The notes beneath the pieces are model-generated. The model had not been told where the DNA came from, did not search any database, and saw only the letters and a list, made by a program, of their open reading frames with translations. A DNA stretch of 64,000 nucleotides, taken from a virus. Positions 1 to 64,000 of the stretch are shown one piece after another; the stretch's first letter is position 1; each line of letters begins with the position of its first letter. The position numbers and the translations under genes are program-made. The DNA lies in the IMG/VR virus record IMGVR_UViG_3300047471_000729, positions 28,967 to 92,966 of that record. One strand, written 5' to 3'.

Positions 1-1811
1 TTGGACAGACCAATAACGGCTGGTTCTATACCGGAATTAACTCGCCAGCTTACCCGACTAGCTTTGGTGGTCTCGCAATTTCATGGAACTTTAACGTAGG
101 ACAGGGTGACGTAGATTTCTGGAATTGTTACACCAGTGGTAGCGGTTACACTTCATTCTTTTGGTATCAACTGACGACTGCTGGCTCAGCAGCAACAAAA
201 GTGATGCAGGTTGGTCCAAGCGGTCTTCTGGTTCCATCTACGTTTCTAAAAACCGGTGGTGGGGCGAGCTACCGCATGTCGCCCAACGCCAACAACACCG
301 GCATCGGCTCGTTTTGGTACACCGACACCAGCACCATGTACTTGTTGCTGACCGCGAATAATGACGCTTGGGGTAGCTTCAACGGGCTGCGTCCTTTCGC
401 GGTGGACCTCGCCACTGGCGTCGCGACATTCGGTCACCGGGTGACATTCAACCAAGGCGTGACGATCAGCGGTATCGGCCTCAACGCCTTGACTGTGACT
501 GGCTGGAACATCGTCCTGCAAAACAGTGCGTCCAACAATTACATCATGGCGCAGAACTCCGGCGGTTCCAACGTCAAGATATACGATGACGGCAACAGCC
601 ACATCGAAGCTAGTGCCCAGCTTTGGATTAACAACGCCACCGGAGCTTATACTCAGATCGGCGGCGGGATGACTGTTGCCGGTGCGGTGCAAATCAACGG
701 CGCCTCCAACACAAACGGAAACGCCACCTGTCAGGGGAACATCTACACCAACAGCATCGTGATGAACAACACTTGCTTACTGTATGGCAGGGACACTGCC
801 GGAACTCAGCAGTGGTTGATCGGATGTTGGAACGATAACACTATCTATGTCGGTGACAATTCCCGCACATTGCATCTGCGCGGCTCAGTAAACGTATTCG
901 ATAACCAAGTTCAATGCCCCACCATCACTGTTGGGGGCCTCCTTTGGCAGAACTACAACAGCGGCTGGTGGTGGACCGGAAGCCCGATCCACACCGACAG
1001 CGCGGTTCAGGCTGGTTTATGGATAACCGCCGGAACTGACATCAGTGCTGGCGGTCAGCTCAGTTGCAGCGGCAATTTGAACGTCAGTGGGACATCGTAT
1101 TTGAATGGGAATCAGACCCGCGTTCACGGCACCGATGCCAACGATAGCCTTACCGTCACCTGTTCCGACTATAGCAGGTTTCTCACTATCAAACCCCAAT
1201 CTCCCCAGAATAACTGGTGTCAGATGGGCTACTATTGTGGTGGCGCCGGGTGGGGAACCCTCGAAATAGTCGGGCAGCTTTACTGCGACGGCTCGATGCA
1301 TTGCGGCGATCTAACCGCCACCGGCTGGATTTACGGTGGTGGCAACGGAGGAGCGCAAATTAGATGTTGGGCGGGTGATTGGGGCGCGATGTCCTACGCC
1401 ATGAGCGGCGGCTACTTTGAGATTAGCCCGGATCAAGGCGTGTCCGGTTTCTACTTTCCCAATGCAGGAAACTGGTCCGACGCACGACTGAAGCTCAACA
1501 TCCGCGACAGCGAGATTGATGCCCTGGCGGTGCTTGGCAGGATACCGGTGCGCGCCTTTGAATGGAACGATCACGGTCGCAAGCTAATGCCCTATCGGGA
1601 CAGATCAGTAACATGCGGCCTCGTCGCGCAGGAAGTAGAGGAGCTAATACCCAGCGCGGTAGACATCCCGCCCCTTATCGGTGACGACATGAAGGCCATC
1701 CTTTATGAGCAGTTCCACCCCTACTATATCCGCGCTATCCAGCAACTAAAGGCAGAAAATGATGAGTTAATGGAAAGATTAACTAGGTTGGAGCAATCAA
1801 TTGTCCATTAA
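1..1811 (+). CDS. Tail fibre with C-terminal S74 chaperone domain (5' end outside window)
   Basis: The reading frame is open from the first bases, so the gene begins upstream. The visible part (about 600 residues) is Gly/Asn/Ser/Thr-rich beta-structured fibre sequence with short repeats such as V-x-G-G and L-x-V-x-G. The last ~110 residues match the intramolecular chaperone of endosialidase-type fibres (Peptidase_S74): WSDARLK, a basic-aromatic segment (FEWNDHGRK), GLVAQEVEELIP and a C-terminal coiled coil. In this family the domain drives trimerisation and is then usually released autocatalytically at the Ser of the SDARLK-like motif. It probably forms a host-receptor fibre. The gene looks GC-richer than the next fibre gene. 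The stop overlaps the start of the following paralogue. Confidence 0.88.
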   Translation, partial: GQTNNGWFYTGINSPAYPTSFGGLAISWNFNVGQGDVDFWNCYTSGSGYTSFFWYQLTTAGSAATKVMQVGPSGLLVPSTFLKTGGGASYRMSPNANNTGIGSFWYTDTSTMYLLLTANNDAWGSFNGLRPFAVDLATGVATFGHRVTFNQGVTISGIGLNALTVTGWNIVLQNSASNNYIMAQNSGGSNVKIYDDGNSHIEASAQLWINNATGAYTQIGGGMTVAGAVQINGASNTNGNATCQGNIYTNSIVMNNTCLLYGRDTAGTQQWLIGCWNDNTIYVGDNSRTLHLRGSVNVFDNQVQCPTITVGGLLWQNYNSGWWWTGSPIHTDSAVQAGLWITAGTDISAGGQLSCSGNLNVSGTSYLNGNQTRVHGTDANDSLTVTCSDYSRFLTIKPQSPQNNWCQMGYYCGGAGWGTLEIVGQLYCDGSMHCGDLTATGWIYGGGNGGAQIRCWAGDWGAMSYAMSGGYFEISPDQGVSGFYFPNAGNWSDARLKLNIRDSEIDALAVLGRIPVRAFEWNDHGRKLMPYRDRSVTCGLVAQEVEELIPSAVDIPPLIGDDMKAILYEQFHPYYIRAIQQLKAENDELMERLTRLEQSIVH

Positions 1812-4593
1812 CTTTCCTAATACCCCTCAACCGGGGGATGAGTGGACTGATTCTGGTGCGTCTTGGACGTGGGATGGAGCCAAGTGGGAAGCAACTACCT
1901 TTGCTAATGATGGTCCTTACCTGCCACTAGCTGGTGGTATGATGGCAGGTATGTTGACTTTGTTTCATACTGCACCAACTGCTGCCTATCATGCGACACC
2001 AAAAAATTACGTTGATTTGTTTGCCCCACTTAATAGTCCTATTCTTACTGGTAATCCAACAGGGCCTACCAGGCCGGTCGGTGATAACAGTGCCAGCCTT
2101 GCTACTACAGCCTTTGTCAGCTCGTACGCACCATTAGCTTCGCCCATCTTTATCGGCAACCCACGAGCGCCTACGCCGGCTTTAGGCGATAATACGACCA
2201 CTATCCCAACGACAGCCTGGGTTAAGTCACAGGGATATGGTACTGCATTGGCGTTTCTGCCGTTGACTGGTGGGACTTTAACTGGATTTCTATATATATC
2301 CACAGGTGGATCACCTGTACACGGTTCTACAGCGGCAGGGTTTGGTGCTACACGTTGGAGTTTTGCTGTAGCTCCTAGTGATGAAATTAGTACCGGAACA
2401 ATTGATTATCGTGGTTTCGACACTGGAGCACTCAGTATTATTGGTGCAGGGACGGATGGTAGCAATCGTCGGATTCGTCTCTGGGACAATGTGTTGGTAA
2501 GTAATACTTTAACTGTTGGCGGTGGAGGTATATCGGCTGCAAATACGATTGCAAGCACCGGTGGCAATGCGATCATTACTTGGACGGATCGGACCAGTGG
2601 AGTGACATGGGGATGGTATGCTTCTGGCGGTTTGTGTCGATTGTGGGATGCCAATATTGGTGACATGCTCTCAATGTCCAATACTGGTAATCTGACACAT
2701 ATTGGTAACTATCACTATTTCTCTAACAGTGGTGGAAATGTTAATAGTTCAGGTGGTAATTTTATCTATTCTGATCCAAACTGGACGATATTCCATATAG
2801 GCACTGGTAATCAAGGAGTTCAGGTTCAAGATACTAATGGTAATGCTCGTCACTTATTTTATAGTGGTGGTAATGCTTATCATGGAGGTCCTCTTAGCAT
2901 ACAAGGTAATAATGCAGTCGATAGTCTACTTATCTATAGGAGTGGTGGTACTGCTTATATGACGTTTAAGCCTGAGACTGGTGGTAACTGGTCTCAGATT
3001 GGTTACTACGGATCAAGTTTTGGCTGGGGTGGTATTGAATTCCCGGGTCCGGTACAGTTTGATTCTGGCTTCACCACGTTAGGTAACCTTCAAGCCAATG
3101 GGTATGTGGTTACTAACAATTTATATCTGTGGCAAAGTTACATCTTTTTTATGGGTCAGACTAGCGCTGGACCCAATCACTGGGCTAACAATACAGATAT
3201 GGGGTTCCGTTTAGGATCAGGGAATGGCACCTTCTATTTTCAGAATGTCAATGCTGCCAATAACTGTTTTATTGGTTCAGGTGGTGACATCTATGGTGCA
3301 ACACTTCGAACATGGGGTGGTGGTGACTGGGGTGCAAGTACAGGTTTTGCATCTTTTTCCCAGCATATCTGGCGCTTTGCGATAAGTGGGGGTGATGGAG
3401 GTGCATCGGGTACAGTTAGTTACCGCGTTTACGATTCCACCGCACTTTGTATTGTTGGGGCAGATAGTGGAGGGGTTCGACATGTTCATTTATGGGATGA
3501 TGTAGTTATAGATCGTAATTTACAAGTCAATGGTGGGAATATCTATTTACCAAATAGTTCAGGAACCGGCGTAAATATTGTTAATGCAGGTGGTAATTGG
3601 TTGCATGTCTTTGATGATGGAAATGCTCATCTCGAAACTAACACCAGACTTTGGGTCAATCAGCAAACTGGTACTGATGTTTGGTTTGGTGGACCAGTTA
3701 TTACAAATAGCAACTATTTTGTTTGGGTAAATGGTAGTGCAGGTATTGGTTCCGGTCAAGGTCCTTGCATGTATGGAGACAATAACTGGATTATTGCCAA
3801 GTTGGGTAGTGGGAATTCGGGATTTGCTGTCGCAGATTGGTATGCCAATTGGAATTTTCGAGTAGACTCTGCTGGATCAGTTAGTTGTGCGAATGTTACT
3901 GTTAGTGGAAGTCTCTTTGTCGGGGGATTACAGATTTATAACAACGGCGGCTGGGTATTTGTTGCCAATTCCCTACAGGCCGGTGGCTTGTATTCACGCG
4001 GCGATATCTGGAACGCGGGGAGCATTAATTCCGGCAATCAACTGAACTGTCCTAACGCCTGCACCGCTGGTTATCTTCACAGTACCAGTGATGTTAAGGC
4101 AAATGGCTGGTTCACCAGTGGCATCGGTAATGGTGGCGCTCAAGTTAGATGTTGGGCGGGTGATTGGGGCGCAATGTCCTTCGCTATCAGCAACCAGTAT
4201 TTCGAGATCAGCCCAGACCAAGGGCAATCGGGCTTTTACTATGCCCCGGCTGGTAATTGGTCGGATGCACGACTGAAATATAATATTCGAGATACTGAAG
4301 TTGATGCTCTAGCTGTCATCTGTGCAACACCTGTCCGTCGATTTGAATGGAACGAACGGGGACGCAAATTGATGCCTAATTCTGGATCGGACGTACTGTG
4401 TGGTTTCGTCGCGCAAGAGATTGAGGAAGTAATATCCATTGCAGTAGATGCCGTTCCCCTTCTAGGCGGTGGTATGAAACGTGTCGTTGATGAACATCTC
4501 ACACCATATCTTTTCCGTGCGATCCAACAGTTGACTAAACGAATTGCAGTGTTGGAGGATCGGCTTGCTTCTACAGGTAATACAACGCTATAA
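1801..4593 (+). CDS. Tail fibre, second S74-domain paralogue
   Basis: This 930-residue fibre starts at a TTG that overlaps the previous stop by 11 bases, with a weak GGTTGGAG ribosome site upstream. The N-terminus resembles phage-attachment segments (DEWTDSGASWTWDG, then the collagen-like LPLAGGxMxGxLTL seen in many fibres). The centre is a long beta-repeat shaft. The C-terminus carries WSDARLKYNIRD, FEWNERGRK, CGFVAQEIEEV and a coiled coil, the S74 chaperone. The last ~150 residues are closely similar to those of the preceding gene, including a 28-nt identical DNA block (1360-1387 and 4145-4172). The body is AT-rich while roughly 3950-4250 is GC-richer, pointing to exchange of a 3' module. 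Confidence 0.88.
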   Translation: MSINFPNTPQPGDEWTDSGASWTWDGAKWEATTFANDGPYLPLAGGMMAGMLTLFHTAPTAAYHATPKNYVDLFAPLNSPILTGNPTGPTRPVGDNSASLATTAFVSSYAPLASPIFIGNPRAPTPALGDNTTTIPTTAWVKSQGYGTALAFLPLTGGTLTGFLYISTGGSPVHGSTAAGFGATRWSFAVAPSDEISTGTIDYRGFDTGALSIIGAGTDGSNRRIRLWDNVLVSNTLTVGGGGISAANTIASTGGNAIITWTDRTSGVTWGWYASGGLCRLWDANIGDMLSMSNTGNLTHIGNYHYFSNSGGNVNSSGGNFIYSDPNWTIFHIGTGNQGVQVQDTNGNARHLFYSGGNAYHGGPLSIQGNNAVDSLLIYRSGGTAYMTFKPETGGNWSQIGYYGSSFGWGGIEFPGPVQFDSGFTTLGNLQANGYVVTNNLYLWQSYIFFMGQTSAGPNHWANNTDMGFRLGSGNGTFYFQNVNAANNCFIGSGGDIYGATLRTWGGGDWGASTGFASFSQHIWRFAISGGDGGASGTVSYRVYDSTALCIVGADSGGVRHVHLWDDVVIDRNLQVNGGNIYLPNSSGTGVNIVNAGGNWLHVFDDGNAHLETNTRLWVNQQTGTDVWFGGPVITNSNYFVWVNGSAGIGSGQGPCMYGDNNWIIAKLGSGNSGFAVADWYANWNFRVDSAGSVSCANVTVSGSLFVGGLQIYNNGGWVFVANSLQAGGLYSRGDIWNAGSINSGNQLNCPNACTAGYLHSTSDVKANGWFTSGIGNGGAQVRCWAGDWGAMSFAISNQYFEISPDQGQSGFYYAPAGNWSDARLKYNIRDTEVDALAVICATPVRRFEWNERGRKLMPNSGSDVLCGFVAQEIEEVISIAVDAVPLLGGGMKRVVDEHLTPYLFRAIQQLTKRIAVLEDRLASTGNTTL

Positions 4594-4594
4594 T
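4589..4594 (+). promoter_or_regulatory. Possible -10 element (TATAAT) before small tail genes
   Basis: TATAAT preceded by ACGC sits at the stop codon of the fibre gene, about 45 bases before the next start. No -35 box is visible. It resembles the CGTATAAT sites at 37303, 50663 and 58937, though here the triplet before it is CGC. Weakly supported. Confidence 0.3.
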
Positions 4595-4635
4595 TTGGGT
4601 TATTATCACCACACTACAACCTTAGGGGTTCGGCT

Positions 4636-5217
4636 ATGACTGATTATGCAGATGTTCCAACTATAACAACTCTTCATCAGGAAAGTCAAAACATTCAGAA
4701 TGCTCTGAATCTACTTAATGCTGGCGGTACTATGTCGAATTTCACAGTCGCGCCCCCACCTCCGCCTACTGACGGATCTGGTATACCGTCCAGTACTATG
4801 TATATGTCGGTTAATATTTCGGTACCGGGTCCGATCTCACCTGATATGACTCAGGCACTTATTGATACATTAACAACTAGACAGGCTGAAGTAGTATCGG
4901 AGTTAGCCGACTTAGGTGTTGGTCCCCCGCCACCACCAATAACTGACCCGCCTGTAAACACGACGGCTCCCGTTGTCACACAGGTCGATACTAATCTTAA
5001 TTCTACAACAGGTGTTTGGGACAATACACCAACTAGCTATACGTATTCTTGGCTTAGGGAAGATGGAATAATGGTCGGAACTCTATCGACTTATCCTATT
5101 GCCTTTGCTGATGTTGATCTCTCGTTTACCTGTACTGTTACAGCAACAAATAATATTGGAACGACACAAGGTCCACCATCAAATAGCGTAGTTGTAGTCA
5201 GTCCACCCGCACCCTAG
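4636..5217 (+). CDS. Fibre-associated protein with Ig-like domain
   Basis: 193 residues, ATG start after TTAGGGG. The N-terminal ~85 residues (PTITTLHQESQNIQNALNLL, then a T-V-x-P-P-P-P linker, then a SPDMTQALIDTLTTRQAEV helix) are similar to the 113-residue protein encoded at 12298, which also directly follows an S74 fibre. After a second proline hinge, the C-terminal ~85 residues look like a bacterial/phage Ig-like surface domain (W-D-N-T-P-x-S-Y-T-Y-S-W-L-R, then C-T-V-T-A-T-N). Such domains decorate tail and capsid surfaces and bind carbohydrate weakly. Probably a small accessory or assembly factor of the fibre; the precise role is unknown. Confidence 0.7.
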   Translation: MTDYADVPTITTLHQESQNIQNALNLLNAGGTMSNFTVAPPPPPTDGSGIPSSTMYMSVNISVPGPISPDMTQALIDTLTTRQAEVVSELADLGVGPPPPPITDPPVNTTAPVVTQVDTNLNSTTGVWDNTPTSYTYSWLREDGIMVGTLSTYPIAFADVDLSFTCTVTATNNIGTTQGPPSNSVVVVSPPAP

Positions 5218-5228
5218 GAGGATGTATA

Positions 5229-5468
5229 ATGGGTTCGCCTATGCCTAGTAGTGGTACACCTGTTCCTGCAACTCAACCGTTTACCATTAGATTGGAAGCG
5301 CAACAGTGGAATGCTGTATTGGCTGCGCTTGGTGAAGCACCCTATCGGGTTTCTGCACCATTGATCCAAGCGATTGGTGAACAACTTCAGACCCAGGCGA
5401 ATCAGGCAGGTACCTCTGCCCCAAATGGGCTTGATGTTGATATTGTGACATCTTCTCCGCCCAACTAA
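5229..5468 (+). CDS. Small hypothetical tail-region protein
   Basis: 79 residues, ATG preceded by a strong TAGGAGG. Proline/serine-rich ends flank an amphipathic helix pair (AQQWNAVLAALGEAPYRV and SAPLIQAIGEQLQTQANQ). I do not recognise the family. Its stop overlaps the ATG of the baseplate gene, so it is translationally coupled to the baseplate module. Confidence 0.65.
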   Translation: MGSPMPSSGTPVPATQPFTIRLEAQQWNAVLAALGEAPYRVSAPLIQAIGEQLQTQANQAGTSAPNGLDVDIVTSSPPN

Positions 5469-5965
5469 TGAGATACCGCAAGCTTGACCAAAACGGCGAT
5501 ATGCAGTTTGGTCATGGGGCTGGTGACTTTTGGAAAGACCAACCGGAAGCGGTTGGTCAATCCATCAAGACTCGGCTGCTCTTGTTTGCTGGCGAGTGGT
5601 ATCTTGATACTTCTGCGGGAACTCCCTGGGGTGGGTTCCCACTAAACCAGTCTGTTGTTCAGCAAGGTAAGATACTGTCTGAGCATACACAGTTCTCAAG
5701 GGATGCGGCAATTCGTGAGAGAATTATTACAACTGATGGAGTGATGACATTAAACAATTATGGAAGCGCGTTTAATGCTAATTCCCGCGCGTTTTCAGTT
5801 GGCGCACAAGTAGATACAGTTTATGGTGGTCCTATTTCTGTAATTATCTCTCAAGTATTAGGTGCACCACCGGTTATTCAGTTTGGAGTCCCTCTTGCTC
5901 AAGAGAGACGTCCTGTAGCTCCCGTTTATAGATCCTTGCCAAGACCATCAACAAGGGCTAGGTAG
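5468..5965 (+). CDS. Baseplate protein, phage Mu gp46-like
   Basis: 165 residues, starting at the ATG overlapping the previous stop (AATGA). The pattern RxLDxNGDMxFG, then GQSIKTRLLLFxGEWYLDTSAGTPW, is characteristic of the gp46-like baseplate component that sits next to the J/gp47 protein in contractile-tailed phages. The C-terminal tail is proline/arginine-rich. Directly upstream of the J-like gene, as expected for this module. The protein is thought to help join the baseplate wedge to the hub; that role is taken from the family. Confidence 0.8.
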   Translation: MRYRKLDQNGDMQFGHGAGDFWKDQPEAVGQSIKTRLLLFAGEWYLDTSAGTPWGGFPLNQSVVQQGKILSEHTQFSRDAAIRERIITTDGVMTLNNYGSAFNANSRAFSVGAQVDTVYGGPISVIISQVLGAPPVIQFGVPLAQERRPVAPVYRSLPRPSTRAR

Positions 5966-5967
5966 AA

Positions 5968-7158
5968 ATGGTTGCTCCCGTTGCAGTAATTGACTCGAAT
6001 GGTATAACGATACCACTATATACTGATGTGCTTGCTTATCTGCAAGAACAATATCAATTGATTTATGGTAGTGATGTCAATCTGGATCCTGATACTCAAG
6101 ATGGTCAGTGGATTGCGGTAACCGCATCAGCAATTCATGATGCCAATCAGACTATGGTTGCAGCTTATCTATCCTATAGTCCAACCTTTGCACAAGGTGT
6201 AGGTCTATCAAGTATTGTAAAGATTAATGGTATTCGACGTCAGCGTCCCAGTGTTAGCAATGTAATAGTGCAATGTGTTGGTGTTGCAGGTACCGGTATT
6301 GGTGGTGGTATTGTAGGTGACCAGTTTAATCTTGGTACTCAGTGGGTTTTACCACCCGAGGTTACTATTCCACCGACTGGCTTAATTGAAGTAACAGCGA
6401 CTTCTAATGTTGAAGGAGCAGTTACAGCAGATGTGAATACATTAACACACATTCTGACACCAATACCTGGTTGGCAGACAGTTACTAATCCAAGTGCTGC
6501 GGTACCTGGTCAACCAATTGAGACTGATGCAGCATTACGCAGAAGACAAACAATCTCGGTAGCAAATCCTTCACAAACAGTGGTTGTTGGTATTCAAGGT
6601 GCGATTGAGGAATTAGCAGGTGTCGTCCGGGTTATGGTCTATGAAAATCCAACTGCTGTTACTGACGTAAATGGTACACCACCCTATTCAATGGCTATAG
6701 CTGTTGAGGGTGGGGACATTAACGATATTGCCAATGCTATAGCGTTAAGAAAGACACCAGGCAGCCCAACCTATGGTACCACTTCGGTTATGGTCTTTGA
6801 TAGTCGTGGTATACCTTCGGTGATTAATTTCTTTGAGTTGACTATAGTGCCTGTAACGGTTGGTATTACACTGAATGCCCTTCCTGGATTTACTTCGGTA
6901 ATTGAAACGGAAATCATTGATAGTGTTATCGCCTATATGAATTCTCTGCCTATTGGTTATGATTCCTATCAGTCTAAACTAGTAGCTGCTTGTCAGGTGA
7001 CTGAGCCTGATGGATTAACTTATGATGTTACTTCAGTTAGACAATCAAGAGATGGGAACCCTCTTGCTATCCAAGATGTGACAATTTCTTATATTGAAGC
7101 GGCAACCGCTGATCCCACTACGGTTACAATAACCGTCAATCCTCAGCTTAGGAGGTAA
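5968..7158 (+). CDS. Baseplate J-like protein (Mu gp47 / P2 gpJ family)
   Basis: 396 residues, the usual size for this family. Near the N-terminus it has the typical IYGSDVNLDPDTQDGQWIA segment. The middle has the repetitive beta region (GTGIGGGIVGDQF, ATSNVEGAVTADVNTLT) followed by PGQPIETDAALRRRQ, a hallmark of the J family. The C-terminal portion contains the conserved VRVMVYENPT and the alpha/beta module ending in VTITV. It builds the peripheral wedge of the contractile baseplate, identifying this phage as a myovirus morphologically. Preceded by the gp46-like protein with a 2-base gap. Confidence 0.9.
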   Translation: MVAPVAVIDSNGITIPLYTDVLAYLQEQYQLIYGSDVNLDPDTQDGQWIAVTASAIHDANQTMVAAYLSYSPTFAQGVGLSSIVKINGIRRQRPSVSNVIVQCVGVAGTGIGGGIVGDQFNLGTQWVLPPEVTIPPTGLIEVTATSNVEGAVTADVNTLTHILTPIPGWQTVTNPSAAVPGQPIETDAALRRRQTISVANPSQTVVVGIQGAIEELAGVVRVMVYENPTAVTDVNGTPPYSMAIAVEGGDINDIANAIALRKTPGSPTYGTTSVMVFDSRGIPSVINFFELTIVPVTVGITLNALPGFTSVIETEIIDSVIAYMNSLPIGYDSYQSKLVAACQVTEPDGLTYDVTSVRQSRDGNPLAIQDVTISYIEAATADPTTVTITVNPQLRR

Positions 7159-7160
7159 TC

Positions 7161-7820
7161 ATGACTGGACTAACCGATCGCACGGCTCAAGGGCTCCTCG
7201 GTCACATCACTGGAAAGTTAGCAATCTTTCCTATACCAACAGTCTTTATTGGTTTATTTACAGCTGTTGGTAGTGATGCGGGGGTCGGGTTTACCGAAGT
7301 TGCCGGTGGGGCTTATGCTAGGTCGCCAACTACTGCAGCAACTTGGAATTCGGCAGCCGGGTCAGGACCTAGTGCAATCTCGAATGCGAACCCAATCACT
7401 TTTGCCATCTCTACGGCAGACTGGGGGACAGTCACTGCCTTTGGCTTGTATGATGCAGTTACTGCGGGGAATCTACTTGCCTGGGATTACTTTGGTAGCT
7501 ATACCTGGTTGCCAACACAGATTAGTGCAGCCTCGCCTGCGATCCTGTCGGTATCACGACATGGTTTCCTTACTGGTGACAGTGTTGTCTATTCTGCAGA
7601 ATATGGCGGGAGTCCCCCGACTTTCCTGCAAGGTAACTTTACAGGACTTCTTGCTGTTACTAACCCACTGACAGATTCTTTCTCTGTCACATCCACAGGT
7701 TCGGCAGTCAACACTAATACCTCTGGTAATGGAATGGTTCGTAAGGTTGCTTCGCAGCACATTGGTGTTGGTGTACAACCAACATTCCCATCGGGATCCT
7801 TGCTCATCACCTCTGCGTAA
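7161..7820 (+). CDS. Baseplate/tail-tip associated protein
   Basis: 219 residues, ATG with a consensus TAGGAGG. Residues ~1-120 show a pattern common in phage tail proteins (GLLGHITGK, FIGLFTAVGSDAG, TEVAGGAYAR, ITFxxSTADWGTVTAFGLYD). A small inserted beta domain follows (SRHGFLTGDSVVY ... DSFSVTS ... GNGMVRKV) of the type found as an insertion in many phage structural proteins. The chain closes with QPTFPSGSLLITSA, continuing the first domain. It lies between the J-like and DUF2612-like genes, so it is likely a distal baseplate component. Function inferred from context and pattern only. Confidence 0.7.
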   Translation: MTGLTDRTAQGLLGHITGKLAIFPIPTVFIGLFTAVGSDAGVGFTEVAGGAYARSPTTAATWNSAAGSGPSAISNANPITFAISTADWGTVTAFGLYDAVTAGNLLAWDYFGSYTWLPTQISAASPAILSVSRHGFLTGDSVVYSAEYGGSPPTFLQGNFTGLLAVTNPLTDSFSVTSTGSAVNTNTSGNGMVRKVASQHIGVGVQPTFPSGSLLITSA

Positions 7821-7848
7821 CTACTGTTTTGTAGGGCGTGGATGATCG

Positions 7849-9618
7849 ATGGATCTCTCTGGTCAGATAACGACCACATGCACAGCCAGGAATGATTATT
7901 CTGGCCAGATTCCTAACATAGCGTATACTCTATCTGGTCAAATAACCACTACAATCTCGGCTAGAAATGATTATTATGGTGGTGGTCCTCTTTACATATC
8001 CGGTCAGATCACCACAACTACTACAGCTAGTAATCTCTATACTATTGGGCCAGCAAATCTAACAGGTAGGATTGTAACTGCCGCTAAAGCTTGGGGTGGT
8101 TTTACTGCTCCTTCTGGTACTGTCTTATCCGGTCGGATCACAACTATTAGTAGTGCTAATAGTTGGATTATTACTGGTCCACTCAATTTAACTGGTCAGA
8201 TTTCTTCAACCAGTGCAGTTACAGGATACTTCTTTCAAGGATCATTTAATTTAACCGGTCGAATTACATCTACTAATCGTCTTCAAACTAGTGCCTTTAT
8301 TCTAGGTCAGTTTTCTGGTCGCATTACTTCCACTAGCTCGGCTAGTGGATCACCATTTGTAATGGGTAGTCTTTCTGGTACAATAACCTCTACCACTACA
8401 ACGAGTTCCTGGGCTAGGTTTGGTTTCCCCTTATCTGGTCAGATTACTTCTATTAGTTCAGCCTCTACTCAATTCCAACCTACGGTTCTATTATACGGTA
8501 CGATTAGTACGAGCGTTTCGACACTTGCTTCTTGGCCACCTTTTGTTACTTTATCTGGTCAGATTACTTCGACCTCATCCGTTCGAACGGATGGCGTATT
8601 CCCAGTAATAGCATTTGTTGCTGGTACAATTACTACAACTGTATCAGCAGGACTATGGGGTAATTTTCCGGAGTTTCTATCTGGTGTAATACTTTCGACA
8701 AGCTCAGCTTATGCAGAGACCGTACTTGATACTTATGTATCCGGTCAGATCACCACTATTGCTACAGCTCAAAGCATTCCACCACAACCGATAATAAATT
8801 TGATTGGTGGTAAGATCACCACCACAGTTACTGCCTCGTTTGGTGATCAGGTTGGGGCTGAGTTAGTACCACCACGTCCGCCTTATCCTGCTCCTTTCCC
8901 AACACAACCCGTAGAACATTATCTAGAATATATAACTTCTGAGCATAATCAGAAGCCAAAATACATGGATACTATTGCCATAAGCGTTGATACTTGGGTT
9001 CAGGATCAGTTAATATCGGCAGGATTACCAGGGTTATTTGATATTGATTACGCTGTTGGGGAGCAACTGGACTTTGTTGGGCAGTGGATTGGTAAGACTC
9101 GATGGATTCAAGTACCTAATGCCTTCTTTAGTTGGGACGAGGAAGGACTAGGTTGGAACCAAGCGAATTGGAAAGGCCCAGCAGATTCTGATGATCATCT
9201 TCAGCGTCTTGATGACTATCATTATCGTATACTGCTATTTGCGGCTATAGCTGCCAATCACTGGGATGGTTCTGTACCATCAGCTTATGCTGCCTGGGAT
9301 GCGTTGTTTCTCTATAGTGGTGTAACAGTGGTTATTCAAGACTACGGTAATATGTCTATGATGTATGGGGTATTGTGGGCGACTGAACCGGATACCGTTC
9401 TGATCTCTATGCTTATAAACGGACATATGGATCTAAAGCCTGAAGGCGTTAAAATATTAGATTATATCTTTCAAGTCGAGCCTAATGTCGCATTCTTTGG
9501 CTTTGATGCCCAGAATGACACAATAGCTGGATGGGAAGCTGGATCTTGGGGTATCCTTGTGCCGCCTGGCTCGGGGTACGACCCGCTGCAACCAACAGGG
9601 ATTACACCCAATGAGTGA
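7849..9618 (+). CDS. DUF2612-like baseplate protein with repeat-rich N-terminal extension
   Basis: 589 residues. Residues ~1-330 consist of about 15 degenerate repeats of a unit containing (L)SGxITTTxxA, spaced roughly 17-35 residues, extremely Ser/Thr/Gly-rich. From about residue 350 the sequence changes to a globular domain (YLEYITSEHNQKPKYMDTI, IDYAVGEQLDFVGQWIGKTR, DEEGLGWNQ, DDYHYRILLFAAIAANHWDG) matching DUF2612 proteins that sit after baseplate J genes. The repeat part is unusual for DUF2612 and may form a beta-solenoid or spacer exposed at the baseplate. The stop overlaps the start of the next fibre gene by 8 bases. Confidence 0.78.
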   Translation: MDLSGQITTTCTARNDYSGQIPNIAYTLSGQITTTISARNDYYGGGPLYISGQITTTTTASNLYTIGPANLTGRIVTAAKAWGGFTAPSGTVLSGRITTISSANSWIITGPLNLTGQISSTSAVTGYFFQGSFNLTGRITSTNRLQTSAFILGQFSGRITSTSSASGSPFVMGSLSGTITSTTTTSSWARFGFPLSGQITSISSASTQFQPTVLLYGTISTSVSTLASWPPFVTLSGQITSTSSVRTDGVFPVIAFVAGTITTTVSAGLWGNFPEFLSGVILSTSSAYAETVLDTYVSGQITTIATAQSIPPQPIINLIGGKITTTVTASFGDQVGAELVPPRPPYPAPFPTQPVEHYLEYITSEHNQKPKYMDTIAISVDTWVQDQLISAGLPGLFDIDYAVGEQLDFVGQWIGKTRWIQVPNAFFSWDEEGLGWNQANWKGPADSDDHLQRLDDYHYRILLFAAIAANHWDGSVPSAYAAWDALFLYSGVTVVIQDYGNMSMMYGVLWATEPDTVLISMLINGHMDLKPEGVKILDYIFQVEPNVAFFGFDAQNDTIAGWEAGSWGILVPPGSGYDPLQPTGITPNE

Positions 9619-12298
9619 TGATAAAAATTCTCCAACCGAACAAGACGATCTTGTTCCTGTTCCATATGCAGGTGTAGTTGGGACTGATTTTCTAACGTTT
9701 GCTGTTGGGATTGGGGCCAATGTTGAAGCCCAGTCTGATTACTTAGCTGACCCTCAGCGTCCATCAGGAAACCTTCCTGGTATTGCGCGGTCAAATTTCA
9801 ATAACAAGGCAATAAGGCAAGGTACCTTTGTTGCTCATAGCCTTTGTCTCTGGGTCAGTCAGCAGATACAGGCATACATCCCTGACGACGGAGATGACAT
9901 TCACTGGATTGCCGAGTTTAGTCAGGCTCTCGCTGACTTTATCATGATCACTATTCCGCCACCGCCTAATCTTGGTGCATATTTGCCACTAGCCGGTGGC
10001 ACAATGACTGGTAATATTTCCTTTGTAGCAGGTATTAGCACGATTCTGGCTAATAACACTTGGTACTATGGTAAGGATACTACTGGTCAGGCTCGTGGTC
10101 TTATCGTTAGGGGTGCTGATGATAACGTATTCATCAATGATGGTTCCGCAACTTACGTTCATATTAACGGAACACCACTTCTCAATAACAACTTTATCTA
10201 CTCCGGCAGAGACACTTTAGGGAACACTCAGAGGGTTATTGGCTTCCTGAGCGATAACGCTGTGCATGTTGGTGGTTCAGGTAATATCTGGCTGGATAGC
10301 ATTGGTGGTTCAGTATACGCTGCAGGTAATATCGCTATTCCGAATAACAGCTACTACTACTGTCAAGATACAGCGGCAAACGAGAGAGCGGTACTGGGAA
10401 TTAACACAGCCAATTCCCTAATGATTGGTAGTGGTGGTGTAGGTTCAACCGACATCTATGCGGGTGGGGCTAATACTATCAATCTTCACAATAATACACT
10501 TGCCCTTGGTCAGCTTCAGACCAATGGTTATTTCTACTGTCAGGGTGGTGAGCGAATCTATATCCCTGGTGGTAATGATCCGCTGCAAATCTACGCGGAC
10601 AATGGGTACTACGCGCGCCTGCATTATGTGGTCGGTGGTACCCGAGACTGGAGCGAGGGCTGCCTTAGCAATGGTCACTGGGCTGTTGCTGATGAGAGTG
10701 CACACGTGGTCCGGATCGAGATTGATTTCAATGGGCAGTTCCACTGCTACAACAACGTGCAGATTGATGGTAGTTTAAATATTAGTGGTAGTGTGGGTGT
10801 TGGTAATCTTACAGTATACGGTGCTGCGCAAGTCAACGGTGGTATGAATGTCTATGGTGGGTTGACCGTTCAGACTGGCAACTTTAACGTAAATGGTGCC
10901 TCAGGATTTGGTGGTGGTGTGACCATGTACAATGGTCTCAACGTCGCCGGTGGTGGTACCACAATGGGATCACTCACTTGTGGCAACTTTGGAGCGGGAG
11001 GCTCAGGTCAGATCAATGGTGGTCTGACAGTCTATAATGGTCTCAATGTTGCGAGTGGGAATGCTAGTGTTGCGGGTACGTTGACAGTTGGTGGTGTCAC
11101 TTCGATTGGTTCCACCCAAGTTAATGGTAACCTCACCGTAACCAACACTCTTCAAGTCAACAACTGGGCCAGCATCTATAATGGCCTGACTATTCAGAGT
11201 GGCAACTTTGGTTGTGCTGGATCGGGGCAGGTCAATGGTGGTCTGACAGTCTATAACGGAATCAATATTGCCTCTGGTGGTGGTTATATTGCCGGTAGTT
11301 GGACCAGTGGTGGAAGTATGACTTGTGGGAATTTCTTGCAGGTCAATGGTGGGGCACAGATCAACGGTGGTCTCACCCTATACAATAGTATCTATGTTGT
11401 ATCGGGTGGTGGCACGATTAACAGTTACTTGAATGTCAATGGTACCACCGGTATTAGTGGCTACTGTCAAATCAATGGTTCGGCAGTCATCTATAATGGT
11501 TTGACTGTTGCTAGTGGTGATTGCAATGTTTCTGGTAATGTGAGTGGTGCTTCCTTCTCAACTGGTGGTAATGCTTATTTTGGTGGTCTTATCCACGTCG
11601 GTCAGATTCAGGTAGGTGGTCTGGCACCTATGTATGATAATGGTGGTAATGTCTTAAATATCAGTAGTTCTGTCCAGATCCATGGCTCGCTTACAACAGA
11701 CTACTTCAGAAGCTTGGGTGCGGTCGATTGTGATCACGTCTACTCCTACAATTACTTACACGCTGACAACTATCTAGATGTTGATGGCTGGGCATATCTG
11801 CGTAGCGGTATACAAATATGGGGCGACGTATTCCAATATGCTGCTAATTTCCAAACTTATGGTCACATCTTCCCCGTTCCTAACGGGTCGCAGGAATGCG
11901 GAACGTGTCAGCACCAATGGCGTAACGTGTTTTCGTACAACTTTGCGACTGAAAGCGACCCCGATAAGAAACGCGATATTGCACCAATTCCGGAAGTTTG
12001 CCTTAGCCTGGTTAACGCCATCAAGCCGTCGACTTTCAAATGGCGAAACGCGGGTGAATTTGACGATCATGGTCGGCCAATGACTGAAGACCACCCATAT
12101 GCAAATACCCATTGGGGGTTTATGCAGCCCGATGTCATGAGCGTTATGAACGACCGTGAGCGGAAACTGCCAGTTTTTGGTGGTGCCTACGAAGACATGG
12201 GAGTAAAGTTACTTCAGTACAATGAGCTTGTCGCGGTGTTGTGGCAGGCGGTGAGAGAACTTTCGTCTGAAGTTGAAGCCTTGAAGAGGAGAGCATAA
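9611..12298 (+). CDS. Tail fibre, third S74-type fibre
   Basis: 895 residues from the ATG at 9611, chosen because it overlaps the previous stop (AATGAGTGA) and begins MSDDKNSPTEQDD; an upstream in-frame ATG at 9557 lies deep inside the preceding gene. Residues ~20-130 form an attachment head (DYLADPQRPSGNLPGIARSN). It is followed by LPLAGGTMTGN and a very regular shaft of repeats of the type VNGGLTVYNGLNVASG, about a dozen copies. The C-terminus has a divergent S74 domain (FATESDPDKKRDIAPI, FKWRNAG, HWGFMQPDVMSVM) and ends in a coiled coil. The SDARLK motif reads SDPDKKRDI here. Confidence 0.87.
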   Translation: MSDDKNSPTEQDDLVPVPYAGVVGTDFLTFAVGIGANVEAQSDYLADPQRPSGNLPGIARSNFNNKAIRQGTFVAHSLCLWVSQQIQAYIPDDGDDIHWIAEFSQALADFIMITIPPPPNLGAYLPLAGGTMTGNISFVAGISTILANNTWYYGKDTTGQARGLIVRGADDNVFINDGSATYVHINGTPLLNNNFIYSGRDTLGNTQRVIGFLSDNAVHVGGSGNIWLDSIGGSVYAAGNIAIPNNSYYYCQDTAANERAVLGINTANSLMIGSGGVGSTDIYAGGANTINLHNNTLALGQLQTNGYFYCQGGERIYIPGGNDPLQIYADNGYYARLHYVVGGTRDWSEGCLSNGHWAVADESAHVVRIEIDFNGQFHCYNNVQIDGSLNISGSVGVGNLTVYGAAQVNGGMNVYGGLTVQTGNFNVNGASGFGGGVTMYNGLNVAGGGTTMGSLTCGNFGAGGSGQINGGLTVYNGLNVASGNASVAGTLTVGGVTSIGSTQVNGNLTVTNTLQVNNWASIYNGLTIQSGNFGCAGSGQVNGGLTVYNGINIASGGGYIAGSWTSGGSMTCGNFLQVNGGAQINGGLTLYNSIYVVSGGGTINSYLNVNGTTGISGYCQINGSAVIYNGLTVASGDCNVSGNVSGASFSTGGNAYFGGLIHVGQIQVGGLAPMYDNGGNVLNISSSVQIHGSLTTDYFRSLGAVDCDHVYSYNYLHADNYLDVDGWAYLRSGIQIWGDVFQYAANFQTYGHIFPVPNGSQECGTCQHQWRNVFSYNFATESDPDKKRDIAPIPEVCLSLVNAIKPSTFKWRNAGEFDDHGRPMTEDHPYANTHWGFMQPDVMSVMNDRERKLPVFGGAYEDMGVKLLQYNELVAVLWQAVRELSSEVEALKRRA

Positions 12299-12639
12299 TG
12301 CCTACTATTGCACAAATTCCAGATGCTCATGCACTGCACACCCAATTGGATGCAGTCAACAAAGCGGTTGCTTTGCTTCAATCTGGAGCACCGGTTACCA
12401 ATTTGACGGTGACCCCTGCTACTGATTTAACAATTCCCACGATGGCTCCTCCTCTACCTGCAGCAGGAGCTATGGAAGCACCGCCAGTAGTGACACCTAC
12501 GGTATATCAGCCACCAGTGACTATCATTCTTGATCCACCAATCACTGATGCTGCGACGATTGATACCTTGATTACTGCGCTTCAGGTGCGCGCGGGCGAG
12601 ATCACGCAAACTCTAATCGACAATGGGTATTCGTCCTAG
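12298..12639 (+). CDS. Small fibre-associated protein
   Basis: 113 residues, ATG overlapping the fibre stop as TAATG after GGAGAGCA. Its N-terminus (IPDAHALHTQLDAVNKAVALLQSGAPVTNLTVTP) and C-terminal helix (DAATIDTLITALQVRAGEITQTLIDNG) align with the first half of the protein at 4636, but it lacks the Ig-like domain. Both directly follow an S74 fibre gene, so they are likely matched accessory or assembly partners of their fibres. A bidirectional terminator follows. Confidence 0.7.
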   Translation: MPTIAQIPDAHALHTQLDAVNKAVALLQSGAPVTNLTVTPATDLTIPTMAPPLPAAGAMEAPPVVTPTVYQPPVTIILDPPITDAATIDTLITALQVRAGEITQTLIDNGYSS

Positions 12640-12743
12640 CTGCACCAGCCCAGAGATCGGCCTCCAGGCGATTCTAGCGGTATGTAATCGACTTCGTGGC
12701 ACCATATAGCGCAGGCTTCCTTCCCTGCAATGTACACGCAAAA

Positions 12744-12768
12744 AAAGGCCCCTACGAAAGGGGCCTTT
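12744..12768. terminator. Bidirectional rho-independent terminator
   Basis: A nine-pair stem AAAGGCCCC / GGGGCCTTT, with A-runs on the left and T-runs on the right, lies between the convergent structural genes (+) and the 12776 gene (-). It can stop transcription from both sides. Confidence 0.88.
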
Positions 12769-12775
12769 TCAGCGT

Positions 12776-13834
12776 CTACTCAATCGTGGGTGCTACGAAT
12801 GCTAAGGTCCCCTTCTCGGTGCGGACGATCCGGTAGGTGGTGGTTGCCTCAATCCGTCGAACCTCTGCAAGTGCAGTCCGCATTTCCTCTTCTGGACTGA
12901 TCTTGAATTCTCCGGCGGTGGCGGTGTGGACTCCGGAAACAATGTGAGGTCCGGAACGAATTATTTCTGGTAATGCCACTTTTTCCTCCTCTAATGGTTT
13001 GACAATTGCAGGTGTTGTGGGAACCTCAGTCACACCAACCCAAACTTGGGGTTGAACGACCCGAGGTGGTACTGGAGTCAGACGATTGGCTGGGGTATTA
13101 CCGTGAGGTTGGACCTGATCCAGCAAAAGCCTGATCACAATGGTGTTGTCAACTACTAGAAACTCTGCAGGGCTTGGGCCGCATATTGGAAGGTCACCGC
13201 GAAGTTTCTCTCCTGTAGTACCGTAATAAGATAAGGTACGATCACTTAGGATCCTAGGTGAGGCTGCCTTGTGCAGAGTCCATTGGTCAGGACCATCACG
13301 TTCAGCCCGATACCCATTCCCTATCCCGACGTTACCCAAGTTACGAGGAACGAGAAACTTTATTCGATCCTCATAGATAGCAACCCGTCCTATTACCGGA
13401 TCGGGTGCTGGCTTTGTTTTAGGTACAAAGACCTTATTAGGTTCAACTGCTGGCATTTCGGGCTCCTTTACTTCTGGAGCTGTAGGTTCAGAGGCATATT
13501 CGATCCTGGGTATGTCCGGAATATTGTATTTCTCCGGTTTAGGTTCATATGGTGTAGGCAGTGGACCCAACATCTCTTCAAGTTTCTGCCTTGGCTTGGG
13601 TTCAGGTTTGGGCGGAGGCGGACCAAGTAACTGGACAATGTCACGCTTCTTAATGTCAAGGTCCTTAGCACCACCGGACACTGAGTTGTGTAAGGTAATA
13701 TCCCGCACCTTCCCATTATACAAGAACCTTCCGCGCGGGTGCCTGCTTTTTCGCAAGATGTCTACATGTTTGATCCCATAAGTCTCGCGCAGGAAGTCCT
13801 TGATTGCACTGTAATAGTTTGATGTTTGACTCAT
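12776..13834 (-). CDS. Hypothetical proline-rich protein
   Basis: 352 residues, ATG after GAGGAG. I do not recognise it. The first ~60 residues are basic and globular (SAIKDFLRETYGIKHVDILRKSRHPRGRFLYNGK). Residues ~70-155 are a Pro/Glu/Lys-rich linker (GPPPPKPEPKPRQK). A middle globular part contains VIGRVAIYEDRIKFLVPRNLG, and the end returns to Pro/Glu and a helix (EEEMRTALAEVRRIEA). It is the first gene behind a TTGCAA-type promoter and stands alone between terminators, consistent with a strongly expressed early gene. Confidence 0.7.
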   Translation of the reverse strand: MSQTSNYYSAIKDFLRETYGIKHVDILRKSRHPRGRFLYNGKVRDITLHNSVSGGAKDLDIKKRDIVQLLGPPPPKPEPKPRQKLEEMLGPLPTPYEPKPEKYNIPDIPRIEYASEPTAPEVKEPEMPAVEPNKVFVPKTKPAPDPVIGRVAIYEDRIKFLVPRNLGNVGIGNGYRAERDGPDQWTLHKAASPRILSDRTLSYYGTTGEKLRGDLPICGPSPAEFLVVDNTIVIRLLLDQVQPHGNTPANRLTPVPPRVVQPQVWVGVTEVPTTPAIVKPLEEEKVALPEIIRSGPHIVSGVHTATAGEFKISPEEEMRTALAEVRRIEATTTYRIVRTEKGTLAFVAPTIE

Positions 13835-13892
13835 ATCTACTCCTCATTTTGTCCCCCTATGCTCCCTTTTACGTTTTCCTTAAGTGATCTAG

Positions 13893-13921
13893 ATCATATT
13901 GTATTTTGCGATACATTGCAA
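13893..13921 (-). promoter_or_regulatory. TTGCAA-type promoter for the 12776-13834 gene
   Basis: On the minus strand: TTGCAA, a 17-base spacer beginning TGTATCGCAAAA, then TATGAT. The TTGC...GCAA half-sites form an inverted repeat over the -35 region. One of about a dozen similar sites in the window. Confidence 0.75.
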
Positions 13922-13923
13922 GC

Positions 13924-13971
13924 TAAAAAAGCAAAAAGAGGAGGCTGCGCCCGATCAAAACACAGCCTCCT
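13924..13971 (-). terminator. Rho-independent terminator after the PEP-CTERM genes
   Basis: On the minus strand AGGAGGCTG pairs with CAGCCTCCT around a 15-base loop and is followed by CTTTTTGCTTTTTT. It isolates the PEP-CTERM pair from the promoter just downstream. Confidence 0.82.
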
Positions 13972-13989
13972 TAAAGTTTTTTGTGTAGG

Positions 13990-14793
13990 TTAGGCTACTG
14001 CACCACCACCAAAGTTGCCTTTGCGGCGACGATACCAACCGACCAGACCAAATCCGAGAATTGCTGAACCAAAGATGGTCAGCGAACCCGGCTCCGGGAC
14101 TGCTGCTGCTGGCGCGGCTTCGACAAAGAACGAGTCTGGACCATCGTTCAACCCTGACATTCTCGCGAGGAACAACACCGTGTCGCCCACATGAATGTCG
14201 TTGTTGGTCAGGCTGAAACCAGAGATCGTGTAATCGGGAAAGCCCGTGCCATTGTTGACATCCGGCACGTTACCAGTAGTACCGCCCGTGAAGCTGTCGA
14301 GTACAGTGTGTGTCGTCAGGTTCAGGAACCAGAAGCTATTCAGCGTCTCAGCGACGTTGGTTGAGTTGATATCGACGCCAATGCTGAACCTCAGATTGTT
14401 GGCAGCATCACCATTGGCAAGCAAGAATGCCAGGAGAGGACTACCTGAACCAACTTGATAACCAGTGGCGAACGTGTCATCGGCGAGCGTGTTGCGCCCA
14501 CCGTTGCCTTGGTCCGAGAACGCTGAGATTGCGCTTAGATTACCTGCGTTGCTGTAATCGTTATATCCGAAATTCGCAGGCTGCTGTGGCTGGTTTTCCC
14601 CGCAGATCACGCATGGCGCGTTCTGCGGTTGATTACCGCCAGGAACGAAATTACCAAGCGATAGGCTGCCTGAGTTAGTGGTGTTCCATTGCACCCCACC
14701 CAAGGTGACAAACGTGTCAGCCTTAGCCGGTGTCATTGAAAGCAGAGCGCCGCAAGCGACACCTGCCATCAAAAGTTTCATTACAGTTTTCAA
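13990..14793 (-). CDS. Secreted PEP-CTERM sorting-signal protein
   Basis: 267 residues from a TTG at 14793 placed 8 bases after AGAAAGG; an ATG 12 bases further in is the alternative. The signal peptide (MKLLMAGVACGALLSMTPAKA|D) is clear. The mature part is Gly/Asn/Thr-rich and beta-like with one CVICGEN pair of cysteines. The C-terminus is a canonical PEP-CTERM tail: VPEPGS, a hydrophobic helix, then YRRRKG. In hosts with exosortase, such tails are cleaved and the protein is exported to the surface or biofilm matrix. No exosortase gene is in the window, so the phage would rely on the host. Very unusual cargo for a phage; base composition is GC-richer than the neighbouring fibre genes. Confidence 0.85.
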   Translation of the reverse strand: MKTVMKLLMAGVACGALLSMTPAKADTFVTLGGVQWNTTNSGSLSLGNFVPGGNQPQNAPCVICGENQPQQPANFGYNDYSNAGNLSAISAFSDQGNGGRNTLADDTFATGYQVGSGSPLLAFLLANGDAANNLRFSIGVDINSTNVAETLNSFWFLNLTTHTVLDSFTGGTTGNVPDVNNGTGFPDYTISGFSLTNNDIHVGDTVLFLARMSGLNDGPDSFFVEAAPAAAVPEPGSLTIFGSAILGFGLVGWYRRRKGNFGGGAVA

Positions 14794-14846
14794 CGTACTA
14801 ACCTTTCTATAGTAATTGGTGGGGCCCCAAGACCCCACCAAACGTG

Positions 14847-15596
14847 CTAGGCAGAGGCGAGATTGCCCTTGCCGTTCTTCCGGCGACGCAGCTTACCCAC
14901 GACACCCATACCAATAAGCGAGGTGCCAAAGATAATCAGCGAAGCAGGTTCGGGCACCGCTTGCGTAGTGACGATTGATTGGGTACGCCCAACCAACGAC
15001 GCACCAGCGATCAGCGTACCGGTGGTCCCTTCCGACAGGGAGTAGGGACCGGTGCTGTCGAACACACCTGAAAAGTTCTGCGAGAACGAGTCAGGATCGA
15101 CCACGGCAGCGTGCGTCAGGGTTGCAAGCAAAGTCCCCGGCAGATCAGTCGGGGTGTCCGCGCCTTGCGTGTTCGCCGCATCACCAAAGAACGTCTCAGT
15201 GACGCTGGAGCCGATACCGGATTGGAACGTCCCGGCGCCACTAGCGGTGAACGCCGTGACCGGACCCAAGAAGCTGGTCCCACTCACGGCAAGCTGAATC
15301 GAAACCGTACCCGTGTTATTGTTGATCACCTGAAACGAGGAGGTGTTCAACGAGTTTGACGGTCCGATTACCTGAGTCTGTGCTGATCCGAGGAACTGCA
15401 CACCGGCGATCGTCTGATTGGCAATTTGCAACTGACCAACTGCGTTGTTGGTGTCGCAAGCTGCCTGATCTGCGCAGACGAATGAAGTACCGTTGATGTC
15501 TGCGGCGATCTGTAGTGTCGCGTTAGCCGAACCTGCCAACGCCAACCCACCCGCAAGGATGGTGCTGGCTAAGGCTAGGTTTTTGAGCTTACTCAT
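14847..15596 (-). CDS. Secreted PEP-CTERM sorting-signal protein
   Basis: 249 residues starting MSKLKNLALASTILAGGLALAGSANA|T, a textbook Sec signal peptide. The mature domain contains a cysteine pair (FVCADQAACD) and a Thr/Ser-rich beta region (NNTGTVSIQLAVSGTSFLG). It ends with VPEPAS, a hydrophobic segment and KLRRRKNGKG, the PEP-CTERM signal. It precedes the other PEP-CTERM gene in the same operon, separated by 53 bases. The two share architecture but little sequence outside the tail. Likely displayed on or shed from the infected cell. The role is unknown; receptor masking, adhesion or biofilm effects are guesses. Confidence 0.87.
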   Translation of the reverse strand: MSKLKNLALASTILAGGLALAGSANATLQIAADINGTSFVCADQAACDTNNAVGQLQIANQTIAGVQFLGSAQTQVIGPSNSLNTSSFQVINNNTGTVSIQLAVSGTSFLGPVTAFTASGAGTFQSGIGSSVTETFFGDAANTQGADTPTDLPGTLLATLTHAAVVDPDSFSQNFSGVFDSTGPYSLSEGTTGTLIAGASLVGRTQSIVTTQAVPEPASLIIFGTSLIGMGVVGKLRRRKNGKGNLASA

Positions 15597-15608
15597 ATTT
15601 ACCTCACT

Positions 15609-15637
15609 TTGCTAGTCTAGCTAGCAGAGCATTGCAA
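15609..15637 (-). promoter_or_regulatory. Candidate TTGCAA-type promoter for the PEP-CTERM operon
   Basis: TTGCAA and a weak TAGCAA hexamer 17 bases downstream on the minus strand. The -10 is poor, and the spacer lacks the CGCAAA half-site seen at the other sites, so this is the weakest member of the set. Confidence 0.4.
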
Positions 15638-15707
15638 TAGCTATGCCACTAGTGTCTTTGTTTGTTTTCAAGAGGTTAGGTGTTCGAAGGGGTGCAAAGT
15701 GTAAAGT

Positions 15708-15917
15708 TTAGGCGACACTTTCATTGTCGGATTTTACACTTTTTAGTGGGTTCTTTGGGCAATTATCAAAGTGCCATCGAGTTAGTACTCCTCGATTGTT
15801 CTTATGCCCACAGTGAGGGCATTCACCCATGCCCTTTGATGTAAAGAACCTCTCGTTAAAACTAATCGATCGTTCAGGTCGTTTATGTAGTGATCTAATC
15901 TCAGACGATTTTGTCAT
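15708..15917 (-). CDS. Small zinc-finger protein
   Basis: 69 residues; ATG overlaps the preceding stop (ATGA), with AAGGAT upstream. It has a CPHC zinc knuckle followed by RWHFDNCPKN. That C-x2-C ... H-x3-C arrangement is found as an accessory DNA-binding finger in phage homing endonucleases and free-standing phage proteins. No nuclease domain is attached. Last gene of the four-gene operon started by the XRE regulator. Confidence 0.65.
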   Translation of the reverse strand: MTKSSEIRSLHKRPERSISFNERFFTSKGMGECPHCGHKNNRGVLTRWHFDNCPKNPLKSVKSDNESVA

Positions 15918-16366
15918 TGTACTTGATCCTTTTCACGAAGCCACGTAGTAATATGTCGCTTGATGATCTTGGGATTGATATTTGGTGGTTCATCATGTGC
16001 CAAGATGAACTTGCCAACCAGCTCAACAGGGTCCGAGTCCACTGGAGGTAATCCTGTTTCAAGCCAATTCTTGACCAGTGGGAGTATATCAGGTGCAGTT
16101 ATGATTAGTTCTTTGAATACATCACTAGCTGGGATCGAGTTGGATGTGGAGGATCCAACCCTTAAAGCCCCATTGTCACCGATATAGTAGTTCTTCTCCC
16201 CATCTTTTTGATAGACTGCATAACGTTGTGATCTGGTTTGCTGTTTTGTATAACCCATCACTTCAAAGCCAGCGATATACTTTTCACGAAGTGTAGTGGG
16301 ATTACGATGATTAACATGGCGACGTCGGACCGTACGACGCCTAGGAGTAGTAAATTGTAAAGGCAT
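15914..16366 (-). CDS. Hypothetical basic-N-terminal protein
   Basis: 150 residues using the ATG at 16366; another ATG three bases earlier is equally possible (ATGATG behind GGAGAAGC). The first ~25 residues are strongly basic (PRRRTVRRRHVNHR). The middle reads like a small beta domain (YAVYQKDGEKNYYIGDNGALRVG). The C-terminal half is helical. Not recognised. Coupled to both neighbours by 3-4 base overlaps. Confidence 0.6.
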   Translation of the reverse strand: MPLQFTTPRRRTVRRRHVNHRNPTTLREKYIAGFEVMGYTKQQTRSQRYAVYQKDGEKNYYIGDNGALRVGSSTSNSIPASDVFKELIITAPDILPLVKNWLETGLPPVDSDPVELVGKFILAHDEPPNINPKIIKRHITTWLREKDQVQ

Positions 16367-16566
16367 CATGCTTCTCCATCTTTGAATAACCAGGACCTAA
16401 CTGCGCAATCCTTGGCCTCCAATAGTTTACGAAGGCAAGTGGTCTTCTCAGGGTTGTTTGGGTATGTGTCAATACCCGCTGCAAACTCCTGAAAGCTTTT
16501 GGATACAGGTTGCAGGTGCTCAGGCAGATGTTTGTACTCGAAAAACTGCATTAGGTAGTGAGGCAT
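16366..16566 (-). CDS. Small helical-hairpin protein, Acb2-like candidate
   Basis: 66 residues from the ATG following GCAGGAGG; an upstream TTG would place the ribosome site inside the gene. The pattern FEYKHLPEHLQPVSKSF ... NNPEKTTCLRKLLEAKDCAVRS is that of a widespread family of tiny phage helical-hairpin proteins. Its layout (an amphipathic helix, a loop with P-E-K, then LRKLLEAKDxAVR) resembles the Acb2/Tad1 hairpin group that sequesters cyclic-nucleotide signals of CBASS and related immunity. Assignment to that group rests on pattern memory only. It might counter host defence; an early operon behind an XRE regulator would suit that role. Confidence 0.5.
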   Translation of the reverse strand: MPHYLMQFFEYKHLPEHLQPVSKSFQEFAAGIDTYPNNPEKTTCLRKLLEAKDCAVRSWLFKDGEA

Positions 16567-16594
16567 TGCGACCTCCTGCAAGTATCAACACAGC

Positions 16595-16630
16595 ATTTAG
16601 GCCGGATTGGAAACACCATCCGGCCTAAAT
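16595..16630. terminator. Strong hairpin after the XRE regulator
   Basis: A perfect 13-bp inverted repeat (ATTTAGGCCGGAT / ATCCGGCCTAAAT) with a 10-base loop starts one base beyond the regulator's stop. There is no U-run, so it may act as an attenuator or mRNA-stability element rather than a full terminator. Confidence 0.55.
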
Positions 16631-16631
16631 C

Positions 16632-16955
16632 TTAGGCTACTTGTTCTAGGTCCCCTCGAACATAACGAGGGACTGGAACAGGGCTTCCCCTAGTAAATTT
16701 TGCCGTCGCAAGACGCTCAAATTTTCGTAGAAAGGTCAGGTGTTGCTCGCTTTCCTGGGTTAGGTACCGAACAATCGGCTGACGCATTCTAGCCGGTAGC
16801 TTACCGATCCAATAGGTGTCGAAGGTTCGTTTGGAATTCTCTAGGCGGTTGTAAGTCCATAGGGAGATTCCAAGTGAATCAGCAACCTCTGTTTGCGTCA
16901 GTTCAGCGTTCATGCGCGCCTCGCGCAGTACACGACCAATGTTTCTGTCCATCAT
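16632..16955 (-). CDS. XRE/Cro-family transcriptional regulator
   Basis: 107 residues (ATGATG start; the second ATG also possible). Residues ~4-45 form a helix-turn-helix of the Cro/C1 type: GRVLREARMNAELTQTEVAD, then LGISLWTYNRLENSKR as recognition helix. The rest is helical and basic with no known effector domain. It heads a four-gene operon transcribed from a TTGCAA-type promoter and may itself bind the repeated TTGC...GCAA operators of the early region; that link is inference. Confidence 0.8.
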   Translation of the reverse strand: MMDRNIGRVLREARMNAELTQTEVADSLGISLWTYNRLENSKRTFDTYWIGKLPARMRQPIVRYLTQESEQHLTFLRKFERLATAKFTRGSPVPVPRYVRGDLEQVA

Positions 16956-16992
16956 TGCACCAATCCTGTGAGGCTCACTTGCCTACGTGTTA

Positions 16993-17021
16993 TAAATAAG
17001 CATTTTTGCGTCGATTTGCAA
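16993..17021 (-). promoter_or_regulatory. TTGCAA-type promoter of the XRE operon
   Basis: Minus strand: TTGCAA, 17-base spacer starting ATCGACGCAAAA, then TATTTA. Shares the CGCAAAA-N-TGCTTAT core of the family. The 17030-17180 stretch behind it contains no gene I can support. Confidence 0.72.
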
Positions 17022-17179
17022 GAACAGAAAGTGCGGCAGACGATATCGTTTCCGTGTAACGAACAACCCCTGGTTCCTACACTGGGGCTGGAAGGAGGAC
17101 GGACGATATCTTGTAGGACAAGCTGGCATTACTACCAGGCTTCATCCGCTCACCCGATGGAGATCCTCCTTCACCGTAA

Positions 17180-17497
17180 CTAATGGAGCATGTGACTGGT
17201 TGGGCTGAGAGGACGCACCGCATGACCCAAACGTTTCTTTTGCACGTTCTTTGGTACCAACTTTAGTCCGTTAGTCCGTTCAACGATGTCCCTGGGCTCA
17301 TTGGCCGGTACGACTCGATAGACCATATGGGCGCCCGCTGCCCGAAGACGTCCGCGCTCGTAGTGACGCTGTGACACCTGGTCCCAGTTCTTTTCGTACT
17401 CGGGCGGGTAAGGGCGCTGGGCCAGATAGTCCTGCCATCCACGTGCGCTGTACCCGTTGGGCCTAACCTTTGGTAGGTGATTCGCATTCGAGCTCAT
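17180..17497 (-). CDS. Hypothetical protein
   Basis: 105 residues from the ATG behind AAGGAGA; the longer frame upstream runs through the promoter and is rejected. Basic, with an aromatic-rich middle (GYSARGWQDYLAQRPYPPEYEKNWDQVSQRHYERGR). Not recognised. Monocistronic behind its own TTGCAA promoter. Confidence 0.65.
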   Translation of the reverse strand: MSSNANHLPKVRPNGYSARGWQDYLAQRPYPPEYEKNWDQVSQRHYERGRLRAAGAHMVYRVVPANEPRDIVERTNGLKLVPKNVQKKRLGHAVRPLSPTSHMLH

Positions 17498-17522
17498 ATG
17501 GGTTCTCCTTACTGACCCCTTA

Positions 17523-17550
17523 AATATAAGCGGTTTGCGATGAATTGCAA
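17523..17550 (-). promoter_or_regulatory. TTGCAA-type promoter for the 17180-17497 gene
   Basis: Minus strand: TTGCAA, 16-base spacer TTCATCGCAAACCGCT, then TATATT. Nearly identical in sequence to the promoter at 18284. Confidence 0.78.
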
Positions 17551-17678
17551 GCTTTAATTTGATCTCAGAGTGGGCAGCTTTAGCGGCATCGGCTTCAACG
17601 GGTTTCCCCTCCATCTATCCGCTTGACGACGTGCTGCCCGACGCCGGGAATTAACCCATGCCTAGGGCTTTTTTGCGG

Positions 17679-17740
17679 GTAGCCGTCCCGCTTCTCATCA
17701 TGAGGGTTGCATCCTCACTAGCCGGGAGCTACCCCGGCTC
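17679..17740. other. Cluster of short hairpins downstream of the GGCT-like gene
   Basis: Three adjacent inverted repeats are visible: GCGGG...CCCGC, TGAGG...CCTCA (17701-17717) and AGCCGGG...CCCGGCT (17720-17739). They lie just beyond the stop of the minus-strand gene at 17755. None has a U-run on the minus strand, so termination is uncertain; they could protect the 3' end of the mRNA. Confidence 0.45.
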
Positions 17741-17754
17741 GTCGGTAAGTCCAT

Positions 17755-18255
17755 TTAGGTGGCCATCAGTTCACGAGCAGCAGGACCGTCCTTCCGCCGC
17801 CTGCGCCGGCGCTTCAGAAAGGACGTCTGATCCTTCTCGTTCCAGGACCGAATGAGTGCCATGTCCAGATAGTCCAGATCGAGACCAAAGTCCTCATAGC
17901 CCTGTGCGATCACGTCCAGATAGTGCTGCCCAGGAGGCTGAACACCACCGTGGCACATCTGATACACCAGGACATCGGCAACCTTACCGGTCTTGACCAT
18001 CTTGACCTTGATGTAGATCTTCTCATAGAGACCTCCACCAACGCCCTCATACATGTCAAGCTCTTTTTCACACTCCCTGGTGATCTTCCAAAGACCACCG
18101 GGGCAGCTTTCCTTGCGGTCGTACTCGATATCGGCTACACCGCGAAACACCAGGCGTGAGTGGGTGAGATGAAACGAGCCCAGCTTCTTGGCCTTGGGGC
18201 ATCTGCGCTTCATCGCCTCGACACAGAGATTGCTTCCATAGGCGAAATACAACAT
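17755..18255 (-). CDS. Gamma-glutamylcyclotransferase-like protein (AIG2/GGCT fold)
   Basis: 166 residues from the ATG giving MLYFAYGSNL, the invariant N-terminal motif of the family. Further hallmarks: SRLVFRGVADIEYD, LWKIT, and LDMYEGVGGGLYEKIYIKV, in which the Glu of YEG matches the catalytic acid. Family members release 5-oxoproline from gamma-glutamyl amines or peptides. The C-terminus is strongly basic (KRRRRRRKDG), which is unusual and could bind nucleic acid. An amidoligase is encoded nearby at 19662; such ligases and GGCT-like enzymes recur together in bacterial and phage neighbourhoods. Confidence 0.85.
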   Translation of the reverse strand: MLYFAYGSNLCVEAMKRRCPKAKKLGSFHLTHSRLVFRGVADIEYDRKESCPGGLWKITRECEKELDMYEGVGGGLYEKIYIKVKMVKTGKVADVLVYQMCHGGVQPPGQHYLDVIAQGYEDFGLDLDYLDMALIRSWNEKDQTSFLKRRRRRRKDGPAARELMAT

Positions 18256-18283
18256 GTCGGAATCTCCTTGCTGACTCCCTATA

Positions 18284-18311
18284 TATATAAGCGCTTTGCG
18301 ATGAATTGCAA
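18284..18311 (-). promoter_or_regulatory. TTGCAA-type promoter of the GGCT-like gene
   Basis: Minus strand: TTGCAA, 16-base spacer TTCATCGCAAAGCGCT, then TATATA. Best match to the shared consensus. Confidence 0.8.
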
Positions 18312-18320
18312 GCCCCCGCA

Positions 18321-18602
18321 TCAAAAGATTTCGTCCTTGAGTCTGGGGTTGAGGCGATCCACACCGGGACCCTTGTGCTTGATCCACGGACCCGGCGGGT
18401 CGCCCTGACCGTCCCAAACTAACGTAGCAAGGAACGCCTCGTGGCGGAGTTCGTAGCAATATCGACTGCTATAACCGGTCTCATCCAGACCTGTGAACAG
18501 ACCAGTGGTAAAGTTCATATTCATCAGGCCGATCCACCTGCCGTCCTTGAGCTGTCGAACGTTTGTGTAGCCCTCTGATAGGAGCAGCTCTTCGGTGGTC
18601 AT
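18321..18602 (-). CDS. Small hypothetical protein
   Basis: 93 residues; the ATG overlaps the upstream stop as ATGA, which decides the start over a longer frame. Contains DGRWIGLMNMNFTTGLFTGLDETGYSSRYCYE, suggesting a small beta-sheet domain, and ends GPGVDRLNPRLKDEIF. Not recognised. Last gene of the operon that starts with the amidoligase at 20876. Confidence 0.65.
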   Translation of the reverse strand: MTTEELLLSEGYTNVRQLKDGRWIGLMNMNFTTGLFTGLDETGYSSRYCYELRHEAFLATLVWDGQGDPPGPWIKHKGPGVDRLNPRLKDEIF

Positions 18603-18730
18603 GATCGATCCTGAATGATGTGAATGACGATGGGTGCACGCGGCATTGAGCCGAGTTGGTACCCCAATAGTCCACACGCTGCGATGAATGTGATTAGTAT
18701 CACCGCAAGAATAACTTCAGACCAGTGCAT
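18599..18730 (-). CDS. Single-pass membrane micro-protein
   Basis: 43 residues, ATG one base after the preceding stop. One hydrophobic helix (VILAVILITFIAACGLLGYQLG, residues ~5-26) followed by a short tail. Not recognised. Small inner-membrane proteins in early phage operons often modify host physiology, but nothing specific can be claimed. Confidence 0.55.
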   Translation of the reverse strand: MHWSEVILAVILITFIAACGLLGYQLGSMPRAPIVIHIIQDRS

Positions 18731-18731
18731 G

Positions 18732-19040
18732 TTAATCCATTCGACAAACTTCGAACTCACCACCGGGCTGCACAATGGCAACCCATGAATGATTGTAGAA
18801 GCGGATCAACTCATTCCGAAGAATGGTCTCGGCTAGCAGTTTAACCGGTGGGTCGCCTGGGTACTGCAGGTCACCATTGGCCAGCATGGTGAACCCCTGG
18901 AAAGGGACCCACCCGCCACCGTGACCATAGGACCGATCGAACTGCTCCCGCGCGGGCATAGGATTGCCCTCGTTGAGAAACAGTGGGATGTATCCGAGCA
19001 TCTCGATCGTTGCCTGTGGGTGCTTCATCGTCCAGATCAT
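18732..19040 (-). CDS. Conserved phage protein of unknown function
   Basis: 102 residues; ATG behind GGAG and overlapping an upstream micro-ORF as ATGA. The pattern MLGYIPLFLNEGNPMPAREQFDRSYGHGGGW, GFTMLANGDLQYPGDPP and VAIVQPGGEFEVCRMD is one I associate with a recurring family of small phage proteins without known function. Soluble, about 11 kDa. Confidence 0.7.
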   Translation of the reverse strand: MIWTMKHPQATIEMLGYIPLFLNEGNPMPAREQFDRSYGHGGGWVPFQGFTMLANGDLQYPGDPPVKLLAETILRNELIRFYNHSWVAIVQPGGEFEVCRMD

Positions 19041-19156
19041 CGGTTTCTCCAGTTATTAGATCCGTGCGCCGTTGCCGTGTGGTGTTGCTGCGCAGTATTT
19101 CGCCACCGTGTAAGGTGCGCCTTGGCGCACGGCTTGGCGTCGTGCATGTGGGTCAT
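19037..19156 (-). CDS. Candidate micro-protein filling the operon gap
   Basis: 39 residues beginning MTHMHDAKPC, with AGGA 8 bases upstream and a TGA stop overlapping the next ATG (ATGA). It begins four bases after the upstream gene's stop and exactly fills the interval. Rich in His, Ala, Thr and Arg with no recognisable fold. Support is positional only. Confidence 0.4.
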   Translation of the reverse strand: MTHMHDAKPCAKAHLTRWRNTAQQHHTATAHGSNNWRNR

Positions 19157-19160
19157 TGGG

Positions 19161-19394
19161 TCATCCTGGGCCATTGCTTGACATCCGTTCTATCAGTTCA
19201 TCGGCGCAGTCGAGCCAATCGGTATGCATCTCGGGGTAAGCTCCCTCTTCACCCACCTGATCCCATGGACGGCTCGTCCGCATCTCGAACATGTCGTACA
19301 AGTGTCGGGCGAGGCGCTCGCGGAACTGGCTGTTCGACAGGGCCCGATGCCAGCCTGGATTGCGGTCGAGCCATTGTTTGATGGTGGGCTGCAT
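19161..19394 (-). CDS. Small hypothetical protein
   Basis: 77 residues from the ATG behind AAGGAG (MQPTIKQWLDRNPGWHRAL). Largely helical and acidic (DWLDCADELIERMSS). Not recognised; operon partner of the amidoligase. Confidence 0.62.
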   Translation of the reverse strand: MQPTIKQWLDRNPGWHRALSNSQFRERLARHLYDMFEMRTSRPWDQVGEEGAYPEMHTDWLDCADELIERMSSNGPG

Positions 19395-19418
19395 TGTGAT
19401 TACTCCTTGTAAGTCCAT

Positions 19419-19655
19419 TCAGTGCGTGGTTTCGGTTTCGTCAACCAGCAGGCCGATCCGAACGAGGTCGGCAACGAAATCTTCTGCGCTGCCGCACCGC
19501 ACCCGCTTGCCCGTTTGTAGCAAGACTCTGCCTTGGGTCTCTTTCATAAACTTGCGATCGTTATCTGATTGCGTGAAAGAAATCTTGTGCAGTTCTTTCA
19601 CAATACCCTCTGGGGTCGTTGCCCCCAGAGGTTGTCCATCATTGGTCCGGTACAT
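19419..19655 (-). CDS. Small hypothetical protein
   Basis: 78 residues, ATG preceded by GAGGAG at about 11 bases. Mixed alpha/beta composition (EGIVKELHKISFTQSDNDRKF, then CGSAEDFVADLVRIGLLVDE). Seven bases downstream of the amidoligase, so very likely co-expressed with it. Not recognised. Confidence 0.65.
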   Translation of the reverse strand: MYRTNDGQPLGATTPEGIVKELHKISFTQSDNDRKFMKETQGRVLLQTGKRVRCGSAEDFVADLVRIGLLVDETETTH

Positions 19656-19661
19656 AGCTGC

Positions 19662-20876
19662 TTATCTCCTCTCGGTGATGACACGATTGAGTTGAGCTAC
19701 CCGCGCCTGCAGGAAAGCCAACTCGTTCGCAGGGATATTAACCGTATTTGCAAAATTCTGCAAGGAATCATCTCCCTCGGGCTGCAAACCTTTCACGGCC
19801 GCGTCGTAGATGCGCAAGCAAACCCGTACCCAATGCTCTGCTTTGTCGGCATCGACCGTGCCCTGGTGCTGCCTGAACTCGACCGTTGTGTGTCGCCAGA
19901 AGGCTGCGAGATTAACCTTGAGGAACCGCTCAAGTCTATTCTCCATTTGTGCGGGATAGCTTGGCATGATGTTTAACAAGCTACCCGCATATGCCAGCGC
20001 CAGCTCGTCTATATTGGTGGCGGCTGCAATTAGAAGCGACCTGGCACCATCTTCCACCCGCGCTTTGGTCGAGCGGCAATAACTATTGTTATTTGCACGG
20101 CGCGTCTGGGAAGTGATAGAGTCAATTGCGCCTTCATAGTGACCATAAAGCTTGATCAGATTGCGGAAGAAGTTAACATCTCGGCCTTCTGCGCCGATAT
20201 GCACGTGAAAGCCTGCCTGGCGGCGAACTGTGCAGCCCTTTTCTTCCAGAAACTTCATCATCTTACGCATCTGCTGGATGCCCTCGCTGCCTTGCAGCAC
20301 TGGGGACACCACTTCAATGCCATTTCTACGATCACCAAGCGAACCGTCCTGCGTGATCTTCCACACATTAGGCCGGACGGGATCACGATAATAACCAATC
20401 ACTGCTTGAAAGCCTGCGCTGATCATGTCAGCCATAAGGCTGCGTTGACCCATATTCCGGGGCATGTAGCATTCGATCTCAACGCCGAATGTGTAATCGG
20501 TGAGGTCGGCGTCAAGCGCGGTGCTGAGTGCCACAATTGCTGTGCTGGTGTGAGGCGCCCGTGGACCGCGAGGCGTCACTGTGCCTTCGGTCAACAGCAC
20601 TTCCGGGAGCTGCTCCAGCAGGCTGGGCATCGGTAAGCGTTCAATCAGCCAGGTCCGATTTGTGTTTATCACCCGCTGGCGCAAGGCCAGCAAGCGAACG
20701 GCCCGCCACCGAACTGAGGTCCAATTGTTGGTCCACTGATTGGTGTTCCACTGGGACACGCCACTCAGATGATGGCGTACCTGTGTTGCGATGGTCCGAT
20801 ACTCATTGTGGATCTGCTCGTCCCACCAGGCCGGACCTTGGCCATTGATTGTGGGGGGTAGATTAATGCGAGGCAT
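19662..20876 (-). CDS. Amidoligase (COOH-NH2 ligase, Amidoligase_2 type)
   Basis: 404 residues. The N-terminal ~130 residues are an unassigned helical extension rich in Asn, Trp and Arg. The catalytic domain begins near residue 140 with YTFGVEIECYMP, the glutamine-synthetase-like metal/ATP strand. Then come WKITQDGSL, GIEVVSPVL, AGFHVHIG and VEFRQHQGTVDADKAEHWVRVCLRI, which are the conserved blocks of the family. These enzymes form amide bonds between carboxylates and amines using ATP. With a GGCT-like hydrolase and several tiny proteins in adjoining operons, it may attach an amino acid or peptide to a target. Substrate unknown. First gene after a TTGCAA-type promoter. Confidence 0.85.
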   Translation of the reverse strand: MPRINLPPTINGQGPAWWDEQIHNEYRTIATQVRHHLSGVSQWNTNQWTNNWTSVRWRAVRLLALRQRVINTNRTWLIERLPMPSLLEQLPEVLLTEGTVTPRGPRAPHTSTAIVALSTALDADLTDYTFGVEIECYMPRNMGQRSLMADMISAGFQAVIGYYRDPVRPNVWKITQDGSLGDRRNGIEVVSPVLQGSEGIQQMRKMMKFLEEKGCTVRRQAGFHVHIGAEGRDVNFFRNLIKLYGHYEGAIDSITSQTRRANNNSYCRSTKARVEDGARSLLIAAATNIDELALAYAGSLLNIMPSYPAQMENRLERFLKVNLAAFWRHTTVEFRQHQGTVDADKAEHWVRVCLRIYDAAVKGLQPEGDDSLQNFANTVNIPANELAFLQARVAQLNRVITERR

Positions 20877-20903
20877 GAGCTTGTCTCCGTTCTGACAAAG
20901 CTA

Positions 20904-20931
20904 TATATAAGCTTTTTGCAGCACATTGCAA
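20904..20931 (-). promoter_or_regulatory. TTGCAA-type promoter of the amidoligase operon
   Basis: Minus strand: TTGCAA, 16-base spacer TGTGCTGCAAAAAGCT, then TATATA. Drives a run of seven closely packed genes ending at 18321. Confidence 0.8.
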
Positions 20932-20972
20932 GCTATCATGCAAAATGATTTGAATTCTTTTATTGAGCGTTG

Positions 20973-21221
20973 TCAAAGGCTTACGATGGGTTTATGGACG
21001 AATTTCGGGCGACTGTACGGCACCGGAAGTGGGGGTTTCGGACCCTTCGAGTACATAGCAGTGGGATACGAATACCGCGCTCCACGAGCCTTGAGGCCGG
21101 CCTTTGTGAAACGACCCTTGAATGGACTTACGCGGCCGAAAACGTAACGAATCACTAGGACGGTGAGGCCGATCACGTTCAGACCGACCCACACCGCCAG
21201 AACTATTCCAGCGGTTAGCAC
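20973..21221 (-). CDS. Membrane protein with basic tail
   Basis: 82 residues from a GTG with a G-rich upstream stretch; the open frame runs further upstream into the promoter region and is not used. A long hydrophobic helix (VLTAGIVLAVWVGLNVIGLTV, residues 1-25) is followed by a cytoplasmic Arg/Lys/Pro-rich tail. Not recognised. The start is uncertain. Confidence 0.5.
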   Translation of the reverse strand: MLTAGIVLAVWVGLNVIGLTVLVIRYVFGRVSPFKGRFTKAGLKARGARYSYPTAMYSKGPKPPLPVPYSRPKFVHKPIVSL

Positions 21222-21252
21222 CCCTAACCCCCCACCCTTGAATTGAACCCAA

Positions 21253-21282
21253 AAAGTAGCAGCGTATTGCAATGCGGTGCAA
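21253..21282 (-). promoter_or_regulatory. Leftward promoter in the divergent control region
   Basis: Minus strand: TTGCAC, 18-base spacer containing an internal TTGCAA, then TACTTT. It lies inside the first of two identical 20-nt repeats and points toward the membrane-protein gene. Confidence 0.5.
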
Positions 21283-21337
21283 TAGCTAATTTCGCAGGTC
21301 AGGTATGCAAGTTTGCATATTGCAATGCGGTGCAATA
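21265..21337. repeat. Two identical 20-nt operator-like repeats
   Basis: TATTGCAATGCGGTGCAATA occurs at 21265-21284 and again at 21318-21337. Each contains two TGCAAT half-sites. Between them lies an additional TATGCAA-GT-TTGCATA palindrome (21304-21319). The repeats overlap the divergent promoters, so they are probably binding sites for a regulator. Confidence 0.75.
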
Positions 21338-21348
21338 TCGCTTACATT
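21320..21348 (+). promoter_or_regulatory. Rightward TTGCAA-type promoter
   Basis: TTGCAA, 17-base spacer, TACATT on the plus strand, 24 bases before the ATG at 21373. The -35 lies within the second 20-nt repeat. Confidence 0.7.
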
Positions 21349-21372
21349 TCCTGAGTCAGATGGAGAATTTTT

Positions 21373-21570
21373 ATGAAGCTCTGGATTTTGACTTTCGCCC
21401 TTGACGACGACCACTTCGTTGGGACTTTCTCCACCGAGGAGAAGGCGCAGGCAGCATCAGCTGCCTTTTCCAAGGATGCCGAGCAGGCAACGATGTGGAT
21501 ATCGATTGTCCCGGTCGAACTTGATAACGACGATCTGGTCGATATTGAATTGTGCGGTACGGGCGACTAG
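21373..21570 (+). CDS. Small acidic hypothetical protein
   Basis: 65 residues, ATG after ATGGAG. Acidic (DDDH, DNDDLVDIE) with a beta-alpha-beta look (MKLWILTFALDDDHFVGTFSTEEKAQAAS). Not recognised. First gene of the rightward early operon leading into replication genes. Confidence 0.6.
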   Translation: MKLWILTFALDDDHFVGTFSTEEKAQAASAAFSKDAEQATMWISIVPVELDNDDLVDIELCGTGD

Positions 21571-21572
21571 AC

Positions 21573-21755
21573 ATGAGTTACCTCGTTGGACGACTGATCA
21601 ACGAATACCAGATTCACGCATTCTACTACTGCCAGACCCTGGAAGAAGCAAAGTCTGTCTGTGCAGTTGAATGGGTTGGTCAACACAATATCTGGAGCGG
21701 CAAGGATTATGATGACGATACGATATACGTCATCATAAAGCGGACTCCAAATTAA
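21573..21755 (+). CDS. Small hypothetical protein
   Basis: 60 residues from the ATG two bases after the previous stop. Its organisation (a strand, EEAKSVCAVEWVGQH helix, TIYVIIKRTP strand) resembles the 21373 product, suggesting a distant tandem duplication. Not recognised. Confidence 0.55.
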   Translation: MSYLVGRLINEYQIHAFYYCQTLEEAKSVCAVEWVGQHNIWSGKDYDDDTIYVIIKRTPN

Positions 21756-21778
21756 ATCTCGTCTGAATGCTTATTTCC

Positions 21779-21806
21779 TTTTGCAGTTTTGTGCAAAGCC
21801 TATAAG
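21779..21806 (+). promoter_or_regulatory. Possible promoter producing a leaderless mRNA
   Basis: TTTTGC, 16-base spacer, TATAAG; the ATG of the next gene lies only 8 bases past the -10 and no ribosome site is visible between them. Transcription would begin essentially at the start codon. Confidence 0.45.
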
Positions 21807-21814
21807 CTTGCAAT

Positions 21815-22141
21815 ATGCCCGTCAGCAAGCAAACACCGCTAACAGCTCAAGCGACTCACGAGCATAATTTTGAGCAGTCTTACGCTGACTGGGAAGCCTC
21901 GGTGTTTGATAGGGCTGCTTACTTTGCAGTGATCGAGCTGCGCTATGGTGGGCGTGGCCAGCAAAGATACACAAAGTGGACGGTTCTCCCCTGGGCACTG
22001 CGCTATGCGCGGGAACATGTGGAGACCGGTCCCTGTGTGTATGCCGTAGTAGAGTCTGGAAGGTTTACAGTTCTCGACCGCGAAAAGTGGGATGATTGGG
22101 AAACACGTTGGCGTCGGTCTAGAGAACACATCAAAGCCTGA
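21815..22141 (+). CDS. Hypothetical protein
   Basis: 108 residues. Aromatic and charged (NFEQSYADWEASVFDRAAYFAVIELRYGG, RYTKWTVLPWALRYAREH, DREKWDDWETRWRRSREH). I do not recognise it. The start has no Shine-Dalgarno sequence, see the promoter entry. Four bases upstream of the helicase gene, so probably expressed with it. Confidence 0.6.
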   Translation: MPVSKQTPLTAQATHEHNFEQSYADWEASVFDRAAYFAVIELRYGGRGQQRYTKWTVLPWALRYAREHVETGPCVYAVVESGRFTVLDREKWDDWETRWRRSREHIKA

Positions 22142-22145
22142 CTGA

Positions 22146-23480
22146 ATGGAGTTATTCCCTTACCAGCGGAAGGGGGTAACTTTTCTAGAACGCAGAAAAG
22201 GTCGCGCTCTAATTGCCGACGAGATGGGACTGGGAAAGACAGTCCAAGTATTAGGTTGGTTGCAGCATCGACGGTCGTATAGACCTACAATCATAATCTG
22301 TCCTACGTCTGTCAGATTACACTGGCAATCACTTATTCGCTTAATGTTGCACGAAGAGTGTTATCTGCCTTATTCTCAAACGGCTGCGGGTATAGGGTAT
22401 GAAAATCAATCTTTCATTATCATTCATTACAGTATTGTACCTTTCTGGGTTGACTGGTTAAGAGCTCTAAAACCAAAGGTTATCGTGGTGGATGAAGCTC
22501 AGGCTATAAAGACCAACAATACAAAACGCACCAACGCTGTAAAGGCTTTGGCTCGTAAAGTCCCGCATGTTATTGGCTTGACTGGTACTCCGATCGTTAA
22601 TCGACCAAGCGAAGCATTCAACATTTTGCAGATAATTGATCGCAAAACCTTTCCCAATCAACGAAAGTATGCTGAGCGATATTGTGATCGTAAGCTGACA
22701 TACTGGGGTTGGGATGAGTCTGGTGCAATCAACATTCCTGAACTCCATGAGCTCTTATCTTCGGTTATGTTGCGCAGGCGCAAGGTGGATGTATTAAAGA
22801 GTCTACCACCAAAGATACGCAGCTTCGTCCCACTTGAGTTGACCAATCGTAAGGAATACACCGCAGCTGAAAAGGACTTTATTGGCTATGTAAGGGAAAC
22901 AGAGGGTAAGGAGGCAGCGAAAAAAGCAAACAAGGCTGCGGCACTTACAAAGGTTACTTTTCTGCGTTTGTTAGCAGCTCGAGGTAAACTAGAACAGGCA
23001 ATTGATTGGATTGCTAATACAATAGAGGAACAGAAGCTAGTTGTTTTTGCAGTCCATCGTGAAATTCTTGACCCTGTTTTTAACGCATTTCGTAAAGTTG
23101 CTGTACGAGTTGATGGTAGTGTAAATGAAGCCGAGCGTGGTCGTGCTATTGATCGGTTTCAGAAGGATCCAAAGTGCAGGTTATTCGTTGGACAAACACA
23201 AGCAGCAGGTACCGGAATAACACTGACCGCAGCGAGTAATGTTGCATTTCTGGAACTGCCGTGGACTCCGGGGGACTTGTTGCAATGTGAAGATAGGTGT
23301 CATAGGATTGGTCAGGTCAATTCAGTGACAATACATTATCTTCTAGCAGCAAACACAATAGATGAAAAGATGGCGGATCTGATAGACAGGAAGCGTAGAA
23401 TTTTAGACTCCGTGCATGATGGGGAAACCTTCCCATCAATCTTAGCTGAGTTGTTAAACCATTACAATAAACGGGGGTAA
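22146..23480 (+). CDS. SNF2-family helicase/translocase
   Basis: 444 residues, a compact SF2 enzyme. Walker A DEMGLGKT (residues 25-32), motif II DEAQ (about residue 115), motif III GLTGTP, and the C-terminal RecA-like lobe with FVGQTQAAGTGITLTAAS and the SNF2 signature QCEDRCHRIGQ. No accessory DNA-binding domain. ATP-driven duplex DNA translocase, probably used in phage replication, recombination or transcription remodelling. Followed by a sigma-like gene and primase with gaps of 0-2 bases, forming an early replication operon. Confidence 0.92.
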   Translation: MELFPYQRKGVTFLERRKGRALIADEMGLGKTVQVLGWLQHRRSYRPTIIICPTSVRLHWQSLIRLMLHEECYLPYSQTAAGIGYENQSFIIIHYSIVPFWVDWLRALKPKVIVVDEAQAIKTNNTKRTNAVKALARKVPHVIGLTGTPIVNRPSEAFNILQIIDRKTFPNQRKYAERYCDRKLTYWGWDESGAINIPELHELLSSVMLRRRKVDVLKSLPPKIRSFVPLELTNRKEYTAAEKDFIGYVRETEGKEAAKKANKAAALTKVTFLRLLAARGKLEQAIDWIANTIEEQKLVVFAVHREILDPVFNAFRKVAVRVDGSVNEAERGRAIDRFQKDPKCRLFVGQTQAAGTGITLTAASNVAFLELPWTPGDLLQCEDRCHRIGQVNSVTIHYLLAANTIDEKMADLIDRKRRILDSVHDGETFPSILAELLNHYNKRG

Positions 23481-23482
23481 CT

Positions 23483-23950
23483 ATGGAAGTAGCGATACCA
23501 ACTAAGCTAGCGATTAAGTTCGCATACAGCACAGGTATTGAGGTCGGATACCTGTTTTCCGAAGCGGTGGAAGCCTATTGGAAGGCCACAATTGATCCCA
23601 AATATGACCCGCGCAAAGCATCTTTCAAGACTTACGCCACCACCTGTGTCTATCGTCATCTCTGCAGTGTGATTGCGGAGTACAAGCGTAAGTATCCTGA
23701 CTATGATCAGATTAGCGAAGACATGGTTAGTCAGGAACCTAGCCCCGAGGATGTTTACTATTTCAAGGAGATAGTGAGTCAGTTACCGGATGATGGTAAG
23801 TATGTGATCCATTTGGTGTTGGAAGTGCTGGATGGTATTCCTGCTTATCGGGCCCGTGCGGCAATTCGTAAAATGCTAAAGGGACAGTGGGCCTCTGTTC
23901 GGATTGACACAGCATTTCACTCTGTTAGCCTGATGCTGAAAGAGGCGTAG
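23483..23950 (+). CDS. Sigma-factor-like protein (region 2-like)
   Basis: 155 residues. Residues ~20-65 (GYLFSEAVEAYWKATIDPKYDPRKASFKTYATTCVYRHLCSVI) follow the sigma-70 region 2 pattern, with DPxKASFxTYAT matching the -10-recognising helix. A short acidic linker and a C-terminal helical part (PAYRARAAIRKMLKGQWASVRIDTAF) could be a degenerate region 4. It may redirect host polymerase to phage promoters such as the CGTATAAT sites. It is encoded between a helicase and the primase rather than with late genes. A non-sigma role cannot be excluded. Confidence 0.6.
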   Translation: MEVAIPTKLAIKFAYSTGIEVGYLFSEAVEAYWKATIDPKYDPRKASFKTYATTCVYRHLCSVIAEYKRKYPDYDQISEDMVSQEPSPEDVYYFKEIVSQLPDDGKYVIHLVLEVLDGIPAYRARAAIRKMLKGQWASVRIDTAFHSVSLMLKEA

Positions 23951-24877
23951 TTGGACATCCTTGAAATCTACCGTAGGCATGGTGTGCACTATCAGACGGA
24001 AGGTGATAGGCATACCACGCGCGGGTGGGTCAATTGTCGCTGCCCGTTCTGCACGGGCAGCCCCGGCCTGCATTTAGGCTTTAACTTACAACACAAGTTC
24101 TTTAGATGCTGGCGCTGCGGTTGGCACAGCACCGTTGATACATTGATTGAATTATGCCGCGTCTCATCCGAACAAGCTCGTCAACTGTACTATGAGCTTG
24201 GTGCCTCCGGTGGACCTTTTGTCCCGCGAGTGGACAAGACATCAAGGCTAATCAATCTATCTCGGTACAAGCGGCCTACAGATGTTGGCCCCTTACGTCC
24301 TTCTCACAAGCGATACTTGGCTGGTAGAGGCTTTGATCCTGAGAAGATTGAAGCAGAATGGCATGTATGCAGCACGGGACCTTTAGCCTATCTTGACAAT
24401 ATCGACTACCGGTACAGGCTGTTCATTCCTATCGTGTGGAATGATAGAGAAGTGTCCTTTCAATGCAGAGATGTCACAGGCAAGTCAGACATCAAGTACC
24501 GAGCTTGCCCACTGGATCGCGAGGCTATGCACCACAAGAATATCTTGTATGGCAGGCCGGATTGCTGGGGTTCCAGGGTCGGTATAGCGGTGGAGGGTGT
24601 CACGGATGTCTGGAGGCTGGGTGCTCAAGCCTTTGCCGTGCTTGGCATTGAGTACAAAATAGAGCAAGTGGTCCTAATCAAGAAGTTTTTTGATCGGATT
24701 GCCATTGTATTTGATGGGGATAGGCAAGCGCAGAGGCAGGCAAGAGAGCTGGGCTCTAGGCTGGATGCTATGGGAGTCGACACCTTTATTTACAAGCTTG
24801 ATAAAGGCGTCGATCCCGGTAGCATGTCAGATGATGATGCGAAGCATCTAGTTAAGACGCTTCAAACTCCGCGGTAA
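23951..24877 (+). CDS. DNA primase, DnaG-type
   Basis: 308 residues starting at a TTG immediately after the previous stop. An N-terminal zinc finger (C29/C31-x2-C34 and C53-x2-C56) matches the CHC2-type DNA-binding module. The Toprim catalytic core follows: GIAVEGVTDVWRLG carries the essential Glu, and FDGDRQAQRQA the DxD metal-binding pair. The middle links these with the RNA-polymerase-like subdomain (YRLFIPIVWND). There is no C-terminal helicase-binding or helicase domain; the helicase is separate at 34550. It lays RNA primers for lagging-strand synthesis. Confidence 0.9.
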   Translation: MDILEIYRRHGVHYQTEGDRHTTRGWVNCRCPFCTGSPGLHLGFNLQHKFFRCWRCGWHSTVDTLIELCRVSSEQARQLYYELGASGGPFVPRVDKTSRLINLSRYKRPTDVGPLRPSHKRYLAGRGFDPEKIEAEWHVCSTGPLAYLDNIDYRYRLFIPIVWNDREVSFQCRDVTGKSDIKYRACPLDREAMHHKNILYGRPDCWGSRVGIAVEGVTDVWRLGAQAFAVLGIEYKIEQVVLIKKFFDRIAIVFDGDRQAQRQARELGSRLDAMGVDTFIYKLDKGVDPGSMSDDDAKHLVKTLQTPR

Positions 24878-24941
24878 GCACCTCTCGAGGCAGGGATGCA
24901 AGTCGTGCATCACGCATAAGGTCCAACTATCGTCGCTGTGA

Positions 24942-24970
24942 GTTGTATTAATTCACTATACAACGTTTGT
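24942..24970 (+). terminator. Candidate terminator after the primase operon
   Basis: GTTGTAT pairs with ATACAAC across 9 bases, followed by GTTTGTTTT. Positioned between convergent genes. A second hairpin GATGCA...TGCATC lies just upstream at about 24897-24913. The stem is AT-rich, so efficiency is uncertain. Confidence 0.5.
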
Positions 24971-24981
24971 TTTGGATCCAT

Positions 24982-26250
24982 TTATGTTACTCTTAAGTTA
25001 TACTTAAGAAATCTTTTGACCAAAGTTGTTGACTTTATTCTACGTCGAGTTAATGCAGAAAGCATCATCATAGTTACTCCAACTATCACTATTGAAACTT
25101 TGTCGTTCATATCTCCCACAATGAAAATTGGTTGTAGAATTAATGTCATCAAAACTCCAGTACAAAATGTAACAAGAGAATTCTGACCTAAAAGAATGAC
25201 TGGCTTGGAAACAGTCCATCTTAAGAATTCACTCTCTCGACTGACAAAGCTATTAATAACAATCACCACTGCTAGAAAATTAGCTAGTCGGACTGGTGCT
25301 AGAAATTCTTTACTTTGAAATAGTCTCCATGGCAAACCACCAGGAAAGATGAGTTCATTTACCGATGGTATGCTAAAAATTGCGCATCCTATAACAATAG
25401 TCCAAGCTCCAATAGTTATCCAATTCCATTTATTAACTATATAAATTTCTCTGTTCTTAATCGGAATAAACTCTGGAATTAGAATTCTTCTTCTATGAGT
25501 TTGAAGATGTCGAATTGATGCACCTATGACAAATAGGAATTGCCATGACAAAGGATTTACCCAATGAGCACTGTTAAAATATGGAATATCCCACAATATA
25601 ATTAAAGTCGAAAAGTAAATTGAAAAGGAAACTAGTAACGTTACCAACACATTCTTCCTAAGAGCATATAGAATAATCGGAAGAATTGCTAGGAGCATCA
25701 TATATACTGGCAAAACTCCTAGAAATGGTACCTTAAACTTAAAAGAAACTAGCGCATCGATAGCTTGCTGAAAGACAGTATCAATTGAGATATAAGGAGA
25801 TGACTCACCAGAAATTACTACATACAAAAAGTAGAATAAGAAAATCAGAAAGTTGGCTATGTATAGCTTACCAACTCGTTTGTAAATTTTAGTAGCTGTT
25901 GGTCGTATTCCATAGTTATTCAACATACTTCCATAGACCAAATAAGAAATGTATCCTGAGATACAAATGAAAACCTCCGATGCATCGAAGAAAGTGAAAT
26001 AGCGAAGGAGTAGCGGTGATCCATGAACATGATCATAAAAGATCAAAATGAGAGCGATTCCTCGAAAGAAATCTACTCTGGGATCACGAGAGCTAAGGTA
26101 GTCAGCCGGCATCATTACACCGGTGGTACCGCGCCGATTCTCTTCAATCGGCAAAGTGTCGATATGACTTCCCTTCTGAAAATCAGCGCGTGGTTTTGGG
26201 AGACGGGACAATCTATGCTCCCAACGATACATCATTTCGGCGTAATCCAT
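24982..26250 (-). CDS. OpgC-like membrane acyltransferase
   Basis: 422 residues from the ATG behind AAAGGA; a TTG 27 bases upstream is the alternative. After a ~50-residue cytoplasmic N-terminus comes RDPRVDFFRGIALILIFYDHVHGSPLLLRYF, with the conserved His of the OpgC/acyltransferase-3 superfamily. SEVFICISGYISYLVYG and about ten hydrophobic helices follow. OpgC proteins succinylate periplasmic glucans in proteobacteria; related enzymes O-acylate surface sugars. Markedly AT-rich relative to neighbours, suggesting recent acquisition. It ends the ParB-like operon and converges on the primase. Likely alters the host envelope, for example to block superinfection (inference). Confidence 0.85.
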   Translation of the reverse strand: MDYAEMMYRWEHRLSRLPKPRADFQKGSHIDTLPIEENRRGTTGVMMPADYLSSRDPRVDFFRGIALILIFYDHVHGSPLLLRYFTFFDASEVFICISGYISYLVYGSMLNNYGIRPTATKIYKRVGKLYIANFLIFLFYFLYVVISGESSPYISIDTVFQQAIDALVSFKFKVPFLGVLPVYMMLLAILPIILYALRKNVLVTLLVSFSIYFSTLIILWDIPYFNSAHWVNPLSWQFLFVIGASIRHLQTHRRRILIPEFIPIKNREIYIVNKWNWITIGAWTIVIGCAIFSIPSVNELIFPGGLPWRLFQSKEFLAPVRLANFLAVVIVINSFVSRESEFLRWTVSKPVILLGQNSLVTFCTGVLMTLILQPIFIVGDMNDKVSIVIVGVTMMMLSALTRRRIKSTTLVKRFLKYNLRVT

Positions 26251-26261
26251 AACAGTTCCTT

Positions 26262-27518
26262 TCATCTCATAAACCAACGACTAATCACTTGCTTCACTCC
26301 TTTCATTGGGGAACCCCACCTTTGCCTTACTTCTTTGGCTTGTTTTTGTACTGTTATCTTTAATGGTGGATTGTGTCTTTTATGTAGTTCTTCAATTACA
26401 GCAGTGATGTCTCCTAACTTTCCATCAAAACCTACCTCAAGAACAGCTAGTGACGCAATCGAATAGGCTTCAAGCAGACGTGGTACCCATTGTGTTCTCC
26501 GCTTTAGATCCATTGGAAGGATCTTTTTCCCCACATTATTTTCAAGATTCACCCAGTTTATTGCCCGGATTTTCAGCGTTTCCATAGTTAGAAGAGCATC
26601 ATTCGGATAACCAAGTATTTTAATTTCATGTATCTTATTCCAAAACATCTGTTTATATTCATTAATCAAGCCCATTTCAAAGGTATAGCGCATGGCTCGG
26701 TGAAGTTTTTGATTACCTCGCTGTCCATGTTCCAAGTGGGTTAGTATGTGAAACCATGCGTCCTCAAACGGATCTCTACTGGGCTTCAGTCTAGGACGAC
26801 GATACTTGGTGATGGATGAAGGTGTAACTTCCACCACTTCCTTAACTTTGGGTAACGGTGCGGGTGGAGGCAACACAGGAGGAGTTAATAACTTAGGTGG
26901 TGCTTCCGGGTATACCTTGGGTGCACGTTTGCGCCTGGCCGCACCCGCGCGAGGTAGAGTAGATTTCTCAGGTGGAGCCTGAATTATCTCTGGTGGGATT
27001 GGTGGTACCTGCGCAGCATATGTCGCCGCTTCTGCTTCCCGACATCCGTTAATAAGTGCTGCAACCTTATCCAAATTAACCCCATTACCATTGGATTGCG
27101 GATTAGTTACAGAGACTTCGTTATTACAGGTAGGACATGTATAAGCAGGTTTTTGATTGGAAGATGGCCAATGGGATAGATAACGTTTATTCCCACAATC
27201 TACACAAGCAGTCGTATCAGGCTTAAGCCGAATAAAATCAGAACGTTGCAGACGGGGAATATTTCCCCGACTGTTTTTTCCCTGATCATCTTGACGCTCA
27301 ATGAGTGGGCGGACATATGATATAAATAACCGCCATCGGGCAGTATGCAAACCTACATCAATCGGTGAATCTCCTCTGCCATTAATCCGGGAGGATCGGC
27401 GGAGGGCTAGATGGGGTGGAATTGATTCTTCCACCCCAGCAAAGAGCCCTCCTAACCGAACCCAAGACTCTGGGTTCGCCGCTAGATTAGCGACGGTTTG
27501 TTGTCGCCAGGTTAGCAT
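26262..27518 (-). CDS. Zinc-ribbon and proline-rich hypothetical protein
   Basis: 418 residues, overlapping the upstream gene by 7 bases. A four-cysteine ribbon (CVDCGNKRYL ... CPTCNNEV) lies near residues 104-132. A Pro/Lys/Ala-rich linker (about 165-240) leads to a helical C-terminal domain (DAWFHILTHLEHGQRGNQKLHRAMRY; ENNVGKKILPMDLKRR). Not recognised as a whole. The operon context with ParB-like proteins suggests DNA binding or partition. Confidence 0.65.
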   Translation of the reverse strand: MLTWRQQTVANLAANPESWVRLGGLFAGVEESIPPHLALRRSSRINGRGDSPIDVGLHTARWRLFISYVRPLIERQDDQGKNSRGNIPRLQRSDFIRLKPDTTACVDCGNKRYLSHWPSSNQKPAYTCPTCNNEVSVTNPQSNGNGVNLDKVAALINGCREAEAATYAAQVPPIPPEIIQAPPEKSTLPRAGAARRKRAPKVYPEAPPKLLTPPVLPPPAPLPKVKEVVEVTPSSITKYRRPRLKPSRDPFEDAWFHILTHLEHGQRGNQKLHRAMRYTFEMGLINEYKQMFWNKIHEIKILGYPNDALLTMETLKIRAINWVNLENNVGKKILPMDLKRRTQWVPRLLEAYSIASLAVLEVGFDGKLGDITAVIEELHKRHNPPLKITVQKQAKEVRQRWGSPMKGVKQVISRWFMR

Positions 27519-28531
27519 ATCGGCGAGGCAGCCTGTGCTAACCCTGAGGATGCGGAACCACCCTGCATCCGAATGATCCTCTCGAGTTCGGCTTGCACCT
27601 TGTTGAGATGATCCTTCAAATCCAGAATCGCATTAAGGGAATCACGGGGATTTACCAATGCGGATAGATGCAGATGCTCAACTCCCTTGCTGGCCTGCCT
27701 GCTCAATCCACGGCAACCACCAATAAACTTTGTTCCCATAGTGGAGGAGGTCTTACCAACCCGGGACTTGATGCGACGCTGCTCTTCCTCGGCCTGATCG
27801 TGATACTTCTTAACCACGGCCATCTCAGCATCCTGTCCCTTGGTCTTTACGGCATTGACATCACGAACCATATTCTCAACCGTTCTGCCCGTGACGGAGT
27901 AGTAATGGGGCAGTTCGGCCGCCTTCTGATAGACGATATCTGAGCCGATTTTATTGAGAGCAATGATTGTGTTCTGGGGTTGATTGCCATTATCGAAGTC
28001 GAACCCCAGCTTCGATGCACGCTTAATCCCCTGATACTCATTCCAAGCACTCAATGCTGTGGCGGCGGGAATGTGGAACATCTTCGCCAGCTCAGGAATG
28101 GTAGTATTGGGAAACTTTTCGTGCATCGAGAAGATATGATGCGTGACATCTTGCCTGGTATCACGCTTGCCTTCGATACCGTTAAGCAAGCGCAGCAACA
28201 GCTCCTGACGATACTGATCAGGCTCAGTCACGATATAAGCATCATGCCAGTCGAGTTTGCAGTCCTTGGTCGCCTTAATCCGGTGCATTCCTGTACCGAC
28301 AAGGTATTTGGCTTGATCGACTGCAAAGACAACAATCGCCGGAAATGGAGCGCCCTCAAGCATGGCTAGGCCATACTCGTTGACGAGCAAATCATCAATT
28401 TTTCGCCTTAGACGAGCTGGATTTTCCTCACTCGCCTTGAGATCAATATCGCTGAATAGCAGTTTCTCCACATAGCGAAACTTGTAGTTACCCTGCTTAA
28501 ATAGGGCTTCAGTTCCTGCGTGTTTTGTCAT
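27512..28531 (-). CDS. ParB-like protein
   Basis: 339 residues, ATG after GAAAGGAAAGG. An N-terminal ParB/sulfiredoxin-like domain is suggested by YVEKLLFSDIDLKASEENPARLRR and PFPAIVVFAVDQAKYLVGTGMHRIKAT, where GMHR corresponds to the G-x-H-R nucleotide-binding motif. Next is a helix-turn-helix segment (TTIPELAKMFHIPAATALSAWNEYQG). The C-terminus is coiled-coil-like. ParB-type CTP switches and nucleases share this layout. Second member of a three-gene ParB-like set. Confidence 0.7.
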   Translation of the reverse strand: MTKHAGTEALFKQGNYKFRYVEKLLFSDIDLKASEENPARLRRKIDDLLVNEYGLAMLEGAPFPAIVVFAVDQAKYLVGTGMHRIKATKDCKLDWHDAYIVTEPDQYRQELLLRLLNGIEGKRDTRQDVTHHIFSMHEKFPNTTIPELAKMFHIPAATALSAWNEYQGIKRASKLGFDFDNGNQPQNTIIALNKIGSDIVYQKAAELPHYYSVTGRTVENMVRDVNAVKTKGQDAEMAVVKKYHDQAEEEQRRIKSRVGKTSSTMGTKFIGGCRGLSRQASKGVEHLHLSALVNPRDSLNAILDLKDHLNKVQAELERIIRMQGGSASSGLAQAASPIC

Positions 28532-28564
28532 AATCCTTTCCTTTCAATGTACGTCAGCAGTTAG

Positions 28565-28593
28565 TATATATATGCTCGCGCAACACATTGCAA
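28565..28593 (-). promoter_or_regulatory. TTGCAA-type promoter before the ParB-like gene at 27512
   Basis: Minus strand: TTGCAA, 17-base spacer starting TGTGTTGCGCGAGC, then TATATA. A second TTGCAA follows 17 bases upstream at 28611. Confidence 0.7.
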
Positions 28594-28621
28594 GCTATTT
28601 TTGCGACGGCTTGCAATTCAT

Positions 28622-29506
28622 TCATTCTTCCTCTATTAGTCCAGCTTCTCGTAATGCAGTTATATACGATTCGAGGTATGGAATCATTAGTTTCAACCGA
28701 TTGACTAATTCGGTTGCAGATCGACCAAAATCAATCTGTTCACCATTATCCGCCTCCCGACGTATATTATGTAAAAGTGCTTCTTGTATGGCAGTTACAA
28801 GTTTTCCAGGACTGTAATGTCGCGAATTCATAAAGTTTGAGATACTCAGTAGTCGGTCATCAATTAGTACCTTATCTCGAAGTAAGTTTGTAATTCTGGT
28901 GGGGTGTAGATGGACTCTACCATATTGTTGGGTAAAGGCTAGATGGTCCTGAATTGGTGCGTCTATTGGTGGACGTTCAACTTCACCCGGTTGTGTCCAT
29001 GGTGTTAGGGTCATTGGTGGTATAACAATAGGTGTTCGCCTAACTGGTGCTTGGCGAACAGGTGTTTGTCTGGTTAATGGTGGGGTGGTAGATCTTTGGG
29101 GTCGATTTTGTCTTAATTCCTTTATTTTGGCTGTTTGTTGAGTTTTGGTCATTCCTATGAAACGGTGTTGTTCAGGAATAGGTAGATCTCGAGCGATGAA
29201 CACAATTGAACCAATTGCAAATTCTTTTCGATCCATAAGCTCTATTATTTCTGGAATACCTTTCTCAACGACAGTCACTGCTTCATATGCTGTGCTTCTA
29301 TTACTAAGACCAACTCGTTTTGCTGCATCATCTGGACTTAGAAAAGCAACTCCAGTATACTGCAGTTGCTCTTGACGGTGGTCCCCACCATGCGGTCTCA
29401 CAATCTTCTTGAACCAACCGGCTCGTTCACTGATCTTGTAACCGTCTCGCATTTCGTTCTCGTCTATTTCAGGTATTATGATTTCATCGATGTTTATACT
29501 TGTCAT
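28622..29506 (-). CDS. ParB/KorB-like HTH protein
   Basis: 294 residues. Residues ~50-125 read SPDDAAKRVGLSNRSTAYEAVTVVEKGIPEIIELMDRKEFAIGSIVFIARDLPIPEQ, the helix-turn-helix and following helices typical of ParB/KorB central domains. Around it are a short acidic N-terminus and a Pro/Thr/Arg linker (TPVRQAPVRRTPIVIPP). The C-terminal domain is helical. The ParB nucleotide-binding domain itself is missing. Weak ribosome site. A terminator lies between it and the gene upstream, so expression may depend on read-through. Confidence 0.65.
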   Translation of the reverse strand: MTSINIDEIIIPEIDENEMRDGYKISERAGWFKKIVRPHGGDHRQEQLQYTGVAFLSPDDAAKRVGLSNRSTAYEAVTVVEKGIPEIIELMDRKEFAIGSIVFIARDLPIPEQHRFIGMTKTQQTAKIKELRQNRPQRSTTPPLTRQTPVRQAPVRRTPIVIPPMTLTPWTQPGEVERPPIDAPIQDHLAFTQQYGRVHLHPTRITNLLRDKVLIDDRLLSISNFMNSRHYSPGKLVTAIQEALLHNIRREADNGEQIDFGRSATELVNRLKLMIPYLESYITALREAGLIEEE

Positions 29507-29517
29507 TGTTCTATCTC

Positions 29518-29553
29518 ATAAAAGAGGAAGGCGGACGGCTGTTGCCGCCCGCC
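29518..29553 (-). terminator. Rho-independent terminator after the ParB-like gene at 29570
   Basis: On the minus strand GGCGGGCGGC pairs with GCCGTCCGCC (one G-U pair) around AACA, followed by TTCCTCTTTT. Strong GC stem. Confidence 0.85.
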
Positions 29554-29569
29554 CCCTTTGATCAGTTTC

Positions 29570-30559
29570 TTATTGTGCTGCTTCGGCCAGTTCTGCAGGT
29601 TCGATAAAGCGCGGGAAACGCTCATCGGTGCGCAGAAAGAGACCATTGCGACCAATTCCCTTATCCTGTTTAAACAGATTGAATGCCTTGATCAGCAGAG
29701 CGAGACGTGGACCATACTTAAGATCCATGTCGTTCTCCTGAGTAGACAACAACTTGTTACGCAGGTGCAGGATGGGATCATGTTCGTCAAGATTTGCTCC
29801 GGAACCCAGAGGACGGAAGAAATCCTCAAGCACATCGTTCCCGTAAAGCGTCAAGATCTTCGAAGCACTAAAGATCGCCGCCGGTTTGTTACCGATGACT
29901 TTGACTGCCGTAGGGTAGTTGGCCGAAACGTGATGTGCAGCGGCTCCCACCTCAGGATGCTGGCGACTATAATTCAGCACTTCAATATTAGTGAAGGGCC
30001 GAATGACAGGTTGCTTGTTGGTAACGACCAGTGCATTATGGTCGTATCGCCAAGCCAGCTTAATCGCACCCGCGACCGAAGCCGCCATGCCGTTTGCACC
30101 AGCTGTGTACAAGGCATCTGCCGCGTTCCTCGGCTTAGAATCGTCAATGAACGCAAACAGAGAGTCATGCACTGGTATATCACACACCACGTAAGTTTCG
30201 AATGTGACACCTGACATGTAGCAAGCCCATAGCCGATGCTGTGCATCCCACACTTGGCCATCAGTTGTGATCAAAATTGCCTGACCAGTCTTGATCCACA
30301 TGTCCGCAATCATGCAAGCGGCATACTTACGGATAGCTGAAAGTGAAAGCTTCCGATTTACCTTGTTACGCCGAAGGAGCTTCTCGGCGATTTCTGGTGT
30401 GATTGTGCACCAACCAGTGGTAACAGGAAGTTCGGTGGGAGGAAGTTGTGTAGCTGACCATTCATCGAACCTAGTGACCAACTCCTGAAAAGCTAGTGCA
30501 CTACAAGTATCAAGGTCGATGGTGACAGCTGGACTCCAAGTGGTATTAGGTTCTGGCAT
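29570..30559 (-). CDS. ParB-like nucleoid/partition-type phage protein
   Basis: 329 residues from the ATG behind AGAAAGGG; the longer frame upstream crosses the promoter. The core ITPEIAEKLLRRNKVNRKLSLSAIRKYAACMIADMWIKTGQAILITTDGQVWDAQHRLWACYMSG is a phage ParB-like domain with the G-Q-x-x-D-A-Q-H-R motif. A helical C-terminal half (ASKILTLYGNDVLEDFF, GPRLALLIKAFNLF) follows. First gene of the leftward ParB-like block. Likely DNA-associated and early; exact function unknown. Confidence 0.75.
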   Translation of the reverse strand: MPEPNTTWSPAVTIDLDTCSALAFQELVTRFDEWSATQLPPTELPVTTGWCTITPEIAEKLLRRNKVNRKLSLSAIRKYAACMIADMWIKTGQAILITTDGQVWDAQHRLWACYMSGVTFETYVVCDIPVHDSLFAFIDDSKPRNAADALYTAGANGMAASVAGAIKLAWRYDHNALVVTNKQPVIRPFTNIEVLNYSRQHPEVGAAAHHVSANYPTAVKVIGNKPAAIFSASKILTLYGNDVLEDFFRPLGSGANLDEHDPILHLRNKLLSTQENDMDLKYGPRLALLIKAFNLFKQDKGIGRNGLFLRTDERFPRFIEPAELAEAAQ

Positions 30560-30608
30560 TTTTACCCTTTCTTCTGTGCGGACGACAAATTGTCTGTTGC
30601 ACGCGCTT

Positions 30609-30637
30609 AATGTAGCGGAGTTCAAATTCGATTGCAA
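30609..30637 (-). promoter_or_regulatory. TTGCAA-type promoter of the ParB-like block
   Basis: Minus strand: TTGCAA, 17-base spacer, TACATT. It is 50 bases upstream of the start codon and back-to-back with the rightward site at 30719. Confidence 0.72.
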
Positions 30638-30718
30638 GATAAAAATTTTGCGTGTACTGCAATTGCAGATTATTGCATAACAGCTATGCAAAAACGCTTC
30701 AATCAACGCATTTTCTGC

Positions 30719-30747
30719 TTGCAATGAATTGCAAAATATGCTAGGCT
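30719..30747 (+). promoter_or_regulatory. Rightward TTGCAA-type promoter
   Basis: TTGCAA, 17-base spacer that itself contains a second TTGCAA, then TAGGCT. The next start is 132 bases downstream. Confidence 0.6.
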
Positions 30748-30754
30748 CATAATG

Positions 30755-30879
30755 CAGCAGGTTGCTGCGACCGTGTGCACAACGGGGTTCAATAACAGGG
30801 CAATCGCTCTGCCAACTATCTGGGTAGGAATGGCGAACCAGCAGCGACTTGTTGTACTATCTTTGGAAAGGACAGCATC
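30755..30879 (+). other. Long structured 5' leader
   Basis: No gene is visible between the promoter at 30719 and the GTG at 30880. The 125 bases contain short inverted repeats, GCAGC...GCTGC near the 5' end and GGGCA...TGCC in the middle. They could be a regulatory leader or a small RNA; no known riboswitch motif was recognised. Confidence 0.4.
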
Positions 30880-31050
30880 GTGGTATCAGCAAAAACATTA
30901 CAAGAGATTGCAAAGGTCATCTTAAGGCATGTTACACCTGAAGTGGCTGATGCGATATGCCAAGACCTGATGAAGGTTCAGGGAAACAAGAGTTATACAG
31001 ATACAGTTCATCATCTGGGAATTCTGCTTCAAAGGATCACCCTAATCTAG
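30880..31050 (+). CDS. Small hypothetical protein
   Basis: 56 residues, GTG start with GGAAAGGA upstream. Sequence VVSAKTLQEIAKVILRHVTPEVADAI, then LMKVQGNKSYTDTVHHLGILLQRI: a two- or three-helix bundle, amphipathic. Not recognised. It is bracketed by its own promoter and a 13-bp hairpin, indicating an independent transcription unit. Confidence 0.6.
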   Translation: MVSAKTLQEIAKVILRHVTPEVADAICQDLMKVQGNKSYTDTVHHLGILLQRITLI

Positions 31051-31055
31051 CCTTG

Positions 31056-31098
31056 AATTGAGTCTTGATTTCAGGCCTTTCTAAGTCAAGACTCAATT
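31056..31098 (+). terminator. Hairpin after the small gene at 30880
   Basis: AATTGAGTCTTGA pairs perfectly with TCAAGACTCAATT over a 17-base loop, followed by AGCCTTTTC. The U-run is short; likely terminator. Confidence 0.6.
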
Positions 31099-31107
31099 AG
31101 CCTTTTC

Positions 31108-31383
31108 ACTAATTCATAAAGTGATAAATAACTAAATTAACCTTTAGGTTAATGATGCGCGCGACCGTGCGTGCGCAGGCGTGCGTCATGCGCGCATATA
31201 TACGCGTACGCGCGCAAGACGATGTAAGAGTCAAGAAATTTTTGGTGCTGGCTCAAATCAGGTATTGCTTTTCGTCGCAAGATCAGTTATATATATCTTT
31301 GGAGGTGTAGTACCTCCCAGGCCGGTTTTGATGCGTTCCGGCAACCCATCAATAAACGCACGCGGGCCAGGAGGCCCTATTAA
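31108..31383. other. Non-coding region with Z-DNA-like tract and inverted repeats
   Basis: A TTAACC-TTTA-GGTTAA palindrome (about 31137-31152) is followed by about 65 bases of nearly alternating GC/GT/TA dinucleotides (about 31153-31220) including CGCGTACGCGCG. There is then an AT-rich stretch and two hairpins, GGAGGT...ACCTCC and GGGCC...GGCCC. The last one places AGGAGG of the next gene's ribosome site partly in its loop (31364-31377). No convincing gene is present. Such alternating tracts with AT-rich flanks are sometimes found at origins or regulatory loci. Confidence 0.5.
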
Positions 31384-31836
31384 ATGCCTGATGGTAACTT
31401 CAAACCACCCGCTCCACCCCTTCCAGCGACTATTGCTGATTGGGATGCAGCACGAGTCAATCGCAATTTGCCGAGGAGTCTCAATGATATTGTTGAAGAG
31501 ATTCATCGTCGGCTAGTTGTCGATGATTCAGAGACTGGTCGTGATTATCGTAAGTATCTGTTTGCTATTTGGCCAAGCGAAGCGATCGAAGGTGCGATCG
31601 TTTATGACGACGCCAAGGCAGCGATGATCATCCAGCAATTTGCGCAGGATGTTGGCATTGAAATTCCTGCGAGTAGCAACAAGATCGACCCGATCGTAAA
31701 GTCGCTGCACGTAACGCTAAGTCGTTATGAGCAGTCGAGAAAGCAACGTCGGGATGTGGTCCAAGGCATTCCTGTTACTCGTCGTCGTGGTCGTCCGCGT
31801 CGTAATCAGACCGACGATAACAACAACAACGAGTAG
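31384..31836 (+). CDS. Hypothetical protein with AT-hook-like tail
   Basis: 150 residues. Proline-rich N-terminus (FKPPAPPLPAT), helical centre (LNDIVEEIHRRLVVDDSETGRDYRKYLFAIW; AKAAMIIQQFAQDVGI) and a basic C-terminus TRRRGRPRRN, which contains the R-G-R-P core of an AT-hook minor-groove binder, then an Asp/Asn tail. Probably DNA-binding. A strong terminator follows directly, so it forms its own unit. Confidence 0.65.
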   Translation: MPDGNFKPPAPPLPATIADWDAARVNRNLPRSLNDIVEEIHRRLVVDDSETGRDYRKYLFAIWPSEAIEGAIVYDDAKAAMIIQQFAQDVGIEIPASSNKIDPIVKSLHVTLSRYEQSRKQRRDVVQGIPVTRRRGRPRRNQTDDNNNNE

Positions 31837-31845
31837 GTATCTTGG

Positions 31846-31874
31846 GTGAGGGGGATCAGCCCCCCTCACTTTTT
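31846..31874 (+). terminator. Rho-independent terminator
   Basis: GTGAGGGGG pairs with CCCCCTCAC, then TTTTT. It sits 10 bases beyond the preceding stop and just before the next gene's ribosome site. Confidence 0.9.
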
Positions 31875-31888
31875 ATAAGGATGTAACA

Positions 31889-32983
31889 ATGCCTGAGGAT
31901 AATGTCTTTCCAATGCCAACACCGTTAGATCGACTAGCTGCCTTAATCCCACGAGATCTTGAGCGGCAGAAACTTGGCCGTCAAGAATGGATTGAAGGGT
32001 CATTCAATCTTTGTATCCACCTCGCTGAAGCTAAGGCACTTCATCCAGCGACTGTTGAATTCAGTCAGTGGTGTACTGATAACGGTTTTGGTGAGACCGT
32101 TATTAGTTCTGATAAAAGAGCCGCCGCTATTAAAATGGGTCAGCAACCTGAGGCTTTACGTGTAGCATTAGAAATAACAAAACGTAGTTCGTTAGAAACA
32201 ATCTACGATAACGACTTTAGAAGCTCGACTTCGGAACGTTCCGAAGTCGATAGCCGCGCGGATAGCTCAAACGAACCAACACCAACACCAACACCAACAC
32301 CAACACCAACACCAACACCAACACCAACACCAACACCAACACCAACTAATACAACTACATCAAGACCAACACCAACACCAACTAATACAACTACATCAAG
32401 ACCAAGAACGGAGAGACCAGTGCAAGAGCCACCTCGTGATAGGGTAGACGAGGTTCTTCGTCGACTGGATGCAGGAGAACCAGTCACTAGGGTTGTAATT
32501 GCTGAAGTGTTTAATTGTGGTGAAACCGCAGCATCAAATGCAATCCTTGTAGCGCAAGTGGAACGTCGGATTAGACAGGAACCCACTCCAGTTGCTGTTA
32601 CTGAGATGCCGGAGAATATGCGACAACGTTACGAAGCCGCAGTTCGAAAGGCAAGGCGGGAGTTGAAAGTAGAAATCACTGCTGAAGTAAGAGCAGAAGT
32701 TCATGCTAATTACGATGTAATGATTTCGGGTGTGAGGAGACGACTTGAGCGGGCAGATCGACTTATTGCGCGTGATCGTGGTCTTATGCTTCGTCAGGAT
32801 TATCGAAAACTTCTCGCTGCCTTGCATGTGGATCATAATACGTATGAACATGCGCGCGAGATGTTTGAACTAGTAAAACGGCTAGAAGATGTTCTGGTAA
32901 AACCAGATGATCCACCTAGCCTAACTTTACCAACCAGTGCTGCGGGTCTTGCCGAATGGGCTAGACAACATAGAAGCAACTAG
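31889..32983 (+). CDS. Two-domain protein with Pro-Thr repeat linker
   Basis: 364 residues, ATG after AAGGATG. N-terminal domain (residues ~10-110) reads EWIEGSFNLCIHLAEAKALHPATVEFSQWCTDNG, SDKRAAAIKMG, a helical pattern found in some phage DNA-metabolism accessory proteins. Residues 130-153 are twelve Pro-Thr dipeptides, followed by TNTTTSR repeats. The C-terminal domain has a possible helix-turn-helix (RVVIAEVFNCGETAASNAILVAQVERRI) and a long basic coiled coil (RYEAAVRKARRELKVEITAEVRAEV). Function unknown. The linker is encoded by a hexanucleotide repeat and can change length in frame. Confidence 0.68.
   Translation: MPEDNVFPMPTPLDRLAALIPRDLERQKLGRQEWIEGSFNLCIHLAEAKALHPATVEFSQWCTDNGFGETVISSDKRAAAIKMGQQPEALRVALEITKRSSLETIYDNDFRSSTSERSEVDSRADSSNEPTPTPTPTPTPTPTPTPTPTPTPTNTTTSRPTPTPTNTTTSRPRTERPVQEPPRDRVDEVLRRLDAGEPVTRVVIAEVFNCGETAASNAILVAQVERRIRQEPTPVAVTEMPENMRQRYEAAVRKARRELKVEITAEVRAEVHANYDVMISGVRRRLERADRLIARDRGLMLRQDYRKLLAALHVDHNTYEHAREMFELVKRLEDVLVKPDDPPSLTLPTSAAGLAEWARQHRSN
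32225..32250. repeat. Perfect 26-nt palindrome inside a coding region
   Basis: The sequence reads identically on both strands (centre GGAACGTTCC, arms TCGACTTC / GAAGTCGA). It lies exactly at the junction between the first domain and the repeat linker of the host gene. Possible cruciform, operator or recombination remnant. Confidence 0.85.
32276..32347 (+). repeat. Hexanucleotide tandem repeat (CCAACA)x12
   Basis: Twelve uninterrupted copies encode Pro-Thr dipeptides (the last copy ends ACT). A shorter three-copy run follows at about 32370-32382 within a duplicated unit. Slippage would lengthen or shorten the linker by two residues without frameshift. Confidence 0.92.
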
Positions 32984-32991
32984 CGAATGTA

Positions 32992-33044
32992 AGCCTTTAA
33001 TTCTTAAAGGCTAAAAAGGCCCCGCCTTCGGGCGGGGCTTTTTT
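32992..33044 (+). terminator. Tandem hairpins, strong terminator
   Basis: First hairpin AGCCTTT...AAAGGCT (32992-33012). Second is GCCCCGCC-TTCG-GGCGGGGC followed by six T (33019-33044), a textbook terminator with UUCG tetraloop. Confidence 0.93.
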
Positions 33045-33076
33045 ATGTCTGATTTAATAATTCTAGATTGAATAGC

Positions 33077-33085
33077 CGTATATTA
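33077..33085 (+). promoter_or_regulatory. CGTATATTA -10-like element
   Basis: CGTATATTA lies 21 bases before the next start, just after a strong terminator, with no -35 hexamer. It matches the CGTATAAT class at 37303, 50663 and 58937. Confidence 0.45.
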
Positions 33086-33105
33086 GCTAGGCGGAGGGAA
33101 GCCTA

Positions 33106-33885
33106 GTGATCGTTAAGCATGTCGAAATTAAACCAAAACAAGTAATCAGGAAATTTGAGTTTGAGCGGACTGAACGCTTTGTTCGGAATGCTGATAAGTG
33201 GTATCGTATTGTAGCTGAAATGCTGGCTGAGATTAGACTTGATCGCGCGCATATGCGGACCAGTGATCAACAGATTGTCAATTGGGTTAAGCAGATTAAG
33301 AGGTTTTCAAAGCAGTTAGCTGGTGGGGAACCTCCTATAGTCAGACTCTACACTCTGATTAAGTGGTACAAAGATCATTATGACGATGATGAGTACATCC
33401 CTAGGGTTGAGTCTGCTACATCATTAGTCAGCAAGTTTGAGAGGCTTGAAGCTGCGATGATTCGTAGGGTCAAGTTAAAGACGGCTAACGGACATGATTT
33501 GTCAATCAAACAGGTGTTGCAGCAGAACGGTATTACACATCCTCGCATTGTTGATACAATCGAGAGGGATCTAGTTATTCCAGCCCGAAGGCTTCATCTG
33601 TCAGATATGACTAATGATGCGGTATTGACCGATAAGATTGTTGGACTGTATAACGAGATCCAGAATGAACGAGCAACGGTAAGACTCTCCCCTGCCGTTA
33701 AGCTGAACATTGGTGGCCCATTGGAAGTTATGCGCAGGTATATTAGTTGGCTAGCTGAAAAGGATTGGGATGCCAGTAGTAGAGTATTGAAATCAGACAG
33801 TCCAGCCTTTAACCAGTTTAGGCGGGATTTTCGTAATATGGAGGGTAATGACCCAGTAAACGGTAAGGAAAGGGTCTATGAATGA
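33106..33885 (+). CDS. Hypothetical protein, replication-operon head
   Basis: 259 residues, GTG start behind GCGGAGGGA. Basic, helical throughout: FEFERTERFVRNADKWYRIVAEMLAEIRLDR, SDQQIVNWVKQIKRF, DLSIKQVLQQNGITHPRIVDTIERDLVIPARRL. Not recognised. First gene of the unit leading to the DnaB-like helicase, so it may be a helicase-loading or origin-binding factor, but no motif proves this. Ends KERVYE with an overlapping next start. Confidence 0.65.
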   Translation: MIVKHVEIKPKQVIRKFEFERTERFVRNADKWYRIVAEMLAEIRLDRAHMRTSDQQIVNWVKQIKRFSKQLAGGEPPIVRLYTLIKWYKDHYDDDEYIPRVESATSLVSKFERLEAAMIRRVKLKTANGHDLSIKQVLQQNGITHPRIVDTIERDLVIPARRLHLSDMTNDAVLTDKIVGLYNEIQNERATVRLSPAVKLNIGGPLEVMRRYISWLAEKDWDASSRVLKSDSPAFNQFRRDFRNMEGNDPVNGKERVYE

Positions 33886-34119
33886 GGAAGAAGATTATGT
33901 CACCTAGTCGTGGGTTTTACAAGAGAGAAGACCGGGTATTCTGTCGATGTGAATTGTGTCGCTTGCGTTTCGGTCGCTTGCTTTACCGAAGAAACTCTAG
34001 TGGTCCGGCTTTGGGTATGGGTCGAGACGGTTGGAGTGAGTACAAACATGCCTATCCTGTATCAAGATGGGGTGGGCATCGAACTCGCTTTCCTCCCAAG
34101 GAAAGGGTTTATGAATGAG
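33865..34119 (+). repeat. Duplicated 22-nt gene-junction cassette
   Basis: A 22-nt block (AAGGAAAGGGT-C/T-TATGAATGAG) occurs at 33865-33886 and 34098-34119, differing at one base. Each copy encodes the terminal KERVYE of one gene and supplies the ribosome site and ATG of the next. Confidence 0.8.
33882..34118 (+). CDS. Small basic cysteine-containing protein
   Basis: 78 residues, ATG overlapping the previous stop (AATGA). Contains FCRCELCRLRFGRLL, a C-x-C-x2-C cluster that could bind zinc, and ends in PKERVYE like the upstream gene. An alternative frame (33910-34200) is longer but lacks a ribosome site and would run through the next gene. Moderately supported. Confidence 0.55.
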   Translation: MRKKIMSPSRGFYKREDRVFCRCELCRLRFGRLLYRRNSSGPALGMGRDGWSEYKHAYPVSRWGGHRTRFPPKERVYE

Positions 34120-34309
34120 TTATCCTGTTGCTTATGCTTTTATCTTTTACTTTGTAATGGGTGGTTTCTTTGCAAGTGGTGTTTACCGGGGAATGCGTAA
34201 GAACCCTCGCTATACTAGACGTGTGATTGTGTGGGTCACCGTTGTTATGGTTGTCTTTATTTGGCCTTATGGTATCTACCTTTTGTTGAAGGAAAGCGGG
34301 TATGTCTGA
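34115..34309 (+). CDS. Small two-helix membrane protein
   Basis: 64 residues. Two hydrophobic segments, YPVAYAFIFYFVMGGFFASG and VIVWVTVVMVVFIWPYGIYL, are separated by a basic loop (RGMRKNPRYTRR). Start overlaps the preceding stop. Typical small phage inner-membrane protein; a holin-like or envelope-modifying role cannot be judged. Confidence 0.68.
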   Translation: MSYPVAYAFIFYFVMGGFFASGVYRGMRKNPRYTRRVIVWVTVVMVVFIWPYGIYLLLKESGYV

Positions 34310-34327
34310 AAGTAGGTGGGGCGACCG

Positions 34328-34549
34328 ATGACTGAGCTGATCGGCAGCTCGACATATTCCGGCGACGCTTGCCCGTCCTGCGGCTATCGCTACGGCCATG
34401 TTGAGCAAGACCACAAACCGGTGATTACGGTCTACTACTCTGATCGTGCCGACCTCGCCATCGTCGGGTTTCGCTGCCCGCAATGTAACTACGAGTACAT
34501 GCCCAAGAGATGTTGTCCTGAAACAATTGTAAGGCGGAAGGATAATTAG
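34328..34549 (+). CDS. Zinc-ribbon protein
   Basis: 73 residues from the ATG behind AGGTGGGG; a GTG 12 bases earlier is possible. Two knuckles, CPSCGYRYGH and CPQCNYEYMPKRCC, form a zinc ribbon around a beta hairpin. The gene is GC-richer than its neighbours. Immediately precedes the helicase gene. Probably a small nucleic-acid-binding accessory. Confidence 0.68.
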   Translation: MTELIGSSTYSGDACPSCGYRYGHVEQDHKPVITVYYSDRADLAIVGFRCPQCNYEYMPKRCCPETIVRRKDN

Positions 34550-36148
34550 ATGTCTGAATTTATTGAGCGTAGGATAGTAACCGGACTGATCGTAAGCAAT
34601 GAATTTGCTCGAAAGATAGTCGCCTATTGGCGAGATGACTTGCTGGTCGCACCGGAATTACAGAAACTGGCTCGTTGGTGTGTAGACTTTTATGAGCAAT
34701 ACCACAAGGTACCCGATCGTGATATTGAAATGATCTTTTTTGATCACCTGCGCTCCAATCGGATATCGAAACCAGAAGGTGAGTTGATTGAACAGATTCT
34801 GACTCGTATCAGCGATGATTACGAGCGTGGTGATCAATACAATGCAGGGTATCTGTTTGACCGAGCAGTCGCCTATTTCCGCTCCAGGGAACAGGAAAAC
34901 CTAAAGGAACAACTGGAAGATCTGACAGATAGGGGAGAAGTAGAGAGGGCAGATGATCTGCTTAGGTCCTACACTCCAACCAGTTACATTACTTCACTTG
35001 GGTTGGAAGTTGGTAGTGAAGAAGGTTACCGAGCAATTGAAGAAGCCTTTTCAATTGTCTCTCAACCTGTAGTAAAGTATCCCGGTGCCTTTGGTCGGAT
35101 GGTCAATCCACATATGATTAGGGGTGGATTTGTTGCATTCTTGGCACCAGAAAAGCGTGGTAAGACTTGGTTGATGATGGATATTGCGTTTAGGGGATTA
35201 CGACAAAAGGCAAATGTGGCATTCTTTCAAGCGGGTGACTTAACCCAGTCTCAGATGCTGCGCAGAACTTGTATTTATATGTCGCGGAGATCAGATCAGG
35301 AAGAGTATTGTAAATCTTACTATCGTCCGGTGGGGGATTGTGTAAAGAATCAATTCAATACTTGTCATAGATCGGATCGTAATTGTAACTTTGGTATTCA
35401 CGATGAAGAGATAGATTCCTTTGATGAAGATCCTCGCGAGTTTGAGAATTATGATAAACTGAGCGACTTGGCAAAACGTAATTCTAAGTATCAACCTTGT
35501 GACAGTGCGACCTGTAATGAAAGGAGGGGAACTGTATGGTTGAAAAAGGAGCCTGCGCGTCAACCTTTAACGGCAAAACTTGCGGTAGAGTCTGCCCGTG
35601 GGTTCTTTGATAGGTATAAACGTCGATTCAAAGTAATGACTGTTCCCTCGGATTCGCTTAGTGCTGATGATCTGCGCGGAGCATTGGATGAATGGGAGCA
35701 CAAGGATGATTTTGTCCCTGACATTATTGTGGTGGATTATGCAGACCTGATGACGGCAAGAGTAGCTGAGTTCCGTCACAGGATAGATGCTGTCTGGAAG
35801 GGCTTGCGCGCGATCAGTCAGGAGAGACACTCTCTGGTGGTCACAGCAACTCAAGCGGATGCGAGAAGTTATGCCCAGAACACGTTAAATCTGTCTAACT
35901 TCTCAGAGGACAAGCGTAAGTACGCCCACGTTACGGCAATGTATGGGCTGAATCAAGACCCTAAGGGTCGCGAAAAGATGCTGGGTATTATGCGCATCAA
36001 CGAACTAGTCGTTCGGGAGGGCATCTTTAATGCCAATAATGACGTGATTATCTTACAGGATTTGCGGTCAGGGCGACCGTTTCTTGAGTCCTACGATAAG
36101 CTGAGCCATCACATGAGAGGACCCGCCGAAGCGGGTCCTGATTGTTAG
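34550..36148 (+). CDS. Replicative DNA helicase, DnaB-like, with Cys-rich insertion
   Basis: 532 residues. The N-terminal helical domain (about 1-150) matches DnaB-type primase-interacting regions. The RecA-like domain has Walker A APEKRGKTW (199-207) and Walker B IIVVDYADLM, then the arginine-finger region (VVTATQADARSY) and LRSGRP. Unusually, residues ~235-330 contain many cysteines (CKSYYRPVGDCVKNQFNTCHRSDRNC ... CDSATCNERRG), which may form zinc or Fe-S knuckles between the ATPase motifs. Hexameric fork helicase partner of the primase at 23951. The extreme C-terminus (GPAEAGPDC) is encoded by a terminator hairpin. Confidence 0.87.
   Translation: MSEFIERRIVTGLIVSNEFARKIVAYWRDDLLVAPELQKLARWCVDFYEQYHKVPDRDIEMIFFDHLRSNRISKPEGELIEQILTRISDDYERGDQYNAGYLFDRAVAYFRSREQENLKEQLEDLTDRGEVERADDLLRSYTPTSYITSLGLEVGSEEGYRAIEEAFSIVSQPVVKYPGAFGRMVNPHMIRGGFVAFLAPEKRGKTWLMMDIAFRGLRQKANVAFFQAGDLTQSQMLRRTCIYMSRRSDQEEYCKSYYRPVGDCVKNQFNTCHRSDRNCNFGIHDEEIDSFDEDPREFENYDKLSDLAKRNSKYQPCDSATCNERRGTVWLKKEPARQPLTAKLAVESARGFFDRYKRRFKVMTVPSDSLSADDLRGALDEWEHKDDFVPDIIVVDYADLMTARVAEFRHRIDAVWKGLRAISQERHSLVVTATQADARSYAQNTLNLSNFSEDKRKYAHVTAMYGLNQDPKGREKMLGIMRINELVVREGIFNANNDVIILQDLRSGRPFLESYDKLSHHMRGPAEAGPDC
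36118..36139. terminator. Hairpin overlapping the helicase stop region
   Basis: AGGACCCGC-CGAA-GCGGGTCCT is a 9-bp stem within the last codons of the helicase, followed by TGATTGTT. It separates convergent genes and probably serves as terminator. Confidence 0.6.
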
Positions 36149-36155
36149 CGTTTCT

Positions 36156-36470
36156 TTAGTGGATCGTATTGAGATCGACACCCTTACGATCAAGCCAACC
36201 AACAATATCTTGGCAAGCTCTGAGTGCACGATCAAGTGTCTTGAGGCTGTACACTTCACCGTTGCTCTTCCTGATCTCCTCTTGAAGATCCCCGAGATTG
36301 ATGTCGCGATTTAGTAGATAGTGCGGCATAATCTTGGCATAGCGACCATCGGGTTCCTTGGGCAGCTTCGGTTCTGGTTCCTTAACCAGTCCGAGACGCT
36401 GTTCAAGGATTTTAAGACGTGACTCAATCGATACCATCATGAGGAGGTCTTTTTCGTCTTTTTTGAGCAT
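36156..36470 (-). CDS. Hypothetical helical protein
   Basis: 104 residues from the first reasonable ATG; the ribosome site is weak, so the start may differ. Heptad-like N-terminus (DEKDLLMMVSIESRLKILEQRLGLV), proline linker and a possible DNA-binding helical C-terminus (SNGEVYSLKTLDRALRACQDIVGWLDRKG). Not recognised. Lone leftward gene behind a TTGCAA-type promoter, suggesting an early regulator. Confidence 0.6.
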   Translation of the reverse strand: MLKKDEKDLLMMVSIESRLKILEQRLGLVKEPEPKLPKEPDGRYAKIMPHYLLNRDINLGDLQEEIRKSNGEVYSLKTLDRALRACQDIVGWLDRKGVDLNTIH

Positions 36471-36565
36471 AGCATTTCCATAGGTTTGGGTGATCCAATG
36501 AGCGGAAAATTCCCGCCCGGCTGGGTTAAGTGTCGTATGTGAATTCCCATCCTCATGATAAGGTA

Positions 36566-36593
36566 CATATAAGCATTTTGCGGCACATTGCAA
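36566..36593 (-). promoter_or_regulatory. TTGCAA-type promoter for the 36156-36470 gene
   Basis: Minus strand: TTGCAA, 16-base spacer TGTGCCGCAAAATGCT, then TATATG. Close match to the 20904 site. Confidence 0.77.
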
Positions 36594-36637
36594 TAGCTGG
36601 TGTGGTAAAAAAATTGCTCAAAGTAGCAATTTTGTGC

Positions 36638-36666
36638 TTGTCATGCGCGACAGCATCAGCTATTAT
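36638..36666 (+). promoter_or_regulatory. Sigma-70-type promoter
   Basis: TTGTCA, 17-base spacer, TATTAT; transcription would start about 38 bases before the GTG at 36711. Differs from the TTGCAA class. Confidence 0.7.
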
Positions 36667-36710
36667 CCGCTGTGTTCGCAAATTCGCAACACAGGATAGA
36701 GGAGCAAAAA

Positions 36711-37232
36711 GTGGTAACCAGAGCGCAATTGGTTGACGCGGCCAACGAGCTCAACACGGTTCTTTCGCTCGATCCAAAGATTGATCTGAAGATGGCCGTC
36801 ATTGAGCTTACAGCCAGCGTCCATGAGGCAGGTGAACTGCTGCGACCGGGAGACGATGTCTCTCCGGAAACACAGGCCATCGTTGATGCGTTGAAAGCCG
36901 GTACCGAACCGGCCGAGGCGGAACAGGAGCCCGAGCCCGAGGTCGAAGAGGAGGGTGAGGTTGTCACCAAGCCTCGTCGTACTCGTGGTGACACGGCCGC
37001 ACCCGCAACTACGCCAACTCGGCGTGGTGGTGGGTTCCGCTATGAAGGCAGTGGTGCTCAGAAGATGGACCTGGCGCTGATGCGCGGTGGGCCCATTAGC
37101 GATCTGGCCGAAGAGGCTGGTGTCAAGAAGGGAATGCTGCGCGCCCATGCAAAGTTTCGGGCGAAGAGCGGCAAGTGGTCGATGAGCGAGGATGGTGAAT
37201 ACATCCAGTTGACCAAGCTCGACGCTGCATAG
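36711..37232 (+). CDS. Acidic-linker protein with basic C-terminal domain
   Basis: 173 residues from a GTG six bases after GAGGAG; the ATG 39 bases upstream has no ribosome site. Helical N-terminus (LVDAANELNTVLSL, IELTASVHEAGELL), very acidic stretch (EPAEAEQEPEPEVEEEGE), Arg/Thr/Pro region and a C-terminal ~65-residue domain (ISDLAEEAGVKKGMLRAHAKFRAKSGKWSMSEDG) that looks like a small winged-helix. Probably nucleoid-associated or regulatory. Own promoter and terminator. Confidence 0.65.
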   Translation: MVTRAQLVDAANELNTVLSLDPKIDLKMAVIELTASVHEAGELLRPGDDVSPETQAIVDALKAGTEPAEAEQEPEPEVEEEGEVVTKPRRTRGDTAAPATTPTRRGGGFRYEGSGAQKMDLALMRGGPISDLAEEAGVKKGMLRAHAKFRAKSGKWSMSEDGEYIQLTKLDAA

Positions 37233-37250
37233 CCCAATGTTGCTGAAATA

Positions 37251-37286
37251 GGGTGGGCGAAAATTTATTTTTCGCCTGCCCTTTTT
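37251..37286 (+). terminator. Rho-independent terminator
   Basis: GGGTGGGCGAAAA pairs with TTTTCGCCTGCCC (two G-U pairs), then TTTTT. Confidence 0.87.
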
Positions 37287-37302
37287 CATGTGTTCGAATT
37301 CG

Positions 37303-37311
37303 CGTATAATA
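37303..37311 (+). promoter_or_regulatory. CGTATAATA promoter element before folE
   Basis: CGTATAATA sits 28 bases before the FolE start and right after a terminator, with only a T-rich stretch in the -35 area. Best member of the -35-less class. Confidence 0.6.
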
Positions 37312-37338
37312 ATTTGATGCCTATTTTTGGGGGAAGCA

Positions 37339-37908
37339 ATGGTTGATTGGTTAAAGGTCAGACAAGGAGTCATTGATATTCTGGATGGTTTGGGATTGGA
37401 TGCTAGAGATCCAAACTTTTTCGATACACCGGATCGGGTTGTGCGGGCTTATCAAGAGATCTTTGCAGGTCTAGATGAACGGAATACCGTTGAAGAGATG
37501 CTTAAAAGTGTGTTCCCCTGTGAACACCAACAGATGATTTTAGTTAAACATGTTGAAGTGTTTAGTATGTGTCCTCATCATCTTCTTCCAGTCCGTTATG
37601 ATATTACGGCTGGGTACTTACCTGGTCCGGGGATTCGAGCAAAGGTCTTGGGCCTGTCAAAATTGGCTAGGATCACAAAGCTTCTAGCTGCCCGACCTGT
37701 TCTTCAGGAGCAAGTGGTTAACGATATCGCCAATACTCTAATGCGTATACCTGAATGTCGTGGGGCTGGCTGCATTGCTACTGGTGAACACTATTGTATG
37801 CGTATGCGTGGAGTCAATCAGAGTGGCTCAATTGTTGTTACCAGCGCCTTGCGTGGTGAGTTCTTATCTGATTCAATGGTCCGTGAAGAATTCATGGACT
37901 TTAGATAG
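37339..37908 (+). CDS. folE: GTP cyclohydrolase I
   Basis: 189 residues from the ATG behind GGGGGAAG. Converts GTP to dihydroneopterin triphosphate, the first step toward 7-deazaguanines. Conserved blocks: TPDRVVRAYQEIF, FSMCPHHLLPV (C78/H81 zinc ligands; the usual Glu after Cys is Pro), LARITKLLAARPVLQEQ and GEHYCMRMRGVNQSG with the second zinc cysteine. Slightly shorter than bacterial FolE because the N-terminal extension is missing. First gene of the modification cluster, with QueC-like and DpdA downstream and QueD/QueE about 20 kb away. Confidence 0.95.
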   Translation: MVDWLKVRQGVIDILDGLGLDARDPNFFDTPDRVVRAYQEIFAGLDERNTVEEMLKSVFPCEHQQMILVKHVEVFSMCPHHLLPVRYDITAGYLPGPGIRAKVLGLSKLARITKLLAARPVLQEQVVNDIANTLMRIPECRGAGCIATGEHYCMRMRGVNQSGSIVVTSALRGEFLSDSMVREEFMDFR

Positions 37909-37917
37909 GAGAAGTAG

Positions 37918-38577
37918 ATGGGTATCGCTGTTGTTACTGGAGCATCTTCTGGTATTGGTAAGGCAATCTATGATCACTTTAATACAAGCGACCGGTTTGA
38001 TAGTGTTGTTGGTATAGCTAAGAACGGTCCGGATCTTGAATATGACTTGTCGAGTGAGAAGGATATTCAAGAGATTGTGGATGACCTGCGCACCGCAGGT
38101 GACATTTCTTGTCTTGTAAATTGTGCGGGAATTTTGAAGCTTGAAGAGGTTGGAAATGAAGGTCAGATATTTGACGTTAACTTTTGGGCGCCATACTACC
38201 TGACTAATGCACTAAAGCATGAGTTGATTGCTGCACGTGGTTGTGTTATCAATATTGCCTCAGTTAGTGGGATGATTGCCGAGCCTGAGATTCCGATCTA
38301 TGCCGCATCTAAGGCCGCGCTGATTTCACTGACCAAGAGTCTCGCTATTAGGTTCTCACCCTTTTTTGTTAGGGTGAATTGCATTAGTCCTGGATTTGTT
38401 AAGACGAATCTGATTCCGGGTGATACACCAATTGAACTTCTCAACGCAATCCCCTTAGGGTTTGAAGCAGAACCCGCAATGCTCCTTCCAGTCGTCGATA
38501 TGATACTTGATTGTCCTTACGTTACTGGTGCAAACTTTGTAGTTGACGGCGGGGGTTCTTGTAGAGCTGCAATGTAA
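37918..38577 (+). CDS. Short-chain dehydrogenase/reductase
   Basis: 219 residues. Rossmann motif VVTGASSGIGKAI (residues 5-17), NCAG, active-site IASVSG and YAASKAA with the catalytic Tyr and Lys, then CISPGFVKT. An NAD(P)H oxidoreductase. Placed nine bases after FolE and before the radical SAM gene, so it probably acts on a pterin or deazaguanine intermediate or on a base side chain; no SDR is required for preQ0 itself. The substrate is not predictable. Confidence 0.88.
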   Translation: MGIAVVTGASSGIGKAIYDHFNTSDRFDSVVGIAKNGPDLEYDLSSEKDIQEIVDDLRTAGDISCLVNCAGILKLEEVGNEGQIFDVNFWAPYYLTNALKHELIAARGCVINIASVSGMIAEPEIPIYAASKAALISLTKSLAIRFSPFFVRVNCISPGFVKTNLIPGDTPIELLNAIPLGFEAEPAMLLPVVDMILDCPYVTGANFVVDGGGSCRAAM

Positions 38578-38610
38578 TGTGAGACACGGTGCCACGTAAG
38601 GGAAGGTAAG

Positions 38611-39681
38611 ATGTCTGAATTACACACACCACGGTACTCCTGCATATTCCAGTCGAGAATGTGCCCACGTTCTTGTTCCTATTGTCTGAGCAAAGACGTT
38701 AGAGGAGATGGGACTTTTCTGTCACCGGAGCAATGGGCAGATGGATTACACATTCTGGAGTATCATGGTGTCCAGTTCCACTTGTTTATCGGTAATGAAC
38801 TGTTTTCCTATTCCGATCCTGTTGGCTTTGTCAAGGCAATCAAACCCTTCTATGGGAGGTATGGTATCTATTCGACATTCCCACCAGGATGGACTGAAAA
38901 ATATTTTGATGACTGTATTAACGCTGGTCTGTATAACATCTCTGGTGGTGTGGACGTCCTTCCCGGGTTACATAAGACAGGTGACGTCCACATTGATCGC
39001 AAGGCTCAAGCGGTGCTTAGTTGGTTGGAGTATGCGCTGATGCGCGGTGTACCGGACGTGCAAGCGCAAATTACTATTCATCGACACAATTACGATAAGC
39101 TCTATCCATTGCTTGACTTGTGTACAGAAAAGGGGATGTGGGTTGGGTGTTCTCTAGTAGAAGCATCTGCGGATGGACTACACGATTTTTACGGTACTGC
39201 TGATACAATGACTGAATGGTTAATACCAGCAGATGAACGTAACAAGTTTAGCGATGAGATGTACAAGTTAGCGGATGAGGTTGCCACCGGCAGGTGGAAG
39301 ATGCAGTTACCACCAACATACTTTCGTGAACTAGCAGATCGTGAAGTGAGGCGTGATCCTTGGCATTGCAGTTTGCCTATGCTGATCTCAATTGAAGAGG
39401 ATGGTTCTCTGCGCGGGTGCGGGTATAGGGGACCACTATCAGAAAAATATTCGATATTCGACCTTCGTGAGGGCGGAAAGTTGCCCATGTCTGAGTATAT
39501 AAGGTTGCAGAGGGAAAAGACCAGTCAGTGCCCTGGTTGTGGAGTTGGTGGCGGGGCTTGGTCGTTCTGGTGGATGGCTGAGTATTGGTTAAAGGGTGAT
39601 GTGGCAATGGGAGACAGAATCTTCCAGACACATGCACCGGGGCATCTCTTTGAAGCGACGGTGAGACAGGATGAGCAATAA
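38611..39681 (+). CDS. Radical SAM enzyme with C-terminal SPASM-like cysteines
   Basis: 356 residues. The [4Fe-4S]-AdoMet motif is C18-x3-C22-x2-C25 (MCPRSCSYC). The barrel continues with FHLFIGNELFSY and ISGGVDVLPG. The C-terminal part has further cysteines (WHCSLPMLISIEEDGSLRGCGYRG ... QCPGCGVGGG) like SPASM/twitch auxiliary-cluster domains. It is distinct from QueE at 59939. A second radical SAM enzyme inside a deazaguanine cluster is unexpected; it could carry out a difficult modification of the base or of a peptide/protein. The stop overlaps the next start. Confidence 0.85.
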   Translation: MSELHTPRYSCIFQSRMCPRSCSYCLSKDVRGDGTFLSPEQWADGLHILEYHGVQFHLFIGNELFSYSDPVGFVKAIKPFYGRYGIYSTFPPGWTEKYFDDCINAGLYNISGGVDVLPGLHKTGDVHIDRKAQAVLSWLEYALMRGVPDVQAQITIHRHNYDKLYPLLDLCTEKGMWVGCSLVEASADGLHDFYGTADTMTEWLIPADERNKFSDEMYKLADEVATGRWKMQLPPTYFRELADREVRRDPWHCSLPMLISIEEDGSLRGCGYRGPLSEKYSIFDLREGGKLPMSEYIRLQREKTSQCPGCGVGGGAWSFWWMAEYWLKGDVAMGDRIFQTHAPGHLFEATVRQDEQ

Positions 39682-39928
39682 GCCAACAGTTGCTGAAGTG
39701 ATGATAAAATTTCTTGTTGAAGAAAAGATTGCCAATCCTCATTCGACATCTAAGAATGCCTCGGATGAAGAAGCGATAGCAATTTACGATAATTGTGTGG
39801 CATTTGTTGAGCGTTATTACCCTGATGTTACTACAGAAGAACTCCGCAAGGCTTTTCGTAAAGTACACAAGACTCCAGCGTCGAAGATGTGGGCTATAGC
39901 GAATAAGTACAAGGGTGGTACTGCATGA
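39671..39928 (+). CDS. Small hypothetical protein
   Basis: 85 residues, start inside the end of the radical SAM gene, stop overlapping the methyltransferase start. Helical (KPTVAEVMIKFLVEEKI; TTEELRKAFRKVHKTPASKMWAIANKY). Not recognised. Tight coupling to the radical SAM enzyme suggests an accessory or carrier role, which is speculative. Confidence 0.65.
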   Translation: MSNKPTVAEVMIKFLVEEKIANPHSTSKNASDEEAIAIYDNCVAFVERYYPDVTTEELRKAFRKVHKTPASKMWAIANKYKGGTA

Positions 39929-40602
39929 AGTCCTATTCAAAGAAGACAATCAAGCGATTTAACCTAACCATTGAAGGTGATGAATTTAATGATGCTGAAC
40001 AGAATAAATCACTCTATGATGATCACGTGAGTGGATATGATGAGTTGACTAAGTTGTTAGACATCAATGATACAACCTATGTCTATCGTAAGGTACTCAA
40101 TGTTGGTGCAGGTTCGGGTTCTCCGTTAAAGTTTCCCCATCCAGTTGATATGTACTATCTTGAGCCCAATCCAGATCGGGTTGAAGAGATTGATGTCGAT
40201 CGTGATGATAACATAATCTCTGGTTGGTGTGAGAACATCGAGACTGAACTAAAGTTTGATATGATTATCTGTTGGGGAACATTGTGCTTTGTACGTTCTA
40301 TACCAGAAACCCTAATTCAGTTTAATGATCGTTTGTTTAAAGAAGGTATGTTGGTACTAGATGTAGTTAAATCAACATCATTCCCACTATGCCAGACTGC
40401 TGATCCTGATAGTTTTATTAGAAATGTGAGTTTGTATGGGTTTGAATTACAACATCGTATCCCCTTTGATCATTTGGGACACAATCGTGAGGGGATTCGC
40501 TTTAAGAAGGTTCGCGACTTTGACCCTAGGTATCTGCGGATGCCTCAGGCTAAGGATGGCTTGAGGAACTTCATCCCTGAGAGAGACTGGTTTCTATCTT
40601 AG
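39925..40602 (+). CDS. Class I SAM-dependent methyltransferase-like protein
   Basis: 225 residues. The nucleotide-binding core shows VLNVGAGSGSPLKF (motif I), YYLEPNPDRVEEID (motif II acidic), WCENIE and FDMIICWGTLCFV (motif IV region), a Rossmann methyltransferase layout. No DNA-methylase catalytic motif (NPPY or PCQ) is visible, so it is more likely a small-molecule or base side-chain methyltransferase. Encoded between the radical SAM and QueC-like genes with 4-base and 10-base junctions. Confidence 0.72.
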   Translation: MKSYSKKTIKRFNLTIEGDEFNDAEQNKSLYDDHVSGYDELTKLLDINDTTYVYRKVLNVGAGSGSPLKFPHPVDMYYLEPNPDRVEEIDVDRDDNIISGWCENIETELKFDMIICWGTLCFVRSIPETLIQFNDRLFKEGMLVLDVVKSTSFPLCQTADPDSFIRNVSLYGFELQHRIPFDHLGHNREGIRFKKVRDFDPRYLRMPQAKDGLRNFIPERDWFLS

Positions 40603-40612
40603 AGGAGATAAC

Positions 40613-41167
40613 ATGACACCTGGTCTAGTCGTTCTTACCAGCGGTGGTTTTGATAGTGCATTATTGTTACACATGGCAAAGCGGATGAACTATAATCCAA
40701 TCGCCCTATTGATTGATTATGGTCAGAAACACGTTCGGGAATTGGATGCTGCTGTTAAGTTGTGCGATGATCTCCAGGTTTCCTTTAAGCGGATGAAGGT
40801 TGATCTTGCTCAAGCAGTTGACTCTGGGTTGACTGGTACTTTGCAGGGTGGTAAGTATGAGGGACTGCATGAGATGCACGTCCCTGGACGCAACACTATC
40901 TTTGTTGGTCTAGCTCTGTCACTGGCAGAAGCTGTCGGTGCAACAAAGATTTGGTATGGAGCGAATTTTGAGGACCGGATAAATGAGTTTGCGGACTGCA
41001 AACAAGACTGGGTCCTCGAGATGAACAAGTCTCTAAAGATCGCGGGAAGCTACCCAGTGGAGTTGGAAGCCCCTTTGCTTGGGATGCGCAAGGACACTAT
41101 TGTGCGCATGGGTAAGCTGTACCACGATATTAAGGAAGAGGAGGTTCACAGTGGGTATGCCGTCTAA
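40613..41167 (+). CDS. queC-like: QueC-like PP-loop enzyme lacking the zinc cysteine cluster
   Basis: 184 residues versus about 220-230 for QueC. The PP-loop LTSGGFDSALLLHMA (S10-S15) and VPGRNTIFVGLALSLAEAVGA match 7-cyano-7-deazaguanine synthase, which turns CDG into preQ0 with ATP and ammonia. NFEDRINEFADCKQDWVLEMNKS and PLLGMRKDTIVRMG also align. The protein stops at EEEVHSGYAV, exactly where QueC continues with the C-x(n)-C-x2-C-x2-C zinc motif, and no cysteine-rich sequence lies in the other frames after it. Either it works without zinc or it performs a different reaction on CDG. Confidence 0.85.
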   Translation: MTPGLVVLTSGGFDSALLLHMAKRMNYNPIALLIDYGQKHVRELDAAVKLCDDLQVSFKRMKVDLAQAVDSGLTGTLQGGKYEGLHEMHVPGRNTIFVGLALSLAEAVGATKIWYGANFEDRINEFADCKQDWVLEMNKSLKIAGSYPVELEAPLLGMRKDTIVRMGKLYHDIKEEEVHSGYAV

Positions 41168-41978
41168 TAATGATAAGAAGATTCTTCACTGGAGATCCAC
41201 GGCAAACGGAGGTGATCCTTCTTCTCCTACACAACCGGATTTGCCTGATGGGTTTATCACTATAAGGGAGGCTGTTAGTCTTACAGGTTTTTCTAAAACA
41301 ACTATTCGTAAAACAAAAGTGACCCATCGACAAGAATGGCGTAGGATAGATGGGAGGGTATTTGTACGCAAAGACTTTATCTTGGAATATTGTGCGGTTA
41401 GAGCTAGGCTTAGGGCTAGACCTGAACCCAGGAGGCGGAAAAAGAAGTACCCTAATCGTGTACCTGCTCGTTTTTTACTGCCTCTTAAACCAGGTGAATG
41501 GTTTATTAGGACTGAAGTTGAGAGGAGAAAGGGAACAGAAGGTGTATACCTTCACTTTGTCTCTGGTGATGATCTTTCCGATCTGAATATCTACTCGTTT
41601 GATTGTATGTATAACGCGCTTAAAGCTGGTGGGTATTCTGAACTTAAAGGTTTACCAGAATGGACTGCAGTGACGGTTCCTAAGAATCGTAATATTCCGC
41701 AGTTAGAATTTGAACACAAGTATACAAAGAGGGAACAGGGTTTAGGTCATGTATGCCGAATTGGTACAACGGATGGTGCAGCTATTCCTTCCTGGATGAA
41801 GGCTCCTGGTTTGATGAAAGGTAAAATGGAGAGGGAATCGTTTGTAGGAAAGACTATTCTGCGAATTACGGCTACTCAAATGATCGAGATGGAGGGTTTT
41901 ACACCTGGAGAGTTTGTGGACGAACGTATAAAAGAAGAAGGAAAAGCTTACTGGGGTCCTCTTTGGGATTTAACTTGA
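41151..41978 (+). CDS. HTH-containing hypothetical protein
   Basis: 275 residues from the GTG six bases after AGGAGG (an ATG six bases later is possible). Overlaps the QueC-like gene. Residues ~35-80 (FITIREAVSLTGFSKTTIRK ... EWRRIDGRVFVRKDFILEYC) look like an excisionase/MerR-type winged helix-turn-helix. A basic linker (RPEPRRRKKKYPNR) precedes an unrecognised C-terminal domain (PSWMKAPGLMKGKMERESFVGKTILRI). May regulate the cluster or bind phage DNA. Confidence 0.62.
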   Translation: MGMPSNNDKKILHWRSTANGGDPSSPTQPDLPDGFITIREAVSLTGFSKTTIRKTKVTHRQEWRRIDGRVFVRKDFILEYCAVRARLRARPEPRRRKKKYPNRVPARFLLPLKPGEWFIRTEVERRKGTEGVYLHFVSGDDLSDLNIYSFDCMYNALKAGGYSELKGLPEWTAVTVPKNRNIPQLEFEHKYTKREQGLGHVCRIGTTDGAAIPSWMKAPGLMKGKMERESFVGKTILRITATQMIEMEGFTPGEFVDERIKEEGKAYWGPLWDLT

Positions 41979-41982
41979 GGGA

Positions 41983-42369
41983 ATGAAAATGGAAGAGCAG
42001 ATCGCACACACTATGCTGATGAATAAGCACTATAGCCCGATGGTTGTCAGGAAGACCTCAACATGGGGCTTCCCAGTGTTTGTTGCTTTGATCACCGATG
42101 ACGACTTGGCGGATCTGGATCAGGTTATTCTAAAGTTTATGCTGGATGCAAAGGCAGTCAACGGGTGGTCAGATAATATTCAAAAGATGCGCAACCTGGC
42201 GGGAGCAATGGTTGAGATGCTCAATAATAGGTATCCGAAGGTTGAAGGATCAGCTGTGATAATTTATTCAGACAAATGCTTCATCTCTAGTTTGCATGGC
42301 GATCTGATGACACATCTTAGTTGTAAAGTTGAACTTTTCGAGCTTCTCAATATGAGTACTGGAGTTTAG
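41983..42369 (+). CDS. Hypothetical protein
   Basis: 128 residues with ATG at 41983 or 41989. Mixed alpha/beta: GFPVFVALITDDDLADLDQVILKFMLDAKAV, MRNLAGAMVEMLNNRYP, GSAVIIYSDKCFISSLHG. Not recognised. Part of the FolE-to-DpdA run. Confidence 0.65.
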   Translation: MKMEEQIAHTMLMNKHYSPMVVRKTSTWGFPVFVALITDDDLADLDQVILKFMLDAKAVNGWSDNIQKMRNLAGAMVEMLNNRYPKVEGSAVIIYSDKCFISSLHGDLMTHLSCKVELFELLNMSTGV

Positions 42370-42371
42370 TT

Positions 42372-42521
42372 ATGTCTCGTCCACGTGGGTATAAACATAC
42401 TGAGGCTACCCGAAAGAAGCTTAGTGAAGGAACTAAATTACGTTATGAGGCTGGGATATTGATGGGGTTTCGTGCTAAACCGTTGTCTGAGGAGGCACAC
42501 GTTATGCTCAATTCCGTGTGA
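42372..42521 (+). CDS. NUMOD3-like DNA-binding peptide
   Basis: 49 residues, MSRPRGYKHTEATRKKLSEGTKLRYEAG. G-x-K-H-T-E-x-T-x-K-K-x-S-E is the NUMOD3 helix motif usually attached to GIY-YIG or HNH homing endonucleases. No nuclease domain is present, so it could be a relic of a homing element or a stand-alone minor binder. Its TGA overlaps the next gene's GTG (GTGTGA). Confidence 0.55.
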   Translation: MSRPRGYKHTEATRKKLSEGTKLRYEAGILMGFRAKPLSEEAHVMLNSV

Positions 42522-42970
42522 CAAAAGATGAGAAGTCATCTAAGGAATTAGCCATCTATGTCAACCATGCAGTGGATGGACACGTTTGCGCTGACTGTTC
42601 TATGTTTGATCCACCTGCCTCTTGCAATGCAGTGGCTGGTCCAATTAGTCCAGCGGGTCATTGCAGTTTCTGGACGGCCAAAGAAAACAATCTAAGAATA
42701 AGCAGTTTCCAAGGCTTACCCGTATTTATTGAGACATCTAAAGGTGAAAGACGTAGACAAGATTGGCCTATTATGCCAGCACACTATGGATTTATTACTA
42801 TGACTAACTCACCAGAAAAGAATGATGGATTAGACGTCTTTATTGGAGACAATAAAGCCTGTCGTCACTGTTGGATTATTGACCAAATCCATCCAGATAC
42901 AGAGGAGTTTGTCAATGACTTCCGAGATTCGTGGTCTTGTAACTTGCGAAATTCAAGAGATGCTCCATGA
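42518..42970 (+). CDS. Cysteine-motif plus pyrophosphatase-like protein
   Basis: 150 residues, GTG start overlapping the previous stop; no ribosome site at normal distance, so coupling is likely. N-terminal half: DGHVCADCSMFDPPASCNAVAGPISPAGHCSFW resembles the high-potential iron-sulfur-protein cluster motif (C-x2-C ... C ... C). C-terminal half: GRRRQDWPIMPAHYGFIT is replaced here by GERRRQDWPIMPAHYGFI, then EKNDGLDVFIGDN and CWIIDQIHPDTEEF, the pattern of phage-type inorganic pyrophosphatase-like domains. The domain stops early (NDFRDSW). Such fusions also occur as parts of phage head proteins. Role in the cluster unknown. Confidence 0.6.
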   Translation: MTKDEKSSKELAIYVNHAVDGHVCADCSMFDPPASCNAVAGPISPAGHCSFWTAKENNLRISSFQGLPVFIETSKGERRRQDWPIMPAHYGFITMTNSPEKNDGLDVFIGDNKACRHCWIIDQIHPDTEEFVNDFRDSWSCNLRNSRDAP

Positions 42971-43428
42971 CGATAGCGATATGGGCTCCCCATGCAGATG
43001 ACGAGATAATTGGTTGCTACCATGTACTTATGTCTAAAGAAAAGGTACAAGTATACTATGGGGGGATTGTTGAAGATGGCTGCAAGAGAGCCTCTAGACT
43101 ATTCGGTTTCGAATTTTACCATCTCAGCAATCTCGCTCGTCCTTGGGATGTCGTCTATGCTCCTGATCCTAATGTGGATATGCATCCGGAGCATCGCCGA
43201 TTAGGCCAGATGGCCCATCAAATGTTTAGGGCGGGCAAGATAAGGCGAGTAATTCACTATTGTACAACGATGCAGGCGCCGTATATATTTGAAGTACCAG
43301 ATCCCGAGGCAAAGCGGAATGCGTTGAATCAATGCTATCCTGAAAAGGGAGATTTATGGCGATACGAATGGAAATATGTATTATTTGAAGGATACTGGGA
43401 GGTATTAAGATTGGATCATAGAAAATGA
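42967..43428 (+). CDS. PIG-L (LmbE) family deacetylase
   Basis: 153 residues, ATG overlapping the previous stop. WAPHADDEIIGCYHVL carries the zinc/catalytic H-x-D-D motif, and DMHPEHRRLGQMAH the third histidine. The family removes acetyl groups from N-acetylglucosamine-type substrates. Short for the family (usually >200), but core elements are intact. It overlaps the following glycosyltransferase by 4 bases, which in turn overlaps DpdA: strong evidence for one pathway. Possible product: a glucosamine-like decoration. Confidence 0.85.
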   Translation: MTIAIWAPHADDEIIGCYHVLMSKEKVQVYYGGIVEDGCKRASRLFGFEFYHLSNLARPWDVVYAPDPNVDMHPEHRRLGQMAHQMFRAGKIRRVIHYCTTMQAPYIFEVPDPEAKRNALNQCYPEKGDLWRYEWKYVLFEGYWEVLRLDHRK

Positions 43429-44372
43429 GACTGATAGTTGTACCCCAATATCCTGCGCAGCTACGATATCAATCCTGGTGGTTGACACGACTTGAAGATT
43501 ACTATCTGTACTTTGATAAGGTACTTATCCTCCACCCACCGCAGTTTACCAATCAAGCTCATTTAAGTGGTGAATTTGCCCCGGCAATGGCGGCAATTGA
43601 TTATGAGGTTAGACAGATCAGTTTGTATAATCAGTTAGTAATTGATGAAGAGGATGATATATTACTTCTTTGTGATATTAGCTTTCCTGGACTATTCTCA
43701 TCTGTTTTATTTCATAAGCGTCCTAAGAAATGCTTTGCCATTTGCCACGCAACATCGCTTAATAGGTATGATTACTTTGCTGCGGTGCGTCCCGGGAAGT
43801 GGAGAGTGGAAACAGGGACTAGCAAGATATTTGATAAGATTTTTGTGGCAAGTGAGTATCATAAGGAGCGGTTAGGCTGGAAGAACACGGTGGTGATCAA
43901 GTTTCCGTTACCAAAGATTGATGAATTAGTGGAAAAGCGGTTGAGTAAGGAGCAACAACATCACCATAGTAGATCGTTTATTAGTGTGGCCCGGAAAGGG
44001 GTGCAAAAGATTGATTTAGAATTGGAGAGGTTTTTTGAATGGAGTGAGAGGACTAGTATACACAGGTTTTATCAAACTAAAGGTAAGACTTGGACTGATT
44101 ACTATGGATTTGTTGAGGCTGGGCGGTTTATGATTATTACTTCCCGCGAAGAGACTTATGGCTATCAAGTCATAGACGCGTTATCAGTAGGCACTATTCC
44201 ACTTGCTCCAAGAGCATTGTCCTACCCTGAATTGTTACCAGATGAAAATTTATACGAACCCGGAAGGGCTACTGATCTGATAGATACGTATAAAAGGTAT
44301 GGAGATAAGCCCGCGCCTCCTTTGTGGGAAGACAAGTTCTTTGAGTTCACAGCAACTGAGATGAAAAGATGA
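43425..44372 (+). CDS. GT-B-type glycosyltransferase
   Basis: 315 residues. The C-terminal Rossmann half shows FISVARKGVQKIDLELERFFEW, YYGFVEAGRFMIITSREETYGYQVIDALSVGTIPLAPRALSYPELL, the E-x7-E donor-binding region of GT-B/GT4-like enzymes. The N-terminal half (DDILLLCDISFPGL, KCFAICHATSLNRYDYF) is the acceptor-binding lobe. Flanked by a PIG-L deacetylase and DpdA with 4-base overlaps, so the acceptor is likely a DNA base or its precursor. Acceptor and sugar are inference. Confidence 0.8.
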   Translation: MRLIVVPQYPAQLRYQSWWLTRLEDYYLYFDKVLILHPPQFTNQAHLSGEFAPAMAAIDYEVRQISLYNQLVIDEEDDILLLCDISFPGLFSSVLFHKRPKKCFAICHATSLNRYDYFAAVRPGKWRVETGTSKIFDKIFVASEYHKERLGWKNTVVIKFPLPKIDELVEKRLSKEQQHHHSRSFISVARKGVQKIDLELERFFEWSERTSIHRFYQTKGKTWTDYYGFVEAGRFMIITSREETYGYQVIDALSVGTIPLAPRALSYPELLPDENLYEPGRATDLIDTYKRYGDKPAPPLWEDKFFEFTATEMKR

Positions 44373-45457
44373 AAAACTATGTGGTAATGTTGGATAGCGG
44401 TGCCTGGACTGCCCATACCAAGGGTATGACGATTAACTTGGATAAGTATGCAGAATTTGTTCATCAGAATAAACATCTGTTTGGTGGTGGTGTGTTCAAT
44501 TTGGACTTCATAGATCCACCGGTCTCTGCTGCATACCAGACTGAATCAGCTGAAAAGAGCTATAAGAACTGGATTGAGCTGCGCAAGCTTGGGATTGATA
44601 CCATACCTGTTCACCATATTGGCGATGATGACGAGTCATACCTAAAGAAGTATTTAGAGCAGACTGATTATATTGGAATTGGTGCAATTGCCAAACTAAA
44701 CGCTGAAGCTCGAATTTACGGACTTGATTATATCTGGAAAGAATATCTGTCAAATAAGGATGGTACGCCCAGGTATAGATGTCATGGTCTTGGTTTGACT
44801 GATATCAAGATCACGCTGCGCTATCCTTGGTTCTCTGTGGATAGTACTCGTGCGATTATGCTGGCTGCACATGGTGGTATCTTGCTGCCTAAACTTGATG
44901 GTGACAAGTTCTCCTACAGAGAGATATACCAGGTTGCGGTGAGTAATCAAGGTCGTAGTCATTATCGGGGTAAGGGTGATAGTTTTTATGGCATGTCAAA
45001 GCTCATCCAGGGTCAGATAAAGCACTATTGTACTTCGTTAGGTTATGAGTTGGATGATTCTATTGCGGGACGTACACTTAATCCCCTGATGAAGAGTCGA
45101 AAGAAGGTAGATGGTAAGTGGACGTCAGATTTTGCTTCACGTCAATTGGGGTTCCCTGAAGAAGCTGCGCTTGCTGATGCTCCTTTAGTAAGTAACAATG
45201 TAGATGAGAAGAACTTGTCGGCAAGCTGGGTTCCCAGGTTTATCTTTAATCTATATGTGTCGGATCAGTTTATCAAGTATTGGCGCACACAAGGTAAAAC
45301 GATCAGGATCTATAATGTAGTTGGTGGAGGCAATGTGTTCGACACGTTTGTTGTTGGATCACAGAGTGTCCCAGCTAATAGATGCTTGGTCAGTTATGCT
45401 AGGCTTTCCGGTTCCTTTCTTGATCGGTTAAAAGAGGTTGTCAATGGACATCACTAG
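44369..45457 (+). CDS. dpdA: DNA guanine transglycosylase DpdA
   Basis: 362 residues, ATG overlapping the glycosyltransferase stop. TGT-fold with VVMLDSGAWTAHTKG (D9 substrate aspartate), NLDFI, TIPVHHIGDDDESYLKKYLEQTDYIGIGAIA, and GLGLTDIKITLRYPWFSVDSTR, whose D158 matches the nucleophile. These blocks match phage DpdA proteins that replace guanine in DNA by 7-deazaguanine derivatives. It has the C-terminal helical domain typical of DpdA rather than the zinc site of tRNA TGT. It places the modification after DNA synthesis, protecting phage DNA from restriction enzymes. Confidence 0.9.
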   Translation: MKNYVVMLDSGAWTAHTKGMTINLDKYAEFVHQNKHLFGGGVFNLDFIDPPVSAAYQTESAEKSYKNWIELRKLGIDTIPVHHIGDDDESYLKKYLEQTDYIGIGAIAKLNAEARIYGLDYIWKEYLSNKDGTPRYRCHGLGLTDIKITLRYPWFSVDSTRAIMLAAHGGILLPKLDGDKFSYREIYQVAVSNQGRSHYRGKGDSFYGMSKLIQGQIKHYCTSLGYELDDSIAGRTLNPLMKSRKKVDGKWTSDFASRQLGFPEEAALADAPLVSNNVDEKNLSASWVPRFIFNLYVSDQFIKYWRTQGKTIRIYNVVGGGNVFDTFVVGSQSVPANRCLVSYARLSGSFLDRLKEVVNGHH

Positions 45458-46460
45458 AGAAGCATTAACAAAGGCAATTGGTTTAGTTGTACCAGGTATT
45501 GCGAGGAAGGAAGTCTTTGATCAGGCTAATAAACTAGCCTTTGATCAAGGTAATCTGATATCTTACAATGATCAAGTTTCGATCTTTCACCCGCTTGAAG
45601 GAAGCGAAGAACTTTCCGGTGCTCTTGATGGTCGTCGCTTGTACGACCTTCTGAACAAGACTGATTCTAGTAATGTTAAGATGATCCAAAAGGGTAACAA
45701 TATTGAAGTAAGTGTTGGAAGGACCACGGTCAGTCTAATCACAGCACCGGTGGCTTTACCCTTTGCTGAGATCGACTGGACTGGTGAGGATCAGATTTTA
45801 CCGAATGATTTTAAGAAGGGGCTAAAGTTGGTTGCTAGTACCTGTGCGCGCGACATGAGTAGGCCCGTTTTGACCTGCGTTTATATGGCGGGTGAGTATC
45901 TGACTGGGTCAGATGGGTATCGCGTAGCCCAGTTTAGGATTGAAGGGGCGGATCTTCCATCTATTCTGTTACCCGTTACTGCTGCTGAATTGTTAGAGGA
46001 TGAGGATTACGTTATCAAGACTGTTGCCGTTGGAGAGAAAGGTGAGTGGGTTAGGTTTGCTACAGAAGACAATACTGTGATTTGTGCGCGTACGTCATCT
46101 GGTACTTACCCGGATCTCTCTGCCACATTGTCTACAGAGGGAGAGGATATTACTCTACCAAAGAGGTTAACCGAAACACTGGAGCGCGCGCAGATCTTTT
46201 CCAAGCGGGATCACAGGATTGACGAAGAGGTTAGAATCACTTTAAGTGGGACTCAAATTGTTGTTGGGGCTAGTTGTGATGGTGGAACGTTTAAGGAGAT
46301 TGTGAGGGCAAGTCAAGAAGTCAGTGGTGAGTTTATGTTTAATATACATCCTGAGTTCTTGTCGAGAGCTTTAACCGAAGAGAATGCAAACTGTGTCCTA
46401 AATACTTCGAAGATTAAGTTTACCGGACCGCAATGGGAACATGTGGTAGCACTTCGATGA
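45444..46460 (+). CDS. DNA polymerase sliding clamp, beta-like
   Basis: 338 residues from the ATG behind AGAGG. Three-domain DnaN-like architecture. Residues ~135-160 read KLVASTCARDMSRPVLTCVYMAGEYLTGSDGYRVAQFRI (beta-clamp core; TDGYR-like). The third domain has KRDHRIDEEVRITLSGTQIVVGAS and GEFMFNIHPEFLSRAL. Ends HVVALR like bacterial clamps (VVMPMR). Acts as processivity factor for the separate polymerase at 48321 and is loaded by the protein at 49697. Confidence 0.87.
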   Translation: MDITREALTKAIGLVVPGIARKEVFDQANKLAFDQGNLISYNDQVSIFHPLEGSEELSGALDGRRLYDLLNKTDSSNVKMIQKGNNIEVSVGRTTVSLITAPVALPFAEIDWTGEDQILPNDFKKGLKLVASTCARDMSRPVLTCVYMAGEYLTGSDGYRVAQFRIEGADLPSILLPVTAAELLEDEDYVIKTVAVGEKGEWVRFATEDNTVICARTSSGTYPDLSATLSTEGEDITLPKRLTETLERAQIFSKRDHRIDEEVRITLSGTQIVVGASCDGGTFKEIVRASQEVSGEFMFNIHPEFLSRALTEENANCVLNTSKIKFTGPQWEHVVALR

Positions 46461-46645
46461 AGAAAGCTCAAGGTAATGATTTAGTTGAGGTCTCCGGCGA
46501 AGTTCGCAGTGAAACGGAGAAAGCCTATAGGTTTTATGACGGGAAAGAATACGTTTGGCTGCCTAAATCTCTGTGTGAGTGGGATAAAGGTGCTAAGGAA
46601 ATGACAATGCCCGAATGGCTTGCGCAGGACAAAGGACTCATCTAA
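46457..46645 (+). CDS. Small hypothetical protein
   Basis: 62 residues, ATG overlapping the clamp stop (ATGA). Beta-rich: DLVEVSGEVRSETEKAYRFYDGKEYVWLPKSLCEW, a small SH3-like pattern seen in phage accessory proteins. Not recognised. Confidence 0.6.
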   Translation: MKKAQGNDLVEVSGEVRSETEKAYRFYDGKEYVWLPKSLCEWDKGAKEMTMPEWLAQDKGLI

Positions 46646-46905
46646 TGCGTATACACATCTATGAAGAAGAACTAGGTGAAGGTGTCGAACTTATCCGCAA
46701 GGATAACGTTAATGGTAACGAGACTTTTTATGGTCTTCGTATATGGCTTAAATCACCAAAAGAGATACTTGAGCATTCTACACCAGAAGATGACGATCGT
46801 AATGCCGTAACTTTTTGGTGCCGCTCAAAGGATGACCTGTTTGGGATGCTGGTTTCCATGTCAGATGCACTTGGTTGTTCGAGAATCACAAGGCTCGACG
46901 GGTGA
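46645..46905 (+). CDS. Small hypothetical protein
   Basis: 86 residues, start overlapping the previous stop as TAATG. Strand-rich with RIHIYEEELGEGVELIRKDNV and a C-terminal helix DDLFGMLVSMSDAL. Not recognised; lies between clamp and polymerase genes. Confidence 0.62.
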   Translation: MRIHIYEEELGEGVELIRKDNVNGNETFYGLRIWLKSPKEILEHSTPEDDDRNAVTFWCRSKDDLFGMLVSMSDALGCSRITRLDG

Positions 46906-46908
46906 TAA

Positions 46909-48144
46909 ATGCCAATACCGAGGTTATTCGGGGATAATGAACCTCCAGCTAAAGGTGGGCTGGGTAAACCTCTGTCATGTGTATCTTGTGGTCTGTATAA
47001 TGGACCAATCAACCCAAAGATGCCTCCCTTCGGGGATTTCAAGAAACAGATTATGGTTATTGGTGAAGGACCCGGTGAACAAGAGGATCGAAAAGGTAGA
47101 CCATTCCAGGGACCAACCGGTAATGCTATCAAAGAAGCATTGAGTGATCTTGGTATTGATCTATTTCGTGATTGTATAAATTTGAATGCAGTTAATTGTC
47201 GACCACCTAGTAATAGAGCACCATCTGTCCACGAGATTGCGTGTTGTAGAGCGCGGATAGTGTCCCCCGCTATAGCTGCGCATAGTCCTCGATTAATGCT
47301 GCTACTGGGCGGGAGCGCCGTTACTAGTGTCCTTGGAAGTGTGCTACCGGAAGCGCAGGACTCGAGCATTGGAAAGTGGCGTGGTTTTCACATCCCTCTA
47401 CCGGAATTAGGTGCCTGGATTTGCCCAACGTATCATCCCAGTTATGTTTCCAGGTCCAGTGATAGGCCTGAAGTAGAGACAGTTTGGAAGAATGATTTGA
47501 AACAAGCTATTGACTTGCTAAATGTATCTGTACCCAGAGTAGAGATTTTACGTAATAGGATTGTTCTTCTTCATGGTGAAGAAGAGATTCTTAGAGCATT
47601 GAATAGGGTAAAAGTACGAAAAGGTCTGTTCTCATTTGATTATGAGACTGTAGGATTAAGTGCAAAGTTACACAGTATAGTTTGTGCGTCTTTTTGTCAG
47701 TCACCTGAGCGTGCGTATGCGTTTATGTTTACTGATGCTTCCGAGGCTGTTCGTCAAGCTTGGCGGGATATTCTAGTAAACGAAGATATTGGTAAGATCT
47801 CACATAATCTATCATTTGAATATGAGTGGAGCCGCTTCCATTTTGATATTGATGAGATAAATTGGGCTTGGGATAGTATGCTTGCAGCACATGTTATTGA
47901 TAATCGTACGGGTATTTGTGGGTTAAAGTTTCAATCTTTTATCAATTTTGGTGTTGTAGGGTATGAGAATTTAATCGATCCCTATTTAAAGTCTGTAACA
48001 CCGCGAGATCCCACTGCGCCAAACCGTATACTAGAGTTTATAGAGAGGCATGGTGAAGATGAATGCCTAATCTATTGCGGGATTGACTCCCTTCTCGCCT
48101 ATAGGTTAACCATGAAGCAAATGAAAGAGATTGAAGATGGCTGA
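46909..48144 (+). CDS. Uracil-DNA glycosylase-like domain fused to 3'-5' exonuclease
   Basis: 411 residues. Residues 1-200 match family 4/5-type uracil-DNA glycosylases: SCVSCGLY near the N-terminus, IMVIGEGPGEQEDRKGRPFQGPTG (motif 1), CINLNAVNCRPPSNRAP and CPTYHPSYV (His motif). Residues ~225-405 match a DnaQ/PolI-type proofreading exonuclease: FSFDYETVGL (Exo I), ISHNLSFEYEW (Exo II), YCGIDSLLAYRL (Exo III). The matching polymerase domain is in a separate gene at 48321. The enzyme may combine uracil or modified-base surveillance with proofreading. Confidence 0.85.
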   Translation: MPIPRLFGDNEPPAKGGLGKPLSCVSCGLYNGPINPKMPPFGDFKKQIMVIGEGPGEQEDRKGRPFQGPTGNAIKEALSDLGIDLFRDCINLNAVNCRPPSNRAPSVHEIACCRARIVSPAIAAHSPRLMLLLGGSAVTSVLGSVLPEAQDSSIGKWRGFHIPLPELGAWICPTYHPSYVSRSSDRPEVETVWKNDLKQAIDLLNVSVPRVEILRNRIVLLHGEEEILRALNRVKVRKGLFSFDYETVGLSAKLHSIVCASFCQSPERAYAFMFTDASEAVRQAWRDILVNEDIGKISHNLSFEYEWSRFHFDIDEINWAWDSMLAAHVIDNRTGICGLKFQSFINFGVVGYENLIDPYLKSVTPRDPTAPNRILEFIERHGEDECLIYCGIDSLLAYRLTMKQMKEIEDG

Positions 48145-48343
48145 TGTTCACTTTGATTTTGGTATTTGGAATCAAAAGGCAGGTTGGATAGGAAAGTGCC
48201 CTAAACATGGTCCTCAGCAGAGTGGTCTTTCTATTTCCCTCCCACCCCTAATTAGAAATTATTGTGGTGAATGTTTAATTGAATTGTTAGATCAGTTTTG
48301 TCATCCTCTGGAGTACGTCAATGAAAATGATGGAAGCCTATAA
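48137..48343 (+). CDS. Small cysteine-containing protein
   Basis: 68 residues, overlapping both the exonuclease and polymerase genes. IGKCPKHGPQQSG ... NYCGECLIELLD gives a C-x2-H and C-x2-C pair compatible with a zinc ribbon. Not recognised. It separates the exonuclease and polymerase modules. Confidence 0.6.
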   Translation: MADVHFDFGIWNQKAGWIGKCPKHGPQQSGLSISLPPLIRNYCGECLIELLDQFCHPLEYVNENDGSL

Positions 48344-49700
48344 GCTGCTCCAACGAGGGGCTGAAGCTCTTACCCTTGTAGAGGAAGCGGGGATTTGTAT
48401 TGATCTTGTTTATGTTAGGGAGAAACTGGCTTGGGTTGAGCAAAAGTTAAAGCAGTCAGAATTACGACTAAAGAGCAGTGAGTTAGGCATTGCTTGGCTT
48501 GGTCGCTATGGTGATGCAATGAAGATTCAAAGTGTCCCTCAATTGAGACACATCCTTTATCAGGATATGCGAGCTAAACCATTCAAGATGTCTGAGGGTG
48601 GTGAAGAGAGTACAAACGAGGAATCCCTTCGACAGACTAATGTTGATGGTGTTGTCCATTTGTTGCGGATGCGGAGGCTGAAAAAGGCTAAAGATGTTTT
48701 GAAAGTGTTGATTAGATCTACAGTCAATGGCAAGATCCACCCATCTTTTCTGTTGCATACAGTATCAACGTATAGATCGTCTAGTGCTGATCCCAACCTG
48801 CAGAATATACCAGCCCGAGATAAAGAAATTATGGACATCTGTAGAAGGGCGTTTCTTCCCAGCCCTGGTCATATTTTGATGGAGATTGACTTTTCAGGTA
48901 TTGAAGTCGGTATTGCAGCAACTTATCACAAAGATCCTGTAATGATTAAGTACTTACAGGATGAGACAAGTGATATGCACGGGGATATGGCAGGTGAGAT
49001 TTTCTTGCTGCCCAAATTGAATACCCCTCTCAAAGAGATGGAAGGTGGGTATACATTAAGGCAGTCAGCAAAGAACGGGTTTGTCTTCCCGCAATTCTAC
49101 GGTGACTATTACGAGCCCTGCGCGCTTAATGTCGCTTGTTCCTGGTGCAAGCTACCAAAGGATGGAATGTGGAAGCCTAATCACGGTGTTGTATTTAATG
49201 GTAAACCCATAGGGGAACATTTGATATCTAAAGACATTGATTCGTTTAGTGTATTTGTTGATCACATGGAACGGGTACAAAACAACTTTTGGGGCAAGCG
49301 TTTCAAAGTATATAATGCTTGGAGAAAGACTTGGCATTCTAAGTACCAAAAGACCGGTGAATTTGAAATGAAGACCGGGTTTAGGGTCTCCGGTGTTATG
49401 GAAAAGAATCAAGTAATCAATTTCCCTGTACAAGGGGCCGCATTCCATTGTTTGTTATGGTCTTTGATTGAAATGGTAAAGCAGTTAAAGGGTTGGCAGA
49501 GTAAGGTGGTTGGTGAGATACACGACAGTATGCTGATAGATGCACATCCAGACGAGATCTCTGATATTATTCTAATGGCGCAGCAAATCTGCACGGTCGA
49601 TCTACCAAACCACTGGTCTTGGATAGATATACCTATGCGTATCGAAGTTGCTGCCTCAGAAATAGATGGTAACTGGGCTGAAATGAAAGGTGCAGCATGA
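48321..49700 (+). CDS. DNA polymerase, family A polymerase domain
   Basis: 459 residues, ATG behind GGAG. Lacks an exonuclease domain. Polymerase motifs: MEIDFSGIEVGIAATYH (motif A), RQSAKNGFVFPQFYG (motif B; R-x3-K-x6-YG), and VVGEIHDSMLID (motif C, H-D-S instead of H-D-E). TYRSSSADPNLQNIPARD is also typical of PolA. Its proofreading partner is the UDG-exonuclease at 46909, so holoenzyme function needs association of separate chains. The stop overlaps the clamp-loader start. Confidence 0.92.
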   Translation: MKMMEAYKLLQRGAEALTLVEEAGICIDLVYVREKLAWVEQKLKQSELRLKSSELGIAWLGRYGDAMKIQSVPQLRHILYQDMRAKPFKMSEGGEESTNEESLRQTNVDGVVHLLRMRRLKKAKDVLKVLIRSTVNGKIHPSFLLHTVSTYRSSSADPNLQNIPARDKEIMDICRRAFLPSPGHILMEIDFSGIEVGIAATYHKDPVMIKYLQDETSDMHGDMAGEIFLLPKLNTPLKEMEGGYTLRQSAKNGFVFPQFYGDYYEPCALNVACSWCKLPKDGMWKPNHGVVFNGKPIGEHLISKDIDSFSVFVDHMERVQNNFWGKRFKVYNAWRKTWHSKYQKTGEFEMKTGFRVSGVMEKNQVINFPVQGAAFHCLLWSLIEMVKQLKGWQSKVVGEIHDSMLIDAHPDEISDIILMAQQICTVDLPNHWSWIDIPMRIEVAASEIDGNWAEMKGAA

Positions 49701-50656
49701 GTTTATATCAAAAATATCGTCCCCATTCTTTTGCTGAGATGGTCGGTAATGAAACGCTTGTATCTAATCTTAAAGGGTTGTTGGCTCTTGATGATCCTCC
49801 ACATGCTTTTCTATTTCACGGACCCACTGGGTGTGGAAAAACGACACTGGGGAGGATAGTCGCAACCGAGTTAGGTTGTCATGAACAAGACTTTAAGGAA
49901 ATAGACACTGCTGACTTTCGTGGTATTGATACTGCTCGTACTATTAGGCATAACGCACACTATAAGGCATTGGGTGGCACCAGACGTGCCTGGCTTATTG
50001 ATGAGGCACATAAGCTGACTAATGATGCGCAAAATGCTTTGTTAAAGGGTCTGGAAGATCCACCAGATCATTGTTTTTATGTGCTTGCTACTACTGATCC
50101 TGATAAGCTTCTTGATACAATAAAGGGTAGATGCTCTGTTCACACGGTCAGTCCATTGACTATACCGAATATGGTCAGGTTAATGGTTAAGGTATGCGCC
50201 CGTGAGCATGTATCTTTACCAAAGAATGTACTAAGTGCTGTAGCGCTTAAGGCTTCACTTGGGTTTGACGCTGACAAAGTTGATATTGATAAAGCCGAGA
50301 TATGTTATCCCAGACACGCTCTTCAGCTTTTAGAAAAAGTCGTTGCGGCGGGTCCAGATGATTATATTAAGGTAATTGAAGCGTCCGACAATATAGCTAA
50401 GAATGCAGACAGGTTGGTGACATCGTTGCTTCAAAAACATCGTTGGCGTCAAGTTAGTTCGATTCTATCGATAATTCCTGAAGATGATGTTGAAATAACC
50501 CGTAGGCGTGTAATTGGTTATGCTCGTCAGGTTCTGTTGAATGGAGATGGGAATGACGTTGCTGCTGAAATAATTCATCATTTTTCAGCACCATTCTTTG
50601 ATAGTGGACCTCCTGGTCTAGCATTGGCATGTTATATGGTAATCAAAAGTGGGTGA
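49697..50656 (+). CDS. Clamp-loader ATPase (DnaX/RFC small-subunit-like)
   Basis: 319 residues. SLYQKYRPHSFAEMVGNE, Walker A HGPTGCGKTT (41-50), Walker B WLIDEAHKLTNDAQNALLK, sensor 1 YVLATTDPDKL and GRC (SRC-like arginine-finger region). C-terminal helical collar. It loads the sliding clamp encoded at 45444. Only one subunit is visible, as in T4-like minimal loaders, which also have a second small subunit not seen here. Confidence 0.92.
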   Translation: MSLYQKYRPHSFAEMVGNETLVSNLKGLLALDDPPHAFLFHGPTGCGKTTLGRIVATELGCHEQDFKEIDTADFRGIDTARTIRHNAHYKALGGTRRAWLIDEAHKLTNDAQNALLKGLEDPPDHCFYVLATTDPDKLLDTIKGRCSVHTVSPLTIPNMVRLMVKVCAREHVSLPKNVLSAVALKASLGFDADKVDIDKAEICYPRHALQLLEKVVAAGPDDYIKVIEASDNIAKNADRLVTSLLQKHRWRQVSSILSIIPEDDVEITRRRVIGYARQVLLNGDGNDVAAEIIHHFSAPFFDSGPPGLALACYMVIKSG

Positions 50657-50662
50657 CGTAAT

Positions 50663-50671
50663 CGTATAATA
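50663..50671 (+). promoter_or_regulatory. CGTATAATA promoter element before recombination genes
   Basis: ATCGTATAATATAG lies 17 bases before the GTG at 50688. No -35 hexamer. Same class as 37303 and 58937. Confidence 0.58.
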
Positions 50672-50687
50672 TAGTAGGAGATGTCAA

Positions 50688-51155
50688 GTGTCCTATGAGC
50701 AAGACATTGAGATTGATGAATCCGCTCTAGATGTAGAATGGGTAGATCATTCACGTAGGATGCTTGTGTACACAACCAATGCAGCTGAGGCACATCGCGA
50801 TATGGATTTGGCAAAGGCGCAAGTTGACTATGTTAAAGCCCGACTTGATAAAGAAGTAAGAGAAGATCCCAGGGCGTTTGGTCTTGGAGATCGTATAACA
50901 GAGGGAGCAATTTCTTCTGTAATTACTATCAATGATGAATATGATGCAATTAATCGAGACTATATTGAAAAGAAGTATCAATATGAGGTGGCCACTGGAG
51001 TTGTTAAGTCGTTTGAGCATCGCAAAAGTGCCTTGGAAAATTTAGTGAGGCTGCATGGGCAAAGTTACTTTGCAGGACCCTCGGTTCCGCATAATTTATC
51101 CGAAGAGAGGCAAAAGCGAATTAATCGATCTATTAGACTACAGAGGAGAAATTGA
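50688..51155 (+). CDS. Hypothetical coiled-coil protein
   Basis: 155 residues, GTG start after TAGGAG. Acidic N-terminus, long coiled coil (AHRDMDLAKAQVDYVKARLDKEVRED; YDAINRDYIEKKYQYEVATGVVKSFEHRKSALENLV) and basic C-terminus (SEERQKRINRSIRLQRR). Preceding SSB and RecA, it may be a recombination mediator analogous to T4 UvsY; only size, coil and context suggest this. Confidence 0.62.
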   Translation: MSYEQDIEIDESALDVEWVDHSRRMLVYTTNAAEAHRDMDLAKAQVDYVKARLDKEVREDPRAFGLGDRITEGAISSVITINDEYDAINRDYIEKKYQYEVATGVVKSFEHRKSALENLVRLHGQSYFAGPSVPHNLSEERQKRINRSIRLQRRN

Positions 51156-51341
51156 TTGGAATTTGCAATCGCAATCGTGGTTGTGGGTTTAGCCGCCTTG
51201 CCTTTCTATGTTTTTGTATTGGCTAAGTGCGCAGCATCGGGTTGGGCCGCTGGGACGATATCTTATCTGTCCTATACACGGAGGAAACAATCTAATGGCA
51301 AAGAGTCGCTTCACGAGTTTCAAGGACAAGATTGTCTTTAA
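51156..51341 (+). CDS. Small membrane protein
   Basis: 61 residues from a TTG right after the previous stop, with GAGGAG upstream. One hydrophobic helix (FAIAIVVVGLAALPFYVFVLA). The rest overlaps the SSB gene start in another frame. Not recognised. Confidence 0.5.
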   Translation: MEFAIAIVVVGLAALPFYVFVLAKCAASGWAAGTISYLSYTRRKQSNGKESLHEFQGQDCL

Positions 51342-52446
51342 CGCTACTCAACAGCGTAACAAGGCAGCAAATTACGGTCATTTATCCATCCCGCGAGGAT
51401 TTACGGTCTTCAAGGAAGAGCCCGGTTCCCGCATTTCTATTGATATTATGTCTTATGTTGTCACAGACCCCAACCATCCAGATAAGGATGAGACAACGGG
51501 TAGTGCTGAAAAGGGTGGTCTTTGGTACCGTCGCCCTTACAAGTTGCATCGTAATGTTGGTGCTGATAAGTCATCGGTTGTCTGCCCCACAAGTATTGGG
51601 AAGAAGTGTCCGATTTGCGAGTATCGGTCAAAACTTCTTTCTGATGGTGTGGATTGGAAAGATGATGCAGTAAAGAACGCCCGTCCCAGTTCGCGGTCAC
51701 TTTATTTGATTATTCCCAAGGATAACAAGAAGTTTGAAGAGAAACCGCATCTTTGGGATATATCGGACTTTCTGTTCCAGGCTAAGTTGAATAATGAGAT
51801 TGAGGAAAACCCTGATGAGCTTGGGGATTTTCCGCATCCTGCTAATGGGTTGACGTTAAAGATCCGATTCTCTGAAGAGAAGCTTGGTGGGAACACGTTT
51901 GCGGAAACCTCGCGCATTGATTTTGAACAGCGTGGGTATGCTTACGATGATGCCACTATTGATGCACTGCCCTCACTTGACGAGGTCGTTACAATTAAGG
52001 ATTACAAGGAAATCCAAAAGATGTTCCTTGAGGGTGGGGATGATGATGAACCAGAGGAAGAGAAACCAGTTATTCAGGTTACTCGTATCTCTGCGCGAAC
52101 CGCACCCGCGCGAACTACACCAATAAGAACTGTTGTTGTACCTATAGAGGAAGAGACCGAAGAGGAACCAGAGGAGGAGCCCGAAGAGCCCGAAGAGGAG
52201 ACACGTACGCCTTCTGTTTACCGTAGGCCTACACCGGTAGCGAAACCTGCAGAAAAGCCCGCAGCAAAGCCTCTAACACGTGGAGCGCCTCCGCCTGCTG
52301 CTCGTCCTGCTAAGGTAGCGGCCCCAGCTGAAGCTGGTACTTGTCCCCACGGATTTGTATTTGGTGAGGAATGCGATAAGCACGATCAGTGCGAAGATTG
52401 TCCAGTTTGGACTGATTGCTACAATGCGAGTGGAAAAGCAGCATAA
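51295..52446 (+). CDS. Single-stranded DNA-binding protein, gp32-like
   Basis: 383 residues from the ATG behind GGAGG. Residues ~30-235 resemble the T4 gp32-type OB-fold core: LHRNVGADKSSVVCPTSIGKKCPICEYRSKL includes the zinc knuckle CPIC, and LYLIIPKDNKKFEEKPHLWDISDFLFQ. An acidic segment (DDDEPEEEKP, EEEPEEEPEEPEEE) would normally be the C-terminal protein-interaction tail. Here it is followed by a Pro/Ala linker and a second cysteine module, CPHGFVFGEECDKHDQCEDCPVWTDC, which is unusual. It protects ssDNA during replication and recombination. Confidence 0.78.
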   Translation: MAKSRFTSFKDKIVFNATQQRNKAANYGHLSIPRGFTVFKEEPGSRISIDIMSYVVTDPNHPDKDETTGSAEKGGLWYRRPYKLHRNVGADKSSVVCPTSIGKKCPICEYRSKLLSDGVDWKDDAVKNARPSSRSLYLIIPKDNKKFEEKPHLWDISDFLFQAKLNNEIEENPDELGDFPHPANGLTLKIRFSEEKLGGNTFAETSRIDFEQRGYAYDDATIDALPSLDEVVTIKDYKEIQKMFLEGGDDDEPEEEKPVIQVTRISARTAPARTTPIRTVVVPIEEETEEEPEEEPEEPEEETRTPSVYRRPTPVAKPAEKPAAKPLTRGAPPPAARPAKVAAPAEAGTCPHGFVFGEECDKHDQCEDCPVWTDCYNASGKAA

Positions 52447-53486
52447 TGACAGCATCACCTGATCTTGCACAACAAGTAGAGGCTAGGTTAAAGAAGCCTC
52501 TTGTAAGGCGTTCCCCCTTAGCAGGTACTGAGCACGTTATCTCCACAGGATCTACTTTGCTTGATATGGCAATCTCCGGTGGTCGCTTTAAAGAAGGCGG
52601 CCTACCGGGTGGGATCCTGGTTGAGATCTTTGGTCCTTCCAGTTGTGGCAAGACTGTGATGTTGTGTGAACTTGCGGGCGCTGTGCAACGCAAGGGTGGT
52701 AGGGTAATGTTTCGTGATCCGGAGGCTAGACTAAATGCGCAGTTCGCTAAGTTGTTTGGGTTTAAGGTTGAAGATTGCGACTACAAGCAACCTGATACGG
52801 TGCCTGAATTATTTGAGCCAGTCAGAAGTTGGAATCCTGAGTCCGAGAATGGCACGATTAATGGTGTCTTTGCGGACTCGCTTGCAGCGCTATCAACTAA
52901 GATGGAAATGGAGGATGCAGATAAATACGGGATGCGTAGAGCAAAAGAATTTAGTGAAGAATGCCGGAAAACGTGTCGAATCCTGACCCAGCGCAATCTA
53001 TTGATGGTTTGTTCTAATCAGGTTAGGCAAAATATTGATACAAACCCCTTTGCCGAAAAGTATACCAGTCCCGGTGGCGTCTCCATTGGCTTTTATTCAA
53101 GTCTGAGGTTGCGTTGTCATACACCAAAAAAGATTGGGATTGAAAAAGATATTGGCAAGAGTAAGTTTAAGCGGGTTGTAGGTGTTGAAACTTCAGTTGA
53201 AGTGTATAAGAGCAGCCTGGATGTTCCATTCCGTACAGCACCATTGTATATCATGTACGACTTTGGCATAGACGACATCCGCGCTAATTTAATCTACAAT
53301 AAGTCGATAGTGGGCTCCCAAACGTATAATATTGGTGAAAGAAGGTTGCATACTGGTCTTGATAAATCTATTAGAATAGTCGAAGAAGAGGGACTTGAAC
53401 CAGAATTAAAGAAAGAGACTATTCAATTATGGCACGAAGTTGAAGAGAAGTTTAAGATAAATCGCAAACCAAAGAGGCGAGAGTGA
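52446..53486 (+). CDS. RecA/UvsX-like recombinase
   Basis: 346 residues; ATG overlaps the SSB stop (TAATGA). Walker A FGPSSCGKT (62-70), the catalytic RDPEARL strand, Walker B NGVFADSLAAL and MVCSNQVRQN, with L2-like PGGVSIGFYSSLRLR. The family's ATP-cap and C-terminal regions are recognisable (VYKSSLDVPFRTAPLYIMYDFGID). It catalyses strand exchange on ssDNA coated by the SSB. Confidence 0.92.
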   Translation: MTASPDLAQQVEARLKKPLVRRSPLAGTEHVISTGSTLLDMAISGGRFKEGGLPGGILVEIFGPSSCGKTVMLCELAGAVQRKGGRVMFRDPEARLNAQFAKLFGFKVEDCDYKQPDTVPELFEPVRSWNPESENGTINGVFADSLAALSTKMEMEDADKYGMRRAKEFSEECRKTCRILTQRNLLMVCSNQVRQNIDTNPFAEKYTSPGGVSIGFYSSLRLRCHTPKKIGIEKDIGKSKFKRVVGVETSVEVYKSSLDVPFRTAPLYIMYDFGIDDIRANLIYNKSIVGSQTYNIGERRLHTGLDKSIRIVEEEGLEPELKKETIQLWHEVEEKFKINRKPKRRE

Positions 53487-53659
53487 GTGACCAAGGTAGA
53501 ACAACCAGATATATTTACGCGGCAGGGTCCCTGGTTGAAGCTGACTTAGGGTCCAGATATAATTACTTGTATTTCTTTATTGGAGTTTTGATCGTGGCAG
53601 CAATAGGAGGTGGATTGTATGTAGGAACTTACGTAGTGTCTGCGTGTTTTTCGAAGTGA
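53483..53659 (+). CDS. Single-pass membrane protein
   Basis: 58 residues from a GTG overlapping the RecA stop, with AGAGG upstream. Hydrophilic N-terminus (SDQGRTTRYIYAAGSLVEADLG) and a hydrophobic helix (YLYFFIGVLIVAAIGGGLYVG). It fills the gap between RecA and the next gene. Confidence 0.55.
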   Translation: MSDQGRTTRYIYAAGSLVEADLGSRYNYLYFFIGVLIVAAIGGGLYVGTYVVSACFSK

Positions 53660-53670
53660 AGGAGGAATAG

Positions 53671-54102
53671 ATGGAGAAGCGTCGTCTAGATGATCTGTGG
53701 GCCTATGACAAGTTCAGTCGTGCAGTAAAGGAAGAGCACGGCCTTGATCCTAGGAGCCACATTCGTTACCTTGAAGACCGTCGCGGTTGTTGCGTTGTTC
53801 TCGTCGTAAAGAAAAGCTCTTATAGCTGGGCTATCGACGAGGGCAATTTCAATTGGCTAGTCAACCTGCAGCGTCGCAATCGTGTAGACCAGACTTATGT
53901 TGCTCTGGTTGAGGATTGGGATAATGGAGAGATCATCAACTATGACACTGCGTTGAATGTTGACAGTCGCCTTCGCAATGTCCCACCCAATAACGGTGAT
54001 GACGGAGGCACTTATTGGTGGGTGGACGAGAATTTCACCCCCAGCGGTGGTACCGGTGGTGTGCTGAGTAGGGGTCGCACCCTCACGAAGTCGCCGTTCT
54101 AA
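53671..54102 (+). CDS. Hypothetical protein
   Basis: 143 residues, ATG after AAGGAGG. Charged and aromatic: MEKRRLDDLWAYDKFSRAVKEEHGLD, VVLVVKKSSYSWAIDEGNFNWLVNLQRRNRVDQTYVALVEDWDNGEIINYD, then a Gly/Thr-rich tail. GC-richer than neighbours. The middle beta-alpha pattern could be a nuclease-like fold, but no catalytic residues are evident. Adjacent to a PDDEXK nuclease gene. Confidence 0.65.
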   Translation: MEKRRLDDLWAYDKFSRAVKEEHGLDPRSHIRYLEDRRGCCVVLVVKKSSYSWAIDEGNFNWLVNLQRRNRVDQTYVALVEDWDNGEIINYDTALNVDSRLRNVPPNNGDDGGTYWWVDENFTPSGGTGGVLSRGRTLTKSPF

Positions 54103-54621
54103 ATGAAGGCAGGTTCCGGTAAAGGTAAAGGGGCAGCTTTCGAGCGTGAAGTCTCTCGAAGGCTGTCCCTTTGGTTATCGGAGGGTAAGCGAGATGATCT
54201 CTTGTGGCGCAGTGCTATGAGTGGTGGTCTCGCTACCTTACAATATAGAAAAGACAAGATAAATTTAACACAATCTGGAGATCTGAGTGCGGTAGGGGAA
54301 GGTGCGTACGAATTCTGTGAAAAGACCTTTGTTGAATGTAAGCACTATCAGGATTTGCAGATAGGCCGTTCCATTGTAAATAAGACAGGTGGGTTGATTA
54401 CCTTCTGGAAGATAGTGGTTAGGGAGGCTCGTAAGTATGATAAACGACCTCTGTTGATTGCAAAGCAGAATAGGTATCCCACTATTGTAGTCACTGATAC
54501 AAGGCATCCTCGTCTCTGGTTAAACCCTATTGTAACAGTGGACCACTGGGAAGTGCCTGCCTTCGTATATAATTTTGACAGTGTTACAAGTGTACGTAGA
54601 CCGCTTAGGAGAGGTAATTGA
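54103..54621 (+). CDS. PD-(D/E)XK nuclease, possible Holliday-junction resolvase
   Basis: 172 residues, starting directly after the previous stop. GKGKGAAFEREVSRRLSLWLSEG with the catalytic Glu in helix 1, QSGDLSAVGE with Asp and FVECKHYQ with E-x-K form the PD-(D/E)XK active site. Size and order agree with phage resolvase-like nucleases that trim replication and recombination intermediates. In the recombination block with RecA and SbcCD. Confidence 0.75.
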   Translation: MKAGSGKGKGAAFEREVSRRLSLWLSEGKRDDLLWRSAMSGGLATLQYRKDKINLTQSGDLSAVGEGAYEFCEKTFVECKHYQDLQIGRSIVNKTGGLITFWKIVVREARKYDKRPLLIAKQNRYPTIVVTDTRHPRLWLNPIVTVDHWEVPAFVYNFDSVTSVRRPLRRGN

Positions 54622-54622
54622 A

Positions 54623-54820
54623 ATGGATATTAACTTGAAGAATGCTTATACAAAACTTATCAATAAGCATTATTCAGCGGTTCAAACCGACACGCTTCTA
54701 GGTAATTGCGCAGATGATGATAAGTTTCTTAGACTTGAAAGAACTGCCAAACAATTCTGGGCAGACTATCACGAAGCTGAAAAAGAATTTCTCGCATTGT
54801 TGGAAGGAAAGGGTAATTGA
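54623..54820 (+). CDS. Small hypothetical protein
   Basis: 65 residues from the ATG behind AGGAGAGG. Helical (KNAYTKLINKHYSAVQTDTLLG; AKQFWADYHEAEKEFLALLEGK). Not recognised. Confidence 0.6.
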   Translation: MDINLKNAYTKLINKHYSAVQTDTLLGNCADDDKFLRLERTAKQFWADYHEAEKEFLALLEGKGN

Positions 54821-54821
54821 A

Positions 54822-55100
54822 ATGGACGACGAAAAGAAAGTAATGATTCCAGTCATTCAATTTGGTGGGATGCGCCCGCCGCGTATCCGTGGCCCCGGTG
54901 AGGAGCTAAGCCGCCGCATGGGTGAAGGCTTTTCAGAGGCAATGGGTGATGAGGCGATTCGGGCTGACTTGGTGCTGGAAGTATTGGCCGTTTGGGTCAC
55001 CGCACTGATTAAGGTACATCCGTCATGCCAGGAATATCTGGAAGGGTTCTTTATGGAGACGCTGGCGAATAGTTTATCCGAAGGTAATTCTATTCAATAG
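54822..55100 (+). CDS. Small hypothetical protein
   Basis: 92 residues, start one base after the previous stop, behind GGAAAGGG. VIQFGGMRPPRIRGPGEELSRRMGEGFSEAMGDEAI then a hydrophobic helix LVLEVLAVWVTALIKVH. Locally GC-rich. Not recognised. Confidence 0.6.
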   Translation: MDDEKKVMIPVIQFGGMRPPRIRGPGEELSRRMGEGFSEAMGDEAIRADLVLEVLAVWVTALIKVHPSCQEYLEGFFMETLANSLSEGNSIQ

Positions 55101-55109
55101 AGTAGGTGG

Positions 55110-55346
55110 ATGATGACTGATCTAAGTGGATTCACGTTATTTAAGACAGGTGGGCGTTGGCAATTGTCAACTCGGCAGGAAGGACGTGATGGTTGGGATG
55201 TCCGATTCATAGGTAATGAGCTTGCACAGGATATTTTTGAGAAGATCGCTACTGGTGTAGAACTTCCACCGGTTGTACATAGGAAAGTATTAGCATTATC
55301 ACCGGATCCTATTGTAGCTAAGCCTAAGTTTGTTCGGGGAAACTAA
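55110..55346 (+). CDS. Small hypothetical protein
   Basis: 78 residues, ATGATG start. GFTLFKTGGRWQLSTRQEGRDGWDVRFIGNELAQDIFEKIATG looks like a small beta-hairpin plus helix. The stop overlaps the SbcD-like start. Not recognised. Confidence 0.6.
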   Translation: MMTDLSGFTLFKTGGRWQLSTRQEGRDGWDVRFIGNELAQDIFEKIATGVELPPVVHRKVLALSPDPIVAKPKFVRGN

Positions 55347-56317
55347 TGTACCTGCTCTTTACCGACACCCATTGGGATGACAATCCTGTTAATGAATACC
55401 GGTGGCAGATCTTTGATAAAATCGAAGAGATTAAGACTCAATACCCGATTACCCACACGTTTAATCTCGGCGATGCGGTTGATCGTAAGGATAGGTTTAC
55501 TGGTGCTTTTGTCAATCGTCTGTTTGAGCATCTTAAACAAGTGGCACCCATAACAATACTTCGTGGTAATCATGATACCACGCTTCGTCCTCCTAATTAT
55601 TTTGATTTTATGTCTGAGGAGTTTCTCAGATCCAAGATCAACTATGTGGCAAAACCAGTCCCGTTCAATGATGGATTACTATTGTTACCATTCTCTGCAA
55701 AGCCAAAAGAAGATTGGAAGGGACTCAATTTTAGGGACTACAAAGCTGTATTTATGCACGCTACAGTCACCGGTGCTATCATTGAAAACGGGCAAGTAAT
55801 GGAGAACCGAGGGTTCCCAATGATACCCGGTGATGTAAAGTTTTATAGTGGTGACGTCCATGTACCACAAGACGTTCGCAATATTACTTATGTTGGTTGT
55901 CCTTACCCTATTAAGTTTGGTGATAGGTTTCCCTGCCGTATATTACTTCTTGATGAAGATACTTTTCTCATAATGGAAGAGATCAAACTAACCCCTCCAC
56001 GTAAGCTCATGGTTGATATTAGGGATATTGAAGGGTTAGAAAAGATAAGAGTAAGGCAAGGTGATCAAGTAAAGATACGATTTTCCTGCAATCCTGCTGA
56101 TATAGATTCCTTTGGACAGACCGAAGCTGCAATCTTGCGGTGGGCAAAAGAGCGTGGGGTAACGATCGCCGGTACAGAAGTGATCGTAAGCTCCACGTAT
56201 AATAGGGATGTAGACACCAATCAGACACCTGAAATGATACTTAGGCGGTTTGCCGAACATGAAGGATTGACTGATGATATGCTTGGGGTTGGATTGATTA
56301 TGTTGAAGGAGATGTAG
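55346..56317 (+). CDS. SbcD/Mre11-like nuclease subunit (T4 gp47 type)
   Basis: 323 residues. Calcineurin-like phosphoesterase motifs: FTDTHWD, FNLGDAVDRKD, ILRGNHDT, MHATVTG and YSGDVHVPQ, giving the di-metal site. C-terminal ~110 residues form the capping domain. Works with the SbcC-like ATPase at 57148 in end processing for recombination-dependent replication. Confidence 0.92.
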   Translation: MYLLFTDTHWDDNPVNEYRWQIFDKIEEIKTQYPITHTFNLGDAVDRKDRFTGAFVNRLFEHLKQVAPITILRGNHDTTLRPPNYFDFMSEEFLRSKINYVAKPVPFNDGLLLLPFSAKPKEDWKGLNFRDYKAVFMHATVTGAIIENGQVMENRGFPMIPGDVKFYSGDVHVPQDVRNITYVGCPYPIKFGDRFPCRILLLDEDTFLIMEEIKLTPPRKLMVDIRDIEGLEKIRVRQGDQVKIRFSCNPADIDSFGQTEAAILRWAKERGVTIAGTEVIVSSTYNRDVDTNQTPEMILRRFAEHEGLTDDMLGVGLIMLKEM

Positions 56318-56551
56318 ATGTTAAAGGGGATCGCTGAAGAAAAGGACGGTCGCAAAGTTGTACTGATTGGCCTGTCACGTAAAAATCTAGAAATACTTAT
56401 GGCTGAAATGTTAGATACTCACATCAGGGTATCTGGCAAGGAAATGGGCATCCCCATGGATATACTCATTTTCTCTGGTGAGACCGAAGAAGTAATGTCG
56501 CTTATGATGACTCAGAAAAATACCAAGATGTATCTACATTCGGATGAGTAA
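56318..56551 (+). CDS. Small hypothetical protein
   Basis: 77 residues. A compact alpha/beta protein: KVVLIGLSRKNLEILMAEMLDTHIRV, PMDILIFSGETEEVMSLMM. Contiguous with the SbcD gene. Not recognised. Confidence 0.62.
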   Translation: MLKGIAEEKDGRKVVLIGLSRKNLEILMAEMLDTHIRVSGKEMGIPMDILIFSGETEEVMSLMMTQKNTKMYLHSDE

Positions 56552-56783
56552 GCAACGATGGGGAAATTACGGTATTAGATGGGAAAAGGGCTTCTGGGTA
56601 GTTCATATCATCTGGATGTATTATGGTGGTGATCGTCATTGGTGTTCCAGTAGTCGTATGTTAAAGCGCAGATCCAAATCATTGCCTCGATTGTTAGAGA
56701 AGATGTCTAATGCTGAAGCGGTGATGCTGTTTCCTACTGCGGAGAAATGTAATGTCATCGTTCAAACCGACTCTTTGCATTGA
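56544..56783 (+). CDS. Small hypothetical protein
   Basis: 79 residues, overlapping neighbours on both sides. Trp-rich (RWGNYGIRWEKGFWVVHIIWMYYGGDRHW) and basic (KRRSKSLPRLLEK). Not recognised. Confidence 0.58.
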   Translation: MSKQRWGNYGIRWEKGFWVVHIIWMYYGGDRHWCSSSRMLKRRSKSLPRLLEKMSNAEAVMLFPTAEKCNVIVQTDSLH

Positions 56784-57147
56784 TTTTGATGGTGTGATCC
56801 ATCATTACTCTAGAGGTTGGCAGGATGGGGCTATCTATGATGATGCTGTCCCTGGATTCTTTGAATGGTTAAAAATAACGCAGAAGCACTTTCGGATCGT
56901 TATCTATTCTTCTCGATCGGATACACCTGAAGGTATTGAATTAATGAAAGATTGGCTAACTAAACAATACGCTGTATGGCTTCGTGGAACCGGGAATGTA
57001 GGGGTCATTGAGGAGATTGAGTTTTCTAATGTTAAGCCACCCGCTTGGTTGACTATTGATGATCGAGCAATTCACTTTAAGGGTGATTGGTCTGCACCGG
57101 AACTTAGTGTTGATGCTATGCTTAACTTTAAACCATGGAATGGCTAG
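56752..57147 (+). CDS. HAD-superfamily phosphatase
   Basis: 131 residues, ATG seven bases after GGAG. LCIDFDGVIHHYSRGW with the catalytic Asp pair (D-x-D), VIYSSRSDTPEGIELMKDWL (motif II Ser) and KPPAWLTIDDRAIHF (acidic motif IV). A small capless HAD phosphatase common in phages, perhaps 5'-nucleotidase-like or acting on nucleotide-sugar intermediates. Substrate unproven. Confidence 0.85.
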   Translation: MSSFKPTLCIDFDGVIHHYSRGWQDGAIYDDAVPGFFEWLKITQKHFRIVIYSSRSDTPEGIELMKDWLTKQYAVWLRGTGNVGVIEEIEFSNVKPPAWLTIDDRAIHFKGDWSAPELSVDAMLNFKPWNG

Positions 57148-58932
57148 ATGAAACGGGTCGATTTAATACGAGTTGACCTGTCAAACTTTCGTTCCTTTGT
57201 GCGGGCTACTAGTATTGAGTTTAGTCCTAGTGCTGGGCTGAAGCTTATTAGTGGCAGCAATGAAATGGAACCTGCACTGGGGGCAAATGGTGCGGGCAAG
57301 TCTACTGTATGGGATGCGGTATGTTGGTGTGTATCTGATAGATCGATCAAGGGGCTTAGGACATCTGAGTTAGTTAGTTATGGTAAGGATAAGACTCAAG
57401 TAACAACGTATTGGGATATTGAAGGTATAATAGTTAGAGTGGACCGCACGGGTCCACCCAGTCATGTCTTTATTGATGGTGATCCAGCCACCACAGAAGA
57501 TGTTGAGCGTCTATTAGGATTGTCTCGGTCTAGATTTCTCAACTCAGTGATCTTTGGGCAAGCTGTACCCCTGTTTATAGACCTACCCGTACCGGCACGT
57601 GGAGACCTGCTGGACGAGGTCTTAGATCTCGAGCTATGGATGCAGGCCGCAGATAAAGCTAGTGTACAGCACCGGAGCAAGGCTGCAGAGCTGGTGGAAC
57701 TACAGAATACCATTGCAAGGGTCACTGGCCGCATAGAAGGTCTCCCAGATGTCGATAGACTAGCTGAAATGGAGGGTAACTGGGAGGATGAAAGAAAGGC
57801 TAGAGTACGTCAGTTAAAGACCAGGCTTAAGATTGTACAGGGTGAATTGAGAACATTAGGCATTCCAACTGAGGATGTAGTTGTAGATGTTGCAGCTCGA
57901 AAGAAGGAGTACGAAGCTCAGCGGTATAGGCTGCACGCATACGAAAGGGAAAGTGGAAAGCTTAGGGCAAAGTGGGATAGGTTTGTTGAGGAGATGACAT
58001 TTATTGAAGAGAATAGTGCATGTCCCGTCTGCGGGCAGGATATTGGGAAGGAGTACGCTGAAATCCATGGTCAACACCTGAAGGAAGGGTGCGAGAAGGC
58101 ATTTGAAGAGCTTGAGGCCCAGAAATCGCTGATAGAACGTGCTGCAAATCGACTAAAAGCCTTAGAATCGGCTTGGACGGCCGCCATGCAAGCAGAATCT
58201 GCAGCCAAGCAAGCATTTGCAGTGATAAAGGCTAACGTGGTAGCAAAAACCAGGGAGGTAAAAGGCCTTCAGGAACAGGTAGACCAAGCTAATGCTGAAG
58301 TAAATCCCTATACAGAACAGAAGATCAAGGCTTTACATGATAAGGATCTTCTTGAAGCTGAATTACTATTTAAGCGAGATGAGGAAAAAGCACAGGTATC
58401 CCATCTTGCAAAACTTAACTATTGGCGGCAGGGGTTTAGAAAGGTTCGCTTGTTCTGTCTTGAAAACGTATTACAAGAGTTAACAGTAGAAACAAGGAAT
58501 TCTCTGTTAGCATTGGGATTGATTGGTTGGAAGATTGCCTTTAAAACAGCAACAGAGACCAAGTCTGGATCAGTAAAGTTAGGTGTGCAGGTGGATGTTC
58601 ACCCACCAAATGCTACACATGGTAGGTTTAGTAAGTTTGATGTCTTAAGTGGTGGTGAAGGGCAGCGGGCAAGACTGGCGGGTAGTTTGGGTCTTGCCAG
58701 TCTGGTGCAAAGATGGGCAGGAGTCCACTATAACTTTGAAGTGTGGGATGAACCGACCGCGTGGTTGTCCTCTGAGGGTGTTGAGAATTTGTTGGATTGT
58801 TTGTCTTACAGGGCAGATTCACAACAAAAGAGTGTTTGGTTGTGTGATCATAGAGCATTGATGCATAGTTCCTTTGCAGAGACTTATTCAGTCGTAAAAA
58901 ATAATTTAGGAAGCCACTGGGAAAGGGTTTAG
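57148..58932 (+). CDS. SbcC/Rad50-like ATPase (T4 gp46 type)
   Basis: 594 residues. Walker A GANGAGKST (45-53), coiled-coil arms, zinc hook CPVCGQ (about residue 292), second coil, ABC signature LSGGEGQRARLAGSL and Walker B EVWDEPTAWLS. Partner of the SbcD-like nuclease. Together they resect DNA ends and clear hairpins or blocked ends. Confidence 0.93.
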   Translation: MKRVDLIRVDLSNFRSFVRATSIEFSPSAGLKLISGSNEMEPALGANGAGKSTVWDAVCWCVSDRSIKGLRTSELVSYGKDKTQVTTYWDIEGIIVRVDRTGPPSHVFIDGDPATTEDVERLLGLSRSRFLNSVIFGQAVPLFIDLPVPARGDLLDEVLDLELWMQAADKASVQHRSKAAELVELQNTIARVTGRIEGLPDVDRLAEMEGNWEDERKARVRQLKTRLKIVQGELRTLGIPTEDVVVDVAARKKEYEAQRYRLHAYERESGKLRAKWDRFVEEMTFIEENSACPVCGQDIGKEYAEIHGQHLKEGCEKAFEELEAQKSLIERAANRLKALESAWTAAMQAESAAKQAFAVIKANVVAKTREVKGLQEQVDQANAEVNPYTEQKIKALHDKDLLEAELLFKRDEEKAQVSHLAKLNYWRQGFRKVRLFCLENVLQELTVETRNSLLALGLIGWKIAFKTATETKSGSVKLGVQVDVHPPNATHGRFSKFDVLSGGEGQRARLAGSLGLASLVQRWAGVHYNFEVWDEPTAWLSSEGVENLLDCLSYRADSQQKSVWLCDHRALMHSSFAETYSVVKNNLGSHWERV

Positions 58933-58936
58933 TTAT

Positions 58937-58945
58937 CGTATAAAA
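58937..58945 (+). promoter_or_regulatory. CGTATAAAA promoter element before queD/queE operon
   Basis: ATCGTATAAAATAAG lies just after the SbcC stop and 25 bases before the next start. Same class as 37303 and 50663; also similar to T4 late promoters (TATAAATA). Confidence 0.55.
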
Positions 58946-58970
58946 TAAGTATTCAGCTGTGGGGATAGCT

Positions 58971-59246
58971 ATGGTATGGATCCCTCCTCAAGATATTAAC
59001 CTCTCTCCACCTCCTGAAGATGGTGAAGAATTAAAGAAGACATTGATGCGTCGTCGGGAGATACGTGGCACAGGTGTATGTGCCATGTGTGAGAATTCGG
59101 TATTTGGTCGTGATTTAACACTTGATAATGATGATGGTATTTGTGAGCTCGGGGATTTTGAAGGGGGAGATATTTTGTGTTTTTGGTGCTTTGAGGATTA
59201 CGTATTTGGTGACCCTAATGACTTTACACCTGGAGGACATGCGTGA
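58971..59246 (+). CDS. Small zinc-ribbon-like protein
   Basis: 91 residues from the ATG behind GGGGAT. RGTGVCAMCENSVFGRD and ILCFWCFEDYVFGD make two C-x2-C knuckles around an acidic stretch. Not recognised. First gene before QueD, one promoter for both. Confidence 0.65.
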   Translation: MVWIPPQDINLSPPPEDGEELKKTLMRRREIRGTGVCAMCENSVFGRDLTLDNDDGICELGDFEGGDILCFWCFEDYVFGDPNDFTPGGHA

Positions 59247-59698
59247 TGTATCAGGTAGTCAAGCGCTACGGTCATGAAGAAGGTTGGTCTTGTACATTCC
59301 GGCAACATCGAGCAACTCACTCTCATTGCCGGTTTATACATGGTTACCCACTAGCATTTGAAATCACTTTTGAATGCGAATTTCTTGATGCTCGTAACTG
59401 GTGTATAGACTTTGGTGGACTGAAGCCACTAAAGGCTTGGCTCCAGTCAATGTTTGATCACAAGATGCTTGTTGCGGAAGATGATCCGCAGATTGAGTTC
59501 TTTAAGCTAATCGCAGACGGTGGTAATGCCATTGCCGACATTGTTATTGTACCCGATGTTGGATGTGAAAAGTTTGCTGAAATGGCCTATTATGAAGCGG
59601 ATCGAATACTTGGGGAGATTGGAGAGAAGCCTAGGGTTAAATTGAGGTCTGTGCGAGTGTCTGAGCATGGAGGCAATAGTGCCATCTTCTCAGGATGA
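59246..59698 (+). CDS. queD: 6-carboxytetrahydropterin synthase (QueD)
   Basis: 150 residues from the ATG nine bases after GGAGG. Converts dihydroneopterin triphosphate to CPH4. THSHCRFIHGYPLAFEITFE holds the catalytic Cys28 and zinc histidines; the usual HGH is HGY here, as in a phage-type QueD subgroup I recall. WCIDFGGLKPLKAWLQSMFDHKMLVAEDDP contains the conserved Asp-Phe and catalytic His. Links FolE (37339) to QueE. Confidence 0.88.
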   Translation: MYQVVKRYGHEEGWSCTFRQHRATHSHCRFIHGYPLAFEITFECEFLDARNWCIDFGGLKPLKAWLQSMFDHKMLVAEDDPQIEFFKLIADGGNAIADIVIVPDVGCEKFAEMAYYEADRILGEIGEKPRVKLRSVRVSEHGGNSAIFSG

Positions 59699-59939
59699 TT
59701 TTTTTGAGTTTCGGCCGAGAGGTGTCTTAGCTCATCGAGGTGATCGATTGGAGCAGCTTCGCGAATTACGGCAAGCTGGTGCACCTCGTTTTATGGTGCG
59801 ACATAATCAATTAAGTCTGTGGGCATACAGACAAGCGTTAAAGAACCCTGCATACTTTTGCAAGGATGTAACCATTCCTGGTCTGCAAGAGAATTTCGTT
59901 AAGTTTGTTATGATACACTATACAGCGGGACGAACATAA
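59667..59939 (+). CDS. Small hypothetical protein
   Basis: 90 residues, overlapping QueD by 32 bases and the QueE start by one. RPRGVLAHRGDRLEQLRELRQAGAPRFMVRHNQLSLWAYRQALKNP. Basic and helical. Not recognised; may be an accessory of the modification pathway by position only. Confidence 0.6.
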   Translation: MEAIVPSSQDDFFEFRPRGVLAHRGDRLEQLRELRQAGAPRFMVRHNQLSLWAYRQALKNPAYFCKDVTIPGLQENFVKFVMIHYTAGRT

Positions 59940-60643
59940 TGCCCGATACGATCCTCATAGCGGAATTGTTTGGTCCTGTTCTGCAAGGGGAGGGTGCACT
60001 AGCGGGAAAGGCTAGTCACTTTATTCGCACTAGTGGTTGCAGTTACCGTTGCACTTGGTGTGACTCTATGCACGCTGTTGACCCAGATCAGATTCAAGCA
60101 AATTCTAGAAAGATGCCTATTGAAGATATTCTTAGAGAGGTAGAGGAACTACCAAAGGTTCCCTGGGTTACATTATCTGGTGGTGATCCGGTTGCTTGGG
60201 ATTTGACTCATTTATGTCTTGAATTAAAGATGATGGGTTACAAGGTTGCTGTTGAAACGCAAGGTGCATTGTGGAATGACTGGCTTGAATTTTCTACCTT
60301 TGTAACCTGTTCCCCCAAACCACCCAGTAGTGGGATGGTGGATAGGCTGGACATTGCAATCTTACAAAAGTATTCAGTTAGGTTTCATGACAATATGGTG
60401 TTCAAGATAGTTGCTTTTGATGATGAAGATCTTGACTTTGTTCAACGTATACATCGCGCCTTCCCAATGATTCCGATGTACATCACGGCTGGTACTCCGG
60501 CAGGTGAAGTGTTTGTCCGCAGGAACATTATCGAAGGGTTCCGCAAGATATCTGAATCTGTATTAAAACGTCCTCAGTTATTTGATGTGACGGTGGGTAT
60601 ACAACAACATGCCCTAATGTATGGGCGGGAGTTGGGGAGATAG
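59939..60643 (+). CDS. queE: 7-carboxy-7-deazaguanine synthase (QueE)
   Basis: 234 residues. ELFGPVLQGEGALAGKASHFIRTSGC, cluster cysteines C34-x3-C38-x2-C41 (CSYRCTWCD), LSGGDPVAW and TCSPKPPSSGM are diagnostic for QueE, which ring-contracts CPH4 to CDG with S-adenosylmethionine. Followed by a zinc-ribbon peptide and a phosphoribosyltransferase. Provides the base inserted by DpdA, with or without conversion by the QueC-like protein. Confidence 0.93.
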   Translation: MPDTILIAELFGPVLQGEGALAGKASHFIRTSGCSYRCTWCDSMHAVDPDQIQANSRKMPIEDILREVEELPKVPWVTLSGGDPVAWDLTHLCLELKMMGYKVAVETQGALWNDWLEFSTFVTCSPKPPSSGMVDRLDIAILQKYSVRFHDNMVFKIVAFDDEDLDFVQRIHRAFPMIPMYITAGTPAGEVFVRRNIIEGFRKISESVLKRPQLFDVTVGIQQHALMYGRELGR

Positions 60644-60808
60644 ATGGAAGAGATTCGCTTTACCGAGTGTCCGGAATGCGGTAAAGAGGTAAAGTATCTG
60701 TGGGATGGAGGAGTCATCCCAACGGAACAATACGTTTTGATTGTCGATTCGATATATCATACCAAGTGCTGGGAGAAGTTAGTTGACGAGCACCCGACAG
60801 AAGGTTAA
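60644..60808 (+). CDS. Small zinc-ribbon-like peptide
   Basis: 54 residues, ATG immediately after the QueE stop and behind GGGGAGA. TECPECGKEVKYLWDG and HTKCWEKL: a CPECG knuckle with a further cysteine. Its end overlaps the phosphoribosyltransferase by 26 bases. Confidence 0.6.
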   Translation: MEEIRFTECPECGKEVKYLWDGGVIPTEQYVLIVDSIYHTKCWEKLVDEHPTEG

Positions 60809-61202
60809 TCTATTCTGGTCTGATATTGATCACGCGAGTAATCGTTTGATTAAGAAGATGCGAGAGGATTCAATTGTAAAGCCTACAAGTATAATCATGC
60901 CGGTATATCGTGGTGGATTAGTTCCTGGTTCAATGCTTGCCTATGAGTTTGATATTAAGGAGTTGATATGTATTGATCCAAAGATTAGTTATGTTATGTC
61001 TCATTACTCTGATTTGATAGTTGTTGATGACGTTTATGACACGGGTTCGACTTTTGCAAAATTGCAAAACTTCTACCCACACGCTACTTACGTCGCATTG
61101 TTCTCCAAGATTCCTTACGGTTGTCATTACTATGGTAAGCTGGTGGATCCAGATGATTGGTTGGTGTTCCCTTGGGCAAAGAATGATGAAGTAAACAGAT
61201 GA
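60783..61202 (+). CDS. Purine phosphoribosyltransferase-like protein
   Basis: 139 residues from a TTG with GGGAGAAG upstream. The PRPP-binding motif VVDDVYDTGSTF and PVYRGGLVPGSMLAYEF match type I phosphoribosyltransferases of the Gpt/HPRT kind. It could salvage the guanine released by DpdA, or handle deazapurine bases; context supports this but specificity cannot be read. Confidence 0.85.
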   Translation: MTSTRQKVNLFWSDIDHASNRLIKKMREDSIVKPTSIIMPVYRGGLVPGSMLAYEFDIKELICIDPKISYVMSHYSDLIVVDDVYDTGSTFAKLQNFYPHATYVALFSKIPYGCHYYGKLVDPDDWLVFPWAKNDEVNR

Positions 61203-61402
61203 ACCGTTACGAAGACCCAAAAGATCCATTCAATAGTGACTTCTATTGGACGGGTAAAGCATGTATTGAAAAGGGTTGTGAAAAGCCTGCTGGAACGTAT
61301 TGGTCTCGGCTTTGGTGCTTTGATCACAATGTTAAAAGAATGCGTCGGATAGATAAGTCTCTTGAACCATTTCGGCATGTGTTAGATGAGAAATCCTCCT
61401 AA
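61199..61402 (+). CDS. Small hypothetical protein
   Basis: 67 residues, ATGA overlap. ACIEKGCEKPAGTYWSRLWCFDHNVKRMRRI: two cysteines, a further CFDH, compatible with a metal site. Related patterns occur in short phage zinc proteins. Not recognised precisely. Confidence 0.62.
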   Translation: MNRYEDPKDPFNSDFYWTGKACIEKGCEKPAGTYWSRLWCFDHNVKRMRRIDKSLEPFRHVLDEKSS

Positions 61403-61583
61403 ACCCATCCGGGTGTTCTTTAGTCCATTGTCTCGTCGCTTTTACGCGACTCGAGCATACCGTGAAGAAGAAAATGGTCTAATCATTGTCACCGGGGAGA
61501 AGTTTGATGTAACTAATGACATCGCTGGGTTGATTGAACAGCATAACGTCACATTCAAGATACGAGAAGAGGTGGAGGAATAG
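61386..61583 (+). CDS. Small hypothetical protein
   Basis: 65 residues, overlapping the previous gene. KPIRVFFSPLSRRFYATRAYREEENGLIIVTGEKFDVTNDIAGLI, beta-rich. Not recognised. Confidence 0.58.
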   Translation: MRNPPKPIRVFFSPLSRRFYATRAYREEENGLIIVTGEKFDVTNDIAGLIEQHNVTFKIREEVEE

Positions 61584-61925
61584 ATGGCGTTCATTCTTGA
61601 AATTCAAATGGATAACGTAAAGCATCATCTGGTGATGCCGGATATGGACACGGCCAAATGCTGGCTTGCTAAGCTTGAACCCCATGTTGGTGTCCGCTTT
61701 AAGAATCGTGAGACCGAACAAATGCGGATACCGTCAGTGGAGGGCGAGGCCGTTATCTCTTTGGAGCACATCATCAGTGCGCGGGCGATCGACGGGAAGA
61801 TCTATCAAGACGCAGTTTCGGAAGAGAGAATCGCCGAGCGCACCGAGTTCGCCAATATATTCCGTAAGGTTGACTCTGAAATCTGGGAGAAGATCTTAGA
61901 ACGACTAGAGTCTAAAAAGGAGTAA
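61584..61925 (+). CDS. Hypothetical protein
   Basis: 113 residues, ATG right after the preceding stop with GGAGGAA upstream. Three segments, AFILEIQMDNVKHHLVMPDMDTAKCWLAKLEP, VISLEHIISARAIDGKIYQ, and a terminal coil (RKVDSEIWEKILERLES). Locally GC-rich. Not recognised. Confidence 0.63.
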   Translation: MAFILEIQMDNVKHHLVMPDMDTAKCWLAKLEPHVGVRFKNRETEQMRIPSVEGEAVISLEHIISARAIDGKIYQDAVSEERIAERTEFANIFRKVDSEIWEKILERLESKKE

Positions 61926-61929
61926 ACCA

Positions 61930-63678
61930 ATGGGTCCACAAACTGAATCTGCTGATCGTCTTCATGCAATGAAGTATCGATCACCCGGTGAAGACTTTCG
62001 TGAGTCAATGAATCGAGTGGCCTTTGGTCTAAAGGACTCGGATAACCACTATCATCAGTTTAGAGAGGTTATCCTAGACCAGCGTTTCCTCACCGGTGGC
62101 AGGATTCAGTCCGCTGTGGGCTCCTCCAAGCACGTTACTGCTCATAACTGTTACGTGTCAGGGACTATAGCTGACTCCTATGTTGAAGGACCGGGCTCTA
62201 TTATGCACCGGGCGCATGAAGCGGCAGCAACGATGCGCATGGGAGGTGGGATTGGCTACGACTTTTCAACTCTACGTCCAAGAGGAGAATTGGTTGCTAA
62301 GTTGCAATCTCAGTCTTCTGGACCTGTCTCCTTTATGCACATTTATGACGCTGTATGTCTTGCCACTGCGTCCTCCGGGCACCGGAGAGGCGCTCAAATG
62401 GGAATCCTACGGATCGATCATCCCGACATCGAAGAATTCATTCATGCTAAAAATAATCGTGATAAGTTGGTGGGATTCAATATTAGCGTGGCAGTAACTG
62501 ATGAGTTTATGGAAGCGGTAGCAAAGGGTAGTGAGTTTGCGCTGCGCTGGGGTGGTAAAGTTTATCGGTACGTGGATGCGCAGGAACTGTGGGAAAACCT
62601 GATGCGGTCTACCTGGGATTGGGGTGAGCCCGGTGTAGTCTTTATCGATACAATCAACCGCATGAACAACCTGTACTACTGCGAGATCATTGCTGCCACT
62701 AATCCTTGTAGTGAACAACCCTTGCCACCCTTTGGTGCTTGTCTGCTTGGATCGTTCAACCTTGTCAAGTATCTGTCTCGGCAGCCACTAAGGTTGATGA
62801 ACTCACTTGATACTCTCCCGTCACCATGGTCATTTGATTCTGATAGGTTAAGGGCGGATGTCCCACCTGTGGTTAGGGCACTGGATAATGTTGTTGATAA
62901 GACTCGTTATCCCTTGGCAGAGCAACGTGGGGAGGCTATCACCAAGCGCAGGATGGGGATTGGGATTACAGGACTTGCCAATGCTGGTGAGGCACTGGGG
63001 TTCCCCTATGGGTCTGAAGCGTTTTGCTACTTTGAATCTGCTGTCTTGGAGACTATTGAAGAGGCAGCTTACTTGGCAAGTGCGGATCTTGCTGAGGAAA
63101 AGGGTGCATTCCCATTGTTTGATGCGGAGCGTTATCTTGAAGGTGAGCACGTTAAGCGTCTATCGGAAGAAGTTCAGTATGCCATCAGAAAGAAGGGAAT
63201 CCGCAATTCGCATCTGACCTCTATTGCACCCACAGGCACAATCTCGCTTTGCGCTGACAATGTAAGCTCTGCCCTGGAGCCTGTATTTGCCTATCGGCAA
63301 GAGCGTCCGATCAATACACCCACCGGTGCAATGATCGACGTGCTTGATGACTATGGGGCTAAGTTCTTGCAGGTGAGGGGAAAGCTGGCTGCAGATGTTA
63401 CCGCAGATGAGCATCTCAAAGTCCTGTTGGCGGCACAACCACACTTAGACTCTGCTGCTTCCAAGACAGTGAATATGGATGGTCGAAAGATGCCTTGGGC
63501 GGACTTTAAGGCGATCTATCAAACAGTGTGGGAGAATGGTGGTAAGGGCTGCGCCACATTTAACAGCGCTGGTAAGCGGGGCAGCCTGCTTAGTGATGCA
63601 GAGCGCGAGGACCCACCGGTATACGAAGGGGATTCGTGCGAGGTGGACCCACTAACTGGAAGGCGTAGTTGTGAGTAA
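61930..63678 (+). CDS. nrdJ: Adenosylcobalamin-dependent ribonucleotide reductase (class II)
   Basis: 582 residues, TGGRIQSAVG, GGGIGYDFSTLRPRG, ATNPCSEQPLPPFGACLLGSFNL and SIAPTGTISLCADNVSSALEP. The N-C-S-E sequence carries active-site cysteine and glutamate, and the C-terminal CEVDPLTGRRSCE supplies the redox cysteine pair. No NrdB-type radical subunit is nearby, consistent with B12-dependent chemistry. Supplies deoxynucleotides independently of oxygen, given host B12. Slightly shorter than many bacterial enzymes because the N-terminal cone domain is minimal. Confidence 0.92.
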   Translation: MGPQTESADRLHAMKYRSPGEDFRESMNRVAFGLKDSDNHYHQFREVILDQRFLTGGRIQSAVGSSKHVTAHNCYVSGTIADSYVEGPGSIMHRAHEAAATMRMGGGIGYDFSTLRPRGELVAKLQSQSSGPVSFMHIYDAVCLATASSGHRRGAQMGILRIDHPDIEEFIHAKNNRDKLVGFNISVAVTDEFMEAVAKGSEFALRWGGKVYRYVDAQELWENLMRSTWDWGEPGVVFIDTINRMNNLYYCEIIAATNPCSEQPLPPFGACLLGSFNLVKYLSRQPLRLMNSLDTLPSPWSFDSDRLRADVPPVVRALDNVVDKTRYPLAEQRGEAITKRRMGIGITGLANAGEALGFPYGSEAFCYFESAVLETIEEAAYLASADLAEEKGAFPLFDAERYLEGEHVKRLSEEVQYAIRKKGIRNSHLTSIAPTGTISLCADNVSSALEPVFAYRQERPINTPTGAMIDVLDDYGAKFLQVRGKLAADVTADEHLKVLLAAQPHLDSAASKTVNMDGRKMPWADFKAIYQTVWENGGKGCATFNSAGKRGSLLSDAEREDPPVYEGDSCEVDPLTGRRSCE

Positions 63679-63964
63679 CCGATCCAATCGCAACCGAACG
63701 GCGCGCGCGGAGCGGATCGTCGACGTTGTGCTCGCCGAATTTGGGCAAGCGGTGATCCGCAAAATATCGATGCGCGACGCGATGGTGGCAGCATGTGCCG
63801 CCGCTTTGATCGATAGGGAGGGCCATCAAACGCCCTGCTTGTCGGCGCTCGCCAGCGGCGACGCGTGCCAGCCAGACGAGACGTTAAAGCGTTGCGCGAT
63901 CTGCGGCTTTGTCGTCGATACGAAATTCGCCGCTGAAAAGCCGACTGTGAGGATGCGGCCATGA
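63671..63964 (+). CDS. Small hypothetical protein with CxxC
   Basis: 97 residues, GTG start overlapping the NrdJ end. Basic N-terminus, helical middle (RIVDVVLAEFGQAVIRKISMRDAMVAACAAALIDREG) and CAICGFVVDT. Clearly GC-richer than the preceding gene, suggesting separate origin. Its stop overlaps the next ATG. Confidence 0.6.
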   Translation: MSNRSNRNRTARAERIVDVVLAEFGQAVIRKISMRDAMVAACAAALIDREGHQTPCLSALASGDACQPDETLKRCAICGFVVDTKFAAEKPTVRMRP

Positions 63965-64000
63965 CCAGCACGGTTGTTCATGCGAACGATTTGGATCGGG
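63961..64000 (+). CDS. Start of a further gene (cut by window end)
   Basis: ATGACC overlaps the previous TGA; 13 codons (MTSTVVHANDLDR) are visible. GAGG lies 9 bases upstream. Nothing can be said about function. Confidence 0.45.
   Translation, partial: MTSTVVHANDLDR

Follow-up and report, generated by a model that had tools for sequence, protein, structure and literature searches.

A repeat array on a DUF2612 baseplate wedge protein as the probable rope of a bead-on-rope phage fibre

Introduction

The gene at 7849–9618 of the window (the whole 64,000-nucleotide stretch analysed here, positions 28,967 to 92,966 of virus record IMGVR_UViG_3300047471_000729) encodes a DUF2612 protein in which a long array of short repeats precedes the domain. 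The question raised by this locus is what such an array does on a baseplate protein. The original prediction was that it might be a surface-exposed fibre or a spacer. The idea of a fibre is retained here in a narrower form: the evidence favours neither a spacer nor a free-standing fibre but a rope that works together with the Gp80-like protein encoded at 7161–7820.

The repeat array

7849–9618, plus strand: whole gene, rope, linker and DUF2612 baseplate wedge protein (ATG start, 589 aa)
7852–8860, plus strand: rope, 16 imperfect repeats of about 20–22 aa, consensus LSG(Q/R)ITTTSSA followed by a variable spacer
8861–8913 (approximate ends; about residues 345–355), plus strand: Pro-rich linker from the rope to the wedge domain, seen in the sequence
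8920–9456, plus strand: DUF2612 domain (T4 gp7/XM1 gp17-like wedge), residues 358–536, Pfam E 6.7e-42, 143.9 bits against a cut-off of 23.5

Residues 1–345 of the 589-aa protein contain 16 copies of the motif [LVFIY][STAYGV]Gx[IV].., from residue 5 to residue 321, and the remainder contains none, while 10,000 shuffles gave 0.20 occurrences on average and 3 at most. The roughly fifteen imperfect SGxITTTxxA repeats first seen ahead of the domain are therefore real and number 16 by this count. They had been placed at 7849–8900; they do precede DUF2612, but the array ends near nucleotide 8860 and is followed by the Pro-rich linker, whose consensus in the alignment of the lineage is PLPPYPxPF. Successive units are spaced by 25, 22, 21, 22, 21, 21, 20, 20, 20, 20, 20, 22, 20, 20 and 22 residues. 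The autocorrelation is highest at lags 21, 22 and 20, a signal that none of 300 shuffles reached. The conserved L, G and I together with small residues fall within the first 12 positions of the repeat, and the rope as a whole is rich in Ser, Thr and Gly.

Tandem Repeats Finder gave a single 31-base row for the window DNA and did not report the array, which fits its divergence at the DNA level, as two units are on average 45% identical over an ungapped 60 nt. Searches of Pfam, PHROGs and the PDB with the window protein returned nothing significant across the repeats. By tblastn against named phages, the window rope had no match even at E 10 and the rope of locus L022 had two records at E 3, and the low-complexity filter may hide more in both cases. 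A DNA pattern of two GRITA units retrieved seven stretches, five of them from the window lineage; the stretch in L134 has no matching repeat ORF on its strand, and that in L137 encodes a protein with three GRITA units.

The wedge protein and its gene cluster

5468–5965, plus strand: baseplate wedge subunit (phrog_120, 1.6e-19)
5968–7158, plus strand: Baseplate J-like wedge protein (Pfam 9e-7; phrog_6 baseplate wedge subunit, 6.6e-50)
9608–12298, plus strand: tail fibre with a C-terminal Peptidase_S74 chaperone, next gene downstream (phrog_11303, 2e-14; Pfam S74, 1.9e-5)

The gene order in the window is phrog_120 wedge subunit, J-like protein, Gp80-like protein, DUF2612 protein and S74 fibre. 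Judged from this order, the product of 5468–5965 is probably a sheath initiator like gp25 and XM1 gp15. The J-like protein is the counterpart of the DUF2612 partner in wedges of the (gp16)2-gp17 type.

A DUF2612 profile built from ten family members matched gp89 of 9zd7 in the PDB (E 1.5e-17), as well as gp17 of XM1 (7kh1, 9.4e-12), gp23 of Pam3 (7yfz, 6.2e-6) and gp024 of 9ndy (4.6e-4), the last three being chains named wedge proteins. These profile matches identify DUF2612 as a baseplate wedge domain of the T4 gp7 kind. The accessible part of the XM1 report likewise equates gp17 with T4 gp7, and describes six wedges, each with one gp17 and two gp16 (PMC10457771). XM1 gp17 has 242 aa, and its N-terminal helices lie within the core bundle in the same part of that report (PMC10457771), so it is without a rope. 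The gene arrangement differs as well: compared with the wedge genes of XM1, Pam3 and T4, the window has a bead gene between J and DUF2612.

A tail sheath gene (phrog_205, E 2.8e-116) is found in the same virus record (L324) upstream of the window, and PHROG matches place the hub, tail chaperone and tape measure upstream too; the Pfam sheath models PF04984 and PF17482 had no match in the search for contractile-tail genes. The record has 92,966 bases, and end repeats are not reported for it. The wedge-domain matches, the baseplate gene order and the upstream sheath gene together indicate, on sequence grounds, that the tail is contractile and that the repeats form the N-terminal part of one of its wedge proteins.

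Other features of the window were seen in passing. Two large tandem ORFs at 201–4593, about 56% identical over 195 residues, look by eye like S74-type fibres, in addition to the one encoded at 9608–12298. The small proteins of 4636–5217 and 12298–12639 match the same place in locus L058 and are therefore probably paralogues that flank the baseplate cluster. Farther away, at 46909–49700, the DNA polymerase seems to be split into two ORFs 176 nt apart that match parts 479–827 and 833–1236 of phrog_17.

The Gp80-like protein upstream

7161–7820, plus strand: Gp80-like bead protein, 219 aa (PF23140 at residues 4–109, Pfam E 1.5e-23, 84 bits against a cut-off of 27; phrog_240, 8e-15)

This gene is separated from the rope-wedge gene (7849–9618) by 28 nt. 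PF23140 is named by Pfam after the fibre I protein of podophage GP4. A Gp80 profile of 13 family members matched one PDB sequence, chain a of 8jou (140 aa, 10 chains, E 3.2e-23), which we take to be the GP4 tail structure; the window protein used alone found no PDB match. Zheng et al. in 2023 reportedly described five fibers I on GP4, each consisting of five gp80 dimers linked by an elongated rope protein.

As the window protein has 219 aa and the Pfam match stops at residue 109, it carries extra C-terminal sequence. Relative to beads of 128–140 aa, the extra sequence lies towards the C-terminus at 7500–7770 and possibly is an inserted small domain. In a Desulfofustis phage (L153:1716-4795), an apparent tandem pair of Gp80-like domains follows a protein with 14-residue repeats. 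If this doubled Gp80 is a fused dimer, it would be in line with a bead that is itself a dimer.

Rope and bead within the DUF2612 family

Viral contigs were scanned with the whole window protein (33 loci) and with an alignment of the DUF2612 domain (the best 80 of 289 relatives), and bacterial genomes added 25 DUF2612 loci. The three scans gave a comparison set of 92 distinct DUF2612 proteins. With the best 80 of 289 relatives among the sources, 27 of the 92 have at least 150 residues ahead of the domain and 65 have a shorter N-terminus, in agreement with the earlier remark that such an array is not associated with DUF2612. Window-type repeats make up 23 of the 27 long N-termini, so the repeat, when looked for in other proteins, is found in 23 distinct DUF2612 proteins of the lineage. 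The four others are L058, L034, L077 and L087. The long N-terminus of L087 is, by eye, probably a false early start. In L077 it consists of a Gly-rich stretch and Ala-rich repeats (also by eye), and in L034 it is of another kind; neither has a bead gene. The L034 protein (1998-5579) carries LamG, BNR-like and four PASTA stretches ahead of DUF2612, a large appendage on the same N-terminus.

A Gp80-like match ends 4–32 nt ahead of the start in all 23 distinct proteins with window-type repeats. No such match lies upstream of any of the 65 proteins with a short N-terminus, all of which have at least 700 nt of upstream sequence, and none of these 65 has a Gp80-like or phrog_3758 gene in the slot. 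The 23 repeat-bearing proteins form one clade, with near-identical members and, in one case, a truncated version of the window protein itself; the count of 23 out of 23, taken alone, could reflect shared descent.

Ropes in the lineage are about 200 to 451 residues long and hence differ in their number of repeats. In six pairs of relatives, the window itself not being among the pairs, the dN/dS of the rope was 0.17–0.41, compared with 0–0.15 for DUF2612 in the five of six pairs where it was computable. In these relatives purifying selection acts on the rope, less strongly than on DUF2612.

These values bear on whether the repeats are present in the mature protein at all. They would be missing from it after a late translation start or cleavage, and the accessible part of the JC1 report lists the bead gp53 as detected in virions and does not include the rope gp54 in its protein list (PMC9144972). 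As the rope frame is open throughout the array and its dN/dS in relatives is 0.17–0.41, translation starting after the repeats, the counter-case named in the original prediction, is not supported. The only in-frame start codons within residues 301–376 of the window protein are a TTG at 318, in the last repeat, and an ATG at 373, inside DUF2612, so that there is no good internal start. We regard the loss of the repeats from the mature protein as hardly credible.

A swapped rope and bead in L058

In L058:3393-5199 (IMGVR_UViG_3300047160_002980), both the rope and the bead are replaced by another pair. Its DUF2612 is 59% identical to that of the window over 217 residues. Its repeat, LxATExxDxAxF, recurs every 21 residues, and a phrog_3758 protein (E 1.1e-14) is encoded in the slot ahead of the DUF2612 gene. 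PF23140 has no match in the 69.9 kb L058 record, which is possibly incomplete, and one match in each of five other lineage records searched. Only this one coupled swap of rope and bead was seen in the lineage.

A further phrog_3758 gene was seen in L167 (IMGVR_UViG_3300036832_000786, 87405-95776). It is separate and distant from the Gp80 and rope-wedge locus L027 on the same contig and has no strong 21-residue partner, the best z being 2.8.

Neighbours of bead genes in named phages and isolates

We compared 18 neighbourhoods from named phages or isolates, 15 around a Gp80-like gene and three around phrog_3758 (L140, L142 and L143); L142 also has a Gp80 gene. L154, which is without annotation, was left out of the count, and L160–L163 served only for rope alignment. 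These 18 loci encode 166 proteins of 100 residues or more; among them, self-similarity reached z of at least 5 in 8 of 16 at position +1 of the bead and in 3 of 14 at +2, one of the latter being a tail fibre in L150. The same threshold was reached by 2 of 18 proteins at −1, by one of the 18 beads themselves and by 3 of 100 proteins elsewhere.

The repeat neighbours of Gp80 have a lag peak of 20 in PVJ1, Lietuvens, C72C1, ctjtQ328, BcepMigl, PBC5, POI1126, Hocus and DC1, and peaks at 10 and 20 in phiM5 and Itty13. The weaker of these signals were reached by 2 of 300 shuffles for Lietuvens (self-alignment z 2.4), 7 of 300 for BcepMigl and 18 of 300 for Itty13. The repeat neighbours of phrog_3758 peak at lag 21 (L058, RHph_TM3_14A, ctvy9321 and P26059A). 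In BcepMigl, JC1, DC1, BcepIL02, CSP3 and Itty13, whose Gp80 proteins share 50–68% identity with the solved one, the repeat gene comes next. X1, Mvi-JY20 and ACP17 have Gp80-like genes with no rope visible alongside, the rope slot of L148 is taken by an endonuclease gene, and in L153 the doubled Gp80 comes after the 14-residue repeats.

The anchors of these repeats vary. In PVJ1 and Lietuvens, they stand ahead of a Mu-gp48-like domain (PF10076) in the gene order J, Gp80-like, rope-wedge, a layout like that of the window but with a different wedge family. In Hocus, whose bead is gp33, the repeats belong to gp32, a minor tail protein with a Gly-rich domain (PF21722). Free-standing repeat proteins adjoin Gp80-like genes in C72C1, phiM5, ctjtQ328, BcepMigl, Itty13, PBC5, POI1126 and DC1.

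The repeats might instead anchor or organise the downstream S74 tail fibre and have no business with Gp80. The fibre gene is directly next, a tblastn match to the window fibre, in some cases partial, lies downstream of the DUF2612 gene in 16 of 23 compared loci, and XM1 gp17 does carry tail spikes. In the accessible part of the XM1 report, however, the spikes are held by two other parts of gp17, residues 80–106 and the C-terminus, and not by its N-terminus (PMC10457771), and the repeat proteins of BcepMigl and Hocus are without DUF2612 and yet adjoin Gp80. Such a role in anchoring the fibre appears highly improbable.

Repeat period 20 with Gp80 and 21 with phrog_3758

Viral contigs were then scored for periodic proteins around both beads, with 79 loci from the best 80 of 562 relatives in the Gp80 alignment scan and 70 loci from the best 80 of 482 in the phrog_3758 scan. 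Up to three same-strand ORFs per side were taken, of at least 100 aa for Gp80 loci and at least 120 aa for phrog_3758 loci, proteins already seen were dropped, and lags from 10 to 40 were compared, the best of them being scored against shuffles. Loci inside each bead set are related, so the counts that follow are non-independent.

Among the best 80 of 562 Gp80 relatives, 48 of 79 loci have a lag-20 protein (z at least 6) within the next three ORFs. This threshold was reached by 45 of 76 proteins at +1 (40 at lag 20, two at lag 40 and one each at 15, 27 and 38), by 5 of 68 at +2 and by 3 of 56 at +3, the last two groups all at lag 20; upstream, none of 195 proteins reached even z of at least 4. 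Lag 21 was found at 0 of 79 of these loci with z of at least 6 and at one with z of at least 3.5.

Among the best 80 of 482 phrog_3758 relatives, lag 21 was found at 16 of 70 loci with z of at least 6 and at 26 of 70 with z of at least 3.5, and lag 20 at none of the 70 even at the lower threshold. Proteins with z of at least 6 numbered 12 of 54 at +1 (11 at lag 21), 8 of 49 at +2 (four at lag 24, two at 21, one each at 15 and 22) and 7 of 40 at +3 (three at lag 21, two at 23, one each at 15 and 22); lags 24, 23, 22, 15 and 39 also occur among these neighbours; upstream there were 3 of 131, all at lag 30. At z of at least 6, no lag-20 protein was present at 31 of 79 Gp80 loci (best 80 of 562) and no lag-21 protein at 54 of 70 phrog_3758 loci (best 80 of 482). 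The split between 20 for Gp80 and 21 for phrog_3758 is clean, and no family was matched by both beads in the Pfam and PHROG searches made.

This pattern has to be weighed against a bare flexible spacer or an adhesive wedge arm for which Gp80 is not needed, the two genes merely travelling together in an operon. The Ser/Thr/Gly-rich rope, free to vary between 200 and 451 aa and evolving faster than DUF2612, would suit such an arm, and so would the missing gp54 on the JC1 list, as far as that source is accessible (PMC9144972). A bare spacer leaves unexplained the bead-specific periods, the one-sided neighbourhood in other phages and the coupled swap in L058, and we consider it unlikely.

Structure predictions and rope profiles

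AlphaFold gave a pLDDT of 47 for the full 589-aa protein (20-row alignment), and a pLDDT of 66 with a pTM of 0.53 for about eight repeats (22-row alignment). The latter model has one strand of 11–16 residues per repeat, with seven strands listed. Structure prediction, proposed at the outset as a check, thus yields a regular strand at low confidence and no reliable fold match: Foldseek with the repeat model found nothing at E of 0.001 or less in the PDB and BFVD. Its weak list includes bactofilin and the FapC and CsgA fibrils, FapC being the top row (E 0.33, probability 0.01). Curli CsgA and FapC consist of beta-prone repeats of about 20 residues; their likeness to the window rope is one of weak structural matches, with no sequence relation shown.

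The strand per repeat and these names would be in line with an array that folds by itself, as a beta-solenoid or a curli/FapC-like stack forming a stiff spike. The pLDDT of 66, the pTM of 0.53 and the lack of a PDB or BFVD match at that threshold argue against such a spike, which would also leave the coupling to Gp80 unexplained. We think it very unlikely.

The profile of the window-type repeat shows no detectable homology to seven other Gp80-linked ropes (hhalign probability 0.2%). A profile of GP4-relative ropes found no convincing chain in the PDB, the best hit (E 0.019) being an unrelated protein. As the rope profiles of the two lineages do not align, what they have in common is the period and the neighbourhood.

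Proposed bead-on-rope fibre

We consider it likely that the repeats are the rope of a GP4-like bead-on-rope fibre, fused to a contractile-tail wedge and decorated with Gp80-like beads. Each repeat, a beta-prone strand (LSGxITTTSSA) plus a loop, would dock a single protomer of the Gp80-like protein (7161–7820). Our guess, drawn from the low-confidence AlphaFold strand in each repeat, is that the rope strand may be added to the bead. The beads, probably dimers, would line up along the rope into an extended, chain-like fibre. Fusion of the rope through the Pro-rich linker to the N-terminus of DUF2612 would give one arm per wedge and, with wedges assembled like those of XM1, six arms per virion.

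We infer one repeat per protomer from the DC1 rope, in which about 11 units (counted by eye) are close to the ten protomers of 8jou (10 chains). At this ratio, an arm of the window phage would hold 16 beads, or 8 dimers, amounting to about 96 per virion with six wedges, and the ropes of 200–451 residues in relatives would hold about 10–22 beads. The arms would extend the reach or the avidity for the host surface, alongside the S74-type fibres. Speaking against this fibre are the JC1 virion list, which as far as accessible has the bead and not the rope (PMC9144972), and the annotation of phiM5, where the bead is noted as "detected in phage particle proteome" and the next gene has no such note.

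Discussion

The nearest known arrangement is fibre I of GP4, in which, like in the window, a Gp80-family protein (PF23140) is encoded beside a protein with repeats of about 20 residues. The window system differs in that the Gp80-like protein is longer (219 aa compared with 140 aa for the solved Gp80) and the rope is fused to a contractile-tail baseplate wedge; this fusion would take the place of a GP4-type gp77 fibre-tail adaptor. A rope or chain-like fibre on a DUF2612 protein was not found in the open-licence literature searched. Host contact by a DUF2612 protein has a precedent in GP075 of Pseudomonas phage K8, a mutant of which gains binding to core oligosaccharide; GP075 has the same domain as the window protein, and a rope is not described for it in the accessible part of the report (PMC9887876).

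A broader reading, to which we give about an even chance, is that fibres of the bead-on-rope kind form a general, modular group of appendages on the tails of podo-, sipho- and myophages. Two unrelated bead families would read unrelated ropes by repeat length (20 for Gp80, 21 for phrog_3758), the period and not the sequence being conserved. Ropes would be free or fused to any anchor, such as a DUF2612 wedge, a Mu-gp48-like wedge or a Gly-rich minor tail protein, and the repeat number would set the length.

An unexplained repeat array thereby becomes a testable device, a protein ruler that would set the number of beads on a phage tail. A fibre class known from a podophage may join a contractile-tail baseplate through gene fusion. 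If the rule of 20 and 21 holds, many phage proteins now called 'hypothetical' or 'head' (Gp80/phrog_240, phrog_3758 and their repeat neighbours) could be re-annotated as beads and ropes, and fibre length would be readable from sequence.
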